DNA of 64,000 nucleotides from positions 1,612,001-1,676,000 of the forward strand of contig OY282447.1 of assembly GCA_958296165.1 (NCBI GenBank), in the 5' to 3' direction. The stretch comes from an uncultured Pseudomonadales bacterium (GTDB taxonomy: Bacteria; Pseudomonadota; Gammaproteobacteria; Pseudomonadales; Azotimanducaceae). The notes beneath the pieces were generated by a model. The model had not been told where the DNA came from. It was given only the letters and a program-made list of their open reading frames with translations, and searched no databases. Made by a program: the position numbers and the translations under genes. Of this stretch, positions 1-64,000 are shown in pieces (the first letter of the stretch is position 1; each line of letters begins with the position of its first letter).

Positions 1-2
1 TC

Positions 3-1169
3 GCTCAGAACTACGCCGCGCTTCGCTCGCTCGCGACCGCCGGCATACAGCAGAACCACATGACCCTACACGCCCGCAGCGTCGCTTCGGCGGCCGGCGT
101 GCCGGACGAACTGTTCGACGAAGTAGTGGACGCGCTCATCGAGAGCGGCGACATCAAGGTTTGGAAGGCGGAAGAACTCGCACGGCGCTTTTCGCGTGTA
201 CGGCAGGGCCGCGCACAGCATGTGACGGACGGCGAATCCGAACCGCGCAGCTCCGCCTGCGGCAAGGTCATTCTGCTTGGCGAGCATGCCGTGGTGTACG
301 GCCGCTCCGCCTTGGCGGCGCCGATTCCGCTGGCTGTGGAGGCGCGCGTTGTGGACGCCGCCCAAGACGTACACCTGCTAATCCCGCGTTGGGGCGTGGA
401 ACAGCGCGTACCGCCGCTTGGGGAACACCCGGCCGGCGTTGCCGGCATCCTGGCGCTGCTGCTGAGACGTTTGGATCTCGCCCATCGCGCCATGGCCATC
501 GAAGTGTTCCCGAACGTCCCAAGGGCCATGGGCTTGGGGGGTTCAGCGGCGCTGGCCGTCAGCGTCATCCGTGCCTTGGATACGCATTTCGATTTGCGGC
601 TCGACGCCGCCGCCATCAACAACTTCGCGTTCGAGTGCGAACAAGCCGCGCACGGCACGCCCTCCGGCGTGGACAACACCCTCGCCACCTACGGCGCCAC
701 CATGCTCTACAACGCCGGGCACGGCGACACGGCGGCGCGGTTCACCGAACTCTCGATCGGCCGCCCGCTGCCGCTGGTGGTTGGCATTTCCGGCAAGGAG
801 AGCCTCACCGCAACCAGCGTTGCCCGCGTCGCGGCCGCATGGCGGCGCAACCAGCGCCGCTACGAAGGCATCTTCGATCAGATCGACGCCCTCACCCGGG
901 CCGCCGCCGACGCCGTGCGGGACGGCGAATTGGCGGAGCTCGGCGAACTGATGAATCTCTGCCACGGCTACCTCAACGCCTTGCAGGTATCCACGCGCGA
1001 ACTGGAGGAGCTCGCCGACATCGCTCGCCGCCACGGCGCCGCCGGAGCGAAGCTCACAGGCGGCGGCTGCGGCGGCTCGGTAGTGGCTCTGTGCCCGCAA
1101 GGGACGGCGGACGCCGCTCAAGCGATGCGCGAGGCAGGCTACGCGGCGCTCACGTTCGAGATACGCTAG
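3..1169 (+). CDS. HMG-CoA reductase (C-terminal part) fused to mevalonate kinase, 5' partial
   Basis: The gene enters from the left edge with no stop. Visible residues 1-65 match the C-terminus of bacterial (class II-like) HMG-CoA reductase: AALRSLATAGIQQ, then NHMTLHARS, the block holding the catalytic His (the usual Gly before it is Asn here). After a linker of about 20 residues the same frame continues into a GHMP kinase: GKVILLGEHAVVYG near residue 87, the ATP loop PRAMGLGGSAA near 173 and the C-terminal GGGCGGS near 353, as in mevalonate kinase. The kinase part is about 300 residues, normal for a bacterial mevalonate kinase. Together they would turn HMG-CoA into mevalonate and then phosphomevalonate. 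An in-frame GTG at 222 could also start the kinase alone. The stop shares a CTAG with the convergent PhyH gene. Confidence 0.85.
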   Translation, partial: AQNYAALRSLATAGIQQNHMTLHARSVASAAGVPDELFDEVVDALIESGDIKVWKAEELARRFSRVRQGRAQHVTDGESEPRSSACGKVILLGEHAVVYGRSALAAPIPLAVEARVVDAAQDVHLLIPRWGVEQRVPPLGEHPAGVAGILALLLRRLDLAHRAMAIEVFPNVPRAMGLGGSAALAVSVIRALDTHFDLRLDAAAINNFAFECEQAAHGTPSGVDNTLATYGATMLYNAGHGDTAARFTELSIGRPLPLVVGISGKESLTATSVARVAAAWRRNQRRYEGIFDQIDALTRAAADAVRDGELAELGELMNLCHGYLNALQVSTRELEELADIARRHGAAGAKLTGGGCGGSVVALCPQGTADAAQAMREAGYAALTFEIR

Positions 1170-1978
1170 GGCTGGAGCCGCTCGGCTGCCGGCTCGTCGA
1201 AGACTCGCGCATGAGCTTCCACAGAAGGCGGCGCCATGAGGCGTAGCTGACGCGCCGTTGCGGCGGGGAAACGAGCCCGATCGTAGCCGTTCTTGGCCCA
1301 AGTCGAATGCGGCGGGCTGTACTTGTAAAGCAACGTGCGACGTTCATGATCGGCGCACCAGACGGCGGTGCCGTGGATCAGCGCCTCGGTAAATATCAGC
1401 ACGTCTCCAGCGGCCATAGGCGGCTGTACCACCCAATCCACGTCGCGCTCGAAGCGAGCGACGTCGCGGGGCATGTGCTGCAGGAAGTTGGATTTGTGGC
1501 TGCCCGGCACGCAGACGAACCCACCAGCGCCGGGGCCGGCGTCGCTAAGATTCCAAGTGGCGACGGTAAGGCCGTTGCGCATTCGGCCGTCGTGATAGCG
1601 GTACCAGTGATCGGTCTCGTAGCGCCAAGGCCCGCCGTGCAGGGCATTGCGGTTCGCGTTCTTGCGCATGAAGATGCAGTAGTCGTGGTCGATGCGCAGC
1701 TTGCTGCCGACCAGCTCGACCAAGTAGGGCAGCACACGGTCGTGATCCATCAGATCGACGAATGCCTGGTGCCAAGAGGAGATGCCGTTGTAGCGGCGCA
1801 GCGGCCCGTCTTCCGGCTGGCGCGGCCAAACGCTGTCGGCCAAGGCGACGAGCGCTTCGCATTCATCAGCCGTGAGGACGTTTTTCACCACCAGAAAACC
1901 GCGCAAGTCGAAGAGAAACTTGTCCTCGTCCGTGAGCGCCCCGCGCTGCGCTGGCGGCGGTGCCACGGTCAGCCCCAC
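1166..1978 (-). CDS. phytanoyl-CoA dioxygenase (PhyH) family protein
   Basis: A 270-residue cytosolic Fe(II)/2-oxoglutarate oxygenase of the PhyH superfamily; the substrate cannot be read from sequence. Visible signatures are ALHGGPW (His113), ETDHWYRYHD (His124, Asp130), GAGGFVCVPGSHKSN around 151-164, which is the typical PhyH core strand, and the distal EALIHGTAVW (His202) followed by Arg214 for 2-oxoglutarate. This is the LHGG variant seen widely in environmental genomes rather than the classical HQD form. Its start overlaps the end of the upstream VOC gene by 10 bp, so the two are probably translationally coupled. A second, diverged PhyH gene lies at 29600. Confidence 0.85.
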   Translation of the reverse strand: MGLTVAPPPAQRGALTDEDKFLFDLRGFLVVKNVLTADECEALVALADSVWPRQPEDGPLRRYNGISSWHQAFVDLMDHDRVLPYLVELVGSKLRIDHDYCIFMRKNANRNALHGGPWRYETDHWYRYHDGRMRNGLTVATWNLSDAGPGAGGFVCVPGSHKSNFLQHMPRDVARFERDVDWVVQPPMAAGDVLIFTEALIHGTAVWCADHERRTLLYKYSPPHSTWAKNGYDRARFPAATARQLRLMAPPSVEAHARVFDEPAAERLQP

Positions 1979-2343
1979 TTGGACTTGCAGACGCCAATGG
2001 CGTAGCCATTCGGATCACGCACCGTGAACTCGTGCATGTACGCCTGCTCGTTGTATTGCAGCTCGGCGAGGATCTCGATGTCGAGCTCCTTGGCACGGGA
2101 GTAGGCCGCATCCACGTCGTCCACATGCACGTAGACGATCACGCCGTTGCCAAACGGTGCGCTGGTGCCTACGCCGTGGTCGTGGTCGGCGTCTAGTTCG
2201 TGCAGCTGCAAGAGCAGGTTGTCGCCGTCCATCAACATCTCGAACTCCGAACCGCCATGGCCGGATCGAACGCGCAGAAACTCCTGATACCACTTGGAAG
2301 TGGCTTCCACGTCCTTGGCAAAAAGCATGATGTCGGTGCGCAC
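1969..2343 (-). CDS. VOC-fold (glyoxalase/bleomycin resistance-like) protein
   Basis: A 124-residue single vicinal-oxygen-chelate domain. The N-terminal beta-alpha-beta unit (TDIMLFAKDVEATSKWYQEF) and the C-terminal half ending EFTVRDPNGYAIGV are classic for this fold; the last block carries the usual D-P-x-G-Y/N turn. Likely metal ligands are His48 and Glu near residue 105, but the substrate is unknown. It lies between the HEPN gene upstream (47 bp gap) and the PhyH oxygenase downstream (10 bp overlap), so it is probably part of one transcription unit that pairs two metal-dependent enzymes. Confidence 0.85.
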   Translation of the reverse strand: MRTDIMLFAKDVEATSKWYQEFLRVRSGHGGSEFEMLMDGDNLLLQLHELDADHDHGVGTSAPFGNGVIVYVHVDDVDAAYSRAKELDIEILAELQYNEQAYMHEFTVRDPNGYAIGVCKSKWG

Positions 2344-2389
2344 GCCGCCCCCTTAAGAAACCAATGCATCACATGGATTCTACCGGCTT

Positions 2390-3101
2390 TCACGGTTCCA
2401 CCACGGGGTAGGGCGGCTCGCCCCAAGGCTCGTTCGGATGATCCATCATCAAGTCGATGAAGCGCGGCACCAGGAATCCCAGGATGGTTCGCGCCGTCAC
2501 GCACCTGGCCCCGGTTCACGCTGCCGCTCCAAGTGGCGCCGCCATGCATCAGCTGGTTGCGCAACACGTAGAGGCGGTCGAACGGCGCCGCGAGAATGCG
2601 CACGGTGTCCTGCTGCGCAAGAGCGCCGCGGATGGAGCGGCGCTCTTGCTCGAACCGTCGCTGCCAGTCCGCGAAGTCCTTCTCTCCATGTTGGAATTGC
2701 CAAAACGGCCGATACACGTATTGGTTGTCCACGAAGGTGCGGATGGCGCCAGAGAAGCGCGTCCAAATCACGTTGTAGACGACGCGATCCTTGTCCAGCG
2801 AGATGATCGTCCTAAAGTACCAGGCGAGGAATTCGTGCTCGGGAAACTGCTTGTGGAGCTCCGGTCCTTGCACATAGGCGGCGTTGAAGGCGATCCAATA
2901 GCAGATGAACGCGGCATCCGAGTCGTCCGCGCCGGCCGCCCGCTCCGCCCCTTGCAGCCAGCTGATGGCGCGATGCACACGCAGCCCCAATGCGTGGTCG
3001 AAGCCGTCGCGCAAGCGCACCTGCTTCGCCTTCAACGTGTCGAAGGAGGGTGCGGAGGGTGCGGAGAGCGCGCCCGCGGTCTCGCCCGGCGTGCTACTCA
3101 C
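2390..3101 (-). pseudogene. HEPN-domain protein, frameshifted near its 3' end
   Basis: The open frame from 3101 encodes an all-alpha protein with the RX4H motif RNQLMH (residues 181-186), the ribonuclease signature of HEPN domains. After about residue 204 (VNRGQVRDGA) this frame runs on into the VOC gene with an unrelated tail. One nucleotide away, the reading LGFLVPRFIDLMMDHPNEPW, ending at a TGA at 2390-2392, restores what I recognise as this family's normal C-terminus. A single extra base near 2488-2490 explains this: 712 nt equals 237 codons plus one base. The RX4H motif lies before the break, so the truncated product could still fold. It overlaps the ankyrin gene stop by 8 bp. A sequencing error cannot be excluded. 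Confidence 0.75.
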
Positions 3102-4206
3102 GCACGTGCCCCAGAGCGCCTAGCCAGAAAGCGGCATCGCGTTTCGCCGTGGCAATGCTGTGCGGCGAGCGTCCTTGGTCGTCCGCCTGGTGCGAGTCCG
3201 CGCCCGCGGCGGCCAAGAGACGCACGACGTCGCGCAGCCTGGCCTTGTCCTTCACCGTGGAACGCAGGGCCGTCGCAAGCGGCGTCTCGCCTCGGTTGTC
3301 GCGAGCGTTGACTGCCGCGCCGTGTTCGAGCAGCAACGCCGCGATGTCGCGGAAGCCGGCCTTGGCGGCGCAGTGCAGAGCGGTCTGCCCCTTGTAGTTG
3401 CGGGCGTCGACATCGGCGCCAGCCGCGATGAGCGCACGCACGCGGCCGACATTGCCGCCGCGGTCGCCGCGCGACTGGAACACGATGGGCGGCCAGCCCC
3501 CTTCGGCATGGTCCGGACCGTGCGTCACGCCGTGCGAACGCAGCAACTCGACGATGTCGGGGTTGGCGAGCCCAGACCGCGGCGGCTCGGCAATGGTCGG
3601 GTCGAGGCCAGCATTCAAGAGCGCCTCGAGAATGTCGGCGCGGTCGCGCCAGATGCAGAATCGCACCAGCCAGTAGCCGTGCGGGCGCGGGTCGGCACCG
3701 TGTTCGAGCAGCACCTTCACCATGTCCGCATGACCTGGACTCACCGCGTAGTGCAGGGATGCGGCACGCATGTTGGCGTCGTGCTGCGGCTTTTCCGCGT
3801 CGGCGAGCGCCGGATTGCGGCGCAGCGCCGCGATCACAGCGGGCCGTTCGTCGAGGAATATCCAGGTGTGGAGATCGACGCTGGCGCCGCTACGGCGCAG
3901 CAGCTCGGCCACGTCGCCGTGTTTCTTGTACATCGCAGCGCAGTAGGCGGAGATGTCTACCAAGAGCGGCGTGAAGTGGCAGCCGCACGCGTTGACGTCC
4001 GCGCCGCGATCCAATAGGTACTCGACCATGCCCAGACGGCCTCGATACGCCGCCTCCCAAAGCATGGTGCGACCGTGCGAGCCAACCCGCAGCAACCATT
4101 CCGGCTTCTCATCGAGCACCCCTCGCACGGTCGCCATGTCGCCGCGACCAGCGGCGGCAACGCCGATCTTCAGGAAGTCGCTGGCTTTGCCGGTTAGCAA
4201 GGACAC
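3094..4206 (-). CDS. ankyrin-repeat protein
   Basis: 370 residues with no signal peptide or membrane segment. Ankyrin units are clear at GRTMLWEAAYRGRLGMVEYL with LDRGADVNA (about 45-80), at SLHYAVSPGHADMVKVLL with EHGADP (about 155-180), and in two near-perfect C-terminal repeats, KGQTALHCAAKAGFRDIAAL and RGETPLATAL. The repeats in between are degenerate. It is a binding scaffold with no visible catalytic motif. It heads an accessory run, overlapping the HEPN gene by 8 bp. Repeat/RNase pairs of this kind are often regulatory or defensive modules, but the partner here is unknown. Confidence 0.85.
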   Translation of the reverse strand: MSLLTGKASDFLKIGVAAAGRGDMATVRGVLDEKPEWLLRVGSHGRTMLWEAAYRGRLGMVEYLLDRGADVNACGCHFTPLLVDISAYCAAMYKKHGDVAELLRRSGASVDLHTWIFLDERPAVIAALRRNPALADAEKPQHDANMRAASLHYAVSPGHADMVKVLLEHGADPRPHGYWLVRFCIWRDRADILEALLNAGLDPTIAEPPRSGLANPDIVELLRSHGVTHGPDHAEGGWPPIVFQSRGDRGGNVGRVRALIAAGADVDARNYKGQTALHCAAKAGFRDIAALLLEHGAAVNARDNRGETPLATALRSTVKDKARLRDVVRLLAAAGADSHQADDQGRSPHSIATAKRDAAFWLGALGHVRE

Positions 4207-4289
4207 GAGCCGATCTCTCGTCGAAACGGGCAGTCTAACGCCAGACCAGCGCTTCCTCGAACGTCTCCACGACTGCCGCGAACACTGTC

Positions 4290-5171
4290 CTACCGCAATC
4301 CCTTGCCCGGCGTCCGGGCGAATCCGCCGCCATACGCGACAACCGCGCCGTCGATCTCCAACTCCGCCAGCCGTTGCAGCACGGTCTCGAGGGGCAAGTC
4401 CGTGGCGGCGACGATGGCATCCACCGGAGTTGTTGTCGCCTGCACGGCCGCCAGCACTGCATCATCGCGCGGCGGTTCTTCTTCGGCTGGGGGCTTCGGC
4501 TCGGCGCGTTCGAGACCCAACTCCTCCAGCACGTGTTCCGCACCTTCCACCAAGGCCGCGCCCTCGCGAATCAGGCGGTGGCAGCCGGCCGAGAGGGGGC
4601 CTGCAATCGACGATGGCATCGCCATCACTTCGCGCCCTTGTTCCAACGCCATCCGCGCGGTGATCAGCGAGCCGCTGCGCACCGACGCCTCAACGATGAC
4701 GACCCCCATGCACAGGCCGCTGACGATGCGATTGCGAGCTGGAAAGTGATGCTTGCGAGCGCTCTTGGCGCCGCCGTATTCAGTTGCCACGGCACCGCCG
4801 GCGGCGACGATCTGTACCGCCAGTTGGCGGTGCCCGCCTGGATAGATGCGATCCAAACCACCACCGAGCACGGCCACCGTGGTGCCGTCGCCGGGCTTGT
4901 CGGCACTCGCCAACGCGCCGCGATGGGCCGCGGCATCGATGCCGTAGGCGATGCCGCTGACCACGCTCAAGCCCTGCGCGGCCAGATCCCGAGCCAGTTC
5001 GAAGGCCAGTTCAGCGCCTTGGCGCGTACAGCGACGGCTGCCGACCACCGCAACGGACGGCTTCGCCAGCGCCGCTGGATCGCCGCGGCAGAAGAGCCGC
5101 GACGGCGGGTCTGGAATGGCCCGCAGTGGCAGCGGCAGAGCGCAGCCCGACAGCATGATGTCGGATTTCAC
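4290..5171 (-). CDS. dprA: DNA-processing protein DprA (Smf)
   Basis: DprA loads RecA onto incoming single-stranded DNA during transformation. About 293 residues. The Rossmann core is complete: VAVVGSRRCTRQGAE, LSVVSGIAYGIDAAAHRGAL, VAVLGGGLDRIYPGGHRQL and FPARNRIVSGL, followed by EASVRSGSLITARMALEQGR. A winged-helix-like C-terminus follows (TPVDAIVAATDLPLETVLQR). The N-terminal SAM-like domain of longer DprAs is almost absent. I chose GTG at 5171 because a GAGG lies 6 nt upstream; an in-frame TTG at 5189 and ATG at 5156 are alternatives. It is divergent from def, the usual gammaproteobacterial arrangement. Confidence 0.9.
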   Translation of the reverse strand: MKSDIMLSGCALPLPLRAIPDPPSRLFCRGDPAALAKPSVAVVGSRRCTRQGAELAFELARDLAAQGLSVVSGIAYGIDAAAHRGALASADKPGDGTTVAVLGGGLDRIYPGGHRQLAVQIVAAGGAVATEYGGAKSARKHHFPARNRIVSGLCMGVVIVEASVRSGSLITARMALEQGREVMAMPSSIAGPLSAGCHRLIREGAALVEGAEHVLEELGLERAEPKPPAEEEPPRDDAVLAAVQATTTPVDAIVAATDLPLETVLQRLAELEIDGAVVAYGGGFARTPGKGLR

Positions 5172-5367
5172 GCCGCACCTCGCCGGCAAAGGAGCCGCAC
5201 GACCTTAACGGCTGCAATCGGCCAGTGCTTGCGAGATCGGCCACCCGGCATGTGAGACATCAACGCACCGTGAACGCATCCGAAGTCGTTCCCGCGACGG
5301 CAAGCATTTTGCTTCTCGGCGCGTTATGCGAACATAGGCGCCGCTCTCGATTCAGGTCGCCCCGGCA

Positions 5368-5868
5368 ATGGCATTGCTGCCGATTCTCCACTATCCGGAT
5401 CCGCGCTTGCGCACCACCGCCGCAGCCGTAGATGCCGTGGACAAGGCCATCCGACAGCTGGTCGACGATCTCATCGAGACGATGTACGAGGCGCATGGCA
5501 TAGGGCTGGCCGCCAGCCAGGTGAACGTTCACAAACGCGTGCTGGTGATCGACATTTCGGAACAGCGCGACCAGCCGCTGGCTTTCGTCAATCCCGTCAT
5601 CGAGTCGGCAGACGGCGTCCAGCTGCGCGACGAAGGCTGTCTGTCGGTGCCGGGCTTCTACGAACCCGTGCAGCGTGCCAAGCGCATCCGCGTCAGCGCG
5701 TTGAACCGCGACGGCGAGCGGTTCGAGCTCACGGCGGAGGACTTGCTGTCCGTGTGCATACAGCACGAATGCGACCACCTCGACGGCAAGCTGTTCGTGG
5801 ACTACGTCTCCGGCCTCAAGCGGCGACGCATCAAGACCAAGCTCCGCAAACAGGCGCGAGCGGCCTAG
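5368..5868 (+). CDS. def: peptide deformylase
   Basis: Removes the formyl group from nascent proteins. 166 residues, normal length. All three signatures are present: GIGLAASQV (44-52), EGCLSVPG (89-96, metal ligand Cys91) and QHECDHLDG (132-140, metal ligands His133 and His137, catalytic Glu134). It starts the def-fmt pair; fmt begins 24 bp downstream. The 178-bp divergent gap to dprA holds a small inverted repeat, AAGCATTTTGCTT, near 5302, whose role is unclear. Confidence 0.97.
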
Positions 5869-5891
5869 CCGCAAAGGGCTCAGTCACCGCC

Positions 5892-6836
5892 ATGAGCTGG
5901 CGACTTGCGTTCGCCGGAACCCCTGGCTTCGGCGCGACGATCCTGCAAAGCTTGATCGATTCGCCACACCGCGTGGAGCTGGTCTATAGCCAGCCGGGTC
6001 GTCGCGCCGGGCGGGGCCGGAAGGTCGTCGCCAGCCCGGTGCGGGCGCTTGCCGAAAAAGGCGGCATCGCCACCCGCACGCCCACTCGATTGGCCGGCGA
6101 AGAAAAGACGCTCGCCGCATTCGACTTTCTCATAGTCGCCGCCTACGGTCTGCTGCTGCCGCCGGCGATTCTCGATGCACCCGCATACGGCTGCTTGAAC
6201 GTGCATGCCTCCCTCCTGCCGCGCTGGCGTGGTGCTGCGCCGGTGGAGCGCGCCATCATGGCCGGCGACGGCGAGACCGGCGTAAGCATCATGCACATCG
6301 ACGCCGGGTTGGACACCGGGCCGGTTTACTGCCGCCGCAGCGTGGCGCTCGACGAGTGCGCAACAGGGGTCGAGACCACTGCCGCTCTGGCGGCGCTGGG
6401 AGCGCAGGCGCTGCTCGAAACGCTCGAGGCGCTGCCGGCCCTCACCGCGGCGCCGCAGGACGATCGCCTTGCCACCTATGCGACGAAGCTAACCGCCGCC
6501 GACTCCCGCATCGACTGGCGGCGTTCCGCGCTTGACATCGGCCGGCAGGTACGTGCCTTGTCGGGACGCACCGCCGCCTATGCCACCATTGGCGACGCCC
6601 GTTTGCGCATTGTCGAGGCCGAGCCGCGACCGGGCCGGGGCCAAGGCCTGCCGCTTGGCCTGCTGACGAAGCGCGGCAAGAGCTGGCAAGTCGCTTGCGG
6701 CGACGGAGCTCTCGAAATCCGCATCGTCCAGCTCGACCGCGGCAAGGGCACGCCGCAGCCCATGCAGAGCGCCGCCAACGGCTATCCGCGGCTATTGTTC
6801 AACGGTGCCCGCCTCGATGCCGCGCGCGAGCGTTGA
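5892..6836 (+). CDS. fmt: methionyl-tRNA formyltransferase
   Basis: Formylates Met-tRNAfMet for initiation, the counterpart of the deformylase upstream. About 314 residues from ATG 5892, starting MSWRLAFAGTPGFGATILQ; the frame is open upstream into def, but this ATG gives the family N-terminus. The formyltransferase core has LNVHASLLPRWRGAAP (catalytic Asn and His) and MHIDAGLDTGP (Asp). A C-terminal OB-like domain follows from about residue 205. Its last 55 bp overlap the convergent methyltransferase gene. Confidence 0.96.
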   Translation: MSWRLAFAGTPGFGATILQSLIDSPHRVELVYSQPGRRAGRGRKVVASPVRALAEKGGIATRTPTRLAGEEKTLAAFDFLIVAAYGLLLPPAILDAPAYGCLNVHASLLPRWRGAAPVERAIMAGDGETGVSIMHIDAGLDTGPVYCRRSVALDECATGVETTAALAALGAQALLETLEALPALTAAPQDDRLATYATKLTAADSRIDWRRSALDIGRQVRALSGRTAAYATIGDARLRIVEAEPRPGRGQGLPLGLLTKRGKSWQVACGDGALEIRIVQLDRGKGTPQPMQSAANGYPRLLFNGARLDAARER

Positions 6837-7717
6837 AGTCGCCAACTCCGGGCGACAGCCGCGATGCCGAAGGCATCCTTGCGACGACGGACGTTGTCGA
6901 AACCCGCGTCCGCCAGACGACGCATCACGCCGGCTGTGACTCTGGCGCCGGCGCGGCTGTCGGGGTCGCCGACATAGTGGAGTAGCCGCCCGCCCGGTTT
7001 CAGGATGCGCCGGAGCTCGGCGTAGAAGGCCGCCGAGTACAGCTCGCCGGCGAGTTGCCGCGTGGGCGGATCGTGCAGCACCGCGCTGAACGAGCCGGCG
7101 GCGAACGATGCCGCGATTTCCACGACATCGCCCTGCATCAAGCGCACGTTTGCGCACTCGAACAGGGCCGCCGACCACGGATTGCGCCGGGCCAAGTCGA
7201 TGGCGGCCGGGTCGAGTTCCACGGTTACCACGTCGCAACCGGCCCGAGCCAGCTCTATCGCCGTGTAGCCCAAACCCGTGCAGGTGTCCAATACGCGACC
7301 TCTCGGCGTGCGCAAGGCCCTTACTTTGGCGCGGGCGTCTGCCAGCGGCGTAGTGCCTGCTAGGCGATGCATCGGAAAGCCGGCGACGAGCGTGGTCGGG
7401 GCATCCGCAGTCGGCAGCAGGGTTCGCACCCAGCCCGTGACCTCGGAGAACACGGCGATTGGCCGCGCGTCCCCGGCCGCCACCTCGAAGCACTGCTGCT
7501 CACAGCGAGCTATGTTCGCTAACAGCGCCCGCTGCACCATCGTGCCGCGAGCGTCGACTACGCCATCATGGATCGGCACGCGCTCTGTCGACAGGCCGAG
7601 ATCCAAGCTCACGGCCAGCGCCGGCTCGCCGCCATCCATCGCTGCCAGCAACCTGCCGGCTACGGCAGCGGTGAGAATCGGTGCGCATCCACTCCGCGTC
7701 GTCGCCATGTCCGCCAT
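6782..7717 (-). CDS. archaeal-type class I SAM-dependent methyltransferase (COG2521-like)
   Basis: 311 residues. The N-terminal 130 residues form a divergent domain. The Rossmann methyltransferase begins at VLDTCTGLGYTAIELARAG (SAM loop), continues with VVTVELDPAAIDLARRNPWS and LHDPPT (motif IV), and ends with RILKPGGRLLHYVGDP. The combination of TCTGLGYTAIE, a NPWS block and HDPP followed by AGELYS is what I know from the archaeal predicted methyltransferases of COG2521; the substrate is unknown. It lies inverted between fmt and trkA, the slot usually held by rsmB, which is absent here. The last 18 codons overlap the fmt 3' end. Confidence 0.75.
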   Translation of the reverse strand: MADMATTRSGCAPILTAAVAGRLLAAMDGGEPALAVSLDLGLSTERVPIHDGVVDARGTMVQRALLANIARCEQQCFEVAAGDARPIAVFSEVTGWVRTLLPTADAPTTLVAGFPMHRLAGTTPLADARAKVRALRTPRGRVLDTCTGLGYTAIELARAGCDVVTVELDPAAIDLARRNPWSAALFECANVRLMQGDVVEIAASFAAGSFSAVLHDPPTRQLAGELYSAAFYAELRRILKPGGRLLHYVGDPDSRAGARVTAGVMRRLADAGFDNVRRRKDAFGIAAVARSWRLQRSRAASRRAPLNNSRG

Positions 7718-7764
7718 GCGCCACGTCCAAAGGGTTCGAGGGGCTAGGGCGCTACAATACCCGC

Positions 7765-9156
7765 ATGAAGATCCTCATTCTCGGCGCCGGTCAAACGGGC
7801 GGCACGCTGGCTGAGCATTTGGCCAGCGACGCGTTCGACATCACGCTGGTGGATCAGGACGGCCAGCGCCTCAAGGAACTCAAGGATCGACTGGACATTC
7901 AGACTGTCCACGGCCACGCCTCCCGGCCCGACACCCTGCTCGCCGCTGGCGCCGACGATGCCGACCTGCTGATTGCCGTGACCAACAGCGACGAAGTGAA
8001 CATGGTGGCATGCCAAGTGTGCTACTCGATGTTCCAGACGCCCACCAAGATCGCCCGCATCCGCACCAACGAGTACTCCACCGGCGCCAACAGCGACGAC
8101 GACATCGAGTTCTTCAGCAGAGAACACATGCCCATCGACGTGCTCATCAACCCCGAGCGCGTGGTAATGGGGCAGATCAAGCAGCTCCTGGAGCATCCAG
8201 GCGCATTGCAAGTTCTTGATTTCGCGGATGGACGAGTACAGATCGCCGGCGTGCGGGCCTATCACGGCGGCCCACTGGTGGGACAGGCGCTACGTTCGCT
8301 ACGCGAACACATCCCCAACGTCGATACCAAGGTCGTGGCGATCTTCCGCCAGCATCGACCCATCATTCCCACCGACGAGACTGTGGTGCAAGTGGACGAC
8401 GAGGTGTTCTTCCTCGCGCCGGTGGACCACATCAACACCGTGATGTCCGAGTTGCAGGAGGTCAAGCGGCCCAACAAGCGCATCGTGATCGCCGGCGGCG
8501 GCAACATCGGGCTGCTTCTCGCGCACGAGATCGAGGACGAGTACAGCGTCAAAGTGTTGGAGTTCAGCGCAACCCGCGCCGCCGTCGTGGCCGAACGATT
8601 GAAGAGCGCGGTAGCCATTCTCGGCGACGCCACCGACCGCGACCTGTTGGTGGACGAGAACGTCGAGGAAGCCGACGTGTTCTGCGCGTTGACCAACGAC
8701 GACGAGGTGAACTTCATGTCCGCCCTGCTCGCCAAGCAGCTGGGCGCCCGCCAGGTTATCGCGCTCATCGCCAAGCCCGCCTATGTGGATCTGGTGCAGG
8801 GCCGAGATATCGATGTTGCCGTATCGCCGCAATTCTCGACCACGAGTTCGATTCTCTCCTATGTGCGACGCGGCGACGTCACCAAGGTGCATCGCCTGCG
8901 GCGCGGTGCGGCGGAAGCGATGGAGACGGTGGTTCACGGCGACGCGCGCAACAGCAAGGTGGTGGATCGACGCCTTGACGAGATCCCGCTGCCGCCTGGC
9001 GTCACGATCGGCGCCATCGTGCGCGGCGAGGAGGTCGTGGTCGCCGACGACCACGTCGTGGTGCAGAGCGGCGATCATGTGATTCTGCTGCTGGTCGATC
9101 GATCACGCATCCGCGCAGTAGAGCGGCTATTTCAAGTAGGCATCAGCTTCTTCTAG
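7765..9156 (+). CDS. trkA: Trk potassium uptake system NAD-binding subunit TrkA
   Basis: Cytosolic gating subunit of the Trk K+ system. 463 residues, close to the 458 of E. coli TrkA. Two RCK halves are visible: MKILILGAGQTGGTLAEHLA at the N-terminus (NAD loop GAGQTG) with a TrkA-C domain ending near 230, then RIVIAGGGNIGLLLAHEIE near 236 with a second TrkA-C domain (VTIGAIVRGEEVVVADD). ATG 7765 gives the family N-terminus. A TACAAT hexamer at 7753-7758 sits so close to the start that any transcript from it would have almost no leader. trkH follows after 12 bp. Confidence 0.96.
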   Translation: MKILILGAGQTGGTLAEHLASDAFDITLVDQDGQRLKELKDRLDIQTVHGHASRPDTLLAAGADDADLLIAVTNSDEVNMVACQVCYSMFQTPTKIARIRTNEYSTGANSDDDIEFFSREHMPIDVLINPERVVMGQIKQLLEHPGALQVLDFADGRVQIAGVRAYHGGPLVGQALRSLREHIPNVDTKVVAIFRQHRPIIPTDETVVQVDDEVFFLAPVDHINTVMSELQEVKRPNKRIVIAGGGNIGLLLAHEIEDEYSVKVLEFSATRAAVVAERLKSAVAILGDATDRDLLVDENVEEADVFCALTNDDEVNFMSALLAKQLGARQVIALIAKPAYVDLVQGRDIDVAVSPQFSTTSSILSYVRRGDVTKVHRLRRGAAEAMETVVHGDARNSKVVDRRLDEIPLPPGVTIGAIVRGEEVVVADDHVVVQSGDHVILLLVDRSRIRAVERLFQVGISFF

Positions 9157-9168
9157 AAAAAGCGCACG

Positions 9169-10626
9169 ATGCGTCTTGCCGCTATCCGCCTAGCCCCGAT
9201 CGCACGCGTGACCGGCGGCCTGCTGATGCTGTTCAGCATTGCACAGCTGGCACCGGTGGGCGTCGCGCTGCTCTATCGGGAACAAACGACGACGCCATTC
9301 CTGATTGCGTTCGGGGTCAACCTGGCCGCTGGCGCCGCGCTCTGGTTCGCAGGAAGGGGCGAAGTGGAGCTGCGCGGCCGCGAGGGTTTCCTCATCACCG
9401 TGCTGTTCTATCTGAGCCTCGGTCTAACGGGCACCATGCCGATTCTCTTGGCGTCCGGCACCGAGACCTTCACCGATGCGGCATTCGAGTCTCTCTCTGG
9501 CCTCACGACCACCGGCGCCACTGTCCTCACCGGCTTGGACGATATGCCGCGTTCGCTGCTGTTCTATCGCCAGCTCCTGCAATGGCTGGGCGGCATGGGC
9601 ATCATCGTGCTCGCCGTGGCGGTCCTGCCCATGCTGGGCGTTGGCGGCATGCAGCTATACCGGGCAGAGTCGCCGGGGCCCGTCAAGGACACGAAGCTGA
9701 CGCCGCGCATCGCACAGACGGCCAAGGCCCTTTGGTATCTCTACTTGGGGCTTACCGTCGCCTGCGCCTGCGCCTATTGGCTCGCCGGAATGGATGGCTT
9801 CGACGCCATCTGCCATGCTTTCTCGACCGTGGCCATTGGCGGCTTCTCTACCCACGACTTGAGCATCGGCTTTTTTGACAGCGCCGCGATCGAGGCAGTC
9901 GCCATCGTCTTCATGGCTCTCTCTGGCATCAGCTTCGCGCTGCACTTTGCGGTGCTGGCGCGGCGCAGCGCACTCGTCTATTGGCAGGACTCCGAGCTGC
10001 GCCTGTACGTTGGCGCTCTGGCGCTCGTGAGCGTACTCGTGGCCACGATATTGCTGCTGCACGGCCACGCCGCCACGCAATCCTTGCGCGAAGGATTGTT
10101 CCAAGCGGTTTCCTTCGCCACCACGACGGGCTTTACAACCGCCGAATACAGTGCCTGGCCGGCGCTGGCGCCAGTGGCGATGGTGTTCGCCGCTTTCGCC
10201 GGCGGTTGCGCCGGCTCTACCGCCGGCGGCCTGAAGATGTACCGCGTGCTGCTGATATTCCGGCAGGGCTTTCGGGAGATCCGGCGGCTGATCCACCCCA
10301 ACGGCATCTTCCATATCAAGCTCGGCGAGCGAATCGTGCCCAACCGCGTCGTCGAGGCGGTGTGGGGGTTCTTTTGCGTATATCTGATCGCGTTCACCAC
10401 AATGGTGTGCCTGCTGCTCGGCATCTCGGATTTGGATTTTGCTGCGGCCTTCTCCGCAGTGGCCGCCAATCTCAACAACCTAGGGCCAGGCCTTGGCGAG
10501 GTCGCGCACAATTACGGCGGCCTACCGACCGCCTCAAAGTGGGTGTTGATGGTGGCCATGCTGCTCGGCCGGCTGGAGATATTCACGCTGCTGGTGGTGC
10601 TCACGCCGGAATATTGGAGAAGCTAG
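9169..10626 (+). CDS. trkH: Trk potassium uptake protein TrkH
   Basis: Inner-membrane K+ channel partner of TrkA. 485 residues with many membrane segments and the four-fold membrane-pore-membrane repeats of the SKT family. Selectivity-filter-like loops are visible: [38 protein letters not shown] with [10 protein letters not shown] just after it, and [14 protein letters not shown] near the C-terminus. The end PEYWRS is characteristic. It is directly downstream of trkA, and 3 bp precede the acyltransferase, so all three are probably cotranscribed. Confidence 0.96.
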
Positions 10627-10629
10627 GCC

Positions 10630-11346
10630 ATGCTGGCCTTGCGTTCGCTGTTGTTCTACGTCGGCTACGTGAGCGTGACAGTGGTGTGGGCCACGCTGTC
10701 GGTGGCGGTCGCTTGGGCCATGCCATTGCGGCGCCGCTATGACTTTATCATCGGCTGCTGGACGCGCATCGCGCTGTGGTGGCTGCGAGTTACTTGCGGG
10801 ATTTCCGTGGCGGTGCAAGGGCTGGAACGGATACCGCCGCAGCCTTGCATTTTCCTCGTCAAGCATCAGAGCACTTGGGAAACCCTGTGGATGCAAACCC
10901 TGGCGAGCCCGCAGGCGACGCTCATCAAGCGCGAGCTGCTCTACATCCCTTTCTGGGGTTGGGCTTTCAGCTTGGTGCGGCCCATCGCCATCGACCGCAG
11001 CAATCCGCGTGCCGCCCTGCGACAGTTCATCGAGCAGGGCCGGGATCGGCTGCGCAGGGGGATGTACATCACTCTCTTTCCCGAGGGTACGCGCCTGCCG
11101 CCGGGCGCAGTCGGGAAGTTCTATCGAGGCGGTGCGGCGTTGGCCGCTGCCACCGCCGCGCCGGTCGTCGTGGTGGCCCACAACGCCGGCCTCCGATGGC
11201 CACGCGGATTCACAAAGAAGCCCGGCACAATCACCGTCGAGATTTCCAAGCCCTTCAGCATGGATGGTGCTAATTCCAATGAGATCAATAGCTTATGTGA
11301 ATCTTGGCTGAACGCGGCCATGGCCCGGTTGGAGCATCAAGAGTAG
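10630..11346 (+). CDS. 1-acyl-sn-glycerol-3-phosphate acyltransferase-like protein
   Basis: 238-residue membrane-associated lysophospholipid acyltransferase of the PlsC family. The N-terminus is hydrophobic (RSLLFYVGYVSVTVVW). Acyltransferase block I is KHQSTWET, an HX4E form seen in a proteobacterial subgroup instead of the classical HX4D. Blocks II and III follow as RPIAIDRS and LFPEGTRLPPG, and block IV as APVVVVAHNAG. It likely makes phosphatidic acid from lysophosphatidic acid, but acyl donor and substrate are not determinable. It ends the trkA-trkH unit. A second family member is at 55530. Confidence 0.88.
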   Translation: MLALRSLLFYVGYVSVTVVWATLSVAVAWAMPLRRRYDFIIGCWTRIALWWLRVTCGISVAVQGLERIPPQPCIFLVKHQSTWETLWMQTLASPQATLIKRELLYIPFWGWAFSLVRPIAIDRSNPRAALRQFIEQGRDRLRRGMYITLFPEGTRLPPGAVGKFYRGGAALAAATAAPVVVVAHNAGLRWPRGFTKKPGTITVEISKPFSMDGANSNEINSLCESWLNAAMARLEHQE

Positions 11347-11396
11347 CTATAGCCACCTGAGTCATCGCCCAGTTCACCGCCGACTCCCCGCCCAAC

Positions 11397-14248
<2,852 letters not shown>

Positions 14249-16252
14249 ATGCAATCGCCCTGCCGTTCAAGAGTGTCGCTGCCCCGGCAGGCGGTGCGGC
14301 CCGGCGCCCGTTTTCTAGACCACGCCTCGCGCTGCTTCGCGCCAGTCGCGTTGGCGCTCTTCGCGGCAGTCGGCCTAGGCGTTCTCGACGACTACGGCGT
14401 GTCCACGGACGAAGAGACGCAACGAACTCTCGGTCGGCAGGCTACGGACTATGCTCTGGGCATTTCCGAGAGGCTGCTCGCCAATAGCGACCGACATTAC
14501 GGCGTTGCGTTCGAGATTCCGCTCTACGTCGCCGAGCATGTTCTCGCGCTTGAGGACATGCGCCATGTCCATCTTGTGCGGCATTTCCTGACGCATCTTT
14601 TCTTCCTCGCCGGCGGCTTTGTTCTGCTACCTGCTGACCCACAGGCTGTTCGGCAGCCGGCTGCTGGCGGCGTTCGCGCTGCTCGTCTTCGTGCTGCATC
14701 CGCGGCTGTATGCGCACTCCTTCTTCAACACCAGAGACATCCCCTTCACCGCCATGTTCATGGCGGCGCTGTTCCTGATCCACCGAGCGTTCCGGCTCGA
14801 CACCGTCCGCGCTTTCGTACTCGGCGGCGTCGGCGTCGGCCTGCTCGCCGGCATCCGCACACCTGGCCTGATGCTGGCGGCCGCCGTGGTAGCGATGCGG
14901 GCCCTCGATCTGTTCCTCGAACGGCCCGAGCGCCGCAATCACGTCGTGCTTGCCGGCGGCGCGTTCCTCGCCGCCTTGTCTGTCACGCTCTACGCCATAT
15001 CGCCCCTACTTCTGGAGCGATCCGCTGGGTCGCATCGTGGAGTCGCTCGCTCTACTCGCCCACGTCGACCACAATTATTAGGAGCTCTTTCAAGGCGAGC
15101 TCTTCCCCGCGGCCGGGGTGCCGGCCGGCTACTTCCCGACATGGTTCACGATTACCACACCGTTGGCGACGCTGCTGTTCGGCGTCGTCGGCGCCGTCGC
15201 GGTGGCTTGGCGCAGCCTGACGCGACCGAGCGACGTGCTTGGCAACACCGACTTGCGGTTCGGCGCTTTGCTCGTCGCGAGCTGTGTGCTGCCGGCGGTC
15301 GCCGTGGCCGTCTTGGGATCGACGCTCTACAACGGCTGGCGGCATCTGTATTTCGTGTACGCGCCCTTCGCCATGCTGGCGGTCTTCGGTCTGCACTGGC
15401 TGAAATCCGCAGGCGTCCGCGTCGCCTGGCCGGCAGCCGCCGGCTTGGCGGCCATCGGCTTGGCCGCGACCGTTGTCGAGATGGTGCGCATCCACCCGCA
15501 TCAGAACGTGTACTTCAACGCTCGTAGATCGCAGCACGCCCGGCCATCTTCCTTCCCGCTATGAAATGGACTATTGGCGCACGTGGGCTCGGGAAGCCAT
15601 CGAGCATCTGCTGGAACGCTCGCCGACGCAGCCCATCCACATAGGCTCAAGACCAGGCGGGTTTCTTGAACGGAACCGATCCATCCTGCCGCGATTGGAT
15701 CGCGAACGGGTGTTCCTCGGTGGAGAGAGGGCGGACTACGCAATCTCCATGGATGCCAGAAGCCACGATCTTAGGCCGGGATGGCAGACCGGCTTGTTTC
15801 CGCCTTCGATCTGGCAGCGGAAGATATACGGCAGCGCAATCGTGACGGCTGCGGCGCTGGATCTCTCGAAGGTGGACGCGGCGACCGCCGATCGCTACCG
15901 CGAGGCGTATCGGAGCACAACGGCCGGCAGTCCGCTGATCGAGGCGGAATACGACATCTATCGGCACGACCGGCGGCTCTACGCCAAGCATCCTTGCGAT
16001 GCCAGAGCTGCGGCGACGGGCTTCACTCTGCACGTCACGCCCGCTTCCGCCGAAGACCTGCCGGCCCGCTTCCGGCACCTGGGCTTCGTGCCCACGCCCT
16101 TCTTCTACGCCGTGCGCGTAGACCGCAGGTGCCTGGCTTCGATCCGCCTGCCGCCCTACCCGATCTCCCGCTTCCGTACCGGCCAGTACGAGGAAGGACC
16201 TACTTGGTGGGCCGAGCGCGTTCCGGTTTGGCAGGTCGAATACGACTTCTGA
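14249..16252 (+). pseudogene. membrane glycosyltransferase-like (GT-C/family 39-type) gene, multiply disrupted
   Basis: Four frame fragments form one protein of roughly 660 residues. The N-terminus from ATG 14249 reads YGVSTDEETQRTLGRQATDY and breaks near 14618-14621 (one extra base); the frame then gives CYLLTHRLFGSRLLAAFALL and several membrane helices up to about 15005, where a second shift occurs. The next frame carries an in-frame TAG at 15079-15081, between HVDHNY and ELFQGELFPA, most simply a TGG-to-TAG change, and runs on to HPHQNVYFNA. A third shift near 15520 leads to the soluble tail (LPSRYEMDYWRTWAREAIEH) ending at 16252. Polytopic order and the HPHQ-VYFN-DYW block fit dolichyl-phosphate-mannose-type transferases. 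Three shifts plus a nonsense codon point to real decay. Confidence 0.8.
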
Positions 16253-16272
16253 GGCTGCACCTCGCGGGCGCA

Positions 16273-17346
16273 TCAGGCAGCCTCGAACGCGCCTTGTTTC
16301 ACGTGAAACATGCGGCTCGCGGCCGCAAGCGATCGCGCTTGTTGCGAAGCAGGATGTGCAGACGTAGCGATGGTCTGACAGTTCATATCTCGTAGCAGCT
16401 GATAGAAGCGCTCGCTATGGTCACTGTCGAGCTCGGCACCAATGTCGTCAATGAGAAACAAGGACTGCTTGCCATCGGCCATCAGGTCTTGGGCTTGCGC
16501 TAGCCGCAACGCGCTGGCCACCATCTTCCCCTGACCACGCGACAGTGTCGTCGCCGCGGCCTCCGTACCGCACCGTATGACCACGTCGGCGCGATGGGGC
16601 CCACTCCGCGTCATTCCGGTTCGCGTATCTTGTTCGATCTCGTCCTGCAAGCTCTCGGCTAGATTGCCGTCGGGCCAGCCAGGAAAGTAGCTCAGCGATA
16701 CCGAGAAGTCCGCGCCGAGCACTCTGAGAGACGCTCCTATCGCCGACTCCACGCGCTGGAAGTAGCTCTTTCGCCCTTCAGCGACAGCCGCACCGATCTC
16801 AGCGACTTGGTCCGTCCAAGTCCGCAACGTTCCGAGCTCGCCAGAGCGCAGTACGGCATTGCGGTGCCGGAGCGCGCGAAGATAGGCCCGGAGTCGAACC
16901 GCATGGTCATGTTTCACGTGAAACGTGCCCCAATCCAACCACTGTCTGCGACCGGCCGGGCCACCGAATACCAACTCGGACAGGTCCGGCAGCAATAGCT
17001 GAATCGGCAGCAACGCCGCGACCTCCGACGATTGCCGAACGGCATGGCCATCGCGCCGCAATTCGATCCGTCCGTCGCCTTCGCGAACATACGACAGGCG
17101 TACCGTGCCCGTTCGCACATCCCTACACGCGGCGCCAACCGCCATTCGTTCCTGCCCGTGTCGGAGCAGCCCCCTCGTGCGGCTGGTGCGGAAAGACCGG
17201 CCTCGTATCAATAGGTGGATTGCTTCGAGCAAGGCCGTTTTGCCAGCCCCGTTGGGGCCGACAAGCAGGTTGAGACCAGGCTCCAAGTCTAGGCTGGCAG
17301 ACCCGACATTGCGGACGTTCTGTACATCAAGACGTTCGACGACCAC
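16273..17346 (-). CDS. recF: DNA replication and repair protein RecF
   Basis: SMC-like ATPase that helps load RecA at gaps. 357 residues from a GTG start, typical length. Walker A is LLVGPNGAGKTALLEAIHLL (about 28-47), the signature block is TLSRGQGKMVASALRLAQA and Walker B is LFLIDDIGAELDS. It is 20 bp downstream of dnaN, the standard dnaA-dnaN-recF order. Two centromere (parS) sequences are embedded in the reading frame and appear as the residues FHVK twice, once mid-protein (GTFHVKHDH) and once at the C-terminus (RMFHVKQ). Confidence 0.96.
   Translation of the reverse strand: MVVERLDVQNVRNVGSASLDLEPGLNLLVGPNGAGKTALLEAIHLLIRGRSFRTSRTRGLLRHGQERMAVGAACRDVRTGTVRLSYVREGDGRIELRRDGHAVRQSSEVAALLPIQLLLPDLSELVFGGPAGRRQWLDWGTFHVKHDHAVRLRAYLRALRHRNAVLRSGELGTLRTWTDQVAEIGAAVAEGRKSYFQRVESAIGASLRVLGADFSVSLSYFPGWPDGNLAESLQDEIEQDTRTGMTRSGPHRADVVIRCGTEAAATTLSRGQGKMVASALRLAQAQDLMADGKQSLFLIDDIGAELDSDHSERFYQLLRDMNCQTIATSAHPASQQARSLAAASRMFHVKQGAFEAA
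16295..16310. promoter_or_regulatory. parS centromere site (perfect)
   Basis: TGTTTCACGTGAAACA, a perfect 16-bp palindrome identical to the canonical chromosomal ParB-binding site. It lies within the recF 3' end and is about 11 kb from the parAB genes of this window. Confidence 0.95.
16910..16925. promoter_or_regulatory. parS centromere site (15 of 16)
   Basis: TGTTTCACGTGAAACG matches canonical parS at 15 of 16 positions; only the last base differs. It lies inside recF, 615 bp from the perfect site, so the two form a parS cluster close to the origin. Confidence 0.9.
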
Positions 17347-17366
17347 CCGGCAAGAATCACGTCATC

Positions 17367-18506
17367 TCAGCGGCGCAGGGGCATCACCAAATACAACGAA
17401 TCCTCCGCACCCGGGCCTTCCATCACCGCAATATTGTTGGCCTCCGGCATGGAGAACTTGATCGACTCCGTCTCCAACGCAGCGAGCACATCTTGCAGGT
17501 AGCGAACGTTGAAGCCTATCTCCATGGGCTTGCCGTCGTATTCCACAGAGACCACTTCCTCAGCCTCTTCCTGTTCCGGATTGGTGGCGCGGATCGTCAT
17601 TTGGTCGCCATCGAGCTCCAGCCGCACATCTTGGGACTTCTCGTTGGACAGGATTGCCGCACGATGCAGCGCTTGGCGCACGGACTCTCTGTCGCCGACT
17701 ATGGAATGGTCGGTATTGCGTGGAACAAGGCGATCCACATCGGGAAACTGACCGTCCACGAGCTTTGTAGTGAACGTGTATTCGCCCTGCGTGGCGCACA
17801 GCGACTTGGTCCCGAGCACCAGGTGAACATCCGCATCGCTGTCGGCAATGAGCCGCTCCAAGTCCAGCACGCTCTTGCGCGGCACGATTACTCGCAGCTG
17901 ATTGACGCCCTTGGCCCCCGTGCCGTCAAGAGTACACATCGCCATTCTGTGACCATCCGAGGCCGCCGCCCGGAAGCTGGCGGCGGCAACCTCCAAGAGC
18001 ATCCCGTTCAGGAAATACCGCACGTCGCCATTGGCCATGGCAAACTTAGTGCGGTCGAACAGTCGCCGCAGGTCCGCGTGCGGCAGGTCGACCTCAATGC
18101 CTTCCGGCTCGGTCGCTGCGTCGTCCTCGCCCTCCAAGAGCGGCCGTTCGGTAGGGAAATCCACAGCGGGAATGGTCGCCAAAGCGAATCGGCTACGACC
18201 GCTGCGAACGATTGCTCGGTTCTCCTCCATCGCGACATTCACCGTCGCCAGCTCCGGCAACGACTGCCAAATGTCGGCAAGCTTGTGCGCCGGCACAGTG
18301 ACGGCACCCGGCTGCTCCACTTCCACGCCTTCGGTGAGTCGCGCCACGATCTCCACTTCCAAATCCGTGCCGCGTATCGTCAAACCGTCGGCGTCCGCCG
18401 CCACGTACAGATTCGACAACACCGGCAGTGTGGGCCGGCGTTCGACCACTCCAGTCACTACGCGCAACGGCCGCAACAACGTATCGCGGCTAGTTCGGAA
18501 TCGCAT
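17367..18506 (-). CDS. dnaN: DNA polymerase III sliding clamp (beta subunit)
   Basis: Ring-shaped processivity clamp. 379 residues, three-domain length (E. coli 366). Start MRFRTSRDTLLRPLRVVTGV and interior VERRPTLPVLSNLYV are typical of domain I; the LSRA-like region IVPRKSVLDLERL and the C-terminal PGAEDSLYLVMPLRR (the usual ending is VMPMRL/R) close domain III. It lies 37 bp downstream of dnaA and 20 bp upstream of recF, in the conserved order. Confidence 0.97.
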   Translation of the reverse strand: MRFRTSRDTLLRPLRVVTGVVERRPTLPVLSNLYVAADADGLTIRGTDLEVEIVARLTEGVEVEQPGAVTVPAHKLADIWQSLPELATVNVAMEENRAIVRSGRSRFALATIPAVDFPTERPLLEGEDDAATEPEGIEVDLPHADLRRLFDRTKFAMANGDVRYFLNGMLLEVAAASFRAAASDGHRMAMCTLDGTGAKGVNQLRVIVPRKSVLDLERLIADSDADVHLVLGTKSLCATQGEYTFTTKLVDGQFPDVDRLVPRNTDHSIVGDRESVRQALHRAAILSNEKSQDVRLELDGDQMTIRATNPEQEEAEEVVSVEYDGKPMEIGFNVRYLQDVLAALETESIKFSMPEANNIAVMEGPGAEDSLYLVMPLRR

Positions 18507-18543
18507 GGTCTTTAGTCCTTCTCGAGTCGTAACTTGTCGACAG

Positions 18544-20001
18544 CTAGCTGTTCAGCAGCCGCGTGAGGTTTCTATAGTCCTCAGCTATGTCTGTGGTGGT
18601 CTCCCGGAGCTCCGCGACCTTACGACAGGCATACAACACGGTAGTGTGGTCGCGCCCGCCGAATTGCTCACCGATAGCCGGCAACGAGTGATTGGTGAGC
18701 TCCTTGGCGAGGCACATGGCAATTTGACGCGGTCGGGCGATGTTGGTCCGACGCCCTCTGGCAAGCATGTCCGAGTGCTTGATCCGGTAATAGTCCGCTA
18801 CCGTACGCTGGATGTGGTCAATGGTGATCCGCCGAGCGTGGATGGCGAACAGGCCCCGCAAGGCAAGTCGAACTAGCTCCAACGTTACGGGTACACCGTG
18901 GTGCGTCGCGCTGGCTATCACACGCGAGAGCGCACCCTCCAGTTCACGCACATTGGAGCGAATGCGCTCGGCGATGTGGAACGCTACGTCGTCAGGTATG
19001 TCGATGCCAGCGGCCGCGCCCTTGTTTTGCAGGATGGCCACACGCGTTTCTAGCTCCGGCATGTCCAACTCGTGCGGAAAGCCGCCGACGAAGCGTGATT
19101 GCAGGCGCGATTCAAGGCCGTTTATCTCGGTTGGATACCGATCCGACGTAAGCACGACTTGGCTGCCACGCCCCAGCACCGCTTCAAAGACATGGAACAG
19201 CTCCTCTTGGAAGCCCGTCTTCTCGGCGAAGAACTGGATGTCGTCGATCAACAGCACATCAACGGAGCGATAGCGCTGGGTCACTTCTTGGATGGTTTGC
19301 GTACGTATACCGCGCACGATGTCGTTGCCGAAGCGTTCGGAAGGCAAGTACATCACATGCACATTGGTAGCCTTGGACAGCACCTCGTTCCCGACCGCAT
19401 GCATCAGATGTGTCTTTCCCAACCCCACGCTGCCATACAGCAACAGCGGGTTGTATTCGACCTTGGCAGTGCCGTCTTGGCACCTCGCCGCTACATGCAT
19501 CGCGGTTGACTTGGCGATCTCGTTCGACTTGCCCGCGATGAAATTGTCGAACACATAGCTCTCGTTCAATCCGGCTTTGACTGTCCGCGACGAATGCGCT
19601 GCTACAGGCGTAGAACTGCCGCTCGCATTTGCCGCCCAAGCGGCGCCGTTGCTTTCCGCACTCGCCGCGCTTGCCCCCGCTCGAGTCACATGCGGCGCCG
19701 CCCGCAACGGTGCCCCAAGCTCGTGCTCCCACCGGCCGATCACTACTCTTACGCCCCGCACCTCGCTCGCCTCGCCAAAGTTGGCGACAAGCTCTTCGAT
19801 TTGGCGCAAGTAACGGCTCTCTACCTCCTCCTTGACATACCTGTTAGGTGCCAAGAGGAGCAGTTCTCCCTGCTCGGACTCGGCCTGAAGCGGCCTGATC
19901 CAACTGTCGTAATCTCGCGATGGCAATTCCTCGCTTAGAAGCTGTTCGCATCTGTGCCATACGCTTACACCGATGCCCGAACGTGCAACCCTTTTTTCCA
20001 C
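18544..20001 (-). CDS. dnaA: chromosomal replication initiator protein DnaA
   Basis: AAA+ initiator that melts the origin. 485 residues from a GTG start. Domain I reads VWHRCEQLLSEELPSRDYDS and WIRPLQAE, followed by a low-complexity Ala/Ser domain II (about 95-145). Domain III has FIAGKSNEIA, Walker A GSVGLGKTHLMHAVGNE, Walker B VLLIDDIQFF and the arginine-finger region around ESRLQSRF. Domain IV carries the DnaA-box signature GGRDHTTVLYACRKV. The region upstream is the probable oriC, and dnaN follows. Confidence 0.98.
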   Translation of the reverse strand: MEKRVARSGIGVSVWHRCEQLLSEELPSRDYDSWIRPLQAESEQGELLLLAPNRYVKEEVESRYLRQIEELVANFGEASEVRGVRVVIGRWEHELGAPLRAAPHVTRAGASAASAESNGAAWAANASGSSTPVAAHSSRTVKAGLNESYVFDNFIAGKSNEIAKSTAMHVAARCQDGTAKVEYNPLLLYGSVGLGKTHLMHAVGNEVLSKATNVHVMYLPSERFGNDIVRGIRTQTIQEVTQRYRSVDVLLIDDIQFFAEKTGFQEELFHVFEAVLGRGSQVVLTSDRYPTEINGLESRLQSRFVGGFPHELDMPELETRVAILQNKGAAAGIDIPDDVAFHIAERIRSNVRELEGALSRVIASATHHGVPVTLELVRLALRGLFAIHARRITIDHIQRTVADYYRIKHSDMLARGRRTNIARPRQIAMCLAKELTNHSLPAIGEQFGGRDHTTVLYACRKVAELRETTTDIAEDYRNLTRLLNS

Positions 20002-20196
20002 GCTTTCTAGCCCTGCCCCCGCAAAGTACGTTTGTTCGATTTCCGCCGTCGCGGACCACCGAATCCGACAACGACTCGCAACACTCTAGCAAGACTCCGC
20101 ACCGCTATCGGCCACGAATTTTGAGTTTTCTTGCGTTTTCTCAGTAATTCAATCGCTTACAAAAACGAGCGGCAAAGAGCCGAAATTTGGCGTTCC

Positions 20197-20205
20197 TGTG
20201 GATAA
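20197..20205 (-). promoter_or_regulatory. DnaA box
   Basis: TGTGGATAA, the reverse complement of the consensus TTATCCACA, a perfect match beside the AT-rich stretch in the dnaA-rpmH gap. Confidence 0.8.
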
Positions 20206-20407
20206 GCTGTTGGTATTCCCCGCACCCAGTGTGCAAGGATAAAACATCCGCATTCCACCAGACCCCCATACCATCTTCTCAACGACTTGCCCACATGCCG
20301 ACATGTAGGACATTCGCCCTAGTTTCCGTAGGTTATCGCCCCAATCCACAGCATCCTGAGTGCCCTACTACAACAACTAGCATCCTATAGACCATAGGTA
20401 GTAATCG

Positions 20408-20436
20408 TTGACAGCCGCCGGTCGTCCGCTCACAAT
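20408..20436 (+). promoter_or_regulatory. sigma-70-type promoter for rpmH-rnpA
   Basis: A perfect -35 TTGACA (20408-20413), a 17-bp spacer and the -10-like CACAAT (20431-20436). The predicted start near 20443 leaves a leader of about 70 nt before rpmH. Confidence 0.7.
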
Positions 20437-20511
20437 CGCGCACCCTTCCAACACCGCCCCGACACCGCCCGCTTCACGATGCGGCAGGGGCCAAACCAAG
20501 GGGCCTATGCC

Positions 20512-20646
20512 ATGAAGAGGACATACCAGCCTAGCGTTGTGAAGCGCAAGCGGCGGCACGGATTCCGAGCGCGGATGGCCACTAAGGCCGGGCGCAGGGT
20601 GCTGAGTGCCCGACGTGCGAAAGGCCGCAAACGGCTAACGGTGTGA
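20512..20646 (+). CDS. rpmH: 50S ribosomal protein L34
   Basis: A 44-residue, very basic protein of the large ribosomal subunit. [18 protein letters not shown], then [20 protein letters not shown] and the end KRLTV match the family across the full length. It is preceded by a good promoter and followed 33 bp later by rnpA, the near-universal rpmH-rnpA pair. Confidence 0.98.
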
Positions 20647-20679
20647 CGCACCGGCCGGGCGGCGCAGGTTAGGGTTGCA

Positions 20680-21072
20680 ATGCCAAGGCCGCACACGGAG
20701 CGCTTCGGTCGAGGACGACGGCTGCTACTCCGGCGGGAGTTCGACGCCGTGCTTAAGAACCCGCAACTGCGTTTGCGACGTGGGCCTCTTTGGGGCGCGG
20801 TGTGCAGCAACGATCTCGGCATGACTCGGCTGGGTTTGATCGTGGCCAAGAAGGTCCTGCGCAGGGCGGTGGACCGGAACCGGGCGAAGCGCGTGATCAG
20901 AGAGTCGTTCCGGCGACAGAGTTTGCCCGCCCTCGACGTCGTCGTGCGTCTGACCGAGTCTCGGCAAGTGTCTCCCGCTCACGCGGATCGCCTGTTCGCC
21001 GCCTTGGGCGACGTGCTTGCGAGGCGGAGAACAGATGGCTCGCGTGAGAAGGTCGAGACCGCACGTGCTTGA
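20680..21072 (+). CDS. rnpA: ribonuclease P protein component
   Basis: Basic protein cofactor of the RNase P ribozyme, which trims tRNA 5' ends. 130 residues. The hallmark RNR region is intact: [20 protein letters not shown], then IRESFRRQ. The N-terminal central-cleft residues [17 protein letters not shown] are also typical. The 3' end overlaps yidD, as in many bacteria. Confidence 0.96.
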
Positions 21073-21337
21073 AGCGGACCCCGTACCAGCGAGCAGTAGG
21101 GCACGGTTGACGCCGGCGTGTATTCTGCGCAGTGCGCTGGGCGTCTATCGGCGCTACATCAGCCCGGCTATCGGCTGCCATTGCCGCTTCTATCCCACCT
21201 GCTCCCGGTACGCGCTGGTAGCCATCGAACTGCATGGGCCGTGGCGCGGTTCTCTGTTGGCGTTGATGCGGTTGTTGCGCTGCCATCCTCTGCATCCGGG
21301 CGGCGTTGACCCTGTGCCAGAGCCACGATCTTCCTGA
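21035..21337 (+). CDS. yidD: membrane protein insertion efficiency factor YidD
   Basis: Small membrane-associated protein that helps YidC-dependent insertion. The diagnostic core is [20 protein letters not shown] and [13 protein letters not shown], then [14 protein letters not shown] at the end. About 100 residues from ATG 21035, longer at the N-terminus than E. coli YidD (85); a TTG at 21109 would give a near-standard length. It overlaps rnpA by up to 38 bp and its stop overlaps the yidC start. Confidence 0.9.
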
Positions 21338-23055
21338 TGTCCTTGCCGTCCACCGAAATCCAGCGCGTCGTGCTTGTGGTGTTGCTCGGCGTCGTCGGCT
21401 ACCTGTTGGTCTACAACTGGAATCAGGACTACGGCCCGAGTGCGAGCAAGCCTCGCGTTTCGCCAACGTCTGCCGCCGAAGACGCTGTGCCAGCCGCGCC
21501 GATGCCCGTAGCCGAGACAGGGCCGGAGGCAGCGGACGACATTCCACGCGAGGAACTCTCCGGTAGCGCCGAGCCGCCGGGCTTCGCCGGCGAAGACGTG
21601 GACATGGCGACTTCATCCAGAATTGTATCGGTGCGAACGCCGACGCTGGCCGTGTGGATCGATCGCTTGGGCGGTGACATCGTCCGTTTGGAGCTGCCGC
21701 GGTACCCACGCGAGTTGGGAAGCGAGGAAGCAGTGCGTCTGCTCGATCGCGGCCCTAGCCGCACCTACATCGCGCAGAGCGGCCTGATAGGTCGCGACGG
21801 TCTAGACAAGAATAGCGCGTCTCGACCTCTGTACGAGATTGCCAATCGAGATCCGAACGGCTACTCGCTGCAGGAAGGGGTGCTCGAATTAGCACTGCGC
21901 CACGAAACCGGCGACGTCATCGTAGAGAAGCGCTTCTTGTTCGATGCCGAGAGCTATGTGGTCAGCGTCGAACACAGCATCGACAACCGCACCGCGACGG
22001 AGTTTCGCGCCCGGCTGTTCGCGCAGCTGAAGCGCGATGCCAGCCGCCCCGAGTCAGACGGCTTTGGGATGGGCCCACGCCCTTATGTGGGTGCCGCTTT
22101 CACGACGCCGGATTCGCGCTACGAGAAGATCGATTTCGATGATTTGGACGAAGAGCCGTTTCGCACCGATGTGCGCGGCGGCTGGGCCGCGATGCTGCAG
22201 CACTACTTCCTTGCTGCGTGGGCGGGCGATGCAGACGAAGTGAACGCTTACAACGGCAGGCGGTTAGGCGATGGCAACTACGCCGTGGGCTACATCGCAC
22301 CGGAGTTGGTGGTGCCGGCCGGCGAGCGACGCACCGTTGCTGCCCGCCTCTATGCCGGCCCGAAGATCCAGAAGCAGTTGGAGGAAGTGGCGCCGAACCT
22401 CTACCTCACTGTGGACTATGGGCTGTTGTGGTGGCTCTCGGTGCCTCTGTTCTACGTGCTCGACGCCATCAACTCGGTGGTGGGCAATTGGGGCGTCGCC
22501 ATCATTCTGCTAACCGTGACCGTGAAGATATTGCTCTTCCCGTTGGCATCGGCGGGCTTTCGTTCGATGGCGAGGATGAAGAAGCTGGCGCCGCAGATGA
22601 GCCGTTTGAAGGAGCGCTACGGCAGCGACCGCCAGAAGCTGTCGCAGGAGATGATGGCCTTGTATCGCAAGGAAGGCGCGAATCCGCTCGGCGGCTGCCT
22701 GCCGTTGCTCTTGCAGATGCCCGTGTTCTTTGCGCTGTATTGGGTGCTGTATGAGAGCGTGGAACTGCGCCAAGCGCCTTTCATCTTCTGGATCAAGGAC
22801 TTGGCGGCCCTGGATCCGTGGTTCGTGCTGCCCATTCTCTACGGTGCGTCTTTCTTCGCCATGCAGCTCATGCAGCCGCCGCCACCGGACCCGATGCAGG
22901 CGAAGGTGATGAAGGCGATGCCGATCATCTTCACGGTGTTGTTCATGTTCTTTCCAGCCGGCCTGGTGCTGTATTGGCTGGTGAACAACGTCCTCTCATT
23001 GGCGCAACAGTGGTTCATCACCCGCCAGATCGAAAGGAAGACGCAGCCTGCGTGA
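21337..23055 (+). CDS. yidC: membrane protein insertase YidC
   Basis: Inner-membrane insertase and chaperone, working alone or with Sec. 572 residues. It has an N-terminal membrane anchor (VVLVVLLGVVGYLLVYNW), then the large periplasmic beta domain of Gram-negative YidC (about 90-345), then the conserved five-helix core with YGLLWWLSVPLFYVLDAINS, GCLPLLLQMPVFFALYWVLY and PAGLVLYWLVNNVLSLAQQW. The TGA stop overlaps the GTG start of mnmE. Confidence 0.97.
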   Translation: MSLPSTEIQRVVLVVLLGVVGYLLVYNWNQDYGPSASKPRVSPTSAAEDAVPAAPMPVAETGPEAADDIPREELSGSAEPPGFAGEDVDMATSSRIVSVRTPTLAVWIDRLGGDIVRLELPRYPRELGSEEAVRLLDRGPSRTYIAQSGLIGRDGLDKNSASRPLYEIANRDPNGYSLQEGVLELALRHETGDVIVEKRFLFDAESYVVSVEHSIDNRTATEFRARLFAQLKRDASRPESDGFGMGPRPYVGAAFTTPDSRYEKIDFDDLDEEPFRTDVRGGWAAMLQHYFLAAWAGDADEVNAYNGRRLGDGNYAVGYIAPELVVPAGERRTVAARLYAGPKIQKQLEEVAPNLYLTVDYGLLWWLSVPLFYVLDAINSVVGNWGVAIILLTVTVKILLFPLASAGFRSMARMKKLAPQMSRLKERYGSDRQKLSQEMMALYRKEGANPLGGCLPLLLQMPVFFALYWVLYESVELRQAPFIFWIKDLAALDPWFVLPILYGASFFAMQLMQPPPPDPMQAKVMKAMPIIFTVLFMFFPAGLVLYWLVNNVLSLAQQWFITRQIERKTQPA

Positions 23056-24380
23056 CCAGGCCGCTCCGCGACACCATCGCCGCCATTGCCACACCGCCTG
23101 GGCGTGGCGGCATCGGCATCGTCCGCGTTTCGGGCCCTGCCGCGAGCGACATCGCCCAAGCGGTGATTGGCCGTCTGCCGCTGCCGCGCATGGCCGAGTT
23201 GGCTGACTTCATGGATGGCGATGCAACCGTCGTCGACCGCGGCCTCGCCCTCTATTTCGCCGCTCCGAACTCGTTTACCGGCGAAGACGTGCTTGAATTG
23301 CACGGGCACGGCGGCCCGGTGGTGATGGATCGGTTACTGGAGCGCGTAGGCGGGCTCGGCGCTCGGCTTGCCCGCCCGGGCGAGTTCACCGAGCGAGCGT
23401 TCTTGAATGACAAGATCGATCTCGCCCAAGCCGAAGCGGTTGCCGATCTAATCGATAGCGCTTCCAGACGAGCCGCGCGTTCGGCGATGCGCTCGTTGAC
23501 AGGGGAGTTCTCACAGTGTGTGAGAGCGATCGACAGAGCGCTGCTTGATGTGCGTGTTTATGTGGAAGCGGCCATCGACTTCGCTGAAGAGGACGTCGAC
23601 TTCTTGGCGGAGTCGGACATCACGGATCGGCTGGACGCGCTCACGAACCAGATTGCGGACTTGGAAACGCGATGCCGTCGAGGCCAGGTGCTGCGCGATG
23701 GCTTCGACGTCGTCATCGCCGGTGCGCCCAACGCTGGCAAGTCCAGCCTGTTGAATCGTCTCTTGGCTGAGAATCGCGCCATCGTCACCGATGTGCCCGG
23801 CACCACTCGTGACCTCATCTTCGCCGACATCGAAATCGAAGGCATCCCGGTGCGCCTCACCGACACCGCTGGCTTGCGCGAAGGTGGCGACACGGTGGAA
23901 ACGATCGGCGTCGAACGGGCCAAGGCCGCGATGGCCAACGCCGATTTGGTCCTCGCAGTCGTCGATGACAGTCTTGCTGTCGGCGCGGTGGTCACGCCTG
24001 GTGAGCATTGCCTGGTCGTACGGAACAAGGTCGACCTCACCGGCCGGACAGCGGGCCAAGGCAAGCGCGGCGAACTGTTCGTTTCCGCCTTGACGGGCGC
24101 TGGTTTGGACGCCCTGCGCGGAGCGATCGTTGCCGCGGCGGTCGGTGCGGTCGGTGCGCCCGACGAGCACACTTTCTTGGCGCGCAAGCGCCACCTCGGT
24201 GCATTGGCGGCAGGGCGGCGCGGCGTTGCGCAAGCACGCTGTCGCGTCGCCGATGGCCAGGGCGATCTCGCCGCCGAGGAATTGCGCCACGCGCAGCACC
24301 GGCTCGGCGAGATCGTAGGTGTTACCAGCGTCGACGACCTGCTCGGCGAGATATTCCGCGGCTTCTGCGTCGGCAAGTAG
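23052..24380 (+). CDS. mnmE: tRNA uridine-5-carboxymethylaminomethyl modification GTPase MnmE
   Basis: With MnmG it modifies wobble U34 of tRNAs. 442 residues from a GTG that overlaps the yidC stop. The folate-binding N-terminal domain starts DTIAAIATPPGRGGIGIVRV. The GTPase motifs are G1 GAPNAGKSSL, G2 near TTRD, G3 DTAGLR and G4 NKVD. The C-terminus FCVGK carries the catalytic Cys (usual form CIGK). mnmG follows after 112 bp, so both halves of the enzyme are neighbours. Confidence 0.97.
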   Translation: MTRPLRDTIAAIATPPGRGGIGIVRVSGPAASDIAQAVIGRLPLPRMAELADFMDGDATVVDRGLALYFAAPNSFTGEDVLELHGHGGPVVMDRLLERVGGLGARLARPGEFTERAFLNDKIDLAQAEAVADLIDSASRRAARSAMRSLTGEFSQCVRAIDRALLDVRVYVEAAIDFAEEDVDFLAESDITDRLDALTNQIADLETRCRRGQVLRDGFDVVIAGAPNAGKSSLLNRLLAENRAIVTDVPGTTRDLIFADIEIEGIPVRLTDTAGLREGGDTVETIGVERAKAAMANADLVLAVVDDSLAVGAVVTPGEHCLVVRNKVDLTGRTAGQGKRGELFVSALTGAGLDALRGAIVAAAVGAVGAPDEHTFLARKRHLGALAAGRRGVAQARCRVADGQGDLAAEELRHAQHRLGEIVGVTSVDDLLGEIFRGFCVGK

Positions 24381-24453
24381 TGCGGGTCGTAGGTGATGGG
24401 TATCGTAGGTACTGTATAAGTACCCAAGCCAGGCCCTTGCGATGCCACAGGCG

Positions 24454-24459
24454 TATAAT
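24454..24459 (+). promoter_or_regulatory. -10 element upstream of mnmG
   Basis: A perfect TATAAT 34 bp before the mnmG start. No good -35 lies at the right distance; a nearby inverted repeat GGTAC-TGTATAA-GTACC (24409-24425) could be an operator or a weak terminator of mnmE. Confidence 0.4.
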
Positions 24460-24492
24460 CGTCAATCGTTCGCCAACTGGCCGCCAAGCGCC

Positions 24493-26385
24493 ATGATCCA
24501 TCCGCTACGCTTCGACGTCATCGTCATCGGCGGTGGCCATGCCGGTGCCGAGGCCGCGCTCGCAGCCGCTCGCATCGGCGCCAACACGCTGCTGCTCACG
24601 CAGAGCATCGAAACCATTGGCCAGATGTCCTGCAATCCGGCCATCGGCGGTATCGGCAAATCCCACTTGGTGCGTGAGATCGACGCCTTGGGCGGCGCAA
24701 TGGCCTTGGCGACCGATCGCGCTGGCATCCAATTTCGCACGCTGAACGCACGCAAGGGGCCGGCGGTTCGCGCCACCCGTGCGCAAGCGGATCGCGTGCT
24801 CTACCGCAATGCCATGCGTCGCATCGTGGAGAACCAGGCCAACCTGACGATGTTTCAGCAGTCCGTCGTCGACCTGCATGTCGTGGACGGCCGTGTGCGT
24901 GGCGTGGACACGCAGATGGGCCTGCGCTTCGATGCCGATCGCGTAGTGCTCACCACCGGCACGTTCCTGGGCGGCCGCATGCACATGGGCCTCACCAACC
25001 AGCCCGGCGGCCGTGCCGGCGATGCCCCTTCCAACGCCCTGGCCGAACGATTGCGGGCGCTGCCGCTGCGCGTGGAGCGACTGAAGACGGGCACGCCGCC
25101 GCGCCTGGACGGGCGCAGCGTGGACTTCAGCGCAATGGACACGCAACCCGGTGACGTCCCCCGCCCCACGATGTCGTATCTATCCGCGCCGAACGAGCAT
25201 CCGCGTCAAGTGCCGTGTCATATCACGCACACCAACGCCGCCACGCACGACATCATTCGCGCCGGCCTCGAACGGTCGCCGCTGTACGCCGGCGTCATCG
25301 AAGGCGTCGGGCCGCGCTATTGCCCCTCCATTGAAGACAAAGTGGTGCGATTCGCGGCTCGCGACCAGCATCAGATATTCGTTGAGCCAGAAGGCTTGGA
25401 AACCCACGAGCTCTACCCAAACGGCATCTCCACGAGCCTTCCGTTCGACGTGCAGCTGGCCGCGGTGCGCAGTATCCGTGGCTTCGAGAACGCCCACATC
25501 ACGCGGCCCGGCTACGCCATCGAGTACGACTTCTTCGATCCGCGCGACTTGGCGCCGACGTTGGAAACACGCTGCATCGGCGGGCTTTACTTCGCCGGCC
25601 AGATCAACGGCACCACCGGCTACGAAGAGGCCGCGGCGCAAGGCCTGCTGGCGGGAGCGAATGCGGCGCTGGCCGCCGCCGGCAAGGACTCATTGCGTTT
25701 GGAGCGCTACGACGCCTATATCGGCGTGTTGGTAGACGATTTGATTACGCACGGCGTCACGGAGCCATACCGCATGTTCACTAGCCGCGCCGAATACCGG
25801 CTGCGGCTGCGCCAAGACAATGCCGATCTGCGTCTGACGGCCAAGGGGTGGGCGCTCGGTTTGGTGGACGACGAGCGCTGGCGGGCATTCTCGGCTCGCA
25901 AGAGCGACATCGAGAGCGGCGCGGCGGCAATGAAAGGCATGATGGTGTCGCCAGGCAGCGACTTGGCGAAGGCTATCGAAGCTGCTGCCGGCGAGAGGAT
26001 CGGGAGCCCCGCCTCGCTCTACGAACTGCTGAGGCGGCCGGCGATCGACGCTGCCGTGATCGACACTGCGCTCGCCAAAGTCGATGCGGCGCAAGTGGAC
26101 GGAGCAGTGCTGGCGCAGCTGGAGATCGAAGCTCGTTACGAGGGCTACATTGCCCGGCAAGATGACGAGATCGCCCGTCTCAAGGTTCACGAAAGCATGC
26201 ATCTTGCGGCCGATTTCAACTACGCAGCGATCGCCGGCCTGTCCAACGAGATCAAGGAGAAGCTCGGCGCGCGACTGCCCGCAACCATCGCTGAGGCGGC
26301 GCGCGTGCCAGGCGTCACTCCAGCGGCCCTGTCGTTGCTGGTCGTCTACGCCAAACGCGATGCCGCCGAGCGCCAAACCGCCTGA
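24493..26385 (+). CDS. mnmG: tRNA uridine-5-carboxymethylaminomethyl modification FAD enzyme MnmG
   Basis: 630 residues (E. coli 629). The FAD-binding start is [20 protein letters not shown], and signature blocks follow: [69 protein letters not shown] and [20 protein letters not shown]. The C-terminal MnmE-interacting helical domain is complete. I chose ATG 24493 over the upstream in-frame start because it aligns with the family. The end overlaps rsmG by 26 bp. Confidence 0.98.
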
Positions 26386-26965
26386 CGGCGCGTTGGTGCG
26401 CTTGCTGGAGGGGCTTGACGTCGACGAGCGCCAAGTGGCCGCGAAACTGGACGCCTTCGAAGCGATCCTGCGCCGCTGGAGCGCCCGCTACAACTTGGTT
26501 TCCCGTCGTGACGCGAAGCGACTACGCACGCGCCATGTGCTGGATAGTCTTGCCCTCTTGCCCTGGTGGTCGGGAACGCTCGCCGATGTGGGTTCCGGGG
26601 CCGGTTTTCCAGGCGTACCGCTGGCCGTCGCTCGCCCAGCGGCGCGGGTGGTGCTCGTTGAGCGCAGCGAGCGCAAGGGTCTCTTTCTGCGCCATGTGGC
26701 AATGGAGCTCCGACTGAGCAATGTTGAGGTGGTGATTGCCGATGCGTCCCGCTATCGCCCGGCGACCCTGTTCGACACCGTCGCTGTGCGTGCGGTGGCG
26801 CAGCCGCCCATCGCGTGGCGTTTGGCCCGGCCCCTGCTTGGCGCGGCCGGCAGCGCGATCTTCCAGTCTCACGAGCCGCTCGCGCCAACGGTGTTCGAGA
26901 ACGGCACCGTGCGCGCCAGCAAACGCGCTGGCGTTGGATGGATCACCGTGGTCGGAGCGGCCTGA
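26360..26965 (+). CDS. rsmG: 16S rRNA (guanine527-N7)-methyltransferase RsmG
   Basis: 201 residues, usual length. The SAM-binding motif is [20 protein letters not shown], followed by [20 protein letters not shown]; the N-terminal block [20 protein letters not shown] is also typical. The start at ATG 26360 overlaps mnmG, and the stop overlaps the parA start in TGATG, so mnmG-rsmG-parA-parB is one tightly coupled unit as in many gammaproteobacteria. Confidence 0.95.
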
Positions 26966-27753
26966 TGGCGCGCCGTATTGCGGTTGCGAACCAGAAAGGC
27001 GGCGTTGGCAAGACCACGACCGCCGTCAATCTGGCCGCCTCGCTGGCAGCGGACGGTGCCAGGACGCTGCTGGTGGACATGGATCCTCAAGGCAACGCCA
27101 CGATGGGTTCCGGCATCGACAAGAACGCTCTTGCCGGCAACAGCGCCGAAGGGTGGTTGGTGGACGGCGCGGCTTTCGAGGCCGTGGCGCGGCGCTCGCC
27201 GGCGGACTTCGCGCTCGTACCCGCAAATGGCGACCTGACGGCGGCGGAAGTGGCCCTGTTCAGTGCTGGCGACCGCTCCACGCGCTTGCGTTCCCGTTTG
27301 GCGGCGTTGGACGCAGATTTCGATTACGTGCTCGTTGACTGCCCGCCTTCGCTCAATTTGTTGACGGTGAACGCCCTGATGGCGGCGCACGGCGTGCTGA
27401 TCCCGATGCAGTGCGAGTATTATTCGCTGGAAGGCTTGACCGCCCTGCTGCTCACCATCCGCGGCGTCCGCCAGCGCGGCAATCCTACGCTCGCCATCGA
27501 GGGCATCCTGCGCACCATGTACGACCCGCGCAATCGCTTGAGCCGCGACGTTTCGCGGCAGCTGTTGCAGCACTTCGGCGCACAGGTGTACCGCACCATT
27601 GTTCCGCGCAACGTCAAACTGGCCGAGGCGCCCAGCCACGGCCTGCCGGCGATTCGATACGACCCGCGCTGCCGTGGCGCACGCGCCTACCGAGCCTTGG
27701 CAGCCGAGGTCGCGCGCCGCGCCGAACGCATGGAAAACGGGGCAGGGAGGTAA
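26965..27753 (+). CDS. parA: chromosome partitioning ATPase ParA (Soj)
   Basis: 262 residues. Deviant Walker A is NQKGGVGKTTTAVNLAASLA, Walker A' DMDPQGNATMGSG and Walker B LVDCPPSLNLLTVNALMAA. The small chromosomal type without an N-terminal DNA-binding domain. It starts in the TGATG overlap with rsmG and is followed 3 bp later by parB. ParA drives ParB-parS complexes apart after replication; two parS sites are in this window. Confidence 0.97.
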   Translation: MARRIAVANQKGGVGKTTTAVNLAASLAADGARTLLVDMDPQGNATMGSGIDKNALAGNSAEGWLVDGAAFEAVARRSPADFALVPANGDLTAAEVALFSAGDRSTRLRSRLAALDADFDYVLVDCPPSLNLLTVNALMAAHGVLIPMQCEYYSLEGLTALLLTIRGVRQRGNPTLAIEGILRTMYDPRNRLSRDVSRQLLQHFGAQVYRTIVPRNVKLAEAPSHGLPAIRYDPRCRGARAYRALAAEVARRAERMENGAGR

Positions 27754-27756
27754 CTA

Positions 27757-28620
27757 GTGGCTCGAGGCGGCCTAGGCAAGGGTCTCGACGCGCTGTTGCC
27801 GGAGCCGGCGCATGGTGCCGAAGAGCCGACGCCCGCCAGCATCGCGGTCGACCTTTTGTATCGAGGCGCGCAGCAGCCGCGCCGACGCATCCGCGCAGAG
27901 GGCATTGAGGAACTCGCCCAGTCCATCCGCGCCCAGGGCGTTATCGAACCCATCATCGTGAGGCCGCGAGCCGCTGGCGGCTATGAAATCATCGCTGGCG
28001 AGCGACGCTGGCGAGCGGCGCAAAGAGCCGGTCTTGCAACGGTGCCGGCGGTGATACGCGATGTCGACGACCGCCAGGCCATCGCCATGGCCCTCATCGA
28101 GAACATCCAGCGCGAAGACCTCAATCCGATCGAGGAGGCACAGGCGCTGCAACGCCTGCTCGATGAACAGGCGCTGAAACACGAGGAGCTCGCCGAGGCC
28201 GTGGGCAAATCCCGCACCGCCGTCACCAACCTGCTGCGCCTCCTGAAACTCGCACCCGGCGTGCAAGATCTGCTAACGGAGAGCGAGTTGGAAATGGGCC
28301 ACGCCAGAGCCTTGCTGCCTTTGCCGACGGAGGAACAAGAGCCAACCGCACGGCGCGTGATCGCCCGTGGTTTGTCCGTCCGACAGACGGAAGCGCTAGT
28401 GAAGCAGCGATTGAGCGGTGCGCCGGCCGCGCAGGGGCGGCACGACCCGGATACTCGGCGGCTAGAGCGGACCTTGAGCGACCATCTCGGCGCACGCACG
28501 TCGATAGCCAGTGCCAAGGGCGGCAAGGGCCGCATCGTCATTCGCTATTCCAGCCTCGTCGAGCTCGACGGCGTGCTCGAACGGCTCGGCGTTGCAGACG
28601 GCCGAGCGAGTGGCGAGTAG
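27757..28620 (+). CDS. parB: chromosome partitioning protein ParB (Spo0J)
   Basis: 287 residues from a GTG. The N-terminus GGLGKGLDALLPE is the ParA-interaction region. The CTP-binding ParB/Srx domain contains GYEIIAGERRWRAAQRAGL and IALIENIQREDLNPIEEAQA-like blocks. The helix-turn-helix is LAEAVGKSRTAVTNLLRLLK, and a C-terminal dimerisation domain follows (GKGRIVIRYSSLVELDGVLE). Its target sequences are the parS sites inside recF. Confidence 0.97.
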   Translation: MARGGLGKGLDALLPEPAHGAEEPTPASIAVDLLYRGAQQPRRRIRAEGIEELAQSIRAQGVIEPIIVRPRAAGGYEIIAGERRWRAAQRAGLATVPAVIRDVDDRQAIAMALIENIQREDLNPIEEAQALQRLLDEQALKHEELAEAVGKSRTAVTNLLRLLKLAPGVQDLLTESELEMGHARALLPLPTEEQEPTARRVIARGLSVRQTEALVKQRLSGAPAAQGRHDPDTRRLERTLSDHLGARTSIASAKGGKGRIVIRYSSLVELDGVLERLGVADGRASGE

Positions 28621-28708
28621 GCGGAAGTGTGCAGACCATATTGCGCATGTGCCGTGGCGCCGCAACGGTGCGACCGCCGCGGCGGCTCGCAATCGTTAAG
28701 GACATAGT

Positions 28709-29488
28709 ATGAGAGAGCCGTCGCCAGGGCGCTCGCCGTGGCGGCGCGATCAGCTACTTGTCGCCTTTGCCCTCTACTGCCGCCTCCCTTTCGGCCGCCT
28801 GCACCAACGCAACCCTGAGATCATAGAGGCGGCGCAGGCCATAGGCCGCTCGCCATCTGCGCTGGCGATGAAGCTGGTGAACCTGGCAAGTCTCGATCCC
28901 GAAGTCACCCGTACCGGCCGCAAGGGCCTGAAATCGTCGTCAGTCAACGATCGGGCGTTGTGGAGGGAGATGCACGACGACTGGGAGCGATTCGCGGCCG
29001 AATGTCGGAGCGCTCTTACGGCGTTCGGACTATCTACGAATGAGGACTCGGCTTCGCCACAGCCCGCGCCAGGCCTTGGTGAAGACCGTCTCGCCATGGG
29101 CGTGACGCGGGTCGGACAGAGCTTCTTCCGCTCGACTGTGCTCAGTGCCTATGGCGGTCGCTGCTGCGTGACTGGCCTGTCGGTGTCCTCGCTGCTGACC
29201 GCAAGCCACATCGTGCCGTGGCGTGACGACCCGCATAATCGGGTCAACCCTCGCAACGGTTTGCTACTCTGTGCATTGCACGACCGCGCATTCGATGCCG
29301 GCTTGATGACCGTTGCTGAGGACTTCACGGTGCTTGTCTCCGAAGCAATGCTGTCCGTCGCCGCGGCCGATCCGTTTCTTGCGAGCACTTTGGCGGCGTG
29401 CCAGGGCGAGCCTATCCGACTGCCTGATAAGTTCTGGCCCGCCGGCGATTTCCTTGCCTACCACCGTCAGCACATATTTCGAGGCTGA
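28709..29488 (+). CDS. HNH endonuclease family protein
   Basis: 259 residues. The N-terminal half resembles a small DNA-binding/specificity region (IIEAAQAIGRSPSALAMKLV). The C-terminal half is an HNH nuclease: CCVTGLSVSSLLTASHIVPW, then N at VNPRNGLLLCALHDRAFDAG. This layout is known from standalone restriction-type HNH proteins. AAGGA upstream of ATG 28709 is a good ribosome binding site. It follows parB directly, where atp genes often lie in gammaproteobacteria, and begins the accessory zone. No methyltransferase is adjacent, so a self-contained restriction role is unproven. Confidence 0.8.
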   Translation: MREPSPGRSPWRRDQLLVAFALYCRLPFGRLHQRNPEIIEAAQAIGRSPSALAMKLVNLASLDPEVTRTGRKGLKSSSVNDRALWREMHDDWERFAAECRSALTAFGLSTNEDSASPQPAPGLGEDRLAMGVTRVGQSFFRSTVLSAYGGRCCVTGLSVSSLLTASHIVPWRDDPHNRVNPRNGLLLCALHDRAFDAGLMTVAEDFTVLVSEAMLSVAAADPFLASTLAACQGEPIRLPDKFWPAGDFLAYHRQHIFRG

Positions 29489-29599
29489 TCGTAGCTTGGC
29501 GCAGACGCCGCTGGATCGTGAGCCTGGGTGGAGTACGCAGGTGGCCTAGCGTTCATTTCGGCGCTATGGTTGCTGGTGTTGACGGCCAAGGGTTCGGAC

Positions 29600-30724
29600 A
29601 TGTCTGCATCGGAAGGACACACGGACGCCACCACGGAAGTGCCGTGGCGCGAATATCGCGAGAACGGTCTTAAACGGGCGCAGGCATTGGGCAATCGGGG
29701 GCCGATGCGGTTCGACGACGACGGCGTTCTGGCCCGAGACATCCTAGAGGCGTATCGCCGCACAGGCTTCTACGTCTTCACCGGCGTGCTCTCAGCTGCT
29801 GAGATCGCGGAACTGACCGCCGAGTTCGATGCCGTCCTGGACAACGCCCCGGTTCAGCAAGACGGCGATGTGGACAAGCATGGCCGGCCGGTGCGATTTC
29901 CCGGCTACTACACGCTCTCGCAGCGCGATGGCACCGAGAACGGCAGCGACGAACCGGCCATCGTCGGCCTTGTCTCACACCCCTTGATGATGATGGATTC
30001 GGCGCTCAGAACGTATGGGCACCCGCAGATATTGCGTATGGTTGCGAGCGTCAACGGTGCCGACTTCGTGCCGTTTCACGAGAGCGTGTTCCACAAGGGT
30101 GCCGGCGAAGGGCCGCCCACACGCTGGCACCAGGATGGCCGCACGCACTGGACGGACGACGGCATCGCGTTGGAACAGGCGGACGGCACGGGCAAGACGC
30201 ACGGCTTCAATCTCTCCGTCTCGTGGTCGCACTGTACGCCGGAGAATTGCCTCTGGGTGGTGCCAGGCAGCCACCGGCGCTGGCGGCTGGCCAACGGCGG
30301 CGCTTTCCCGCCGATCACCGAGCGCTTGGCCGAGGCAGTGCCGATGACGTTGGAACCAGGTGAATGCGGCATGGTGAACCGCAGTTCGCTGCACGGCGCC
30401 TACCCGAATCGCTCCGCTGAGCGGCGCATCACCATGGTGATCGGCTTCCACAAGCGCACCTCGGCAATTGGCGCATCCACCACCAACGTGCATGCCTTCC
30501 CGCGCCCAGGTGCCACCAAGCACATCACCTATTCGGAGGATTACGTGCTACGCCGGGCGCGAATGATCCCGCTGGCGATTGACGCCCGCCGGCAGCACTT
30601 CCCAGAGGAAGCGCCTTACGAGTACGCCGGCAGCTACATCGGCGATGGCGCATGGAACGAAGAAGCGCGTGCGCAGATAAGCAGGGAAGGCGAAGAGTAT
30701 TGGCAGCGGGACATCACGTTGTAA
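29600..30724 (+). CDS. phytanoyl-CoA dioxygenase (PhyH) family protein
   Basis: About 374 residues from ATG 29600 (the frame is open to 29528, but the extra segment is hydrophobic and unlike the family). Classical Fe(II)/2-oxoglutarate motifs: RWHQDGRTHW (HxD) near 175, CLWVVPGSHRRWRL near 225, and the distal His with its arginine in NRSSLHGAYPNRSAERR near 265. The substrate is unknown; such enzymes in bacteria hydroxylate small metabolites or secondary-metabolite intermediates. The last 56 bp including the stop are repeated 474 bp downstream. It is only distantly like the PhyH protein at 1166. Confidence 0.88.
   Translation: MSASEGHTDATTEVPWREYRENGLKRAQALGNRGPMRFDDDGVLARDILEAYRRTGFYVFTGVLSAAEIAELTAEFDAVLDNAPVQQDGDVDKHGRPVRFPGYYTLSQRDGTENGSDEPAIVGLVSHPLMMMDSALRTYGHPQILRMVASVNGADFVPFHESVFHKGAGEGPPTRWHQDGRTHWTDDGIALEQADGTGKTHGFNLSVSWSHCTPENCLWVVPGSHRRWRLANGGAFPPITERLAEAVPMTLEPGECGMVNRSSLHGAYPNRSAERRITMVIGFHKRTSAIGASTTNVHAFPRPGATKHITYSEDYVLRRARMIPLAIDARRQHFPEEAPYEYAGSYIGDGAWNEEARAQISREGEEYWQRDITL
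30669..30724 (+). repeat. direct repeat copy 1 (PhyH 3' end)
   Basis: 56 bp that match 31143-31198 at 49 of 56 positions. This copy codes for the PhyH C-terminus and includes its TAA stop. Confidence 0.9.
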
Positions 30725-30821
30725 GGGTCGCACGGGCTGCTTGGCCATCCTCCGTTGTTGGTTACGGCGGAGTGTGGACCGGAGTAGTGTCGTACCTGCT
30801 TACGCTGAGACTCGGAGGCTG

Positions 30822-31154
30822 ATGGTGGCCGTCACGACCATGACCGGCAGGGAGTTCAACCGAGACGTCAGCAAGGCTAAGCGCCTCGCGCGAAATGGCC
30901 CGGTAGTGATAACGAGTCGTGGTCGCGCCGCGCATGTGCTGCTGACGATGGAGGAGTACGTCGCCCTTGCAAAGCAGGAAGATAGCATTGTGGAGATGCT
31001 TGCAATGCCAGAGGCCGCCGACATCGACTTCGATCCGCCTAAGGTTGGCAGCTGGGATGTGTCAACCCGCGGCAGCACGCCTGCTGCTCAACTGCTCCAA
31101 CCTGCTAGCGATCCGGCCACGCACCGTCTGCAATCAACAGTCGTGCGCAGATAA
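30822..31154 (+). CDS. Phd/YefM-family antitoxin, apparently without its toxin
   Basis: About 110 residues from ATG 30822. MTGREFNRDVSKAKRLARNG followed by PVVITSRGRAAHVLLTMEEY is the standard N-terminal DNA-binding fold of prevent-host-death antitoxins. The C-terminal toxin-neutralising part after about residue 75 is low in similarity and runs into the second copy of the PhyH repeat. No PIN, Doc or RelE toxin follows in any frame; the next 60 bp are repeat sequence. It is therefore an orphan or a remnant of a toxin-antitoxin pair. Confidence 0.75.
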   Translation: MVAVTTMTGREFNRDVSKAKRLARNGPVVITSRGRAAHVLLTMEEYVALAKQEDSIVEMLAMPEAADIDFDPPKVGSWDVSTRGSTPAAQLLQPASDPATHRLQSTVVRR

Positions 31155-31198
31155 GTAAGGAAGGCGACGAGTGCTGACAGTGGGACATCACGTTGTAA
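31143..31198 (+). repeat. direct repeat copy 2 (degenerate PhyH 3' end)
   Basis: 56 bp, 49 identical to 30669-30724, ending in the same TAA. Frame-preserving codons are lost (a TGA appears), so it is a remnant. It closes a 474-bp segment that holds the orphan antitoxin. Confidence 0.9.
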
Positions 31199-31212
31199 CA
31201 GTCGGATTCGCG

Positions 31213-31674
31213 CTAGAGCATATCTGCGATCGGGTCGCCGCATCTCACTACTTTGATCGCGTAGTCGCTGCCGCGGAAGCGCACGGGATGTTTGGCGAGG
31301 TCGTTGATTTGTCTTCTATGTGCGCCGTCGTGAGCGACGATGGGCGTAAATCGGCATCGTGCTCTAGGAACAGTGCGATCGGCCACCTTTGCTCCGGCGG
31401 CGAGCTGTTCCGACACGCTGCCGGGGCTAAAGCCTGAACTCTTAAGCTCCAACGGGGCCACATAGAGATCGCACTTCGTCCGATCGCTACTCGTGCCAAT
31501 GAACAGAAAATCGCATCGCACATTTGTGGCGGACGCCGGCGCGTGCTTGAGGTCCATCTTGATCAGCTTGAATGGGCTCGGCACATCGGCAAGATCCACC
31601 ACGCAGCTCCGTTCCTCGCACTCATCGACGAGACACGCGGGATGCACGGCGACCTGATCCAATGGCGATGTCAC
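31213..31674 (-). CDS. small PD-(D/E)XK-like nuclease, partner of AAA ATPase
   Basis: 153 residues from a GTG that overlaps the TGA of the upstream ATPase (GTGA). I do not recognise a named family. The pattern RCDFLFIG, then about 13 residues, then YVAPLELKSSG places an Asp and an ExK motif on adjacent strands, as in PD-(D/E)XK nucleases, followed by a helix with a conserved-looking Gln (SVSEQLAAGAKVAD). The rest is small alpha/beta. The coupled start means it is made with the ATPase, so I infer an ATP-controlled nuclease module, probably defensive. Confidence 0.65.
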   Translation of the reverse strand: MTSPLDQVAVHPACLVDECEERSCVVDLADVPSPFKLIKMDLKHAPASATNVRCDFLFIGTSSDRTKCDLYVAPLELKSSGFSPGSVSEQLAAGAKVADRTVPRARCRFTPIVAHDGAHRRQINDLAKHPVRFRGSDYAIKVVRCGDPIADML

Positions 31675-33185
31675 TCGCCCGGCTCCCGAACACGATTGGC
31701 GATTCCTGCCCAGTCGTTGTAGAGCTGTTCGGTGATCTCGCTGAAGCCGGCCGGAAAGGTTCCACGGCGGATGTCCAGCGGAATCTCCTTCACCACCGAT
31801 CCCCTTGGCTGCCGCTTCTGCTCGAAGAGCCAAGCACCGACTTGATCGGGCGTCAGTGCCAAGTCGTCGCCGCTGATCTCCCCGCGTTGGGACTCATCGA
31901 CTTCGGACAGTCGCACTAAGTTTGCCAGCGCCTCCAACACCCACTCGCTGTGCGTGGTCAAGACGACTCGAACTCCTGAACGCACAACGGCGGCCAACAG
32001 TCGCGTGAACTCCACTTGCATCGCCGGATGCAGATGCGACTCCGGCTCTTCAATGATGAGCACGTCGCCGGGCTGCACGATGTGGCGCAGGTACAGCACC
32101 ACCGGGGCGAGCTCGGAGACCATTGAGGACGTGTTCATGAGTGGCAGATCGTGCTTCCACTCGGCCGGACGGTAGTGGAACGACGGATAACCGACGGCAG
32201 ACCGGTGGGTCCCGATAGCACCTCCCAATATATTGGTTTCGAGGCGTTCTGCAAATCGTCGGCCGGTAGCTTGTTTGTGGGCGATCGCGTCGTACTTTGC
32301 GTCGCCCAAGTCGATGAGCCGCTCGAGGAAGTCGGCGAGAACTCCGGATAGTGTGGGTAGCGGTGACTCAGCACCGAACCCCGCGCGCGACGCACGGCCG
32401 ATCAGCGAACTCACGACCACCCGGTGAGCGTGCATCACGCCTGCCCGATCTGCTGGCAGGTAGTGGATGGGTCGAGCCACCGCGCCGACGGCATACGGGA
32501 CAATTAGGTCCGCGAGCGCTCCTAGACTATGTCTGTTGTTGTCATCTGCTGACGCTGACGCTAACCGCATTAGCGCGAACATGGTGGTCACCACCGGAAC
32601 CGTGCCTTGAAATCGCAGCGGCATGTCAGGAGGGATGAATGCCGTGAGCTGTGGTCGGGACTCGGTGATGGTGAAGTGGTAACTGATTTCGGGCCCGTCG
32701 ACCGAGACCTTGCTGCGCTCACAGCGCAGCGCAATCCGAGCAGATTTGCCCCCGGACTGCCGGATCAGAGACTGAGTTTTGGCTCCAAAGCACCGCGCGA
32801 CCTCGTCATCGAGCGCCGGTGCCGCGTCGTCGACAGCTTCCATGATGGGGCGAACTAGGGCTGCGACGTGTTCTGGCAGATCAACATCCATGCTACGTTT
32901 GCTGCCTCTCGCTGCCAGCATCTGTCTTAGCAATGTCCTAACGGCCTTCTCTGACTCTTCAGTCAATGCGGCAGCGTCGGCGCTCGGTGCGTGCCAGCCA
33001 GTGGTCGGTGCCCGCGCCCCGAAGAATCCGTGCAGCGCGTAGAGCAGGATCGCCAAATACGACTTACCGGTGTTGCTGGCCCCAACGAATACCGTAAAGG
33101 GCCGTAGCTCCACGGTGGCTTCGGCGATGGGGCCGAAGTCTTCCACCGCAAGTGTGATTCGTTCGGAGTCTTTTCGTTTGGCCAC
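31671..33185 (-). CDS. AAA family (OLD/ABC-like) ATPase
   Basis: 504 residues. The N-terminus is typical of AAA_15/AAA_21 ATPases: VEDFGPIAEATVELRPFTVF, then Walker A VGASNTGKSYLAILL. A long helical middle (about 60-330) follows. The C-terminal half has Walker B DVLIIEEPESHLHPAMQVEF and the switch block VVLTTHSEWVLEALANLV. There is no Toprim domain, unlike true OLD nucleases, so the nuclease would have to be the partner encoded directly downstream. ATPases of this type are the sensor half of many two-gene anti-phage systems. It sits in the accessory zone between a toxin-antitoxin remnant and fbiC. Confidence 0.85.
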   Translation of the reverse strand: MAKRKDSERITLAVEDFGPIAEATVELRPFTVFVGASNTGKSYLAILLYALHGFFGARAPTTGWHAPSADAAALTEESEKAVRTLLRQMLAARGSKRSMDVDLPEHVAALVRPIMEAVDDAAPALDDEVARCFGAKTQSLIRQSGGKSARIALRCERSKVSVDGPEISYHFTITESRPQLTAFIPPDMPLRFQGTVPVVTTMFALMRLASASADDNNRHSLGALADLIVPYAVGAVARPIHYLPADRAGVMHAHRVVVSSLIGRASRAGFGAESPLPTLSGVLADFLERLIDLGDAKYDAIAHKQATGRRFAERLETNILGGAIGTHRSAVGYPSFHYRPAEWKHDLPLMNTSSMVSELAPVVLYLRHIVQPGDVLIIEEPESHLHPAMQVEFTRLLAAVVRSGVRVVLTTHSEWVLEALANLVRLSEVDESQRGEISGDDLALTPDQVGAWLFEQKRQPRGSVVKEIPLDIRRGTFPAGFSEITEQLYNDWAGIANRVREPGE

Positions 33186-33236
33186 CGACGCGCGTCCCTT
33201 TAGTAGGCCGAAGCAGCTAGCCGCTAACGACGTTCG

Positions 33237-35711
33237 CTAAGAAGCAACATCCACGAGCGGAATCGCGTTCTTCACCAGATCGTGCCTGCGCTTGCGCTCG
33301 TATTTGCGCGCCGGCGTGTTGACGATCTCGGTCAACTCGACCGCAGTACGGCCGCGTTCAACGATCTCCCGCGTTACATCTCCGTAGGTCGTCGTACGCT
33401 GGCGCGGCTTTCGCCCTGCGGCTTCGATCATGGCGATCATGCGTTGCGGGGAGGTCTCCTGGCCGTGCGCGGCGCCGGCGGCGCGGGTGATGCTTTCGTT
33501 CATCAAGGTGCCGCCCAAGTCGTTGCAGCCGGCGTTTAGCGCCGCGATCACTCCCTCGTGGCCGAGCTTCACCCAGCTCGCTTGGATGTTGGCGATGTGG
33601 GGGTGCAGGGCCAAGCGGGCCACGGCGTGAACCAGGATGGCTTCGCGGAAAGTCGGGCCGCGGCGGGCGCGACCTTTGAGGTAGAGGGGCGCTTCCATGT
33701 GAACGAAGGGCAAGGGCACGAACTCGGTGAAGCCACCGGTGCGCTTCTGCAGGTCGCGCACGCGAATCAAGTGGCGGGCCCAGTGCTGGGGTTGGTCGAC
33801 GTGGCCGTACATGATGGTGGCGGTGGTGCGAAAGCCGACGTTGTGCGCGGCTTCCATCACGGCGAGCCATTGCTCGGTGTTGATCTTGTCTGGGCAGATC
33901 ACGGCGCGCACTTCGTCGTCGAGGATCTCGGCGGCGGTGCCTGGCAGAGTGCCTAGGCCGGAGTCTTTGAGCGTGGCGAGATAGTCTTCGAGTGCTAGAT
34001 TCGAGGTGGCAGCGCCCTGCCACACCTCCAACGGCGAGAAGGCGTGAATGTGCATGTCGGGCACTGCTTCCTTCACGGCCTTGAGAATCTCGATGTAGGT
34101 GGCGCCGGTGTATTCTGGGTGGATGCCGCCTTGCATGCACACTTCCGTGCCGCCGCGCTGCCATGCCTCCATAGTGCGGCGCTGTATTTCATCTAGGCTC
34201 AAGTCGTAGGGGCGGCCGCGCAGGTTCTCGGCCAGCTTGCCCTTCGAGAAGGCGCAGAACTGGCACTTGAAGTAGCAAATGTTGGTGTAGTTGATGTTGC
34301 GGTTCACCACGTAGGAGACGGTGTCGCCGTTCACCTCCTGGCGCAGCCCGTCGGCGGCCTGCACAACGGCGTTGAAGTCGTCGCCACGAGCACGAATCAG
34401 GCGCACGATCTCCGCTTCGGAGAGATCACGCCCGGCTTGGACGTCGTGAAGAATGGCAGCAACATCAGTTGCAACGCGGCCCGGTGGCGCGTTGATGCGT
34501 GATAGCACCTCGGTCGGCGGTGTGGCGTCGTCGCCGGGGCACCAGCCGTCGGTGCGCGGCAGGCCCTCGCCGTCGATCTTGTCGAGCAGGGCGGATCTCA
34601 ACGCGCTATCCATCCAGGTCTCCGCCTGCCGGGCGAAGCGCGGGTAGACGGTGAGGCGTTCGTGCAGCTCCTTGCCGGCTGCGGCGGTCTCCCGCGCCAG
34701 TTCGTCCAGATGTGGCCAGGGCGCCTCCGGGTTCACGAAATCCGGCGTCAAGGGGGATACGCCGCCCCAATCGTCGATGCCGGCCGCGACGATCTGCGGC
34801 AGTACGCCCGGGCTCAAGTTCGGCGGCGCTTGAATGCTCATGGTTGGGCCGAACAGGATGCGGGCCACGGCGATGGTCCACAGCAGTTCGTCGAGATCGG
34901 GTTCCGGCGCTTGGCGCATCTTGGTGCCAGGCTTGGCGCGGAAGTTCTGAACGATGATTTCCTGGATGTGGCCATGCTCGGCGTGGATGCGGCGGATGGC
35001 GAGCAGCGATTCGATGCGCTCTAGGCGGGTTTCGCCGATGCCGATGAGGATGCCGGTGGTAAAGGGCACTTTCGCAGCGCCGGCGTCGGCCAAAGTTTGC
35101 AGCCGCACGGCTGGCTCTTTGTCCGGCGAGCCGTAATGCGGCATGCCCTTCTCGGTGAGGCGTTCGGAAGCGGATTCCAGCATGATGCCCATGGAGGGCG
35201 AAACAGGCCGCAGCGTGGCCACTTCCTCCGGCGTCATGTTGCCGGGGTTGAGATGAGGCAGCAGGCCGGTGTCGTCGAATACGGCCTTGGCGGCGGCGCG
35301 CAGGTAGTCCAGAGTGGTGGCGTAGCCGTGTTCGGCGAGCCACTGCCGGGCTGCCCGATAGCGTAGCTCGGGCTTCTCGCCGAGCGTGAAGAGCGCTTCC
35401 TTGCAGCCCATCTCGGCGCCGTGGCGAGCAACGTCCAGCACGGCTTCGACGCTCATATAAGGCGCTTCGAGCTTGGAAGGAGTTTGCGCGAACGTGCAGT
35501 AGTGGCAGACGTCGCGGCACAGGTGCGTAAGCGGAATGAAGACTTTCTTGGAGTAGGTGATGACGTTCAGGAAGCCGTCGTCGCGTAGCGAGGCGGCCAC
35601 TTCGGCGAGCGCGCGAGTGTCCTCGAAGTGCGCCAGCGACAGTGCTTCGCTGGCGCTTGGCAAGAGGCCGGAACGGGCTTTAGAAAGAAAGTGAGCGCTC
35701 ACATCTATCAC
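33237..35711 (-). CDS. fbiC: F0 synthase, fused CofG/CofH (FbiC)
   Basis: Makes 7,8-didemethyl-8-hydroxy-5-deazariboflavin (F0), the chromophore of coenzyme F420, from tyrosine and a flavin precursor. 824 residues from a GTG that overlaps the antiporter stop in GTGA. It holds two radical-SAM halves in the order CofG then CofH: HLCRDVCHYCTFAQTP near 65-80 (CX3CX2C) and NINYTNICYFKCQFCAFSKG near 480-500 (CX3CX2C). The linker near 430-470 joins them as in actinobacterial FbiC. Many archaea and cyanobacteria have them separate, so the fusion points to the actinobacterial/proteobacterial type. The rest of the pathway is at 45777-48779. Confidence 0.95.
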   Translation of the reverse strand: MIDVSAHFLSKARSGLLPSASEALSLAHFEDTRALAEVAASLRDDGFLNVITYSKKVFIPLTHLCRDVCHYCTFAQTPSKLEAPYMSVEAVLDVARHGAEMGCKEALFTLGEKPELRYRAARQWLAEHGYATTLDYLRAAAKAVFDDTGLLPHLNPGNMTPEEVATLRPVSPSMGIMLESASERLTEKGMPHYGSPDKEPAVRLQTLADAGAAKVPFTTGILIGIGETRLERIESLLAIRRIHAEHGHIQEIIVQNFRAKPGTKMRQAPEPDLDELLWTIAVARILFGPTMSIQAPPNLSPGVLPQIVAAGIDDWGGVSPLTPDFVNPEAPWPHLDELARETAAAGKELHERLTVYPRFARQAETWMDSALRSALLDKIDGEGLPRTDGWCPGDDATPPTEVLSRINAPPGRVATDVAAILHDVQAGRDLSEAEIVRLIRARGDDFNAVVQAADGLRQEVNGDTVSYVVNRNINYTNICYFKCQFCAFSKGKLAENLRGRPYDLSLDEIQRRTMEAWQRGGTEVCMQGGIHPEYTGATYIEILKAVKEAVPDMHIHAFSPLEVWQGAATSNLALEDYLATLKDSGLGTLPGTAAEILDDEVRAVICPDKINTEQWLAVMEAAHNVGFRTTATIMYGHVDQPQHWARHLIRVRDLQKRTGGFTEFVPLPFVHMEAPLYLKGRARRGPTFREAILVHAVARLALHPHIANIQASWVKLGHEGVIAALNAGCNDLGGTLMNESITRAAGAAHGQETSPQRMIAMIEAAGRKPRQRTTTYGDVTREIVERGRTAVELTEIVNTPARKYERKRRHDLVKNAIPLVDVAS

Positions 35712-37408
35712 GCAGTGAAGAATGCTATGACGGTCCACAACAGCGCCGCCAGCACTGCCGCCACGGACGCCTGCGGAATCTGCGTTTTCACATGATCCAT
35801 CAAGTCGCAGCCAGTACAAACCGAGCTCAGCACGGTGGTGTCGGAGATCGGCGAGCATTGGTCGCCGTACACGCTGCCATCCATCACCGCGGCGAAGCAT
35901 AGCGTCATATAGAGCTCGGGATGGGAAAGACCGTGCGCTTGCGCTACTGCCCAGGCCAGTGGCATCGCCAGCGGAAACGCCACGGCGTAAGTGCCCCAGC
36001 TAGTGCCTGTGGAGAACGCGATCACCATGGTCATCACCTGCAAGATCACAGGCAGCAGGAAGTACGGAATGGCCGCGCCTACTTGCTCCACCAGAAAGAT
36101 GCCGCCGCCGGTGTCTTTGTTCACGCCGCCTATCGTGATGGCCAACAGCAGGATCACGGAACCAAGCACAACGCCCTTGATGCCGTCGTGGAAGCCGGCT
36201 AGAAGATCCTTCAAAGACATGCCCTTGGCCAGCGCCATGCCGCCGGCCAACAGCAGCGCCGCGCCGAATGCCCAATGCACGTTGGGCGATCCCAAGGCGA
36301 TGAAACTGCCCACCGCGGTGGCGATCAACACGCCGAGCGGCAGAAAGAACTCGATCACGTTGGGTTTGTAGCCAGCGGGCACGTTGCTCGCCTGCAGTTC
36401 TTCGGGGCTCAGCGGGTCGGCGTCGGGCGCATCGAGCTCGCCGGTATTGCGCGAGCGTTCGATGGCGGCTGCCATCTGTTTGCCCAGGAAAATCGGCTTC
36501 TCGATCGAGAGCAGGAACGTGCCCAGCACCGCGAAGATGGCGTAGAAACAGAACGGCACGCTGGAGAAGAAGAAGCTGATGCGGTCGGCTTCCGTGGCCA
36601 GGAAGCCGACGCCGGCGACGACTATGAACGCCTGCACATAGCCTGGCCAAGCGTTGAACGCGATCTGCGACGCGATGGGCGAGGCTGTGGAATCCACCAC
36701 GTAGGCCAGTTCCTCGTGGCTCACTCGTTCTTTGTCCGCAATCGGCTTCACGGTCGTGCCCACCAATACGGTGCTGACCGTGCCGCCTTGGAAGAAGATC
36801 ACGCCGAGCGCCCAGGCAACCAGCTTCGCCGTGCGCGGGCCGCGCACGAAGTGCACCGTCATGAACTCGGCGAAGGCCTGCGCCGCGCCGGTGCGCGACC
36901 AAATGCCCATCAGACCGCCGAGCAGCCATAGATAGAGCACCACGATGCCAGCGGACTTGGTGGTGGCTATGGAAGGTATCAGCACATCGCCGGTGATGTC
37001 GTAGCCGCCGAGGATCAGCGCTCCGGAGACGATGCCGCCGAACAGGGCGGTTACAGGTTCCTTGGTGAGCCAACACAGCAGCACCGCCACCAGCGCTGGC
37101 AGCAGCGAGAACCAGCCCCAGTGCCGCTTGGCCTCCAGCTTGTGATAGACCGTGCGAGCCTCGCCGGCGACCGTCTCGGTGGTGGCGACGAACTCTTGCA
37201 GCTGCGCCGGTTCGGCACCGCGTGGCGGCGGCTGCGCGGGGTCCAACACCGCCTCGGCCTCCGCCACCGCACGGAAATACACGGGCTCGTCTTCGAGCAC
37301 GTAGTAGGTGTCGCCCTTGGCGTCGGTCTGGACGTCCAGCCGCAGTTCTTCGACGGTCCAACTCGGCGGCACCATCACGCCAACGAGCGCGGAGGCGATC
37401 AGCGCCAA
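35708..37408 (-). CDS. Na+/H+ antiporter NhaC family protein
   Basis: Inner-membrane transporter, at least 566 residues. About 12 hydrophobic segments from residue 100 on, with LVGTTVKPIADKERVSHEEL, YVVDSTASPIASQIAFNAWP, STGTSWGTYAVAFPLAMPLA and MDGSVYGDQCSPISDTTVLS; these blocks are hallmarks of the NhaC superfamily. Between the first helix and the core lies an unusual soluble segment of about 80 residues, rich in Glu and Pro. The listed start is TTG; the frame is open further upstream with no better ATG, so the N-terminus is uncertain. It overlaps fbiC by 4 bp. Confidence 0.88.
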   Translation of the reverse strand: MALIASALVGVMVPPSWTVEELRLDVQTDAKGDTYYVLEDEPVYFRAVAEAEAVLDPAQPPPRGAEPAQLQEFVATTETVAGEARTVYHKLEAKRHWGWFSLLPALVAVLLCWLTKEPVTALFGGIVSGALILGGYDITGDVLIPSIATTKSAGIVVLYLWLLGGLMGIWSRTGAAQAFAEFMTVHFVRGPRTAKLVAWALGVIFFQGGTVSTVLVGTTVKPIADKERVSHEELAYVVDSTASPIASQIAFNAWPGYVQAFIVVAGVGFLATEADRISFFFSSVPFCFYAIFAVLGTFLLSIEKPIFLGKQMAAAIERSRNTGELDAPDADPLSPEELQASNVPAGYKPNVIEFFLPLGVLIATAVGSFIALGSPNVHWAFGAALLLAGGMALAKGMSLKDLLAGFHDGIKGVVLGSVILLLAITIGGVNKDTGGGIFLVEQVGAAIPYFLLPVILQVMTMVIAFSTGTSWGTYAVAFPLAMPLAWAVAQAHGLSHPELYMTLCFAAVMDGSVYGDQCSPISDTTVLSSVCTGCDLMDHVKTQIPQASVAAVLAALLWTVIAFFTA

Positions 37409-37524
37409 GGCAAACAGGGCGAAAGTGCGGTAACGGGCTGAGATGGCGGCTCCCGCGAGCGGCTCGGCAGACCGTATGCTAGCCCATCTGAAGCGGCGTT
37501 TTCTTGCTGTTACGCACTTACGCG

Positions 37525-37556
37525 CTTACGGCACCGCGCCCTTACGGCACCGCGCC
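37525..37556. repeat. perfect 16-bp tandem repeat over a stop codon
   Basis: CTTACGGCACCGCGCC occurs twice in direct tandem. Read on the minus strand each copy encodes GAVP plus a TAA stop, so the CRTAC1 gene stop has been duplicated. Confidence 0.9.
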
Positions 37557-39185
37557 ACGGCCCTGCCGTAGCTGCACCGTGCGTCCTGCTTCAAAGTCGC
37601 CGAACGTCTCCACTTCGCCGGTCGGCCAGCGCACGGTGACGTCCGTCACGCTATCTACCGCGCCGAGGCCGAAGTGGACGCGCGGATCGTTGGACGAAAG
37701 GTAGCTCGCGGCGGGCTGCACATCGCGCTGCACGCGCCGGCCATTAGTGTGTAGCGCAACCGTGGCGCCGTGTGCATCCCGCCCGTGTCGAGTGAGCACG
37801 CGGAAGCGTATCCAGTTGCCATGCTTCGCCGCCCGGTTCATGAGCAGATAGGGGGCGGCGTCTCGGTTCACCACCAACAGGTCGATGCCGCCGTCGTCGT
37901 CCACGTCGCCGGCAGCGAGGCCGCGGCTGGTGTGGACGAGGGGCGGGGATACGCCGCCAGCCGGCTCGACCAGCTCGAATCGGCCAGCGCGGCTGCCCCG
38001 ATAGAGCGTGTTCGGCTCGGCAAAGAGATCTCCTTCGCCAGCCTGGGCGTGAGCAACGCGGCCGTTGGCTTCAAAGAGGTCCAGATTGCCGTCGTTGTCG
38101 AAGTCCGCGAGCGCGACGCCGAAGCGGGTGTGCTTGCGGCTGCTGACGCCTAGGCCAAAGGGCGCAGTGGCGTCGTCGAACCATGCGCCTTGGTTGAGAA
38201 ACAGCGAGTCGGTCTGGCCCCCCAAGTTCACCACCAGCACATCGGTATCGCCGTCGTCGTCGATGTCGGCGGCGGCAACGCCCATGCCGGCTTTCGCTTG
38301 GCCGTATTCATCCACGCCGCAGCCCCACTGCAATGCGGATTCGACGAAGCGCAGCCCGCCCTGATTCAGCCAGAGCTGATTCACCGTCATGTCGTTGGCG
38401 ACGAAGATGTCGGTGTGGCCGTTGCCGTCGAAGTCCGCGCCGACGACGCCGAAGCCGTTGCCGAACGCCAACTTAAGCCCGGCTTCTTGGCTCACGTCCG
38501 TGAAGGTGCCGTCGCCGTTGTTGCGGAACAAGACGTCCGGTGCCGCCGCCTTGTAGTTCTGCGGCGGGCAGTACGTGCGGACGCCGGCCATGAAGCAATC
38601 GAGCTCGGCGTCCAAGCTCCAGCGGATGTAGTTGGCGAGGAAGATGTCCAAGTCGCCGTCGGCGTCCAGATCCAGAAATGCCGCCGAAGCGCCCCAGCCC
38701 GGCTCGTCGACGCCGGCCGCGGCGGCGACGTTCTCGAAGGCGCCGCGCCCGTCGTTGCGCAGCAGGACGTTGCGGCCGACGTTCGTCACATAGAGGTCGG
38801 CATCGCCGTCGTTGTCATAGTCGCCGACCGCAACCCCCATGCCGTAGCCAGCGGCGTCGGGCACCTCGGGGCCCGGCTCGAAGCGGCCGTCTCCCAGGTT
38901 GAGGTACACCCGGTCCACATGCTGCGACGCGCCCGCTTGCAGGCTGCCGCTCTGCACGAGGTAGATGTCGAGATCGTCGTCGCCGTCCAGATCTGCGAGC
39001 GCCGCGCCGCTGCCGGTGATTTCCGGCAGCAGATAGCGCGCGTCGAAGCCAGAGACGTGATGGAAATCGAGCCCGCGTCCAACGGCTTCTTCCGCGAACC
39101 ATTCCGGCGTCGCGGGCGCCGGCGGCGAGCAGGCGCAGAGCAATCCTGCCAAGGAGGCAGCGAGCGTCTGGCCGCGCGCGGTCAT
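37542..39185 (-). CDS. CRTAC1/ASPIC-UnbV family VCBS-repeat protein, exported
   Basis: 547 residues from ATG 39185. The N-terminus MTARGQTLAASLAGLLCACS is a signal peptide with a lipobox-like LCAC. At least six FG-GAP/VCBS repeats follow, each with a calcium-binding loop such as DLDGDDDLDIYL, DYDNDGDADLYV, DLDADGDLDIFL, DFDGNGHTDIFV and DIDDDGDTDVLV: a seven-bladed beta-propeller. The C-terminal ASPIC/UnbV domain has HGRDAHGATVAL and DVTVRWPTGEVETF. It likely acts at the cell surface or in the periplasm; its ligand is unknown. Its start overlaps the TPR gene stop by 4 bp (ATGA). Confidence 0.9.
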   Translation of the reverse strand: MTARGQTLAASLAGLLCACSPPAPATPEWFAEEAVGRGLDFHHVSGFDARYLLPEITGSGAALADLDGDDDLDIYLVQSGSLQAGASQHVDRVYLNLGDGRFEPGPEVPDAAGYGMGVAVGDYDNDGDADLYVTNVGRNVLLRNDGRGAFENVAAAAGVDEPGWGASAAFLDLDADGDLDIFLANYIRWSLDAELDCFMAGVRTYCPPQNYKAAAPDVLFRNNGDGTFTDVSQEAGLKLAFGNGFGVVGADFDGNGHTDIFVANDMTVNQLWLNQGGLRFVESALQWGCGVDEYGQAKAGMGVAAADIDDDGDTDVLVVNLGGQTDSLFLNQGAWFDDATAPFGLGVSSRKHTRFGVALADFDNDGNLDLFEANGRVAHAQAGEGDLFAEPNTLYRGSRAGRFELVEPAGGVSPPLVHTSRGLAAGDVDDDGGIDLLVVNRDAAPYLLMNRAAKHGNWIRFRVLTRHGRDAHGATVALHTNGRRVQRDVQPAASYLSSNDPRVHFGLGAVDSVTDVTVRWPTGEVETFGDFEAGRTVQLRQGRGAVP

Positions 39186-40633
39186 CGCGAGCTCCGTTCC
39201 AGCGCGACTAGACGCCGGCGGGCCGAAGCGCGCTGCTCGGCATGGGTGCCGATGCGGTCGGCCCAATCGAGTGCCTTGCGGGCCTCATCGATGCGACCGG
39301 CCTCGGCGAGGCATCGGCCCAGATGGATGTGCGCCATCGTGAAGGCGGCGTCGAGTTGCGCTGCGTCTTGGAACCGGGCAGCGGCTTGGGGCCAACGTTT
39401 GGCGGTGCCTTCGAGGAGGCCGAGGCGGTAGAGCAGCTGCTTCGGTTCCCGAGCGCCCTTCTCAAGTGCCTGTTCGAGCAACGCTATGCCTTGGTCGGTC
39501 TTGCCTTGCCGAGCCAGAAGCCAGCCGAGTTGCTCAAGCGCCGTGGTGTTGTCCGGGGCGAGTTCCAGTACGCGCTCAAGGTGACGGCGAGCGCGTTCGA
39601 TGCCGCCTTGCCGTTGATGCGCGGTGGCCAGCATCAGGTGCAGGCGCGGTTCCTCCGGGTGCTTCTTGAGGCCGTCCCGCAGTGCGGCCTTGGCAGCTTC
39701 GTGACGACCAGAGGCGGCCAGCGCCCATACCAGCGTATTGATGGCGGCCACGTCGTCCGGGCGGTCCGCCACCAAGGCGCGGGCGATGGGCAGGGCATTC
39801 GTCTGTTGCCCGGCTTGGATCAGACTCTGCGCGTGTTTCAAGCGGTTGCTGAAACCGGCGATGTAAGGCAATCGCCGGTTGAGCTTCGGGTCCAGCCATT
39901 GCATCACCGGCGCCGCCTGGCCTTTTGCCGATGCGATGCGCGCGTCTTCGTGCCGGCCGGTGGCTCGATAGGCGCGCCCCAGCATCCGTTCGATACGCGC
40001 ATCGGATCGTTCGGCATTGAGCGGTTCCAAAATCGCCACTGCATCCTGGAAGCGCCCGGCGTCGAACAGTAGCTGCGCCAATCCGGTTTGCGCCGGCGCG
40101 CCGGCCCCTAGTTCTGCGCCGCGCTGGTAGGCTGCCTGCGCCTCGTCCGTGCGGCCAAGTCTCCGCAGCCACTCGCCGCGCCACAGCCACGCCGGCACGT
40201 AGCTGTCGTCTAGGCGCAGCGCGTCTTCCAGCGACTCGAGCGCACCCTCGTAGTCGGCGTTGATGCGCGCCGTCAACAGCGCACGGTAGTAGGGCCAGTC
40301 GAACTCTTCGGGCGCGAGTTTCGCCGCTTGCCCGTAGGCGTCGATGGCGCGCTGATGGAAGTCGTTCACGTCGTAGGCCATCGCCAACTGTCCGCGCCGT
40401 TCGGCAGAGGTGGGTTCCGCCAAGGCGGCGGCGTTGAGCTCTTCAAGCGCCTGGCGGAGCTTGGCGTCGATATTGCCTTCGGGAAGCGCCGGCAACTGCA
40501 TCGACGGATCGCCGAAGCAGCCGCCTAGCAGCGCGATCAGCGCCAGCCAGGCGCGGAGCGAACGGCAACGCTTGGCGACGAGGCGTGTGGGGCCAGCGGG
40601 GCCCGTGGGAACAGCCGTTCCCGACGGTTTCAA
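39182..40633 (-). CDS. TPR-repeat lipoprotein
   Basis: About 483 residues from a TTG at 40633, 2 bp after the upstream stop. The N-terminus has a hydrophobic stretch ending in a lipobox, LALIALLGGCFGD, so a lipid-anchored envelope protein is expected. At least ten TPR units follow, for instance RAIDAYGQAAKLAPEEFDWP, GRFQDAVAILEPLNAE, RARRHLERVLELAPDNTTAL and QGIALLEQALEKGARE. The scaffold probably holds partner proteins of the same operon. The open frame extends upstream to 40750, but that segment overlaps the previous gene and is rich in Arg and Pro, so I reject it as coding. Confidence 0.85.
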   Translation of the reverse strand: MKPSGTAVPTGPAGPTRLVAKRCRSLRAWLALIALLGGCFGDPSMQLPALPEGNIDAKLRQALEELNAAALAEPTSAERRGQLAMAYDVNDFHQRAIDAYGQAAKLAPEEFDWPYYRALLTARINADYEGALESLEDALRLDDSYVPAWLWRGEWLRRLGRTDEAQAAYQRGAELGAGAPAQTGLAQLLFDAGRFQDAVAILEPLNAERSDARIERMLGRAYRATGRHEDARIASAKGQAAPVMQWLDPKLNRRLPYIAGFSNRLKHAQSLIQAGQQTNALPIARALVADRPDDVAAINTLVWALAASGRHEAAKAALRDGLKKHPEEPRLHLMLATAHQRQGGIERARRHLERVLELAPDNTTALEQLGWLLARQGKTDQGIALLEQALEKGAREPKQLLYRLGLLEGTAKRWPQAAARFQDAAQLDAAFTMAHIHLGRCLAEAGRIDEARKALDWADRIGTHAEQRASARRRLVALERSSR

Positions 40634-40635
40634 GA

Positions 40636-41397
40636 TCAGCGATCCAGCATTCGCGCGCACTTGCGACGGTCGTCGGCGCGGAGGTTCTCTCTCTCGCAGT
40701 GGATGCGGTAGGCGGTGATCGAAGTCCGCGACGGGCCGGTGATGCGCCATGTGCGCCCGGATCTGAACCGCGACGACACCTTCGTCACTTCAACGCGTTC
40801 GCCAACTTCGAGACGCGCATGCGATGCACGATCGCTCTCGAATAGGTAGGTGGCGTCAAGGGCGATGAGCTGGCGGTCGAGGATGGACTGGTAGATGCGG
40901 CTGACATTGCCGCCGAACTCTGCCGGAGGTTCTGGCGGCAGCGGATCTTGCGCAAGCGGTTCGGCTCGGCTGGCACGGTTCGCCTGGCGGCTCTTGCCCC
41001 CAATCAGCCGCTCTGTGATGGTCGGCTGCGGCGGCGCTACAGGCTGCGCTTGTTCCTGTTCCGGCTGCTGTACCGGCTGCGCTTGTTGGAGGGGTTCCTG
41101 TTCCGGCTGCTGTACGGGCTGGGCTTGTTGAAGGGGTTCCTGTTCAGTTTGCGCCGGCGGACTGGATTGTCGTTGCGCGGCGTCGATGCAGGCTCGACGG
41201 ACGTCGTCATCCTCGATGACCATGCAGCTCATCATCTTCCGGCACTGGTCTCGACGAGATTCCGGTACCTGTTCGCAGCCCGTCTCTGCGCCGCTTGCAG
41301 CGCAGCAGGCGAGCATCAGACTGCAAAGAAGAAACTGGCGGAGCCGGCGCCCGCGTTGCGGGCACCGGCTGCTGGTGACGTCCGTCGGATCAATCAC
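40636..41397 (-). CDS. exported Gln/Pro-rich protein of unknown function
   Basis: 253 residues from a GTG. The N-terminus LRQFLLCSLMLACCAASGAE is a signal peptide. Residues 35-75 contain four Cys (CEQVPESRRDQCRKMMSCM and a later one), which suggests disulfides in the periplasm. A flexible linker follows with two copies of EPLQQAQPVQQPEQ, then a basic stretch and a folded C-terminal domain of about 90 residues (NVSRIYQSILDRQLIALDAT). No family recognised. It lies 6 bp after the TonB receptor and directly before the TPR lipoprotein, so it belongs to their operon. Confidence 0.75.
   Translation of the reverse strand: MIDPTDVTSSRCPQRGRRLRQFLLCSLMLACCAASGAETGCEQVPESRRDQCRKMMSCMVIEDDDVRRACIDAAQRQSSPPAQTEQEPLQQAQPVQQPEQEPLQQAQPVQQPEQEQAQPVAPPQPTITERLIGGKSRQANRASRAEPLAQDPLPPEPPAEFGGNVSRIYQSILDRQLIALDATYLFESDRASHARLEVGERVEVTKVSSRFRSGRTWRITGPSRTSITAYRIHCERENLRADDRRKCARMLDR
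41052..41135 (-). repeat. two 42-bp tandem repeats in the Q/P-rich linker
   Basis: Two direct copies (41052-41093 and 41094-41135), 39 of 42 bases identical. Each encodes the 14-residue unit EPLQQAQPVQQPEQ, so copy number can change without breaking the frame. Confidence 0.9.
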
Positions 41398-41403
41398 CGG
41401 GCA

Positions 41404-44400
41404 CTAGAAGCCCACCGTCATCCGCAGGAACAGCTGGCGGCCCATGATGCTGTCGAGGTAGCTCTCGTAGCCAACGCCTGAAGGGAACGCCTTCGGCTGG
41501 GCGTTGAAGATGTTGCGTACGGCGACGTTGCCGGCCACGTAGCCAAAGCCGAGGAAGTCCGGCCGGCGGTACGTGTAGCTCAAGTCCCAGTAGCCTTTGG
41601 AATCGATCCCGCAATAAGGATTGCGGTCCTGATCGGTACAGGCGTCCTTTTCAGTCCAAGTGGTGGTGTCCATGCCGTGATCGTGCGATAGGTATGGGTT
41701 GCCGGCCGAGTGCGGCGGCCCGTATCTGGCGACGATCTCGTCCCAAGACGCGATGACGTCGGTGATGGATTGGTGCCAACGTACTCCGAAATGCACGGTG
41801 TGGTTCTCGCGGAACCAGCGCAGAGAAGCATTGACGCGCAACTTGGGCGTTGGCGGCAGCGGCGAGAACAGCGCGTTGTAGGGCCGCCAGAATGCGGCGC
41901 TGTTGCGGTTGCCTAGGCCGTCGACGCGGATGCCGGCGAACTGGTGGCCGCTCGCAGGCGAGTACCGTTGCAGGCTCATTTCCAGTATCTGCGTTGCCGA
42001 AACGCGGAACTCGAAGTTGCCGTAGGAGTTGTCGAGGTCGAGCAGCGGTATGTCCCGTGCATCGAAGCGGTAGCGCAGGTTGTATACGATCGAGCGCACG
42101 CGGCTTTCGCCCTGGTTGAGCCAGCCTTCGTCTACGCCGGAGAGGCGGCCGTTCGCGTCGCGCAAGATGGTGGCGCCGCCAAGCCCCTGCTCTTGCTCGG
42201 CGATGTAGGCCCGTGCTGCGGCAGCGCGGCACTCCAGTTCGCTCGCCGAAGTCTGTGCGAGGAACTGCTCTACGGAGATGTTCGCCTCGTCTACGTTGTC
42301 GTAGTCGATGAGAGTGCCGGGGCACTGGCTCTCGGCCCACTGCTCGAACGGCGCGGCGTTCTGACCGAGGATGATGCCGGCACCGAGCCGCTCCACGCGA
42401 CCGTTGAAGACGACATTCGTGTAGTCGGCGTCGACAACCAAGTCGCCGCCAAGGAGTTGCAGCGAGAACCCGGCGTTCCAGAGATCGGAGACCTCCGCAT
42501 CCAAACCGCGGTTGGAAGCGTTTTCACGAACGGCGACGCCGGGAATGCCGCCCTGCCCCACACTAGACGCGCACAGGGCTAGCTCAGGCATCGCGTCGCA
42601 GATGTAGTCGGCTTGGGTCGAGAACACGACGTCGCCGGGCGCGGATGCGAACAACTGGTAGCTGCCCGGCGGCACGAAGCCCTCCGTGAGGCTGCCGCGC
42701 AACGCCAGCCAATCGGTAGGCTGGTAGCGGATCGCCAGTTTCGGGATCGTTACATCAAATCCTGCCGACTGGCCCACAGAGGCGAACGAGGCGTTGATGT
42801 CGAACTGCGTGTAGCGTGCGGCCACCTGCACTTCCATCTCGCCCCAAAAATCGCTCGAGACGGGTTGGACGCGAAACTCCACGAAAGCTGCACGGACCTC
42901 TTCCGCCGTGCGTTGGAAGTCCACGCGGTCGGATGCGATGCCGGCTGCGCCGAATTGGTCCGGACGGAACTCCTCGTCCTCGGTGCGCACATGTGCGCCG
43001 ATCGCGACGCCCACAGGGGTGTTGTTGTACCAGAGATCGAACAGGCGACTGTTGGAAACGCTCAGGTCCAGCATGGTCATGCCCACATCGCGCTGTATGT
43101 GCCGCAAACTCAGGCCGGCGTTGCGATTCTCTATGGCGGTATTCCAAGCCGGGTCGTTCTTGTCGCGCCAAGATTGCTGATCGGCTGGCAAAACGAGGCC
43201 TGTGGCAGGATCCTGCGACAGCCAGGCCGTGGAGAATGGGTTCCAGCACGAATTGCCGTTGGGCCCGCCCTGACAGCGCAAGCTGTCCACCGTCAGCGGC
43301 CAAGCAGGATCCAGCGAAACCCACTCGCGGCGGCTGTTGTTCCATATCCAGTCGGCGTCGACCAGCCAAGTGGTGTCAGGGATGTTCACCGTAGTGCCAA
43401 GGCGCAGGCGCAGATTCTCGGACAGGCGTCGGTCGTCGTATGACATGTCCGGATTCAACCAAGGGTAGGTCTCGTGTACATACGGCTGTTTCGGGAATGC
43501 GCCGATATAGCCGTGAATGCCGATGCCCGTATCGCCCATCAGCACATCCTCGAATAGCCGGATGCCGCCACTGGTGAAGGTGTCCAGCACTCCGTCGCCG
43601 TCGCTGTCGACGCCGTCCATATCTGGATCGAAGCGGTCCGGCACGCCGTCGCCGTCTCGGTCGGCAGTCATGGAGAGGAGCAGCACCCGGTTCATCGGAT
43701 TCAGTTGTCCGGCGCGATCGCCGAGTTCGGCTGCGCTGGCCGTGCCGTCGCCGTCGAAGTCTCGATCGGGCAACCCGTCGCCGTTGCTGTCCTGGGCGTA
43801 GATCAGCCACTCGCCCGGTTCCTGCAGATAGTCGTATCGACCGTCGCCGTCCACATCTTCGAAGTCCAGCGTACCGTGCGAAACCAGAACCCGGCTGCCC
43901 GAGAACACATAGCCAAAGGCCAGGGCGGCTTCCGCGTCTCGTTGGTCGCGCACGTGACCCGGCACATAGGTGGCGCAGGCCGAGATCCTCTCCGCCATGA
44001 CAGGCACGTCGCATACGTTGGAATCGTCCGCGAAGGCGCGGTAGGGGTTGCCGGGGTTGCTGCCGATGGCGATGGGCTGCGTATTGTCGTATGTGCGCAC
44101 GCCGGTGGGCCACTCGTCGATCGAAGGGGCGAATTGGCGAGTGGAGTAGTCGAGACGAGAGAACACGGCCTCGCCGCGCACCGACACGTTGTCGTTGAAC
44201 TCGTGCTCGAAATACGCCATGCCTTGCTCTTGGTCGCGGCGCTCACGAATGTCGGTGATGTCCGTGATCGTATAGCGGCAGTCGCTGCCGAAGCCTTGGT
44301 TGTTCTCGGTGCCGCGCGAGCGCGTCTCTTGGCCGCGGAACGTGCCGGTCTCGAAGCCGTTCAAAAAGTTGCCGTTCTGAACGGTGTCGTTGTAGCCGAG

Positions 44401-45636
44401 CGTATTGGTGGTGTAGGGCTCGCGCAGGCTCGCCGGATCGGGAGCGGCGCCGAAGCTGTTGTGACCGGCGCCGAAATCATTGTTGCAGCCCGGGTCGGCA
44501 AGATGCAGCGTGCGGAAGCTGCCTTGGTTGTCGCCGAAATTGCGGCCGTATTGGGGGTACTCCCAGCTCGACGCCCACGGCGCTAGGTACGGCACGAGGT
44601 TGCCGTCTTTGTCGAGGCGGCTCGGCCGGTTCTCCTCGTTCAGTTGATTGATGTTGTTGTATACCTCGTGGATGTCGGCGCCGAAGGCCGTGGAGTGCTG
44701 CGTGTTCGCGTAGTACCACTCGCCGATGTCGTCCGGCACATACAGGTCGCCATCGGCGTCGCGCAGCGGTACGCGCCAATCGCCGGGCAGGCCCGTGCCA
44801 CGCTCGCCGTAAGTGGGCAGCAACTGGCCGGTCCAGCCTGCGGAATTGATGATGTAGTCGGGGCGGGCAGTGAACGGCATGCTGTCTGCGTCGCGGATTT
44901 CGAGCGCGAAGATGGCGCTGGTACGGTCGCCCTGAGAGCCGGCGAGGAGGCCGAGGCTGCGGTAGGGCGCACCCTCTTCCAACGCCTGCTGGAACTCGTA
45001 GGACACCATCAGGCCGTCGAAGTTCTTGCGCGGCACGATGTTGACCACGCCGGAAACCGCCTCCGCGCCGTACAGAGCGGAAGCGCCGTCTAGGATGTTG
45101 TCCACGCGCTGGATGGCGATGGTTGGATAGAGATTGGTGAGGTCGGCGCCGGCGCGGCGGGTGTTGGCGCCGTAGCCGTTGACGTTGGTGGGCACGCGGT
45201 GGCCATCCATCAGCGTCATCGTCGCCCGTGTCCCGACGCCGCGCAGGTTGGCGTACGTCTCGCCCCCTTGGGGGCCGTCGGCGCGGTTCACGCTCTGGTT
45301 CCAGCCCTCGCCGGTACCCTGGTCGTCCGCGCCGCCGATTTCCGAGGTGTTGGTGTTGGCGTTGACGCCGATCTGGTAGGTCTGATCGAAGATCACGTCG
45401 CCGAGGTCCGGCGTGCCGGAGAGCTCCATGTCGAGTTCGCCGATCACGTCGATTGGCGAAGGCAAGTCGAAATTGGTGCGCCGGATGTGCGAACCAGTGA
45501 CGATCATCTCTTCGACGCCGCTGTCTTCCTCCTCTTCCTCCTCTTCATCGTCGGATTCCGCCGCAAGCATCGTCGCGCACAGCAGAACCGCCGCACACTT
45601 GCTTGAAGCCCGCAGCCATCTAAACCACATGGGCAT
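41404..45636 (-). CDS. very large TonB-dependent outer-membrane receptor
   Basis: 1410 residues. A signal peptide is followed by a strongly acidic stretch (SDDEEEEEEEDSG) and the TonB-box region VEEMIVTGSHIRRTNFDLPS. The plug domain has LRGVGTRATMTLMDGHRVPT and ALYGAEAVSGVVNIVPRK. The 22-strand barrel ends in LFLRMTVGF with the terminal Phe. The size is far above the usual 700-1000. Part of the excess is an insert at about residues 590-690 with calcium-loop repeats (DVDGDGRYDY, DSNGDGLPDRDFDGDGT, DRDGDGVPDRFD, DSDGDGVLD), predicted to be in a surface loop. The substrate is unknown. It heads a four-gene operon. Confidence 0.92.
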   Translation of the reverse strand: MPMWFRWLRASSKCAAVLLCATMLAAESDDEEEEEEEDSGVEEMIVTGSHIRRTNFDLPSPIDVIGELDMELSGTPDLGDVIFDQTYQIGVNANTNTSEIGGADDQGTGEGWNQSVNRADGPQGGETYANLRGVGTRATMTLMDGHRVPTNVNGYGANTRRAGADLTNLYPTIAIQRVDNILDGASALYGAEAVSGVVNIVPRKNFDGLMVSYEFQQALEEGAPYRSLGLLAGSQGDRTSAIFALEIRDADSMPFTARPDYIINSAGWTGQLLPTYGERGTGLPGDWRVPLRDADGDLYVPDDIGEWYYANTQHSTAFGADIHEVYNNINQLNEENRPSRLDKDGNLVPYLAPWASSWEYPQYGRNFGDNQGSFRTLHLADPGCNNDFGAGHNSFGAAPDPASLREPYTTNTLGYNDTVQNGNFLNGFETGTFRGQETRSRGTENNQGFGSDCRYTITDITDIRERRDQEQGMAYFEHEFNDNVSVRGEAVFSRLDYSTRQFAPSIDEWPTGVRTYDNTQPIAIGSNPGNPYRAFADDSNVCDVPVMAERISACATYVPGHVRDQRDAEAALAFGYVFSGSRVLVSHGTLDFEDVDGDGRYDYLQEPGEWLIYAQDSNGDGLPDRDFDGDGTASAAELGDRAGQLNPMNRVLLLSMTADRDGDGVPDRFDPDMDGVDSDGDGVLDTFTSGGIRLFEDVLMGDTGIGIHGYIGAFPKQPYVHETYPWLNPDMSYDDRRLSENLRLRLGTTVNIPDTTWLVDADWIWNNSRREWVSLDPAWPLTVDSLRCQGGPNGNSCWNPFSTAWLSQDPATGLVLPADQQSWRDKNDPAWNTAIENRNAGLSLRHIQRDVGMTMLDLSVSNSRLFDLWYNNTPVGVAIGAHVRTEDEEFRPDQFGAAGIASDRVDFQRTAEEVRAAFVEFRVQPVSSDFWGEMEVQVAARYTQFDINASFASVGQSAGFDVTIPKLAIRYQPTDWLALRGSLTEGFVPPGSYQLFASAPGDVVFSTQADYICDAMPELALCASSVGQGGIPGVAVRENASNRGLDAEVSDLWNAGFSLQLLGGDLVVDADYTNVVFNGRVERLGAGIILGQNAAPFEQWAESQCPGTLIDYDNVDEANISVEQFLAQTSASELECRAAAARAYIAEQEQGLGGATILRDANGRLSGVDEGWLNQGESRVRSIVYNLRYRFDARDIPLLDLDNSYGNFEFRVSATQILEMSLQRYSPASGHQFAGIRVDGLGNRNSAAFWRPYNALFSPLPPTPKLRVNASLRWFRENHTVHFGVRWHQSITDVIASWDEIVARYGPPHSAGNPYLSHDHGMDTTTWTEKDACTDQDRNPYCGIDSKGYWDLSYTYRRPDFLGFGYVAGNVAVRNIFNAQPKAFPSGVGYESYLDSIMGRQLFLRMTVGF

Positions 45637-45690
45637 TCCCTCACGGTCACTGAACAGAACGAGCGCCAGACCGAGACGCCCCCAAAACCG

Positions 45691-45718
45691 ACGTTACGAA
45701 GCCCGGTGCCGTTGTCAA
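45691..45718 (-). promoter_or_regulatory. sigma-70-like promoter of the TonB receptor operon
   Basis: On the minus strand: perfect -35 TTGACA (45713-45718), 16-bp spacer, -10-like TAACGT (45691-45696). It is about 55 bp upstream of the receptor start, in the only sizeable gap between cofC and the receptor. Confidence 0.5.
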
Positions 45719-45776
45719 GCGATTTTGTTACGAAATTGTTGCAGCCGGAGCATGGAGGCCCGCGACTGGCTGGGCA

Positions 45777-46427
45777 TTATTGGACAGGTTGCAGGCGCTC
45801 TGCGATGCCGCTTGCCGCCAGGAAACTGCCGGTGCGCGTGCCGGCACCTCGTGCCGCAACGGCCTTCAGTTCCTGCACCGTGTCTACGTCCAGTCCGAAA
45901 GCCTGCCTGCGTACAACGCGCGCCTTGATGCCAGCGCGGGCCGCCGAGGCGATGTGGGGCTTGAAGCTCCTGCCGTCGAACAGGTACTCGAAGGCGTTTG
46001 GCGGCGAGGAGGCGGCAGCATTGGTGCCGATGTCGTTCACGTCCGGCACCAGCGTAACGCGCTCGTGCCCGTGCAGCACTGCGGCCACGTCGGCCGGTTG
46101 AATAAGCGGCACGTCGCCCGGTACGAACAGAGTGCCAGAGGCGCCGCGCCTGGCCACATAGTCGCTCGCTTCGGCAACGGCGCCGGAGAGGTCGCTCGCG
46201 GTTTCTGGGAACACCTCGGCGCCAAACTCGTCGGCGAGCGCGGCGGCGGCGCTATCGCGCGATGCCAGCACGACCCCGCCCAGCGCCGGAGCGCTCGCCA
46301 GCGTGGCCAACACGTCGCGCATCATCGCCAGCACGAGCCCTTCGCGTTCGGCTTCGGACAGCACGGCCGCCAAGCGTCGTTTCGCGCCGACGGCGCCTTT
46401 GAACGGCAGCAGCGCCCAGATGCTCAC
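45777..46427 (-). CDS. cofC: 2-phospho-L-lactate (or PEP) guanylyltransferase CofC
   Basis: Activates the phospho-acid side chain of F420 with GTP. 216 residues from a GTG overlapping the cofD stop in GTGA. A compact nucleotidyltransferase fold: WALLPFKGAVGAKRRLAAVL (nucleotide loop with the Lys/Arg cluster), GTLFVPGDVPLIQPADVAAV (metal-binding Asp) and VTLVPDVNDIGTNAAASSPP. Which substrate it prefers, phospholactate, phosphoenolpyruvate or phosphoglycerate, cannot be told. It is the last gene of the npdG-cofE-cofD-cofC operon. Confidence 0.9.
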   Translation of the reverse strand: MSIWALLPFKGAVGAKRRLAAVLSEAEREGLVLAMMRDVLATLASAPALGGVVLASRDSAAAALADEFGAEVFPETASDLSGAVAEASDYVARRGASGTLFVPGDVPLIQPADVAAVLHGHERVTLVPDVNDIGTNAAASSPPNAFEYLFDGRSFKPHIASAARAGIKARVVRRQAFGLDVDTVQELKAVAARGAGTRTGSFLAASGIAERLQPVQ

Positions 46428-47344
46428 AGGACGAAGGCCAACACCGCCCTCGCCAGCGTGATGCGGTCGTCGAGAGTGCGCATCACGGTCTGCGCGATCG
46501 TGGTTTCAAGGCCAAGGGCGGCGACTGCGTCGCGTGATCGTGCGTCCACCTCGTCGACGACGAAGTGCGTCGCCAGCGAAAGGTAGTGTTTTGCGACTTC
46601 CAAGGTGGTCGCGTGTACGCCGAGCTCGCGCATCATCTTGGCGGTAGGGCCTTTGATCGCGGCACCGCCGACGATGGGCGAGACGGCCACGATGGGGCAG
46701 CCCGCGCTCTGCAGCGCTGCGCGCATGCCTGGCACCGCTAGGATCGGATCCACTGAGACGTAGGGGTTCGACGGGCAGATCACCACCGCTTGCAGAGCGT
46801 CGAACGGGATCGCCGGATTGAGTTTGGCGCTCTCGGCGCCGGCGAACTCGAAGGCGAGCGCGGTGGGCTCGCAGCGGTCGCGCACGAAGTAGTGCTGGAA
46901 GGCAAGCGCTCCCTGGGGCGTTTGCACCTGTGTCCTTACCGGATCGTCGGACATCGGCAGTATGCGGTGGCGGATGCCTAGACCGTTGGCCAGCGCGGCG
47001 GTGGCGGCGGTCAGCCCCATGCCTTGGTCAAACAAGCTGCGGCGGCGAAGGTGCAGGGCCAGATCGCGGTCGCCCAGGCGGAACCACGTCTCGCCGCCCA
47101 GGCGCTGCAAAGTTTCCATGACGTGCCAGCTTTCGTCGGCGCGGCCCCAGCCCGTTGCGGGGTTGGCGACCTCCGCCAGGGTGTAAGTGAGGGTGTCCAC
47201 GTCCGGCGAGATGTGCAGGCCGAAGTGTTCGAAATCATCGCCGGTGTTAACCACGAAGACCAGTTGGTCGGGCGCTAGCACTCTGGCCAGGCCGAGCGCT
47301 AGCTTGGCGCCGCCGACTCCGCCGGTGAGGGCCAGCACGGTCAT
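46424..47344 (-). CDS. cofD: 2-phospho-L-lactate transferase CofD (FbiA)
   Basis: Transfers the activated phospho-acid to F0 to give F420-0 (or the dehydro form). 306 residues from ATG 47344. Family blocks: LTGGVGGAKLALGLARVL, VVNTGDDFEHFGLHISPDVD, TLAEVANPATGWGRADESWH, GDRDLALHLRR and ICPSNPYVSVDPILAVPG, then VSPIVGGAAIKGPTAKMMRE. The longer upstream open frame lies inside cofE and is Arg-rich, so not coding. Both ends overlap neighbours by 4 bp (cofE before, cofC after). Confidence 0.95.
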   Translation of the reverse strand: MTVLALTGGVGGAKLALGLARVLAPDQLVFVVNTGDDFEHFGLHISPDVDTLTYTLAEVANPATGWGRADESWHVMETLQRLGGETWFRLGDRDLALHLRRRSLFDQGMGLTAATAALANGLGIRHRILPMSDDPVRTQVQTPQGALAFQHYFVRDRCEPTALAFEFAGAESAKLNPAIPFDALQAVVICPSNPYVSVDPILAVPGMRAALQSAGCPIVAVSPIVGGAAIKGPTAKMMRELGVHATTLEVAKHYLSLATHFVVDEVDARSRDAVAALGLETTIAQTVMRTLDDRITLARAVLAFVL

Positions 47345-48105
47345 CGGAACAAGTCTTCTTCCAGCGGCCTGACGATCTGCGCGGCGCTCTGGCCGTCGTG
47401 CGCAGCCGGCGGCAGGCCGCGCACCAAGGCGGCGGGTGTGCGTTCGGCGGTTTCGCCCATCGCCAGAGTCGCCGCGGCGGCGATGCTGTCGGCGCGGTTG
47501 ATAAGCGTTACCTTGAGTTCGCGCCCGTACAGATCGGTGCCGCCGCGACGGTCGTCGAGCACGTCCAGGCCGGCTGCGCCGATGGCGATGCCGACGGTGC
47601 CGAGACGCCAAGGGCGATTGGCGCTGTCGGTGATGAGCACGCCCAAGGCGCAGCCGCTGGCTTCTGCCAGCGTATGGCGCAACTGTTCGGCGCTCGCGTC
47701 TGGGTCTTCCGGCAGCAAGAGGGCGCTGCCGTCTTCGTCGTGCTCGATGTTGGATTGATCGATGCCGGCGTGCGCTCCCACCAAGCCGAGCCTGTGGCGC
47801 ACGATCAGGACGCCTGGTTTGTGGCGCACGACGGCCGTGGACTCGTCCAGAATCAGCTGTACGAGACGCGGGTCTTTCTCCGTTCTCGCTGCCAGCTCCG
47901 ATGCCTCTTCAGACGCCTGCACGTCGCGCAGGTGTGCGTGGCGGCCCTCCGCTTTGGAGACGATCTTCTGCGCCACGGCGACGATGTCGCCATCTGTCAG
48001 GCGCACGTTTGCAGCTGCTATGGCATCGAGCAGGATTGCGGCCAGGTCGTCGCCTTTCTCAACCAGCTTGATGCCGGGCAACGGCGTTACGGCTAAGCCG
48101 GCCAT
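47341..48105 (-). CDS. cofE: coenzyme F420-0:L-glutamate ligase CofE (FbiB N-terminal type)
   Basis: Adds the gamma-linked glutamates to F420-0. 254 residues from ATG 48105, the archaeal-style single domain without the nitroreductase-like extension of mycobacterial FbiB. Blocks: VTPLPGIKLVEKGDDLAAIL, DGDIVAVAQKIVSKAEGR, LGLVGAHAGIDQSNIEHDED and VLITDSANRPWRLGTVGIAI, then DLYGRELKVTLINRADSIAA. It overlaps cofD by 4 bp and follows npdG after 11 bp. Confidence 0.95.
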   Translation of the reverse strand: MAGLAVTPLPGIKLVEKGDDLAAILLDAIAAANVRLTDGDIVAVAQKIVSKAEGRHAHLRDVQASEEASELAARTEKDPRLVQLILDESTAVVRHKPGVLIVRHRLGLVGAHAGIDQSNIEHDEDGSALLLPEDPDASAEQLRHTLAEASGCALGVLITDSANRPWRLGTVGIAIGAAGLDVLDDRRGGTDLYGRELKVTLINRADSIAAAATLAMGETAERTPAALVRGLPPAAHDGQSAAQIVRPLEEDLFR

Positions 48106-48116
48106 GACTGCGGCAG

Positions 48117-48779
48117 TCAGTGTTCTTGGCCGACGATCTTGATGCCGGAATGCGAGATGTCGTGGCGGCGGTTGATTTGGATGAGGACGCTGGTAAGCGC
48201 TTCCGCAGCGGCGGAGTTCTCGATGGGCCCGGCGTGCCAGGCGTTCATGCCCGCTGCTTGCGCCAGTTCGATCACCTTCTGCCGAGCGGAGCGCTTGTCG
48301 CCGCACACAAGCACGTCGCATTCGATTCGCACATCCTCCTTAAGCAGATGGGCGGCGACGTTCTGAAAGGCGGTTACGACCTTCACGCGGCTGCCAAGAA
48401 CGTCCTGCGCCCGTTTGCCGGCGCTACCCTCGCCTGGCAGTTGTACTGTGCCGACCCGCGGCGGCACCAGCGGCACCGTGACGTCGATGAGAATCTTTCC
48501 TTTGAGGCTGGCGCGAACCGTCTCCAGCGTGGAAATCTGATGCGCGGCGGGAACGGTCAGCACTACAACGTCTCCGGCCGCCGCGGCATCTGGATTCACC
48601 ATCGCCTCAGCCGGTGTTCGCGGGCTGATCTGGTGCAGGTCGGCGACCGCTTTGCGAGCTTTCTCTAGCGTGCGCGAACCGATGACGATGCGGTGGCCGG
48701 CCTTCGACCAGCGGATCGCGAGGCCAGTGCCCAAGTCGCCAGTGCCGCCCAAAATGGCGATGGTCTCTTTCTCGGCCAC
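48117..48779 (-). CDS. npdG: F420-dependent NADP+ oxidoreductase (NADPH-dependent F420 reductase)
   Basis: Exchanges hydride between F420H2 and NADP+. 220 residues. N-terminal Rossmann loop TIAILGGTGDLGTGLAIRWS with IGSRTLEKARK (Arg for the NADP phosphate), then VVVLTVPAAHQISTLETV and ILIDVTVPLVPP. The middle VVTAFQNVAAHLLKEDV and the end IENSAAAEALTSVLIQINRR are typical of the Fno family. It is the first gene of the cof operon, which supports that F420 made here is reduced with NADPH. A TATAAT lies 36 bp upstream. Confidence 0.93.
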   Translation of the reverse strand: MAEKETIAILGGTGDLGTGLAIRWSKAGHRIVIGSRTLEKARKAVADLHQISPRTPAEAMVNPDAAAAGDVVVLTVPAAHQISTLETVRASLKGKILIDVTVPLVPPRVGTVQLPGEGSAGKRAQDVLGSRVKVVTAFQNVAAHLLKEDVRIECDVLVCGDKRSARQKVIELAQAAGMNAWHAGPIENSAAAEALTSVLIQINRRHDISHSGIKIVGQEH

Positions 48780-48814
48780 GCGGTGCGCCCCTCGGTTTGG
48801 CTGGATGGCGGCGC

Positions 48815-48820
48815 ATTATA
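48815..48820 (-). promoter_or_regulatory. -10 element of the npdG-cof operon
   Basis: Perfect TATAAT on the minus strand, 36 bp before the npdG start, giving a leader of about 30 nt. No good -35 is visible at 16-18 bp. Confidence 0.5.
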
Positions 48821-48925
48821 TATGCGAGCTTGGCCGTTTCGTGGCGGACGGCGGCTTCGGGCCTGCCAGCTTGCGCCCATCCCTCTAGAACGCTCATTGC
48901 GACGTCACCACGCTCGACGCAGCCG

Positions 48926-48954
48926 TTGACAGCCGCTAGGCGCGTACCGAGAAT
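48926..48954 (+). promoter_or_regulatory. sigma-70-type promoter of tRNA-Gln
   Basis: Perfect -35 TTGACA (48926-48931), 17-bp spacer, -10-like GAGAAT (48949-48954). The tRNA begins 37 bp downstream, and rplY follows it. Confidence 0.6.
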
Positions 48955-48991
48955 AGCGGCCCTTCGAGGCGCAGGGCCTCGCCGTGCGCGT

Positions 48992-49066
48992 TGGGGCGTC
49001 GCCAAGCGGTAAGGCACCGGGTTTTGATCCCGGCATACGCAGGTTCGAATCCTGCCGCCCCAGCCA
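48992..49066 (+). tRNA. tRNA-Gln (anticodon TTG)
   Basis: 75 nt including an encoded CCA (49064-49066). Acceptor stem TGGGGCG pairs with CGCCCCA; anticodon stem CCGGG/CCCGG encloses TTTTGAT with anticodon TTG at 49024-49026; the T arm has GGTTCGAATCC. The body closely matches gammaproteobacterial tRNA-Gln, which usually sits at this spot, but with ispE and prs beside it; neither is here. Confidence 0.97.
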
Positions 49067-49111
49067 GTTCAGTCTGCTGGCAGCGGCGCTGCCTTCTTTG
49101 CGGAGCATTAC

Positions 49112-49768
49112 ATGAAAGAGCAGATACTCATTCGCGCCGAGCGCCGTGCAGGGCTCGGCAAGGGCGCGAGCCGCCGTCTTCGACGGCTGGCGGACAAAGC
49201 GCCCGGCATCCTCTATGGCGGGGGCTTAGCGCCTGTGCCGCTTGCCATCGGCTACCGCGAACTCGGCAAGGCCATGCAGGAGGAAGCGTTCTTCTCGCAG
49301 ATTCTGCGCTTGCAGATAGGCGAAGACACGCAAGCCTGCGTGTTGCGCGACGTGCAGCGCCATCCAGCCACGGACCGAGTGCAGCACATCGATTTGCTGC
49401 GCATTCGCGAAGATCTCCCTGTCCACATGCATGTACCGCTCCACTTCGTCAACGAGGACAGCTGTGAAGGCGTCAAGCTCGGCGGTGGTCGGTTGGCACA
49501 CAATCTGGTGGAAGTGGAGGTTCGGTGCCTGCCCGGTCTATTGCCGGAATACATCGCCGTAGACGTAGCCGACTTGACCGTTGGGCAGTCGATACACTTG
49601 TCGGACTTGGCGTTGCCGGATGGCGTGGAAGTCGTGGCCTTGGCGCTTGGCGCGGACCACGACATGCCTGTGGTGAGCGTCGCGTCGCGTCGTGGCGGCG
49701 GTGCCGACGATGCGGAGGATGAGGCTGCCGAAGGCTCTGCCGAATCGTCCGACGAAGACGATTCCTAG
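49112..49768 (+). CDS. rplY: 50S ribosomal protein L25 (long Ctc form)
   Basis: 218 residues: an N-terminal 5S rRNA-binding L25 domain (RRAGLGKGASRRLRRLADKA, GILYGGG, VLRDVQRHPATDRVQHIDLL) joined to the TL5/Ctc C-terminal beta domain (LVEVEVRCLPGLLPEYIAVD). The last 25 residues are a highly acidic tail (DDAEDEAAEGSAESSDEDDS). E. coli L25 lacks the second domain, but many proteobacteria have it. It is 45 bp after tRNA-Gln and 20 bp before pth. Confidence 0.96.
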   Translation: MKEQILIRAERRAGLGKGASRRLRRLADKAPGILYGGGLAPVPLAIGYRELGKAMQEEAFFSQILRLQIGEDTQACVLRDVQRHPATDRVQHIDLLRIREDLPVHMHVPLHFVNEDSCEGVKLGGGRLAHNLVEVEVRCLPGLLPEYIAVDVADLTVGQSIHLSDLALPDGVEVVALALGADHDMPVVSVASRRGGGADDAEDEAAEGSAESSDEDDS

Positions 49769-49788
49769 CATCCGAGCGAGGCCCGACC

Positions 49789-50388
49789 ATGGCCATCCGC
49801 CTGATCGCCGGCCTCGGCAATCCGGGGCCGCGCTACGCGCGCACGCGCCACAACATCGGCGCGGCTTGGCTGCAGTCGCTCGCGCACCGCTTCGCAACGC
49901 CGCTTAAGGAGCAGCGCAAGTTCAAATGCCTTTTTGGTCGCGCCTCCATGCTCGGCCGAGACATCCGGCTGCTGCTTCCCACCACATATGTCAACCTGTC
50001 CGGCGAAGCGGTTGGCGCCGCTGCGCATTTCTACAAGATCTCTCCAGCCGAGATTCTCGTCGCCTACGACGAAGTCGCCTTCGCGGCTGGAACCACGCGC
50101 CTCAAGGCCGGCGGCGGCCACAACGGCCACAACGGCATCAAGAGCGTGATCGCCGGCTTGGGCGGCGCTTCCGAATTCATGCGCCTGCGCATCGGCGTCG
50201 GCCACCCCGGCCGCGCCGACCGCATGGTGGCCTATCTCACCGGTGCAGCGATGCCGGCCGCAGAGTTCGAGGCGGCGCTGGATTCGGCATGGCTCGACGA
50301 GGAGCTGCTCGGCCTCGTCCTTGATGGCAACCTGCAACAGGCAATGAACCTCTTTCACGCACCGCCGGCTGCCGCAACGGTGTCGTGA
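49789..50388 (+). CDS. pth: peptidyl-tRNA hydrolase
   Basis: Frees tRNAs from dropped-off peptides. 199 residues. Catalytic region [20 protein letters not shown] (Asn, His), then [15 protein letters not shown] (Asn) and VAYDEVAF (Asp), and [19 protein letters not shown]. The stop overlaps the ychF start (TGATG). Confidence 0.97.
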
Positions 50389-51479
50389 TGGGCTTCAACT
50401 GCGGCATCGTCGGCCTGCCGAACGTGGGCAAGTCGACGCTGTTCAACGCGCTCACGCAGGCATCCATCGATGCCGAGAACTTCCCTTTCTGCACTATCGA
50501 GCCGAACACCGGCGTAGTGCCGGTGCCGGATGCGCGGCTTGATCGGATCGCGGCAATCGTGCGACCGCAGCGCGTCGTGCCGAGCGCAATGGAGTTCGTG
50601 GACATAGCAGGGTTGGTCGCCGGCGCTTCAAAGGGCGAGGGGCTGGGCAATCAGTTCCTGGCGCACATTCGCGAGACCGACGCCATTGCCCATGTCGTGC
50701 GCTGCTTCGCCGACGATGCCGTGGCGCATGTGGCCGGGCGCGTCTCGCCGGCAGAGGACATCGACGTGATCGACGTCGAGCTCGCGCTCGCCGACCTGCA
50801 AACAGCAGATCGCGTCTACGAGCGCAACCGCCGCATCGCCAATGCGGGCGGCAAGGAAGCGAAGGCGCTGGTGGCCGTGCTGGAGCGCGTGCGGGAGGGC
50901 CTGGACCTCGGCAAGCCCGTGGCCGCGCTGGGCTTGGCCGCACACGAGCTAGAAGCCATCCGCGATTGCCACTTCATCACCCAAAAGCCGGTGATGTACG
51001 TCGCCAACGTGGCCGAGGGAGGCCTCGCGGACAACGCCATGCTGGAGGAAGTCATCGACTTGGCGCGATCGCGCGGCGCGGTCGCAGTGCCCGTGTGCGC
51101 GAAGATCGAAGCGGAGATCAGCGAACTGGATGCCGACGATCGAGATGAGTTCCTGCGCGATTTGGGATTGGCCGAACCGGGCTTGGATCGCGTCGTGCGG
51201 GCCGGCTACCGGCTGCTCGGGCTGCACCACTATTTCACCGCCGGCCCCAAGGAAGCGCGCGCCTGGACGATTCCGGTGGGCACATTGGCGCCGGCCGCGG
51301 CTGGCGTCATCCACACCGACTTCGAGCGCGGCTTCATTCGCGCCGAAGTGGTGCCCTATGAAGACTTCATCGCTTTCGGCGGTGAAGCGGGCGCTCGGGA
51401 AGCCGGCAAGCGGCGGCTGGAGGGCAAGGAGTACGTCGTTCAAGACGGCGACGTGATGCTGTTTCGTTTCAACGTTTAG
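50388..51479 (+). CDS. ychF: redox-regulated ribosome-binding ATPase YchF
   Basis: OBG-family ATPase of 363 residues, exactly the usual length. P-loop [21 protein letters not shown]2/G3 [20 protein letters not shown], and NVAEGGL with a modified G4, which gives ATP rather than GTP preference. The C-terminal TGS domain includes [30 protein letters not shown] and the ending [17 protein letters not shown] one codon earlier is less likely. The 3' end overlaps a convergent gene by 11 bp. Confidence 0.98.
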
Positions 51480-51924
51480 GGTGGCCCGCGCCGTCGAGTC
51501 GGAACGCCAGCACGGTGTCGCACCAAGGCGGCGTTACGCCGGCGTCGGGCAGCGCGCCAGCGATGGCCTCGCCGCGCAGCCAGGTGACGGTTTGGCCGAT
51601 GCGGAAATAGGCTTGGTTGGCGAACGCGGTGATGTAGATCTCCGCTCGATGGCCTACCGACGATTGCTCAGGGAAGGGCAGAATGCGCTCGAAGAGCTCG
51701 ATCTCGCTCGCGTTGGACGCGGAAGCGGCCAGCCAGTTGAACTCGCTCGCCACGAACCACCAGCCGTGGCGGTCCACCAGCTCGATGTGGCCGGAACCGA
51801 GCACGGCGGCGCCGAAGGCGATGTTCTCCGCAATCATCTTGGCGTTGAAGTGCGCCTCCGGCAGCATTGCGCGCAGGCGTCGGCGCAGGAACGCGATGGC
51901 GTCCTCGCTGACGTTAGGACGCAT
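51469..51924 (-). CDS. conserved-looking protein of unknown function
   Basis: 151 residues from ATG 51924; the longer open frame upstream lies inside the DUF1801 gene and is Arg/His-rich, so not coding. No family recognised. It has no signal peptide or membrane segment, a mixed alpha/beta pattern, many aromatic residues ([26 protein letters not shown]) and ends AGHPKR. It lies 17 bp downstream of the DUF1801 gene on the same strand, so is likely cotranscribed with hisB-hisA. Codon use is like its neighbours, which supports a real gene. Confidence 0.6.
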
Positions 51925-51941
51925 GGCGCGCCTGCTTCGCC

Positions 51942-52367
51942 TTACGGTTGGCTTGGGTATTTGCCGCGGATGTAGCGCACCGAGCGTTCGACGATGTCGC
52001 GCAGCACCGCTTGGTTCACATCTGCCAGCCGCTTGATGTAGAGGCACGATTTGCCAATCGTGTGCTTGCCTAGTTGCGCGAGCAATGCATCGTATTCGGA
52101 AAATCCGGCCATGATGTAGAGCGTGAGCGCTCGTTTGCGCGGCGAGAACCCTACCAGCATGAAGTCGCCTTCGCGGCCGCTGGCGTAGCGGTAGTGGTAG
52201 GTGCCGAAACCGACGATGGCGGTGCCCCACATCTGCGCCCGTTCGCCGGTGACTTCCTCCATCAAGGCCGCAAGCGCGCGCGAGTCCGTGCGTTTTTGTT
52301 CGTCTTCCACCGCGTCGACGAAGGCATTGACGCTTGCCGCGGTGGGGATGGTCTTCATCTTGCTCAT
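51942..52367 (-). CDS. DUF1801 domain protein
   Basis: 141 residues. The core VGFGTYHYRYASGREGDFML and VGFSPRKRALTLYIM, then LGKHTIGKSCLYIKRLADVN are typical of DUF1801 (YdhG-like) proteins, a small alpha/beta fold of unknown activity. Its ATG overlaps the hisA stop by 4 bp, so it occupies the place where hisF often follows hisA, yet shows no relation to histidine synthesis. Confidence 0.85.
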   Translation of the reverse strand: MSKMKTIPTAASVNAFVDAVEDEQKRTDSRALAALMEEVTGERAQMWGTAIVGFGTYHYRYASGREGDFMLVGFSPRKRALTLYIMAGFSEYDALLAQLGKHTIGKSCLYIKRLADVNQAVLRDIVERSVRYIRGKYPSQP

Positions 52368-53104
52368 GGTTCTTCGTCCAATAGTCGCTGGCCGGCTTGG
52401 AAATCCAACGTTCCCTCGTAGAGCGCCGAGCCGCTGATGGCGCCGAGCAGGCGCCGGGCGGGCAAACCCAGCGCTTTGAGCGTGCGCAGATCGTCCAAGT
52501 TCTTGACGCCGCCGGAGGCGATCACGGGCGCGGCTGCCGCCTCCGCAAGGCGCTGCGTCGCCGCCGCGTTGACGCCGCTCAGCATCCCGTCGCGGGCGAT
52601 GTCCGTATAGACGATGGCGAAGAGGTCGACATCGTGGAGGCCAACCGCGAAGGTCATCGCGTCGACATCGCTGCGAGCGGTCCAGCCGCGCGTGGAAATG
52701 CGGCCGTCGCGGGCATCCAAGCCGAGAATCACCTGGCCGGGGAATCGTTCGGCGAGCGTGCGCAGAAAGTCTGCATCTTCCAACGCCCGAGTGCCGGCGA
52801 TCACCTGCTCGGCGCCAGCGTCCAGATAGGCGCTCGCGGCTTCCGCCGAGCGTATGCCGCCGCCCACCTGCACCGGCAGGTCCGGCACGGCGGCGACGAT
52901 GTCTTCCACGTGTTGGCGATTCACCGGTTCGCCGGCGAACGCGCCGTCCAAGTCCACCACGTGCAGCCTTCGCGCCCCGGCGTCTTGCCAGCGCTTGGCC
53001 ATGCCCGGCGGGTCATCGGAATAGGTGGATGCCGACGCCATCGCGCCTTGGCGCAGCTGTACGCATTGACCGCGTTTGAGGTCGATGGCGGGAATGAGCA
53101 GCAA
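52364..53104 (-). CDS. hisA: ProFAR isomerase HisA
   Basis: Fourth step of histidine synthesis, an Amadori rearrangement. 246 residues in a (beta/alpha)8 barrel: MLLIPAIDLKRGQCVQLRQG at the start (from a TTG), LHVVDLDGAF (catalytic Asp8-type region), QVGGGIRSAEAASAYLDAGA, VILGLDARDGRISTRGW, YTDIARDGMLSGVN (second catalytic Asp) and VIASGGVKNLDDL. 3 bp after hisB. hisH and hisF, its usual neighbours, are not in the window. Confidence 0.96.
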   Translation of the reverse strand: MLLIPAIDLKRGQCVQLRQGAMASASTYSDDPPGMAKRWQDAGARRLHVVDLDGAFAGEPVNRQHVEDIVAAVPDLPVQVGGGIRSAEAASAYLDAGAEQVIAGTRALEDADFLRTLAERFPGQVILGLDARDGRISTRGWTARSDVDAMTFAVGLHDVDLFAIVYTDIARDGMLSGVNAAATQRLAEAAAAPVIASGGVKNLDDLRTLKALGLPARRLLGAISGSALYEGTLDFQAGQRLLDEEP

Positions 53105-53107
53105 GGC

Positions 53108-53698
53108 TTACAGCGTGCCTTTGGTGGACGGCGCATCCGAGGTGCGCGGGTCGCGTTCGAGCGCCATCCGCAGAGCGCGGCCGAACGCCTTGAAGATGGT
53201 CTCTGCCTGATGGTGGGCGTTCACACCCTTGAGATTATCGACGTGCAATGTGACTTGCGCATGGTTGACGAAGCCTTGGAAGAACTCGTGCAGCAGGTCC
53301 ACGTCGAAGTCGCCCGCTCGCGCTCGGCTGAAGTTCACGCTGTAGCGCAGCCCCGGCCGGCCGGAGAAATCGATCACGACCCGGGATAGGGCCTCGTCCA
53401 AGGGCACGTAGGCATGGCCGTAGCGGTAGATGCCGTGCTTGTCGCCGGCCGCTTCTGCGACCGCTTGGCCGAAAGTAATGCCGACGTCTTCGACCGTGTG
53501 ATGGGCGTCTACATGCAGATCGCCTTGCGCCTCGATGTGCAAGTCGATGCGCCCGTGCCGAGCCACTTGATCGAGCATGTGCTCGAAGAACGGCAGGCCG
53601 GTGACGATCTCGGAGCGCCCGTCGCCGTCCAAGTTCAACGTCACGGCGATGGTGGTTTCCAACGTCCGCCGCTCGCGGGTTGCCTTGCGTTCAGTCAT
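53108..53698 (-). CDS. hisB: imidazoleglycerol-phosphate dehydratase HisB
   Basis: 196 residues, monofunctional form without the phosphatase domain of enterics. Metal-binding motifs: [15 protein letters not shown], then [15 protein letters not shown] and the second set [20 protein letters not shown] and [19 protein letters not shown]. The first gene of a hisB-hisA unit, downstream of a small unknown gene by 44 bp. Confidence 0.97.
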
Positions 53699-53742
53699 GG
53701 CCAGACGGCTGAAATCGGGACGTGCGAGAGCAAGTGCGAGCG

Positions 53743-54123
53743 TTAGCGACGCAGCCGGTCCGCCAAGCTGCCGTAGGGCAGGAAGCGGTTGCTGCTGACG
53801 GACTTGATCCAGGCCGTGAGCTCGCCAGGATAGTCGCCCCGTTTACGCAACAGCCGCGCGAGCTGAATGGCCGGCGACTTGGCGCCGGCATCGCAGCCGG
53901 GAATCGACTCCCCTGCGAGAACGAGCGCTTTCAGCCAGCCGGTCAGGCGCGCGGACTCGCGCCCCTCGAACAATCGAGCGCACTCGTTCGGGTCCGCATT
54001 CGCCACCTGCCGCAGCCGGCCGGCGTCGGCGCTGGCGAGATCGCGCACGGCGGTGTCCAACGCTTGCGCATGCTCGTCGCCCAGCTTGACGCCCGGTTCC
54101 CAGGCGCCCACTTCGGCGCTCAT
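53743..54123 (-). CDS. small protein of unknown function upstream of hisB
   Basis: 126 residues from ATG 54123; the frame is open further but crosses the divergent mutY start. Predominantly alpha-helical, soluble, without Cys clusters apart from two Cys ([18 protein letters not shown]). No family recognised. It has the same strand as hisB and lies back-to-back with mutY, so it may be first gene of the hisB-hisA transcription unit. Amino acid composition (Ala, Leu, Arg, Asp balanced, ending GSLADRLRR) looks like a folded protein rather than a shadow frame. Confidence 0.65.
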
Positions 54124-54229
54124 GGTTGGGCGCTCATGGTCGATAGTGCTTGTCCATGGTGCTCGCAGTCTACCCGACATCGCCTGTACGCTTGCACTCG
54201 CCAGGCCCACGGACTTTGCCGGAACAACC

Positions 54230-55282
54230 ATGATCGATCCGTTCTTCGCCCATCGCCTGCTTGCTTGGTGGGACGAGCATGGCCGCAAGGATCTGCCGTG
54301 GCAGCAGGAGCGCTCGCCTTACCGGGTGTGGGTTGCCGAGGTGATGTTGCAGCAAACCCAAGTCGCCGTCGTGGCGCGCTACTTCGAGCGGTTCATGGCT
54401 CGGTTCCCCAACATCCATGCCTTGGCGAGCGCATCACTCGACGACGTGCTGCACCTGTGGAGCGGCCTCGGCTATTACGGCCGGGCGCACAACCTGCACC
54501 GGGCCGCCGCCGCTGTGGTGCGTAACTACGACGGCGTCCTGCCGAACGATCAGCGCGTACTCATGGAACTGCCCGGCATCGGGCGTTCCACCGCCGCCGC
54601 GATCGTGGCCCAGGCATACGGCGAGCGGGCCGCCATCCTCGACGCGAACGCCAAGCGCGTACTGGCGCGGCAGCACAGAGTCGGCGGCGCGCCTGCCGTC
54701 AAGGCTCTGTGGGAGCTCGCCGAGTCACACACGCCAGCTGATCGTGTCGCCGACTACACGCAGGCGATCATGGACCTCGGCGCTACCGTGTGCGTGCGCC
54801 GAGCGCCGCGCTGCGCCGTCTGTCCCGTAGCCGCGAGCTGCCAAGCGCGAGCCGCCGGCGACGCCGAGCGCTTTCCAGAAGCAGCGGCGCGGCGGCAGCG
54901 GCGCTTGGAGCGGCGCCGGTTCTTCGTGGTTACCGATCAAACCGGCGCCTGCTTGCTCGAACGGCGCCCGGCGCAAGGCATTTGGGGCGGCCTGTGGTCG
55001 CCGCCGGAACGCGATGACGACTGTTCAGTAGAGGCGTTTCTGGCCGCAGCCGGCATTTCGGAGCGAGACGTGCGCGAAGTTCACAATGCGCCGACGCTAA
55101 GGCATGGCTTCACGCACTACGACCTCGACGTTCTGCCTATATATGTGCAGATCGCGAAAAGACCCGCCGAAGTGCGAGAAACCGGCGCCGCTTGGATCGA
55201 CCCGGCCAGCCACCGGCTCGGCGTGTCGGCGGTTGCCGCCAAACTGCTCAAGGCCACCCAAACGGAGCTCTTCAAAGCGTGA
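54230..55282 (+). CDS. mutY: adenine DNA glycosylase MutY
   Basis: Removes A mispaired with 8-oxoguanine. 350 residues (E. coli 350). Blocks DLPWQQERSPYRVWVAEVML and QQTQV, the HhH-GPD motif LMELPGIGRSTAAAI with catalytic Asp in YTQAIMDLGA, and the 4Fe-4S cluster C-X6-C-X2-C-X5-C (CVRRAPRCAVCPVAASC). The C-terminal NUDIX-like 8-oxoG recognition domain is present (GIWGGLWSPPERD). The upstream open frame is not coding. yggX starts inside the stop. Confidence 0.96.
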   Translation: MIDPFFAHRLLAWWDEHGRKDLPWQQERSPYRVWVAEVMLQQTQVAVVARYFERFMARFPNIHALASASLDDVLHLWSGLGYYGRAHNLHRAAAAVVRNYDGVLPNDQRVLMELPGIGRSTAAAIVAQAYGERAAILDANAKRVLARQHRVGGAPAVKALWELAESHTPADRVADYTQAIMDLGATVCVRRAPRCAVCPVAASCQARAAGDAERFPEAAARRQRRLERRRFFVVTDQTGACLLERRPAQGIWGGLWSPPERDDDCSVEAFLAAAGISERDVREVHNAPTLRHGFTHYDLDVLPIYVQIAKRPAEVRETGAAWIDPASHRLGVSAVAAKLLKATQTELFKA

Positions 55283-55587
55283 GCCGTAGCGTGATGTGCC
55301 GCAAGTACGGGCGAGACCTGCCCGGCCTCGACGCGCCGCCGTTGCCGGGCGCGGCTGGCCAAGACATCTTCGAGAACGTCTCCGCCAAGGCGTGGCGCGA
55401 GTGGCAGCACCTGCAAACCATGCTCATCAACGAGCACCACTTGTCTATGATCGACCCCAAGGCGCGGCAGTACTTAAGCGAACAGAGAGCCAAATACCTG
55501 GCCAACGAGGACTACGACCGGCCGGCCGGCTATGTGCCGGAAGGCTCGGAAGGCCCAGGAGGCCCGGAAGGCCCGGAAGAGAGATAG
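55279..55587 (+). CDS. yggX: Fe(II) trafficking protein YggX
   Basis: 102 residues from a GTG overlapping the mutY stop, the conserved mutY-yggX pair. MSRSVMCRKYGRDLPGL corresponds to the YggX start with its conserved Cys; AKAWREWQHLQTMLINEHHL is the signature helix. Thought to handle labile iron and protect Fe-S proteins under oxidative stress. The last 15 residues (EGSEGPGGPEGPEER) are a low-complexity extension encoded by 9-bp repeats and overlap the convergent acyltransferase gene by 58 bp. Confidence 0.93.
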   Translation: MSRSVMCRKYGRDLPGLDAPPLPGAAGQDIFENVSAKAWREWQHLQTMLINEHHLSMIDPKARQYLSEQRAKYLANEDYDRPAGYVPEGSEGPGGPEGPEER

Positions 55588-56414
55588 GCGTCCTTTTCCA
55601 CCCACAGGCTCTCGATCCACTCGCCTGGCACTTCGGTTGGTGGCGGCAGAGAGCGTGCGCGGAGGCGCACTCGCTTACAGCGCCCGCACAGGAAATCCCA
55701 GAATCCGGGTGCGGATGGAGTGTCGTAGACGATCGTAACGTCCACTACGGCATCGAGCTTGTCGCCAAGATGCTCGAGCACCATGGCGAAGCCGCCGATC
55801 TTGGGCTTCAGCAGCGCTTGGTAGGGCGATTGCTGGTCGGCGCGTTTGGCCGGCGTGAAGCGCGTGCCTTCCGCGAAGTTCAATACGCTAGTCGGCCGCT
55901 CGCGGAAGTCCGCGCAGGCCTTGCGAGTGATCTCCCGATCCCGCTCGCGCAGCTCCGGTTCCACGCGCAGGCGTTCACGGCTGTAGCGGCGCACCATCGG
56001 GAAGCCCAAGAGCCATAGCGCAACGCCGATGAAGGGAATCCAGATGAGCTGGCGCTTGGTGAAGAACTTGAACTGCGGGATGCGGCCGTTGAAGACGAAC
56101 ACCAGCACCAGGATGTCTGCCCAGCTCTGATGGTTGCTGACCACTAGATACCAGCCGTCTTTGCGCAGCGCCGCAGCGTCGGCGTCAGCCATCTGCGCAT
56201 CCACGTACACGACGCCAAGCCGGTTCGCCATCCAGCGTGCGCAGCATACCCAGCCGTCCACCATCCTGAACATCGCAGTGCCAATGGCAATGCGGCGTCG
56301 GCCCTCCGGCGTGAGCGGACGCAGAGCGCCCAGCAGATACACCGGCAGGCACCAGAACACCGTGTTCAGGGCGATGAACGCGAACGCCGCGCCGCCGCGA
56401 AGAGTGTCGACCAC
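55530..56414 (-). CDS. 1-acyl-sn-glycerol-3-phosphate acyltransferase-like membrane protein (YihG type)
   Basis: 294 residues from a GTG. An N-terminal membrane segment (FAFIALNTVFWCLPVYLLGA), then acyltransferase block I VSNHQSWADILVL (a canonical HX4D, unlike the paralogue at 10630), block II region FFTKRQLIWIPFIGVALWLL, and block III NFAEGTRFTPAKR. It probably acylates lysophospholipids at the inner membrane. The C-terminal tail (SGPSGPPGPSEPSGT) is low complexity and is antisense to the YggX tail. 17 bp downstream of purT. Confidence 0.9.
   Translation of the reverse strand: MVDTLRGGAAFAFIALNTVFWCLPVYLLGALRPLTPEGRRRIAIGTAMFRMVDGWVCCARWMANRLGVVYVDAQMADADAAALRKDGWYLVVSNHQSWADILVLVFVFNGRIPQFKFFTKRQLIWIPFIGVALWLLGFPMVRRYSRERLRVEPELRERDREITRKACADFRERPTSVLNFAEGTRFTPAKRADQQSPYQALLKPKIGGFAMVLEHLGDKLDAVVDVTIVYDTPSAPGFWDFLCGRCKRVRLRARSLPPPTEVPGEWIESLWVEKDAYLSSGPSGPPGPSEPSGT
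55539..55574. repeat. 9-bp minisatellite coding on both strands
   Basis: About four units of GGAAGGCCC with variants. Plus strand gives Gly/Pro/Glu repeats of YggX; minus strand gives Gly/Pro/Ser repeats of the acyltransferase. Unit length keeps both frames. Confidence 0.85.
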
Positions 56415-56431
56415 GCCCGGCCCTCAGTGCG

Positions 56432-57607
56432 CTAGTAGCGAAGCTCTACGCTGGCTGCGGCGCGCCTTGCCATGCGACGGGCCGCATCGACGCTCGCAGC
56501 TCTAGCCAACGCCACGCCCATGCGGCGTTCGCCCTGCACCCCGGGTTTGCCAAACAGACGGATGTGTACGTCCGGTTCGGCCAACGCCGCATCGAGCTTG
56601 TACGCTACGCGGTCCGAGTCGCCATGCGCGAGGATGACTGCCGAAGCTGCTGGCCCGAACTGTCGGATGGTTGGGATCGGCAGGTTCAAGACGGCGCGTA
56701 CGTGCAGGGCGAACTCCGACAGGTCTTGGCTGACGAGCGTCACCATGCCGGTGTCGTGCGGGCGCGGGCTTACCTCGCTGAACAGCACCTTCTCGCCCTG
56801 TACGAAGAACTCCACCCCGAAGATGCCGGTGCCGCCGAGTTCGCCGGTAACGAGAGCGGCAATGCGCTGGCACTCCGCCAGTGCCGCGGCTGCCATCGGC
56901 TGCGGCTGCCAGGATTCGCGATAGTCGCCGCCCTGCTGTCGGTGGCCGATGGGGGCGCAGAACGCCACGCCGCCGACGTGGCGCACGGTCAGCAGCGTAA
57001 TCTCGTAGTCGAACTCCACCAAACCTTCCACGATCACCGTGTCCGCGACGCCGCGCGCGCCTTCGCGAGCGGTGCGCCACGCGGCTGCCGCGTCTTGCTG
57101 CGTATGCACCGTAGACTGGCCCTTGCCGGACGAACTCATCACCGGCTTCACCACGCAAGGCACGCCCACTGCGTCTAGCGCGGCGTGGAACTCAGCCTCG
57201 CTGGCGGCGAAGCGATACGGCGAGGTGGCAACGCCCAGGGCCTCGGCGGCCAGCCGACGAATGCCCTCGCGATTCATAGTCAGCGCCGCGGCCCGTGCGG
57301 TGGGCACCACGCGCTGCCCCGCCTTCTCCAAGGCGACGAGCTCGGCCGTCGCGACGGCCTCGATTTCGGGAATGACGAGATCGGGCCGCTCGGCCTCGAT
57401 CACGCGGCGCAGTACGGGGCCGTCGAGCATGTCGATCACATGCGCCCGGTGCGCCACCTGCATGGCCGGGGCATTGGCGTAGCGATCCACCGCTACCGTC
57501 TCCACCCCTAGGCGTTGCAGTTCGATCGCCACCTCCTTGCCGAGCTCGCCAGCGCCGAGCAGCATGGCGGTGGTGGCGCTGGTGGACAGCGGCGTGCCGA
57601 TCTTCAC
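56432..57607 (-). CDS. purT: formate-dependent phosphoribosylglycinamide formyltransferase PurT
   Basis: ATP-grasp enzyme that formylates GAR from formate in purine synthesis. 391 residues (E. coli 392) from a GTG overlapping the carbonic anhydrase stop (GTGA). Blocks: [20 protein letters not shown] at the N-terminus, [33 protein letters not shown] (ATP-grasp loop), [20 protein letters not shown] and [10 protein letters not shown]. The metal-binding Glu and Asn region is intact. Confidence 0.97.
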
Positions 57608-58131
57608 GCGTCGTGCTGCAACTGGAGGTTCGTTTTGTAGCGCCGCAAATTGCGCACGTAGCGATCCGAGAAATCGGTGATTTCCGCCACTTCCTCATCA
57701 CGCAGTTCGCGCACAACTCTACCCGGCGAACCCAGCACCAAGCTGCGCGGCGGGATTTCCTTGCCTTCGGTGATCAGCGCGTTGGAGCCGATCAGGCAGT
57801 TGTCGCCGATCACGGCGTCGTTCATCACGACGGCATTGATGCCGATGAGGCTGTTGTTGCCGACGCTGCAGCCGTGCAGCACGGCCTTGTGGCCGATCGT
57901 CACGCAGTCGCCAATCGTCACCGGAAAGCCCTCGTCCATGTGGATCACGGCGTTGTCCTGGACGTTGCTGCGCTTGCCGATGGCTATCGTGTCGTAGTCG
58001 CCGCGCAGCACGGCGCCCCACCAGACCGACGACTCGTGCCGCAATCGCACCGCGCCGATCAGCACGGCGGTGGGTGCGACGAAAGTCTCGCCTTCGGTCA
58101 CTAGGGCGCGGCCTTGCAGCGCGTAGATCAT
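57604..58131 (-). CDS. gamma-carbonic anhydrase family protein (YrdA-like)
   Basis: 175 residues from ATG 58131. Left-handed beta-helix of hexapeptide repeats ([57 protein letters not shown]). The three Zn/Fe-ligand histidines are at VIHMDE, TIGHKA and VLHGCS positions, as in YrdA/CaiE-type proteins; carbonic anhydrase activity is not certain in this subgroup. First gene of a unit continuing to purT and the acyltransferase. Confidence 0.92.
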
Positions 58132-58255
58132 GATCCCTCCTCGTCTCTTGCCTGGGCCTGGCGTGTGCTGCAGCACTGCGCGTGCGAGACCTTAGCTTAG
58201 CGATTCCGCATCCACGGGTGTAGGATTGACGGCACCACCACACGGAGACGCCGCC

Positions 58256-59029
58256 GTGCTAGCCGTCCTTTCGCCCGCCAAGTCGTTGGACTTCGATACT
58301 CGGCCCGTCACCCGCAAAGCCAGCACGCCAGCCTTCCTGGACGATGCCGCAGTCCTCATTGAAGATTTGACCAAGCTGGCGCCCGGCGAGGTGTCTGAAC
58401 TCATGGGCATCAGCCAAAAGCTCGGCGAGTTGAACTGCGACCGCTACAACGAGTGGAACAAGGACCCGCGCCGCGGCAAGCAGGCGGCGCTGGCCTTTAC
58501 CGGCGATGTCTACATGGGTCTGGCCGCGTGGGATTTCAGCGCCCGCGAACTCACTTCGCTGCAACGCCGCGTGCGCATCCTGTCCGGCCTCTACGGCCTC
58601 TTGCGGCCACTCGACAAGATCCATCCCTATCGCTTGGAGATGGGCACTGCCTTCACCAACGAACGCGGCAGAGACCTCTATGCGTTTTGGGGCAACCGCA
58701 TTACCGAGTCGCTCAACGCGGAGATGGCCGGCCACCGCAACAAGACGCTGGTGAACCTGGCCTCCAACGAGTACTGGCAGGCGGTGAACGAAACCGAACT
58801 GCAAGCGAAGGTGCTGAATACGCGCTTCCTCGACGAGAAGAACGGCCAGTACAAGATCATCAGCTTCTACGCCAAGAAGGCGCGCGGTCTGATGGCTCGC
58901 TACATCGCCCGCAATCGTGTCGAGACGGTGCGGGCGCTCAAAGATTTCGACGCCCAGGGCTACCGCTATTCGGCCAGCCACTCTCGGCTCGGCGAACTCA
59001 CCTTCGTGCGCGCTGCCGTAGGCGCTTAG
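58256..59029 (+). CDS. yaaA: peroxide stress protein YaaA
   Basis: 257 residues (E. coli 258) from a GTG with CGGAG upstream. MLAVLSPAKSLDFDTRPVTR, DRYNEWNKDPRRGKQAALAF, SGLYGLLRPLDKIHPYRLEM, NLASNEYWQAVNE and FYAKKARGLMARYIARNR are all family signatures. It lowers free iron and limits peroxide damage to DNA. The stop overlaps the convergent terC-like gene stop. Together with YggX this stretch holds two iron/oxidative stress genes. Confidence 0.96.
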   Translation: MLAVLSPAKSLDFDTRPVTRKASTPAFLDDAAVLIEDLTKLAPGEVSELMGISQKLGELNCDRYNEWNKDPRRGKQAALAFTGDVYMGLAAWDFSARELTSLQRRVRILSGLYGLLRPLDKIHPYRLEMGTAFTNERGRDLYAFWGNRITESLNAEMAGHRNKTLVNLASNEYWQAVNETELQAKVLNTRFLDEKNGQYKIISFYAKKARGLMARYIARNRVETVRALKDFDAQGYRYSASHSRLGELTFVRAAVGA

Positions 59030-59793
59030 GCCGCGCCGATCTGGATTAGATCGCCCAGCTGCGCCTTGCGCAGTTTCACTCGCTTGCGCCGGCTGGCGCG
59101 GATGTTGAGCAGCTCGACGCCGAAAGAGAAGGCCATCGCGAAGTAGATGTAGCCCTTGGGCACATGGATGTCCAGGCCTTCGGCGACCAACGCGAAGCCG
59201 ATCAACACCAGGAAGGAGAGCGCCAGCATCTTGATGGTGGGGTTGTTCTCCACGAACGCGCTGACCCGGCCGGCGGCCAGCATCATTACCAGCACGGCGG
59301 CGACGATGGCGGCGACCATCACCGGCACTTGCTGCACGAGGCCCACCGCGGTAATCACCGAATCCAGCGAAAACACGATGTCGATCAACGCGATCTGTAC
59401 CAGCACGGCCGCAAAACCGGCCGCGGCGCCAGCGGCCGCGCTCGGCTCGTCCACCTCCAGCGAATTGTGAACCTCGCGGGTCGCCTTGGCGATGAGGAAG
59501 GCGCCGCCGACGAGCAGAATCACGTCGCGGCCGGAGATGCCGTGGCCGAGCAGCACGAGGAAGTCGCCCCTCAAGCTCATCACCCAAGACAGCGACAGCA
59601 AGAGGCCGATGCGCATGAACATGGCCAGCGCCAAGCCCAGCAGCCTCGCCTGCGGCTGCTGATGCTTCGGCAAACGGCTCGTTAGCACGCTGATGAAGAT
59701 GATGTTGTCTATGCCGAGCACGATTTCCAGCGCCGCCAAGGTGGCGAACGCGATCCAGATGTGCGGATCCATCAGCATTTCAAGCACGGTCAT
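59026..59793 (-). CDS. TerC family integral membrane protein
   Basis: 255 residues, seven to eight membrane helices. Family hallmarks are ALEIVLGIDNIIFISVLTSR (acidic metal-site motif in helix 1) and the symmetric ALIDIVFSLDSVITAVGLV in helix 5. Likely an inner-membrane metal (Mn2+) exporter or metal-loading partner. AGGAGG sits directly before ATG 59793. The open frame continues upstream through the DUF1244 gene, but that part is a shadow. Confidence 0.92.
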   Translation of the reverse strand: MTVLEMLMDPHIWIAFATLAALEIVLGIDNIIFISVLTSRLPKHQQPQARLLGLALAMFMRIGLLLSLSWVMSLRGDFLVLLGHGISGRDVILLVGGAFLIAKATREVHNSLEVDEPSAAAGAAAGFAAVLVQIALIDIVFSLDSVITAVGLVQQVPVMVAAIVAAVLVMMLAAGRVSAFVENNPTIKMLALSFLVLIGFALVAEGLDIHVPKGYIYFAMAFSFGVELLNIRASRRKRVKLRKAQLGDLIQIGAA

Positions 59794-59877
59794 TCCTCCT
59801 GCGAAGCGGCTTCCGACGGGCCATTGAAGCACGATACGCGGTATGATCCCGCGACTATCACGAGAGGTTGTCAAGCC

Positions 59878-60186
59878 ATGACCACGCCAGCCAACGAAGG
59901 CATTGAAGCCGCCGTATTCCGGCGCTTGGTGCAGCACTTGGACGACAACAAGAACGTGCAGAACATCGACCTGATGAACCTTGCCGGCTTCTGCCGCAAC
60001 TGTCTGGCCAAGTGGTACGTTGCCGCGGCCGAAGAACGCGGCGTAGCGGTGGAATACGAAGCCGCCCGCGAGCGCGTCTACGGAATGCCGTACAGCGAGT
60101 GGAAACAGCGCCACCAGGGCGAAGCAAGCGCGGAGCAGTTGGCGGCCCTCGCCAAGAGCGAGGCCCTCGCTGCCAAGAGCGAATAG
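59878..60186 (+). CDS. DUF1244 family protein
   Basis: 102 residues from ATG 59878. The core FRRLVQHLDDNKNVQNIDLM, NLAGFCRNCLAKWY and YGMPYSEWKQRHQGEAS match DUF1244 throughout, a small helical protein of unknown function common in proteobacteria; FCRNCL is its conserved Cys pair. The last 15 residues have two copies of ALAKSE-like sequence. lepB starts 3 bp later, so they are cotranscribed. Confidence 0.92.
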   Translation: MTTPANEGIEAAVFRRLVQHLDDNKNVQNIDLMNLAGFCRNCLAKWYVAAAEERGVAVEYEAARERVYGMPYSEWKQRHQGEASAEQLAALAKSEALAAKSE

Positions 60187-60189
60187 GCG

Positions 60190-61008
60190 GTGCGCGAACG
60201 ACTGGCCAAGCTGTGGGCCGATTGGCGCGGCCTGCTGCTGTTCGTCGCCATCATGCTGGTGTTCCGCTCGGCTGTGGCGGACTGGAACCAAGTGCCGTCC
60301 GGCAGCATGAAGCCAGGCATCCTGGACGGCGACCGCATCGTTGTGGACAAGCTCGCCTGGGGCCTGCGCCTGCCGTTTACGGATACGCGCATCGTGCGCT
60401 GGGATCACCCCGCTCGAGGCGAGGTGGTCACGTTCGAGAACCCGCTCGATGGGCGGCTGTTCGTGAAGCGCGTCGTCGCCGTGCCGGGCGATATCGTGGA
60501 GTGGCGCCGCAAGCAGCTATTCGTAAACGGCGAGCGCGCCCGCTATGCGCGGCTGCGGCAGAAGGAAATCGACAAGCTGCCCATCGTCGGCGCAAGTCGC
60601 TACCGCTTCTACTACGAGCAGTTGCTCGGCGAGCGCAGGATTGTGATGCTGCACAGCGAGCCGGGTTCGAGCAGCCCCGGCGATCGCATGGCAATGTCCT
60701 TGGCCGGCTCGAAGGCGCACAGTTGCGGCCAATACGAAGCCGTTGCGGCGGCGGCGGGCAAAGCGCTGGCCGCGGCGGTGTGCCGATGCGCCGGCACCAG
60801 CGCCTGCTCGACCTTTCCCGCCTTCACCGTGCCGAGCGGCAAGTACTGGATGATGGGAGACTATCGGGACAACTCCAGCGATTCGCGCGTTATCGGCTTT
60901 GTCGATCGCCGCAACATCTACGGCCGGGCGCACGCCATCGCTTTCTCGGTGGACAAGAGCAGCTTCTACCGGCCGCGCTTCAAGCGCTTTTTCACCGATC
61001 TGTCTTAG
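60190..61008 (+). CDS. lepB: signal peptidase I LepB
   Basis: Cleaves Sec and Tat signal peptides at the periplasmic face. 272 residues from a GTG. One N-terminal membrane segment (GLLLFVAIMLVFRSAVADW), catalytic Ser in QVPSGSMKPGILDGD, catalytic Lys in GRLFVKRVVAVPGDIVEW, and box E GKYWMMGDYRDNSSDSR. A Cys-containing insert (CRCAGTSACST) precedes box E, likely a disulfide as in gammaproteobacterial LepB. E. coli LepB has two helices; here only one is seen. Confidence 0.94.
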   Translation: MRERLAKLWADWRGLLLFVAIMLVFRSAVADWNQVPSGSMKPGILDGDRIVVDKLAWGLRLPFTDTRIVRWDHPARGEVVTFENPLDGRLFVKRVVAVPGDIVEWRRKQLFVNGERARYARLRQKEIDKLPIVGASRYRFYYEQLLGERRIVMLHSEPGSSSPGDRMAMSLAGSKAHSCGQYEAVAAAAGKALAAAVCRCAGTSACSTFPAFTVPSGKYWMMGDYRDNSSDSRVIGFVDRRNIYGRAHAIAFSVDKSSFYRPRFKRFFTDLS

Positions 61009-61027
61009 CTTACCGATCTGTCTTAGC
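60994..61027. repeat. 16-bp direct repeat (18-bp period) over a stop codon
   Basis: ACCGATCTGTCTTAGC occurs at 60994-61009 and 61012-61027. The first copy codes for the LepB C-terminus and its TAG. The copies also duplicate the stop region of the convergent gene. Confidence 0.9.
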
Positions 61028-61279
61028 GGCGTCGGCCGGGTTCGGTCGCGTTCTGGGCAACGGTCGATTGGCCCGTCGCAGCGCCCGCACCAACGCAGCG
61101 CCGCCGAAGGCCAGCAGGATGAGCACGGTGACGAACAACAGGCTGGCCGCCAGAAAGCCCAGCAGGCGCGAGCCGTCGACGTCGTAGGCGCGGCCGAGCC
61201 ACCAGATGCCGAGCGCGGCTGCCACAGCACCGAGCACAACGGTGCGGCCGATCCGCGATGCTTTGGGCCTGCTACTCAA
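61010..61279 (-). CDS. small membrane protein of unknown function
   Basis: 89 residues. Two membrane helices (TVVLGAVAAALGIWWL and LLGFLAASLLFVTVLILLAF) with a short loop, followed by a basic tail (RALRRANRPLPRTRPN). No family recognised. It is convergent with lepB, 1 bp apart, and on the same strand as, and just upstream of, the end of no other gene; the FKBP gene is 24 bp upstream of its start. The well-formed helices make a real gene likely. Confidence 0.6.
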   Translation of the reverse strand: MSSRPKASRIGRTVVLGAVAAALGIWWLGRAYDVDGSRLLGFLAASLLFVTVLILLAFGGAALVRALRRANRPLPRTRPNPADAAKTDR

Positions 61280-61303
61280 CGCGCCGTCGCGTCGGTTGTG
61301 AGT

Positions 61304-61840
61304 TTAGCTGCGCCGCACGCCCAGCAGTTCAACCTCGAAGATCAGCGTTTCGTCCGGCCCGATGCCGGTGGTGCCGTTCGCGCCGTAGGCCAAATCGGAA
61401 GGAATGTACAGTTTCCACTTGTCGCCGACGCTCATCAGCTGCAACGCCTCCTGCCAACCCTTGATGACGCCGTTCACTCGAAACTCGACGGGTTGGCCGC
61501 GCTGCACGGAGCTGTCGAATACGTCGCCGCCGATGAAGGTGCCGTGATAGTGCGTGCTGACGTGGTCCTCTGGCCCTGGTTGGTCGCCGGTGCCGGACGC
61601 GAGCACTTCGTACTGCAAGCCGGAACTGGTGGTGACCACATTGGCCCGTTTGCCGTTCTCGGCCAAGAAGGCCATGCCGCGCTGCAACGGCGTCTGCGCC
61701 GCGCTTGCTGGCGGAGTGGCTGGCGTGGATTCGGTCATCGTGTGCTCCGTTGGCTCGGCCTCTTTCGGCTCTTCCGGTGCACACGCCCACAGCATTGCGG
61801 CAACCACGCCGGCCAGCGGCAACGCGACACTCGCTCTCAT
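61304..61840 (-). CDS. FKBP-type peptidyl-prolyl cis-trans isomerase, lipoprotein
   Basis: 178 residues from ATG 61840 with AAGGA 7 nt upstream. Signal peptide with lipobox-like LWAC, a Thr/Pro-rich linker (about 25-50), a short Mip-like dimer region (MAFLAENGKRANVVTTSSGL) and an FKBP domain (VSTHYHGTFIGGDVFDSSVQ, GVIKGWQEALQLMSVGDKW, YGANGTTGIGPDETLIFEVE). It should be anchored in the envelope and assist periplasmic protein folding, in line with the adjacent protease and signal peptidase. Confidence 0.93.
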   Translation of the reverse strand: MRASVALPLAGVVAAMLWACAPEEPKEAEPTEHTMTESTPATPPASAAQTPLQRGMAFLAENGKRANVVTTSSGLQYEVLASGTGDQPGPEDHVSTHYHGTFIGGDVFDSSVQRGQPVEFRVNGVIKGWQEALQLMSVGDKWKLYIPSDLAYGANGTTGIGPDETLIFEVELLGVRRS

Positions 61841-61981
61841 GGCCAATTCCTTTTCGTCTTCGGTAGCGCCATTCTACGCCTATCCACCTCGAACAGGAGC
61901 GTACGAGCTGCGCGTCTGGTCGTAGCTCCGCGCATGGGTTACATTGCGCGTCTTTCTCACACAGCGGCAATGAGGCGGCAT

Positions 61982-64000
61982 ATGAGACGAAGTGCTTTCG
62001 CGCCCGTTGCGGCGACCCTCGCGGCAACTCTGGCGGGTGCCGGCGCGACCGCCGGCACGTTGACGGGCGACTACGACGAACTTGCGCCCCTCGACGTTCA
62101 CGCCCGCACCAGCGTCGCCGTGGTCGATCGCCTGCGCAATCACCATCTCATCAAGTCCAAACCCCTCGACGACGAAGCATCGAAGGCGATCTTCGACAAA
62201 TACTTGGAGTTTCTGGACCCCAAGCGCATGTTCCTGCTGGCCAGCGACGTGGAGGAGCTAGGCAAATACCGCACCGAGTTCGACGACGCTCTGCGGCATG
62301 GCGACGTGCAGCCGGCCTTCGACATCTACAACGTGTTCCGGCAGCGGGCGCTGGAACGGGTGGAGCACGAAGTGGTGCTGCTGCAGCGCGGCGTTGAGCA
62401 ATTCGACTTCACGCTCGACGAATCCGTGCAGCTCGATCGTGAGAACGCGACTTGGCCAGCGGATCGGGCCGAAGCGGAGAACCTGTGGCGGCTGGCCTTG
62501 AAGAGCCGCGTGCTCGGCGGCAAGCTGGCCGGCGAACCGCTCGACGGCATCGGCGAGACCCTGCAGAAGCGCGTTAAGAACAGCCTGCGGCTGATCCGCC
62601 AAACGCGCAGCGAGGACGTTTTTCAGCTGTTCATCAACGCTTTCGCGCAAACCTACGACAAGCACACGCAATACTTCTCGCCGCGCGACTCCGCCGACTT
62701 CAGCATCCACATGTCGCTCTCCTTGGAGGGCATCGGCGCGGTGCTCGGCACTGCGGACGAGTACACCGTGGTGCACCGCTTGGTGAAGGGCGGCCCGGCC
62801 GACCTTGGCGGCGACTTAAAGCCCACCGATCGCATCATCGCCGTTAGCCAAAGCGCCAACGAGCCGTTCGTGGACATCGTCGGCTGGCGCACCGACGAGG
62901 TGGTGGAGCTGATCCGTGGCCCCAAGGGGTCGCCAGTGCTGCTCAAGGTGATGGCGGCTGAGCCGGGCACGGACACGCGCACCGTCGAGATCGTGCGCGA
63001 CGTCGTGAAGCTTGAGGAGCAAGCGGCCAGCAAGTCTTGGCTGGATTTGCGCCAACGCGATCGCACGCACCGCATCGGCGTCGTCACGGTGCCCACGTTC
63101 TATATCGACTTCAAGGCGCTTCGAGACGGAGACCCCAACTACACCAGCACCACCCGCGACGTCGTTCGGCTGATTGGCGAGCTAAAGGACGATGGCATGG
63201 ACGGACTCATCGTGGATCTGCGCAACAACGGCGGCGGCTCTTTGCAGGAAGCGGTGGAATTGGCGGGCCTGTTCGTGGATTCCGGCCCGGTCGTACAGGT
63301 TTCCAATCCGCGCCGCCGCCCGGACGTGTACCGCGATTCGGACGAATCGGCGGTGTGGAGCGGGCCGCTGGCGGTGATGGTGAACGGCCTGTCCGCGTCG
63401 GCGTCGGAGATCTTCGCCGGCGCGATCCAAGACTACGGGCTCGGCGTGGTGGTGGGCAGCCAGACCTTCGGCAAGGGCACCGTACAGAGCCTGATTCCGC
63501 TGCATCGCGGCGAGCTCAAACTCACCGAGCGTCACTTCTATCGCATCTCCGGCGTCGGCACCGAGCAGCAGGGCGTCGTGCCCGACATCGAGTTCCCGGT
63601 GCCGGAAGGTCGCTTGCGTGATGACCGTGCGGACGACATCGGCACGATCGACAGCCCGTATGCCCAGGTGCCACCCACGTCCTTCAAATCATTCGATCGC
63701 GTCGCGCCGGTGTTGGAGGCATTGCAACTGCGGCATGCCGAGCGTACGCACACGCATCCCGAGTTCGCCTATCTGCGCGCCCGCAAGGAGCGCGTAGAAC
63801 GCGTGCAACGCCGCACCGATCTGTCGCTGCAGGAGGAAGCGCGGCTGGCCGAAAAGGAAGCGGACGACAACTGGTTTCTGGAAGTGGAAAACGCGCGCCT
63901 CCTCGCCAAGGGCGAGACGCCGGTAGCCAGCATCGACGAACTGAACGAGCGCCGCGAAGCGGAATCGTTCGACGAACCGGCGCCGGAGGACGATGCCTTG
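61982..64000 (+). CDS. prc: tail-specific protease Prc (C-terminal processing protease), 3' partial
   Basis: Periplasmic S41 protease. 673 residues are visible, running off the right edge. A signal peptide (SAFAPVAATLAATLAGAGAT) is followed by the N-terminal Prc domain (FLDPKRMFLLASDVEELGKY), a PDZ domain at about 240-335 (SLEGIGAVLGTADEYTVVHR, GPADLGGDLKPTDRIIAVSQ), and the catalytic core DGLIVDLRNNGGGSLQEAVE, LSASASEIFAGAIQDYG (Ser near 473) and FGKGTVQSLIPL (Lys near 498), spaced as in E. coli Prc. An in-frame ATG at 61970 is an alternative start. Confidence 0.95.
   Translation, partial: MRRSAFAPVAATLAATLAGAGATAGTLTGDYDELAPLDVHARTSVAVVDRLRNHHLIKSKPLDDEASKAIFDKYLEFLDPKRMFLLASDVEELGKYRTEFDDALRHGDVQPAFDIYNVFRQRALERVEHEVVLLQRGVEQFDFTLDESVQLDRENATWPADRAEAENLWRLALKSRVLGGKLAGEPLDGIGETLQKRVKNSLRLIRQTRSEDVFQLFINAFAQTYDKHTQYFSPRDSADFSIHMSLSLEGIGAVLGTADEYTVVHRLVKGGPADLGGDLKPTDRIIAVSQSANEPFVDIVGWRTDEVVELIRGPKGSPVLLKVMAAEPGTDTRTVEIVRDVVKLEEQAASKSWLDLRQRDRTHRIGVVTVPTFYIDFKALRDGDPNYTSTTRDVVRLIGELKDDGMDGLIVDLRNNGGGSLQEAVELAGLFVDSGPVVQVSNPRRRPDVYRDSDESAVWSGPLAVMVNGLSASASEIFAGAIQDYGLGVVVGSQTFGKGTVQSLIPLHRGELKLTERHFYRISGVGTEQQGVVPDIEFPVPEGRLRDDRADDIGTIDSPYAQVPPTSFKSFDRVAPVLEALQLRHAERTHTHPEFAYLRARKERVERVQRRTDLSLQEEARLAEKEADDNWFLEVENARLLAKGETPVASIDELNERREAESFDEPAPEDDAL

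What the first reader, a model, noticed from the sequence alone, without database searches (positions are those of the whole stretch)
3..1169. In-frame fusion of HMG-CoA reductase to mevalonate kinase
One uninterrupted frame carries the C-terminal block of HMG-CoA reductase (IQQNHMTLHARS) and, after a linker of about 20 residues, a complete mevalonate kinase. Two consecutive mevalonate-pathway enzymes on one chain is not an architecture I know as standard in bacteria. The residue before the catalytic His is Asn rather than Gly.
Basis: partly seen in the sequence, partly recalled or inferred. Interest (0 to 1): 0.7.

Follow-up and report, generated by a model that had tools for sequence, protein, structure and literature searches.

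The report
Fused HMG-CoA reductase and mevalonate kinase
Some bacteria carry two consecutive enzymes of the mevalonate (isoprenoid) pathway as one long protein; the fusion is real, seems to have arisen once and been passed between distant groups, and in the bacterium studied here it goes with loss of the usual bacterial pathway.

Summary
Window 3-1169 is the last 388 residues of a 760-residue open frame (its start lies 1,114 bases left of the window): a class II HMG-CoA reductase, a variable linker of about 25 residues, and a mevalonate kinase. It is no assembly error: the fusion recurs in 28 of 37 genomes of the same family, 25 full length, in 37 of the 80 best loci of a genome scan and in 5 of 229 genomes across the class. 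Fused reductases are one side of one branch (SH-aLRT 99) though their hosts are labelled as five phyla, so one fusion and horizontal spread is the simplest history. None of the 28 carriers has dxr of the MEP pathway. The puzzle lies upstream: HMG-CoA synthase is not found in 23 of 28 carriers, among them all 16 genomes of the window's genus, so the source of HMG-CoA there is open. Four paper searches aimed at the fusion listed no report of it. Bifunctionality is inferred; nothing was assayed.

The parts
3..179 (+). C-terminal part of the class II HMG-CoA reductase domain (residues 373-431 of 760), with Asn390 (54-56) and the catalytic His391 (57-59); the reductase begins outside the window at G000:C1:1610887
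   Evidence: TIGR00532; alignment to P. mevalonii reductase up to residue 432
180..254 (+). variable linker between the reductase flap and the kinase (residues 432-456); no Met here, one in-frame GTG at 222-224
   Evidence: 13 of 43 parsed linkers hold a Met; low-confidence stretch 444-451 in the model of the homologue L041
255..1169 (+). mevalonate kinase domain (residues 457-760) and stop codon
   Evidence: TIGR00549 225 bits over cut-off 163; GHMP N and C domains; Leishmania major and Staphylococcus aureus mevalonate kinases as nearest solved kinase sequences

Best explanation
It is a bifunctional enzyme of the mevalonate pathway. The N-terminal class II HMG-CoA reductase turns HMG-CoA into mevalonate with two reduced nicotinamides, and the tethered mevalonate kinase phosphorylates the product at once, so an equimolar pair of consecutive enzymes is made from one gene. 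The kinase hangs by a flexible linker on the reductase's C-terminal flap, the part that carries the catalytic His. With the neighbouring phosphomevalonate kinase-like enzyme and decarboxylase and a distant type I isomerase it makes IPP and DMAPP in bacteria without dxr. The fusion probably arose once from adjacent reductase and kinase genes, as still seen unfused in Bacillaceae and Myxococcota, and spread horizontally with its operon. Shown: one frame, both domains, invariant residues, recurrent gene order, absence of dxr, single branch on the trees. Inferred: both activities, direction of flux, any gain from tethering, order of events. In the window's genus the HMG-CoA must come from something other than a recognisable HMG-CoA synthase.
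For: Domain calls over curated cut-offs for both halves; residues recalled as catalytic (Glu91, Lys277, Asp293, His391 of the reductase, lined up with P. mevalonii; Lys460, Ser553, Glu585, Asp596 of the kinase) invariant in 17 fusions. Fusion in 28 of 37 family genomes; none of 21 genomes of other families of the order has a full-length match. dxr in 0 of those 28, in 6 of the 9 non-carriers of the family and in 21 of 21 outside it. PF00368 finds no reductase in those 9 non-carriers. Decarboxylase and phosphomevalonate kinase-like frames upstream on the same strand in 15 of 21 loci and 32 of 37 fused loci. Isomerase over cut-off in own genome. HMGR tree: 57 fused against 43 separate rows need 1 change, SH-aLRT 99; kinase tree: 57 against 9, 1 change, SH-aLRT 88. 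Model of the homologue L041: mean pLDDT 86.6, linker stretch under 50, pTM 0.59; it matches P. mevalonii reductase and L. major mevalonate kinase separately, no chain among the 50 listed covering both.
Against: Nothing was assayed. The phosphomevalonate kinase-like gene scores 81 bits against a cut-off of 166. HMG-CoA synthase is not found in 23 of 28 carriers, so the pathway is incomplete on paper. Of the MEP pathway only dxr was searched. Three family genomes (G018, G026, G031) have neither dxr nor a reductase; one of them, G026, is called 100% complete and has HMG-CoA synthase and isomerase. Three carriers are under 91% complete (G001, G002, G010). Trees are quick ones without bootstrap, and rows were chosen as best hits to the fusion, so unfused near relatives could be under-sampled. 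pTM 0.59 gives no support for a fixed arrangement or channel between the domains.
Confidence: 0.85

Rival explanations
1. The reductase runs in reverse: exogenous mevalonate is taken up, part of it is oxidised to HMG-CoA as in Pseudomonas mevalonii, and the tethered kinase captures the rest for isoprenoids. The lack of HMG-CoA synthase would then be natural.
For: The reductase half scores best against the model named degradative and aligns well with the P. mevalonii and Delftia enzymes; no HMG-CoA synthase found in 23 of 28 carriers; an HMG-CoA lyase over cut-off in own genome and in 12 of 28 carriers.
Against: The 'degradative' label covers class II reductases of either direction (recalled). 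Five carriers have HMG-CoA synthase, and it lies in the flanks of 12 of 37 fused contig loci. No mevalonate transporter was looked for. A cell without MEP pathway would depend on mevalonate from outside.
Confidence: 0.1
2. The frame is a translational fusion on paper only: the kinase is mainly made from an internal start in the linker, or the protein is cleaved, so two ordinary enzymes result.
For: 13 of 43 parsed linkers hold a Met; the window's linker has none but has an in-frame GTG at 222-224; the linker is variable in length and low in model confidence.
Against: 30 of 43 parsed linkers have no Met, so no Met start is conserved; GTG and TTG starts were not counted. The joint stays in frame in all 28 carriers and in the 37 fused contig loci.
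Confidence: 0.05
3. Assembly error or chance frame joining of two genes.
For: None found.
Against: The same joint in 28 of 58 genomes of the relatives search, in 37 of 80 contig loci and in three named isolates of Cryobacterium (L068, L071, L074).
Confidence: 0.005

Closest known systems
Pseudomonas mevalonii class II HMG-CoA reductase (PDB 1qax)
   Same: Reductase half aligns over its whole length, 380 bits; same fold in the model of L041.
   Different: Stand-alone enzyme of mevalonate breakdown (recalled); Gly before the catalytic His; no kinase attached.
Mevalonate kinases of Leishmania major (2hfs), Staphylococcus aureus (2x7i), Methanosarcina mazei (4hac)
   Same: Kinase half matches over 285-300 residues; L. 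major and M. mazei also in fold.
   Different: These are separate chains.
Enterococcus faecalis MvaE (acetoacetyl-CoA thiolase and HMG-CoA reductase on one gene; PMC13001223, passage seen)
   Same: Two enzymes of the mevalonate pathway on one chain, with a class II reductase.
   Different: There the partner is the thiolase two steps upstream; here it is the kinase one step downstream, attached to the reductase's C-terminal flap.
Unfused HMGR and mevalonate kinase genes side by side in Bacillaceae (L077, L079, L082) and Myxococcota (L081, L088, L089, L109)
   Same: Reductase directly followed by mevalonate kinase; in six of these seven loci the decarboxylase follows (L109 ends before it).
   Different: Two frames, and the decarboxylase follows the kinase instead of preceding the reductase.

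Membership tests
Class II HMG-CoA reductase | Match over the curated model along the whole domain | tested here: met
   TIGR00532 389 bits, cut-off 260, profile 16-395 of 395; class I model TIGR00533 38 bits, cut-off 442
Class II HMG-CoA reductase | Catalytic Glu, Lys, Asp, His (identity of residues recalled) | tested here: met
   E91, K277, D293, H391 invariant in 17 fusions
Class II HMG-CoA reductase | Reduces HMG-CoA | not testable with these tools
   needs an assay
Mevalonate kinase (GHMP superfamily) | Match over the curated model and both GHMP domains | tested here: met
   TIGR00549 225 bits, cut-off 163; PF00288 and PF08544 over cut-off
Mevalonate kinase (GHMP superfamily) | Catalytic Lys, Ser, Glu, Asp (recalled) | tested here: met
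   K460, S553, E585, D596 invariant in 17 fusions
Mevalonate kinase (GHMP superfamily) | Phosphorylates mevalonate | not testable with these tools
   needs an assay
Mevalonate pathway in place of MEP pathway | dxr absent | tested here: met
   0 of 28 fusion carriers, own included; other MEP genes not searched
Mevalonate pathway in place of MEP pathway | Diphosphomevalonate decarboxylase and isomerase present in own genome | tested here: met
   TIGR01240 218 bits, cut-off 171; TIGR02150 142 bits, cut-off 106
Mevalonate pathway in place of MEP pathway | Phosphomevalonate kinase | tested here: inconclusive
   Adjacent GHMP kinase, best model TIGR01220 at 81 bits, cut-off 166
Mevalonate pathway in place of MEP pathway | HMG-CoA synthase | tested here: not met
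   No match in own genome with PF01154, P0004 or profile A3; present in 5 of 28 carriers
MvaE-type bifunctional enzymes | Thiolase on the same chain as the reductase | tested here: not met
   Pfam finds only HMG-CoA_red and the two GHMP domains

The most novel reading that the evidence does not exclude
A once-formed, horizontally spread HMGR-mevalonate kinase fusion lets bacteria of this genus run an incomplete-looking mevalonate pathway without HMG-CoA synthase: HMG-CoA made in catabolism (3-methylcrotonyl-CoA carboxylase type routes) or by an unrecognised synthase is drawn off into isoprenoids by the tethered pair.
Probability: 0.3. Interest if true: 0.72.

Novelty: new variant of a known kind. 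Interest (0 to 1): 0.52.

Why it matters
Reduction of HMG-CoA is called the rate-limiting step of the mevalonate pathway (PMC13001223, passage seen), and a natural fusion with the next enzyme is a ready part for isoprenoid engineering and a test case for whether tethering helps flux. Its single branch over hosts labelled as five phyla makes it a marker of how a pathway can move by transfer and stand in for the MEP pathway. The missing HMG-CoA synthase in a single-contig genome repeats a gap noted for most Legionella in a 2026 review (PMC13001223, passage seen) and offers another group in which to test what fills it.

Tried and rejected
Frameshift or misassembly: rejected by recurrence. Asn before the catalytic His as a hallmark or as a sign of a dead reductase: rejected, the position varies Gly/Asn/His among fused enzymes.

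Leucine breakdown as HMG-CoA source: only partly supported. In its favour, G034 has an isovaleryl-CoA dehydrogenase (606 bits to a solved one) and alpha and beta subunits of an acyl-CoA carboxylase side by side, with no HMG-CoA synthase found and no more than a 39-bit match to the HMG-CoA lyase model. The beta subunit's nearest solved sequences are 9tps, named propionyl-CoA carboxylase (794 bits), AccD1 (789) and methylcrotonyl-CoA carboxylase of 3u9r (776), so methylcrotonyl-CoA as substrate is likely, not shown. Own genome has both subunits of a like enzyme. Against it, no isovaleryl-CoA dehydrogenase at E<=1e-120 in 17 of 28 carriers: 15 of 16 genomes of the window's genus, G022 and G028; and carboxylase beta homologues are in 58 of 58 genomes, carriers or not, so the trait does not discriminate. 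I keep it as one candidate only. A second carboxylase-lyase cluster was seen in full in L138; its lyase-like gene has a homologue in all 16 genomes of the genus; whether it yields HMG-CoA is unknown. In own genome only its lyase, GST and beta-subunit genes were seen together in L136.

Plasmid carriage: 0 of 72,556 plasmid records have one place covering 80% of the fusion. A scan of viral contigs with the lyase-like protein gave no confirmed relative and was of no use. The search for Azotimanducaceae with mevalonate was set too loose (either term sufficed; 17,068 papers, the 8 listed without the family name) and says nothing.

Full report
What is there. The window is G000:C1:1612001-1676000 of a 5.07 Mb single-contig genome. 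Frame 3..1169 is open from the window's first bases. Taking the DNA to the left gives one frame of 760 codons, L002:11887-14169, which starts at G000:C1:1610887, 1,114 bases left of the window. Residues 6-396 match the degradative (class II) HMG-CoA reductase model at 389 bits (cut-off 260) and 457-735 the mevalonate kinase model at 225 bits (cut-off 163); Pfam gives HMG-CoA_red, GHMP_kinases_N and GHMP_kinases_C, all over cut-off. The start overlaps the end of a GHMP kinase gene (L002:10944-11912, phosphomevalonate kinase-like, 81 bits against a cut-off of 166), which overlaps a diphosphomevalonate decarboxylase (L002:10004-10951, 218 bits, cut-off 171).

Is it more than one genome's oddity? 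Of 58 genomes searched (own, genus, family, order), 28 carry the fusion: 16 of 16 of the genus (14 full length; G002 and G010 partial), and 12 of 21 other genomes of the family (11 full length; G033 split over two contigs); the three partial frames span the joint. None of 21 genomes of other families of the order has a full-length match. In a sample of 229 genomes of the class, 5 including the own genome have it full length in one frame, and one more (G237) matches from inside the reductase in a frame of 390 aa. Hosts by record title include Gammaproteobacteria, Woeseiaceae, Calditrichota, Acidobacteriota and Planctomycetota MAGs and three named Cryobacterium isolates (L068, L071, L074); single MAG labels such as Nakamurella or Rhodospirillaceae may be wrong. 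One fused record, Candidatus Azophilus (Candidatus Azotimanducaceae), falls among rows of the window's family on the gene tree, which hints at the family but does not name it.

History. On a quick tree of 100 reductase domains (57 fused, 43 separate; the short G033 piece was dropped) the fused rows are one side of a branch with SH-aLRT 99; the kinase domains agree (57 fused, 9 separate, SH-aLRT 88). Rows were chosen by likeness to the fusion, the trees have no bootstrap and the kinase tree has long branches. Fused rows labelled Actinomycetota, Acidobacteriota, Calditrichota and Planctomycetota lie among or beside those of Pseudomonadota, so horizontal transfer after one fusion is the simplest reading. 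Separate, adjacent reductase and kinase genes stand in Bacillaceae and Myxococcota, followed by decarboxylase where the contig goes on. Decarboxylase and phosphomevalonate kinase-like frames lie upstream of the fusion on its strand in 15 of 21 loci of the window's family (not in L027, L033, L036-L039) and in 32 of 37 fused contig loci (L050 and L055 with gaps over 1 kb; not in L041, L046, L056, L058, L063). A family of short proteins lies near the fusion in 24 of 57 fused loci; I named it type I isomerase by eye, and in G034 and G028 the isomerase model hits that place.

Pathway context. dxr, the first committed MEP gene, is in 0 of 28 fusion carriers, in 6 of 9 family members without the fusion and in 21 of 21 genomes of other families. 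None of the 9 non-carriers has any reductase by PF00368; G018, G026 and G031 have neither marker, which I cannot explain except by gaps in draft genomes. The type I isomerase is over cut-off in own genome. So the mevalonate route appears to stand in for the MEP route in these bacteria; no MEP gene other than dxr was searched.

The gap. HMG-CoA synthase is found in 5 of 28 carriers (G019, G020, G024, G027, G030) and in G026, with PF01154 and with the 494-residue synthase of G030 (P0004), a divergent enzyme below every curated synthase cut-off and nearest the solved synthases 5hwo, 5hwp and 5hwq. A profile of 13 such proteins finds nothing better than E=0.009 in any genome of the window's genus and nothing at E<=1 in the own one, a single contig. 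The same synthase lies within the flanks of 12 of 37 fused contig loci, so an ancestral pathway with synthase, later lost or replaced here, is likely. A leucine route into HMG-CoA is known: a review (PMC6832408, passages seen) reports it for trypanosomatids and cites halophilic archaea. G034 fits it (isovaleryl-CoA dehydrogenase and both carboxylase subunits together, no lyase beyond a 39-bit match, no synthase), but 17 of 28 carriers, 15 of them in the window's genus, lack a close isovaleryl-CoA dehydrogenase and carboxylase homologues are in every genome searched. An HMG-CoA lyase over cut-off is in 12 of 28 carriers, own included, and a weaker lyase-like paralogue in all 16 genomes of the genus. 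The source of HMG-CoA is thus open. A 2026 review notes the same gap in most Legionella (PMC13001223, passage seen).

How it should work. The reductase's C-terminal flap carries the catalytic His and closes over the active site (recalled for P. mevalonii). In the model of the homologue L041 (mean pLDDT 86.6, pTM 0.59) three helices (391-443) after the main domain are followed by a stretch with pLDDT under 50 (444-451) and the kinase from 455. So the kinase hangs on the moving flap by a flexible tether; no fixed interface is predicted with confidence. Foldseek matches the two halves separately to P. mevalonii reductase and L. major mevalonate kinase, with no chain among the 50 listed covering both. 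Equimolar expression and quick capture of mevalonate are the likely gains; direct channelling is not shown.

The Asn. Of 58 fused frames 57 matched the motif search: 35 Gly, 19 Asn, 3 His; of 43 separate frames 39 matched, all Gly; the five others were not resolved. Asn and His were seen only among fused enzymes here, as variants in some lineages.

What is in print. Seven paper searches were made. Those aimed at the fusion listed 20 of 44, 20 of 38, 4 of 4 and 1 of 1 papers; no listing reports it. Mevalonate pathway with Cryobacterium gave 0 papers. The one recent review looked into (PMC13001223, passages only) names MvaE, and its passages on fusion name no reductase-kinase fusion. The listed papers were not read, and most subscription papers are not held, so the fusion may be noted elsewhere; I expect genome annotations and domain databases to contain it already (not checked).

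Noticed in passing
window 46427-47905 (-) and 48120-48812 (-): Coenzyme F420 genes cofD (TIGR01819, 285 bits, cut-off 257) and npdG (TIGR01915, 201 bits, cut-off 150), side by side.
   Followed up: partly
window 11397-28620: Block that by eye reads gyrB, recF, dnaA, rnpA, yidC, mnmE, mnmG, parA, parB: a typical replication-origin neighbourhood.
   Followed up: no
G018, G026, G031: Family genomes with neither dxr nor any HMG-CoA reductase; G026, called 100% complete, still has HMG-CoA synthase and isomerase.
   Followed up: partly
L138:3039-9499 (G008): Cluster of HMG-CoA lyase-like protein, GST, 3-methylcrotonyl/geranyl-CoA carboxylase-like beta subunit, biotin carboxylase-type alpha subunit and enoyl-CoA hydratase; the lyase-like gene scores 177 bits, below the HMG-CoA lyase cut-off of 246.
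   Followed up: partly
L068:7417-8897 (Cryobacterium aureum): The HMG-CoA synthase beside the fusion is split into two overlapping frames; sequencing error or real break not decided.
   Followed up: no
L036-L039 (G004, G009, G014, G005): In these genomes of the genus decarboxylase and phosphomevalonate kinase were not found next to the fusion; an isomerase gene lies just upstream instead in G004, G009 and G014, and a piece of one at the contig end in G005.
   Followed up: no
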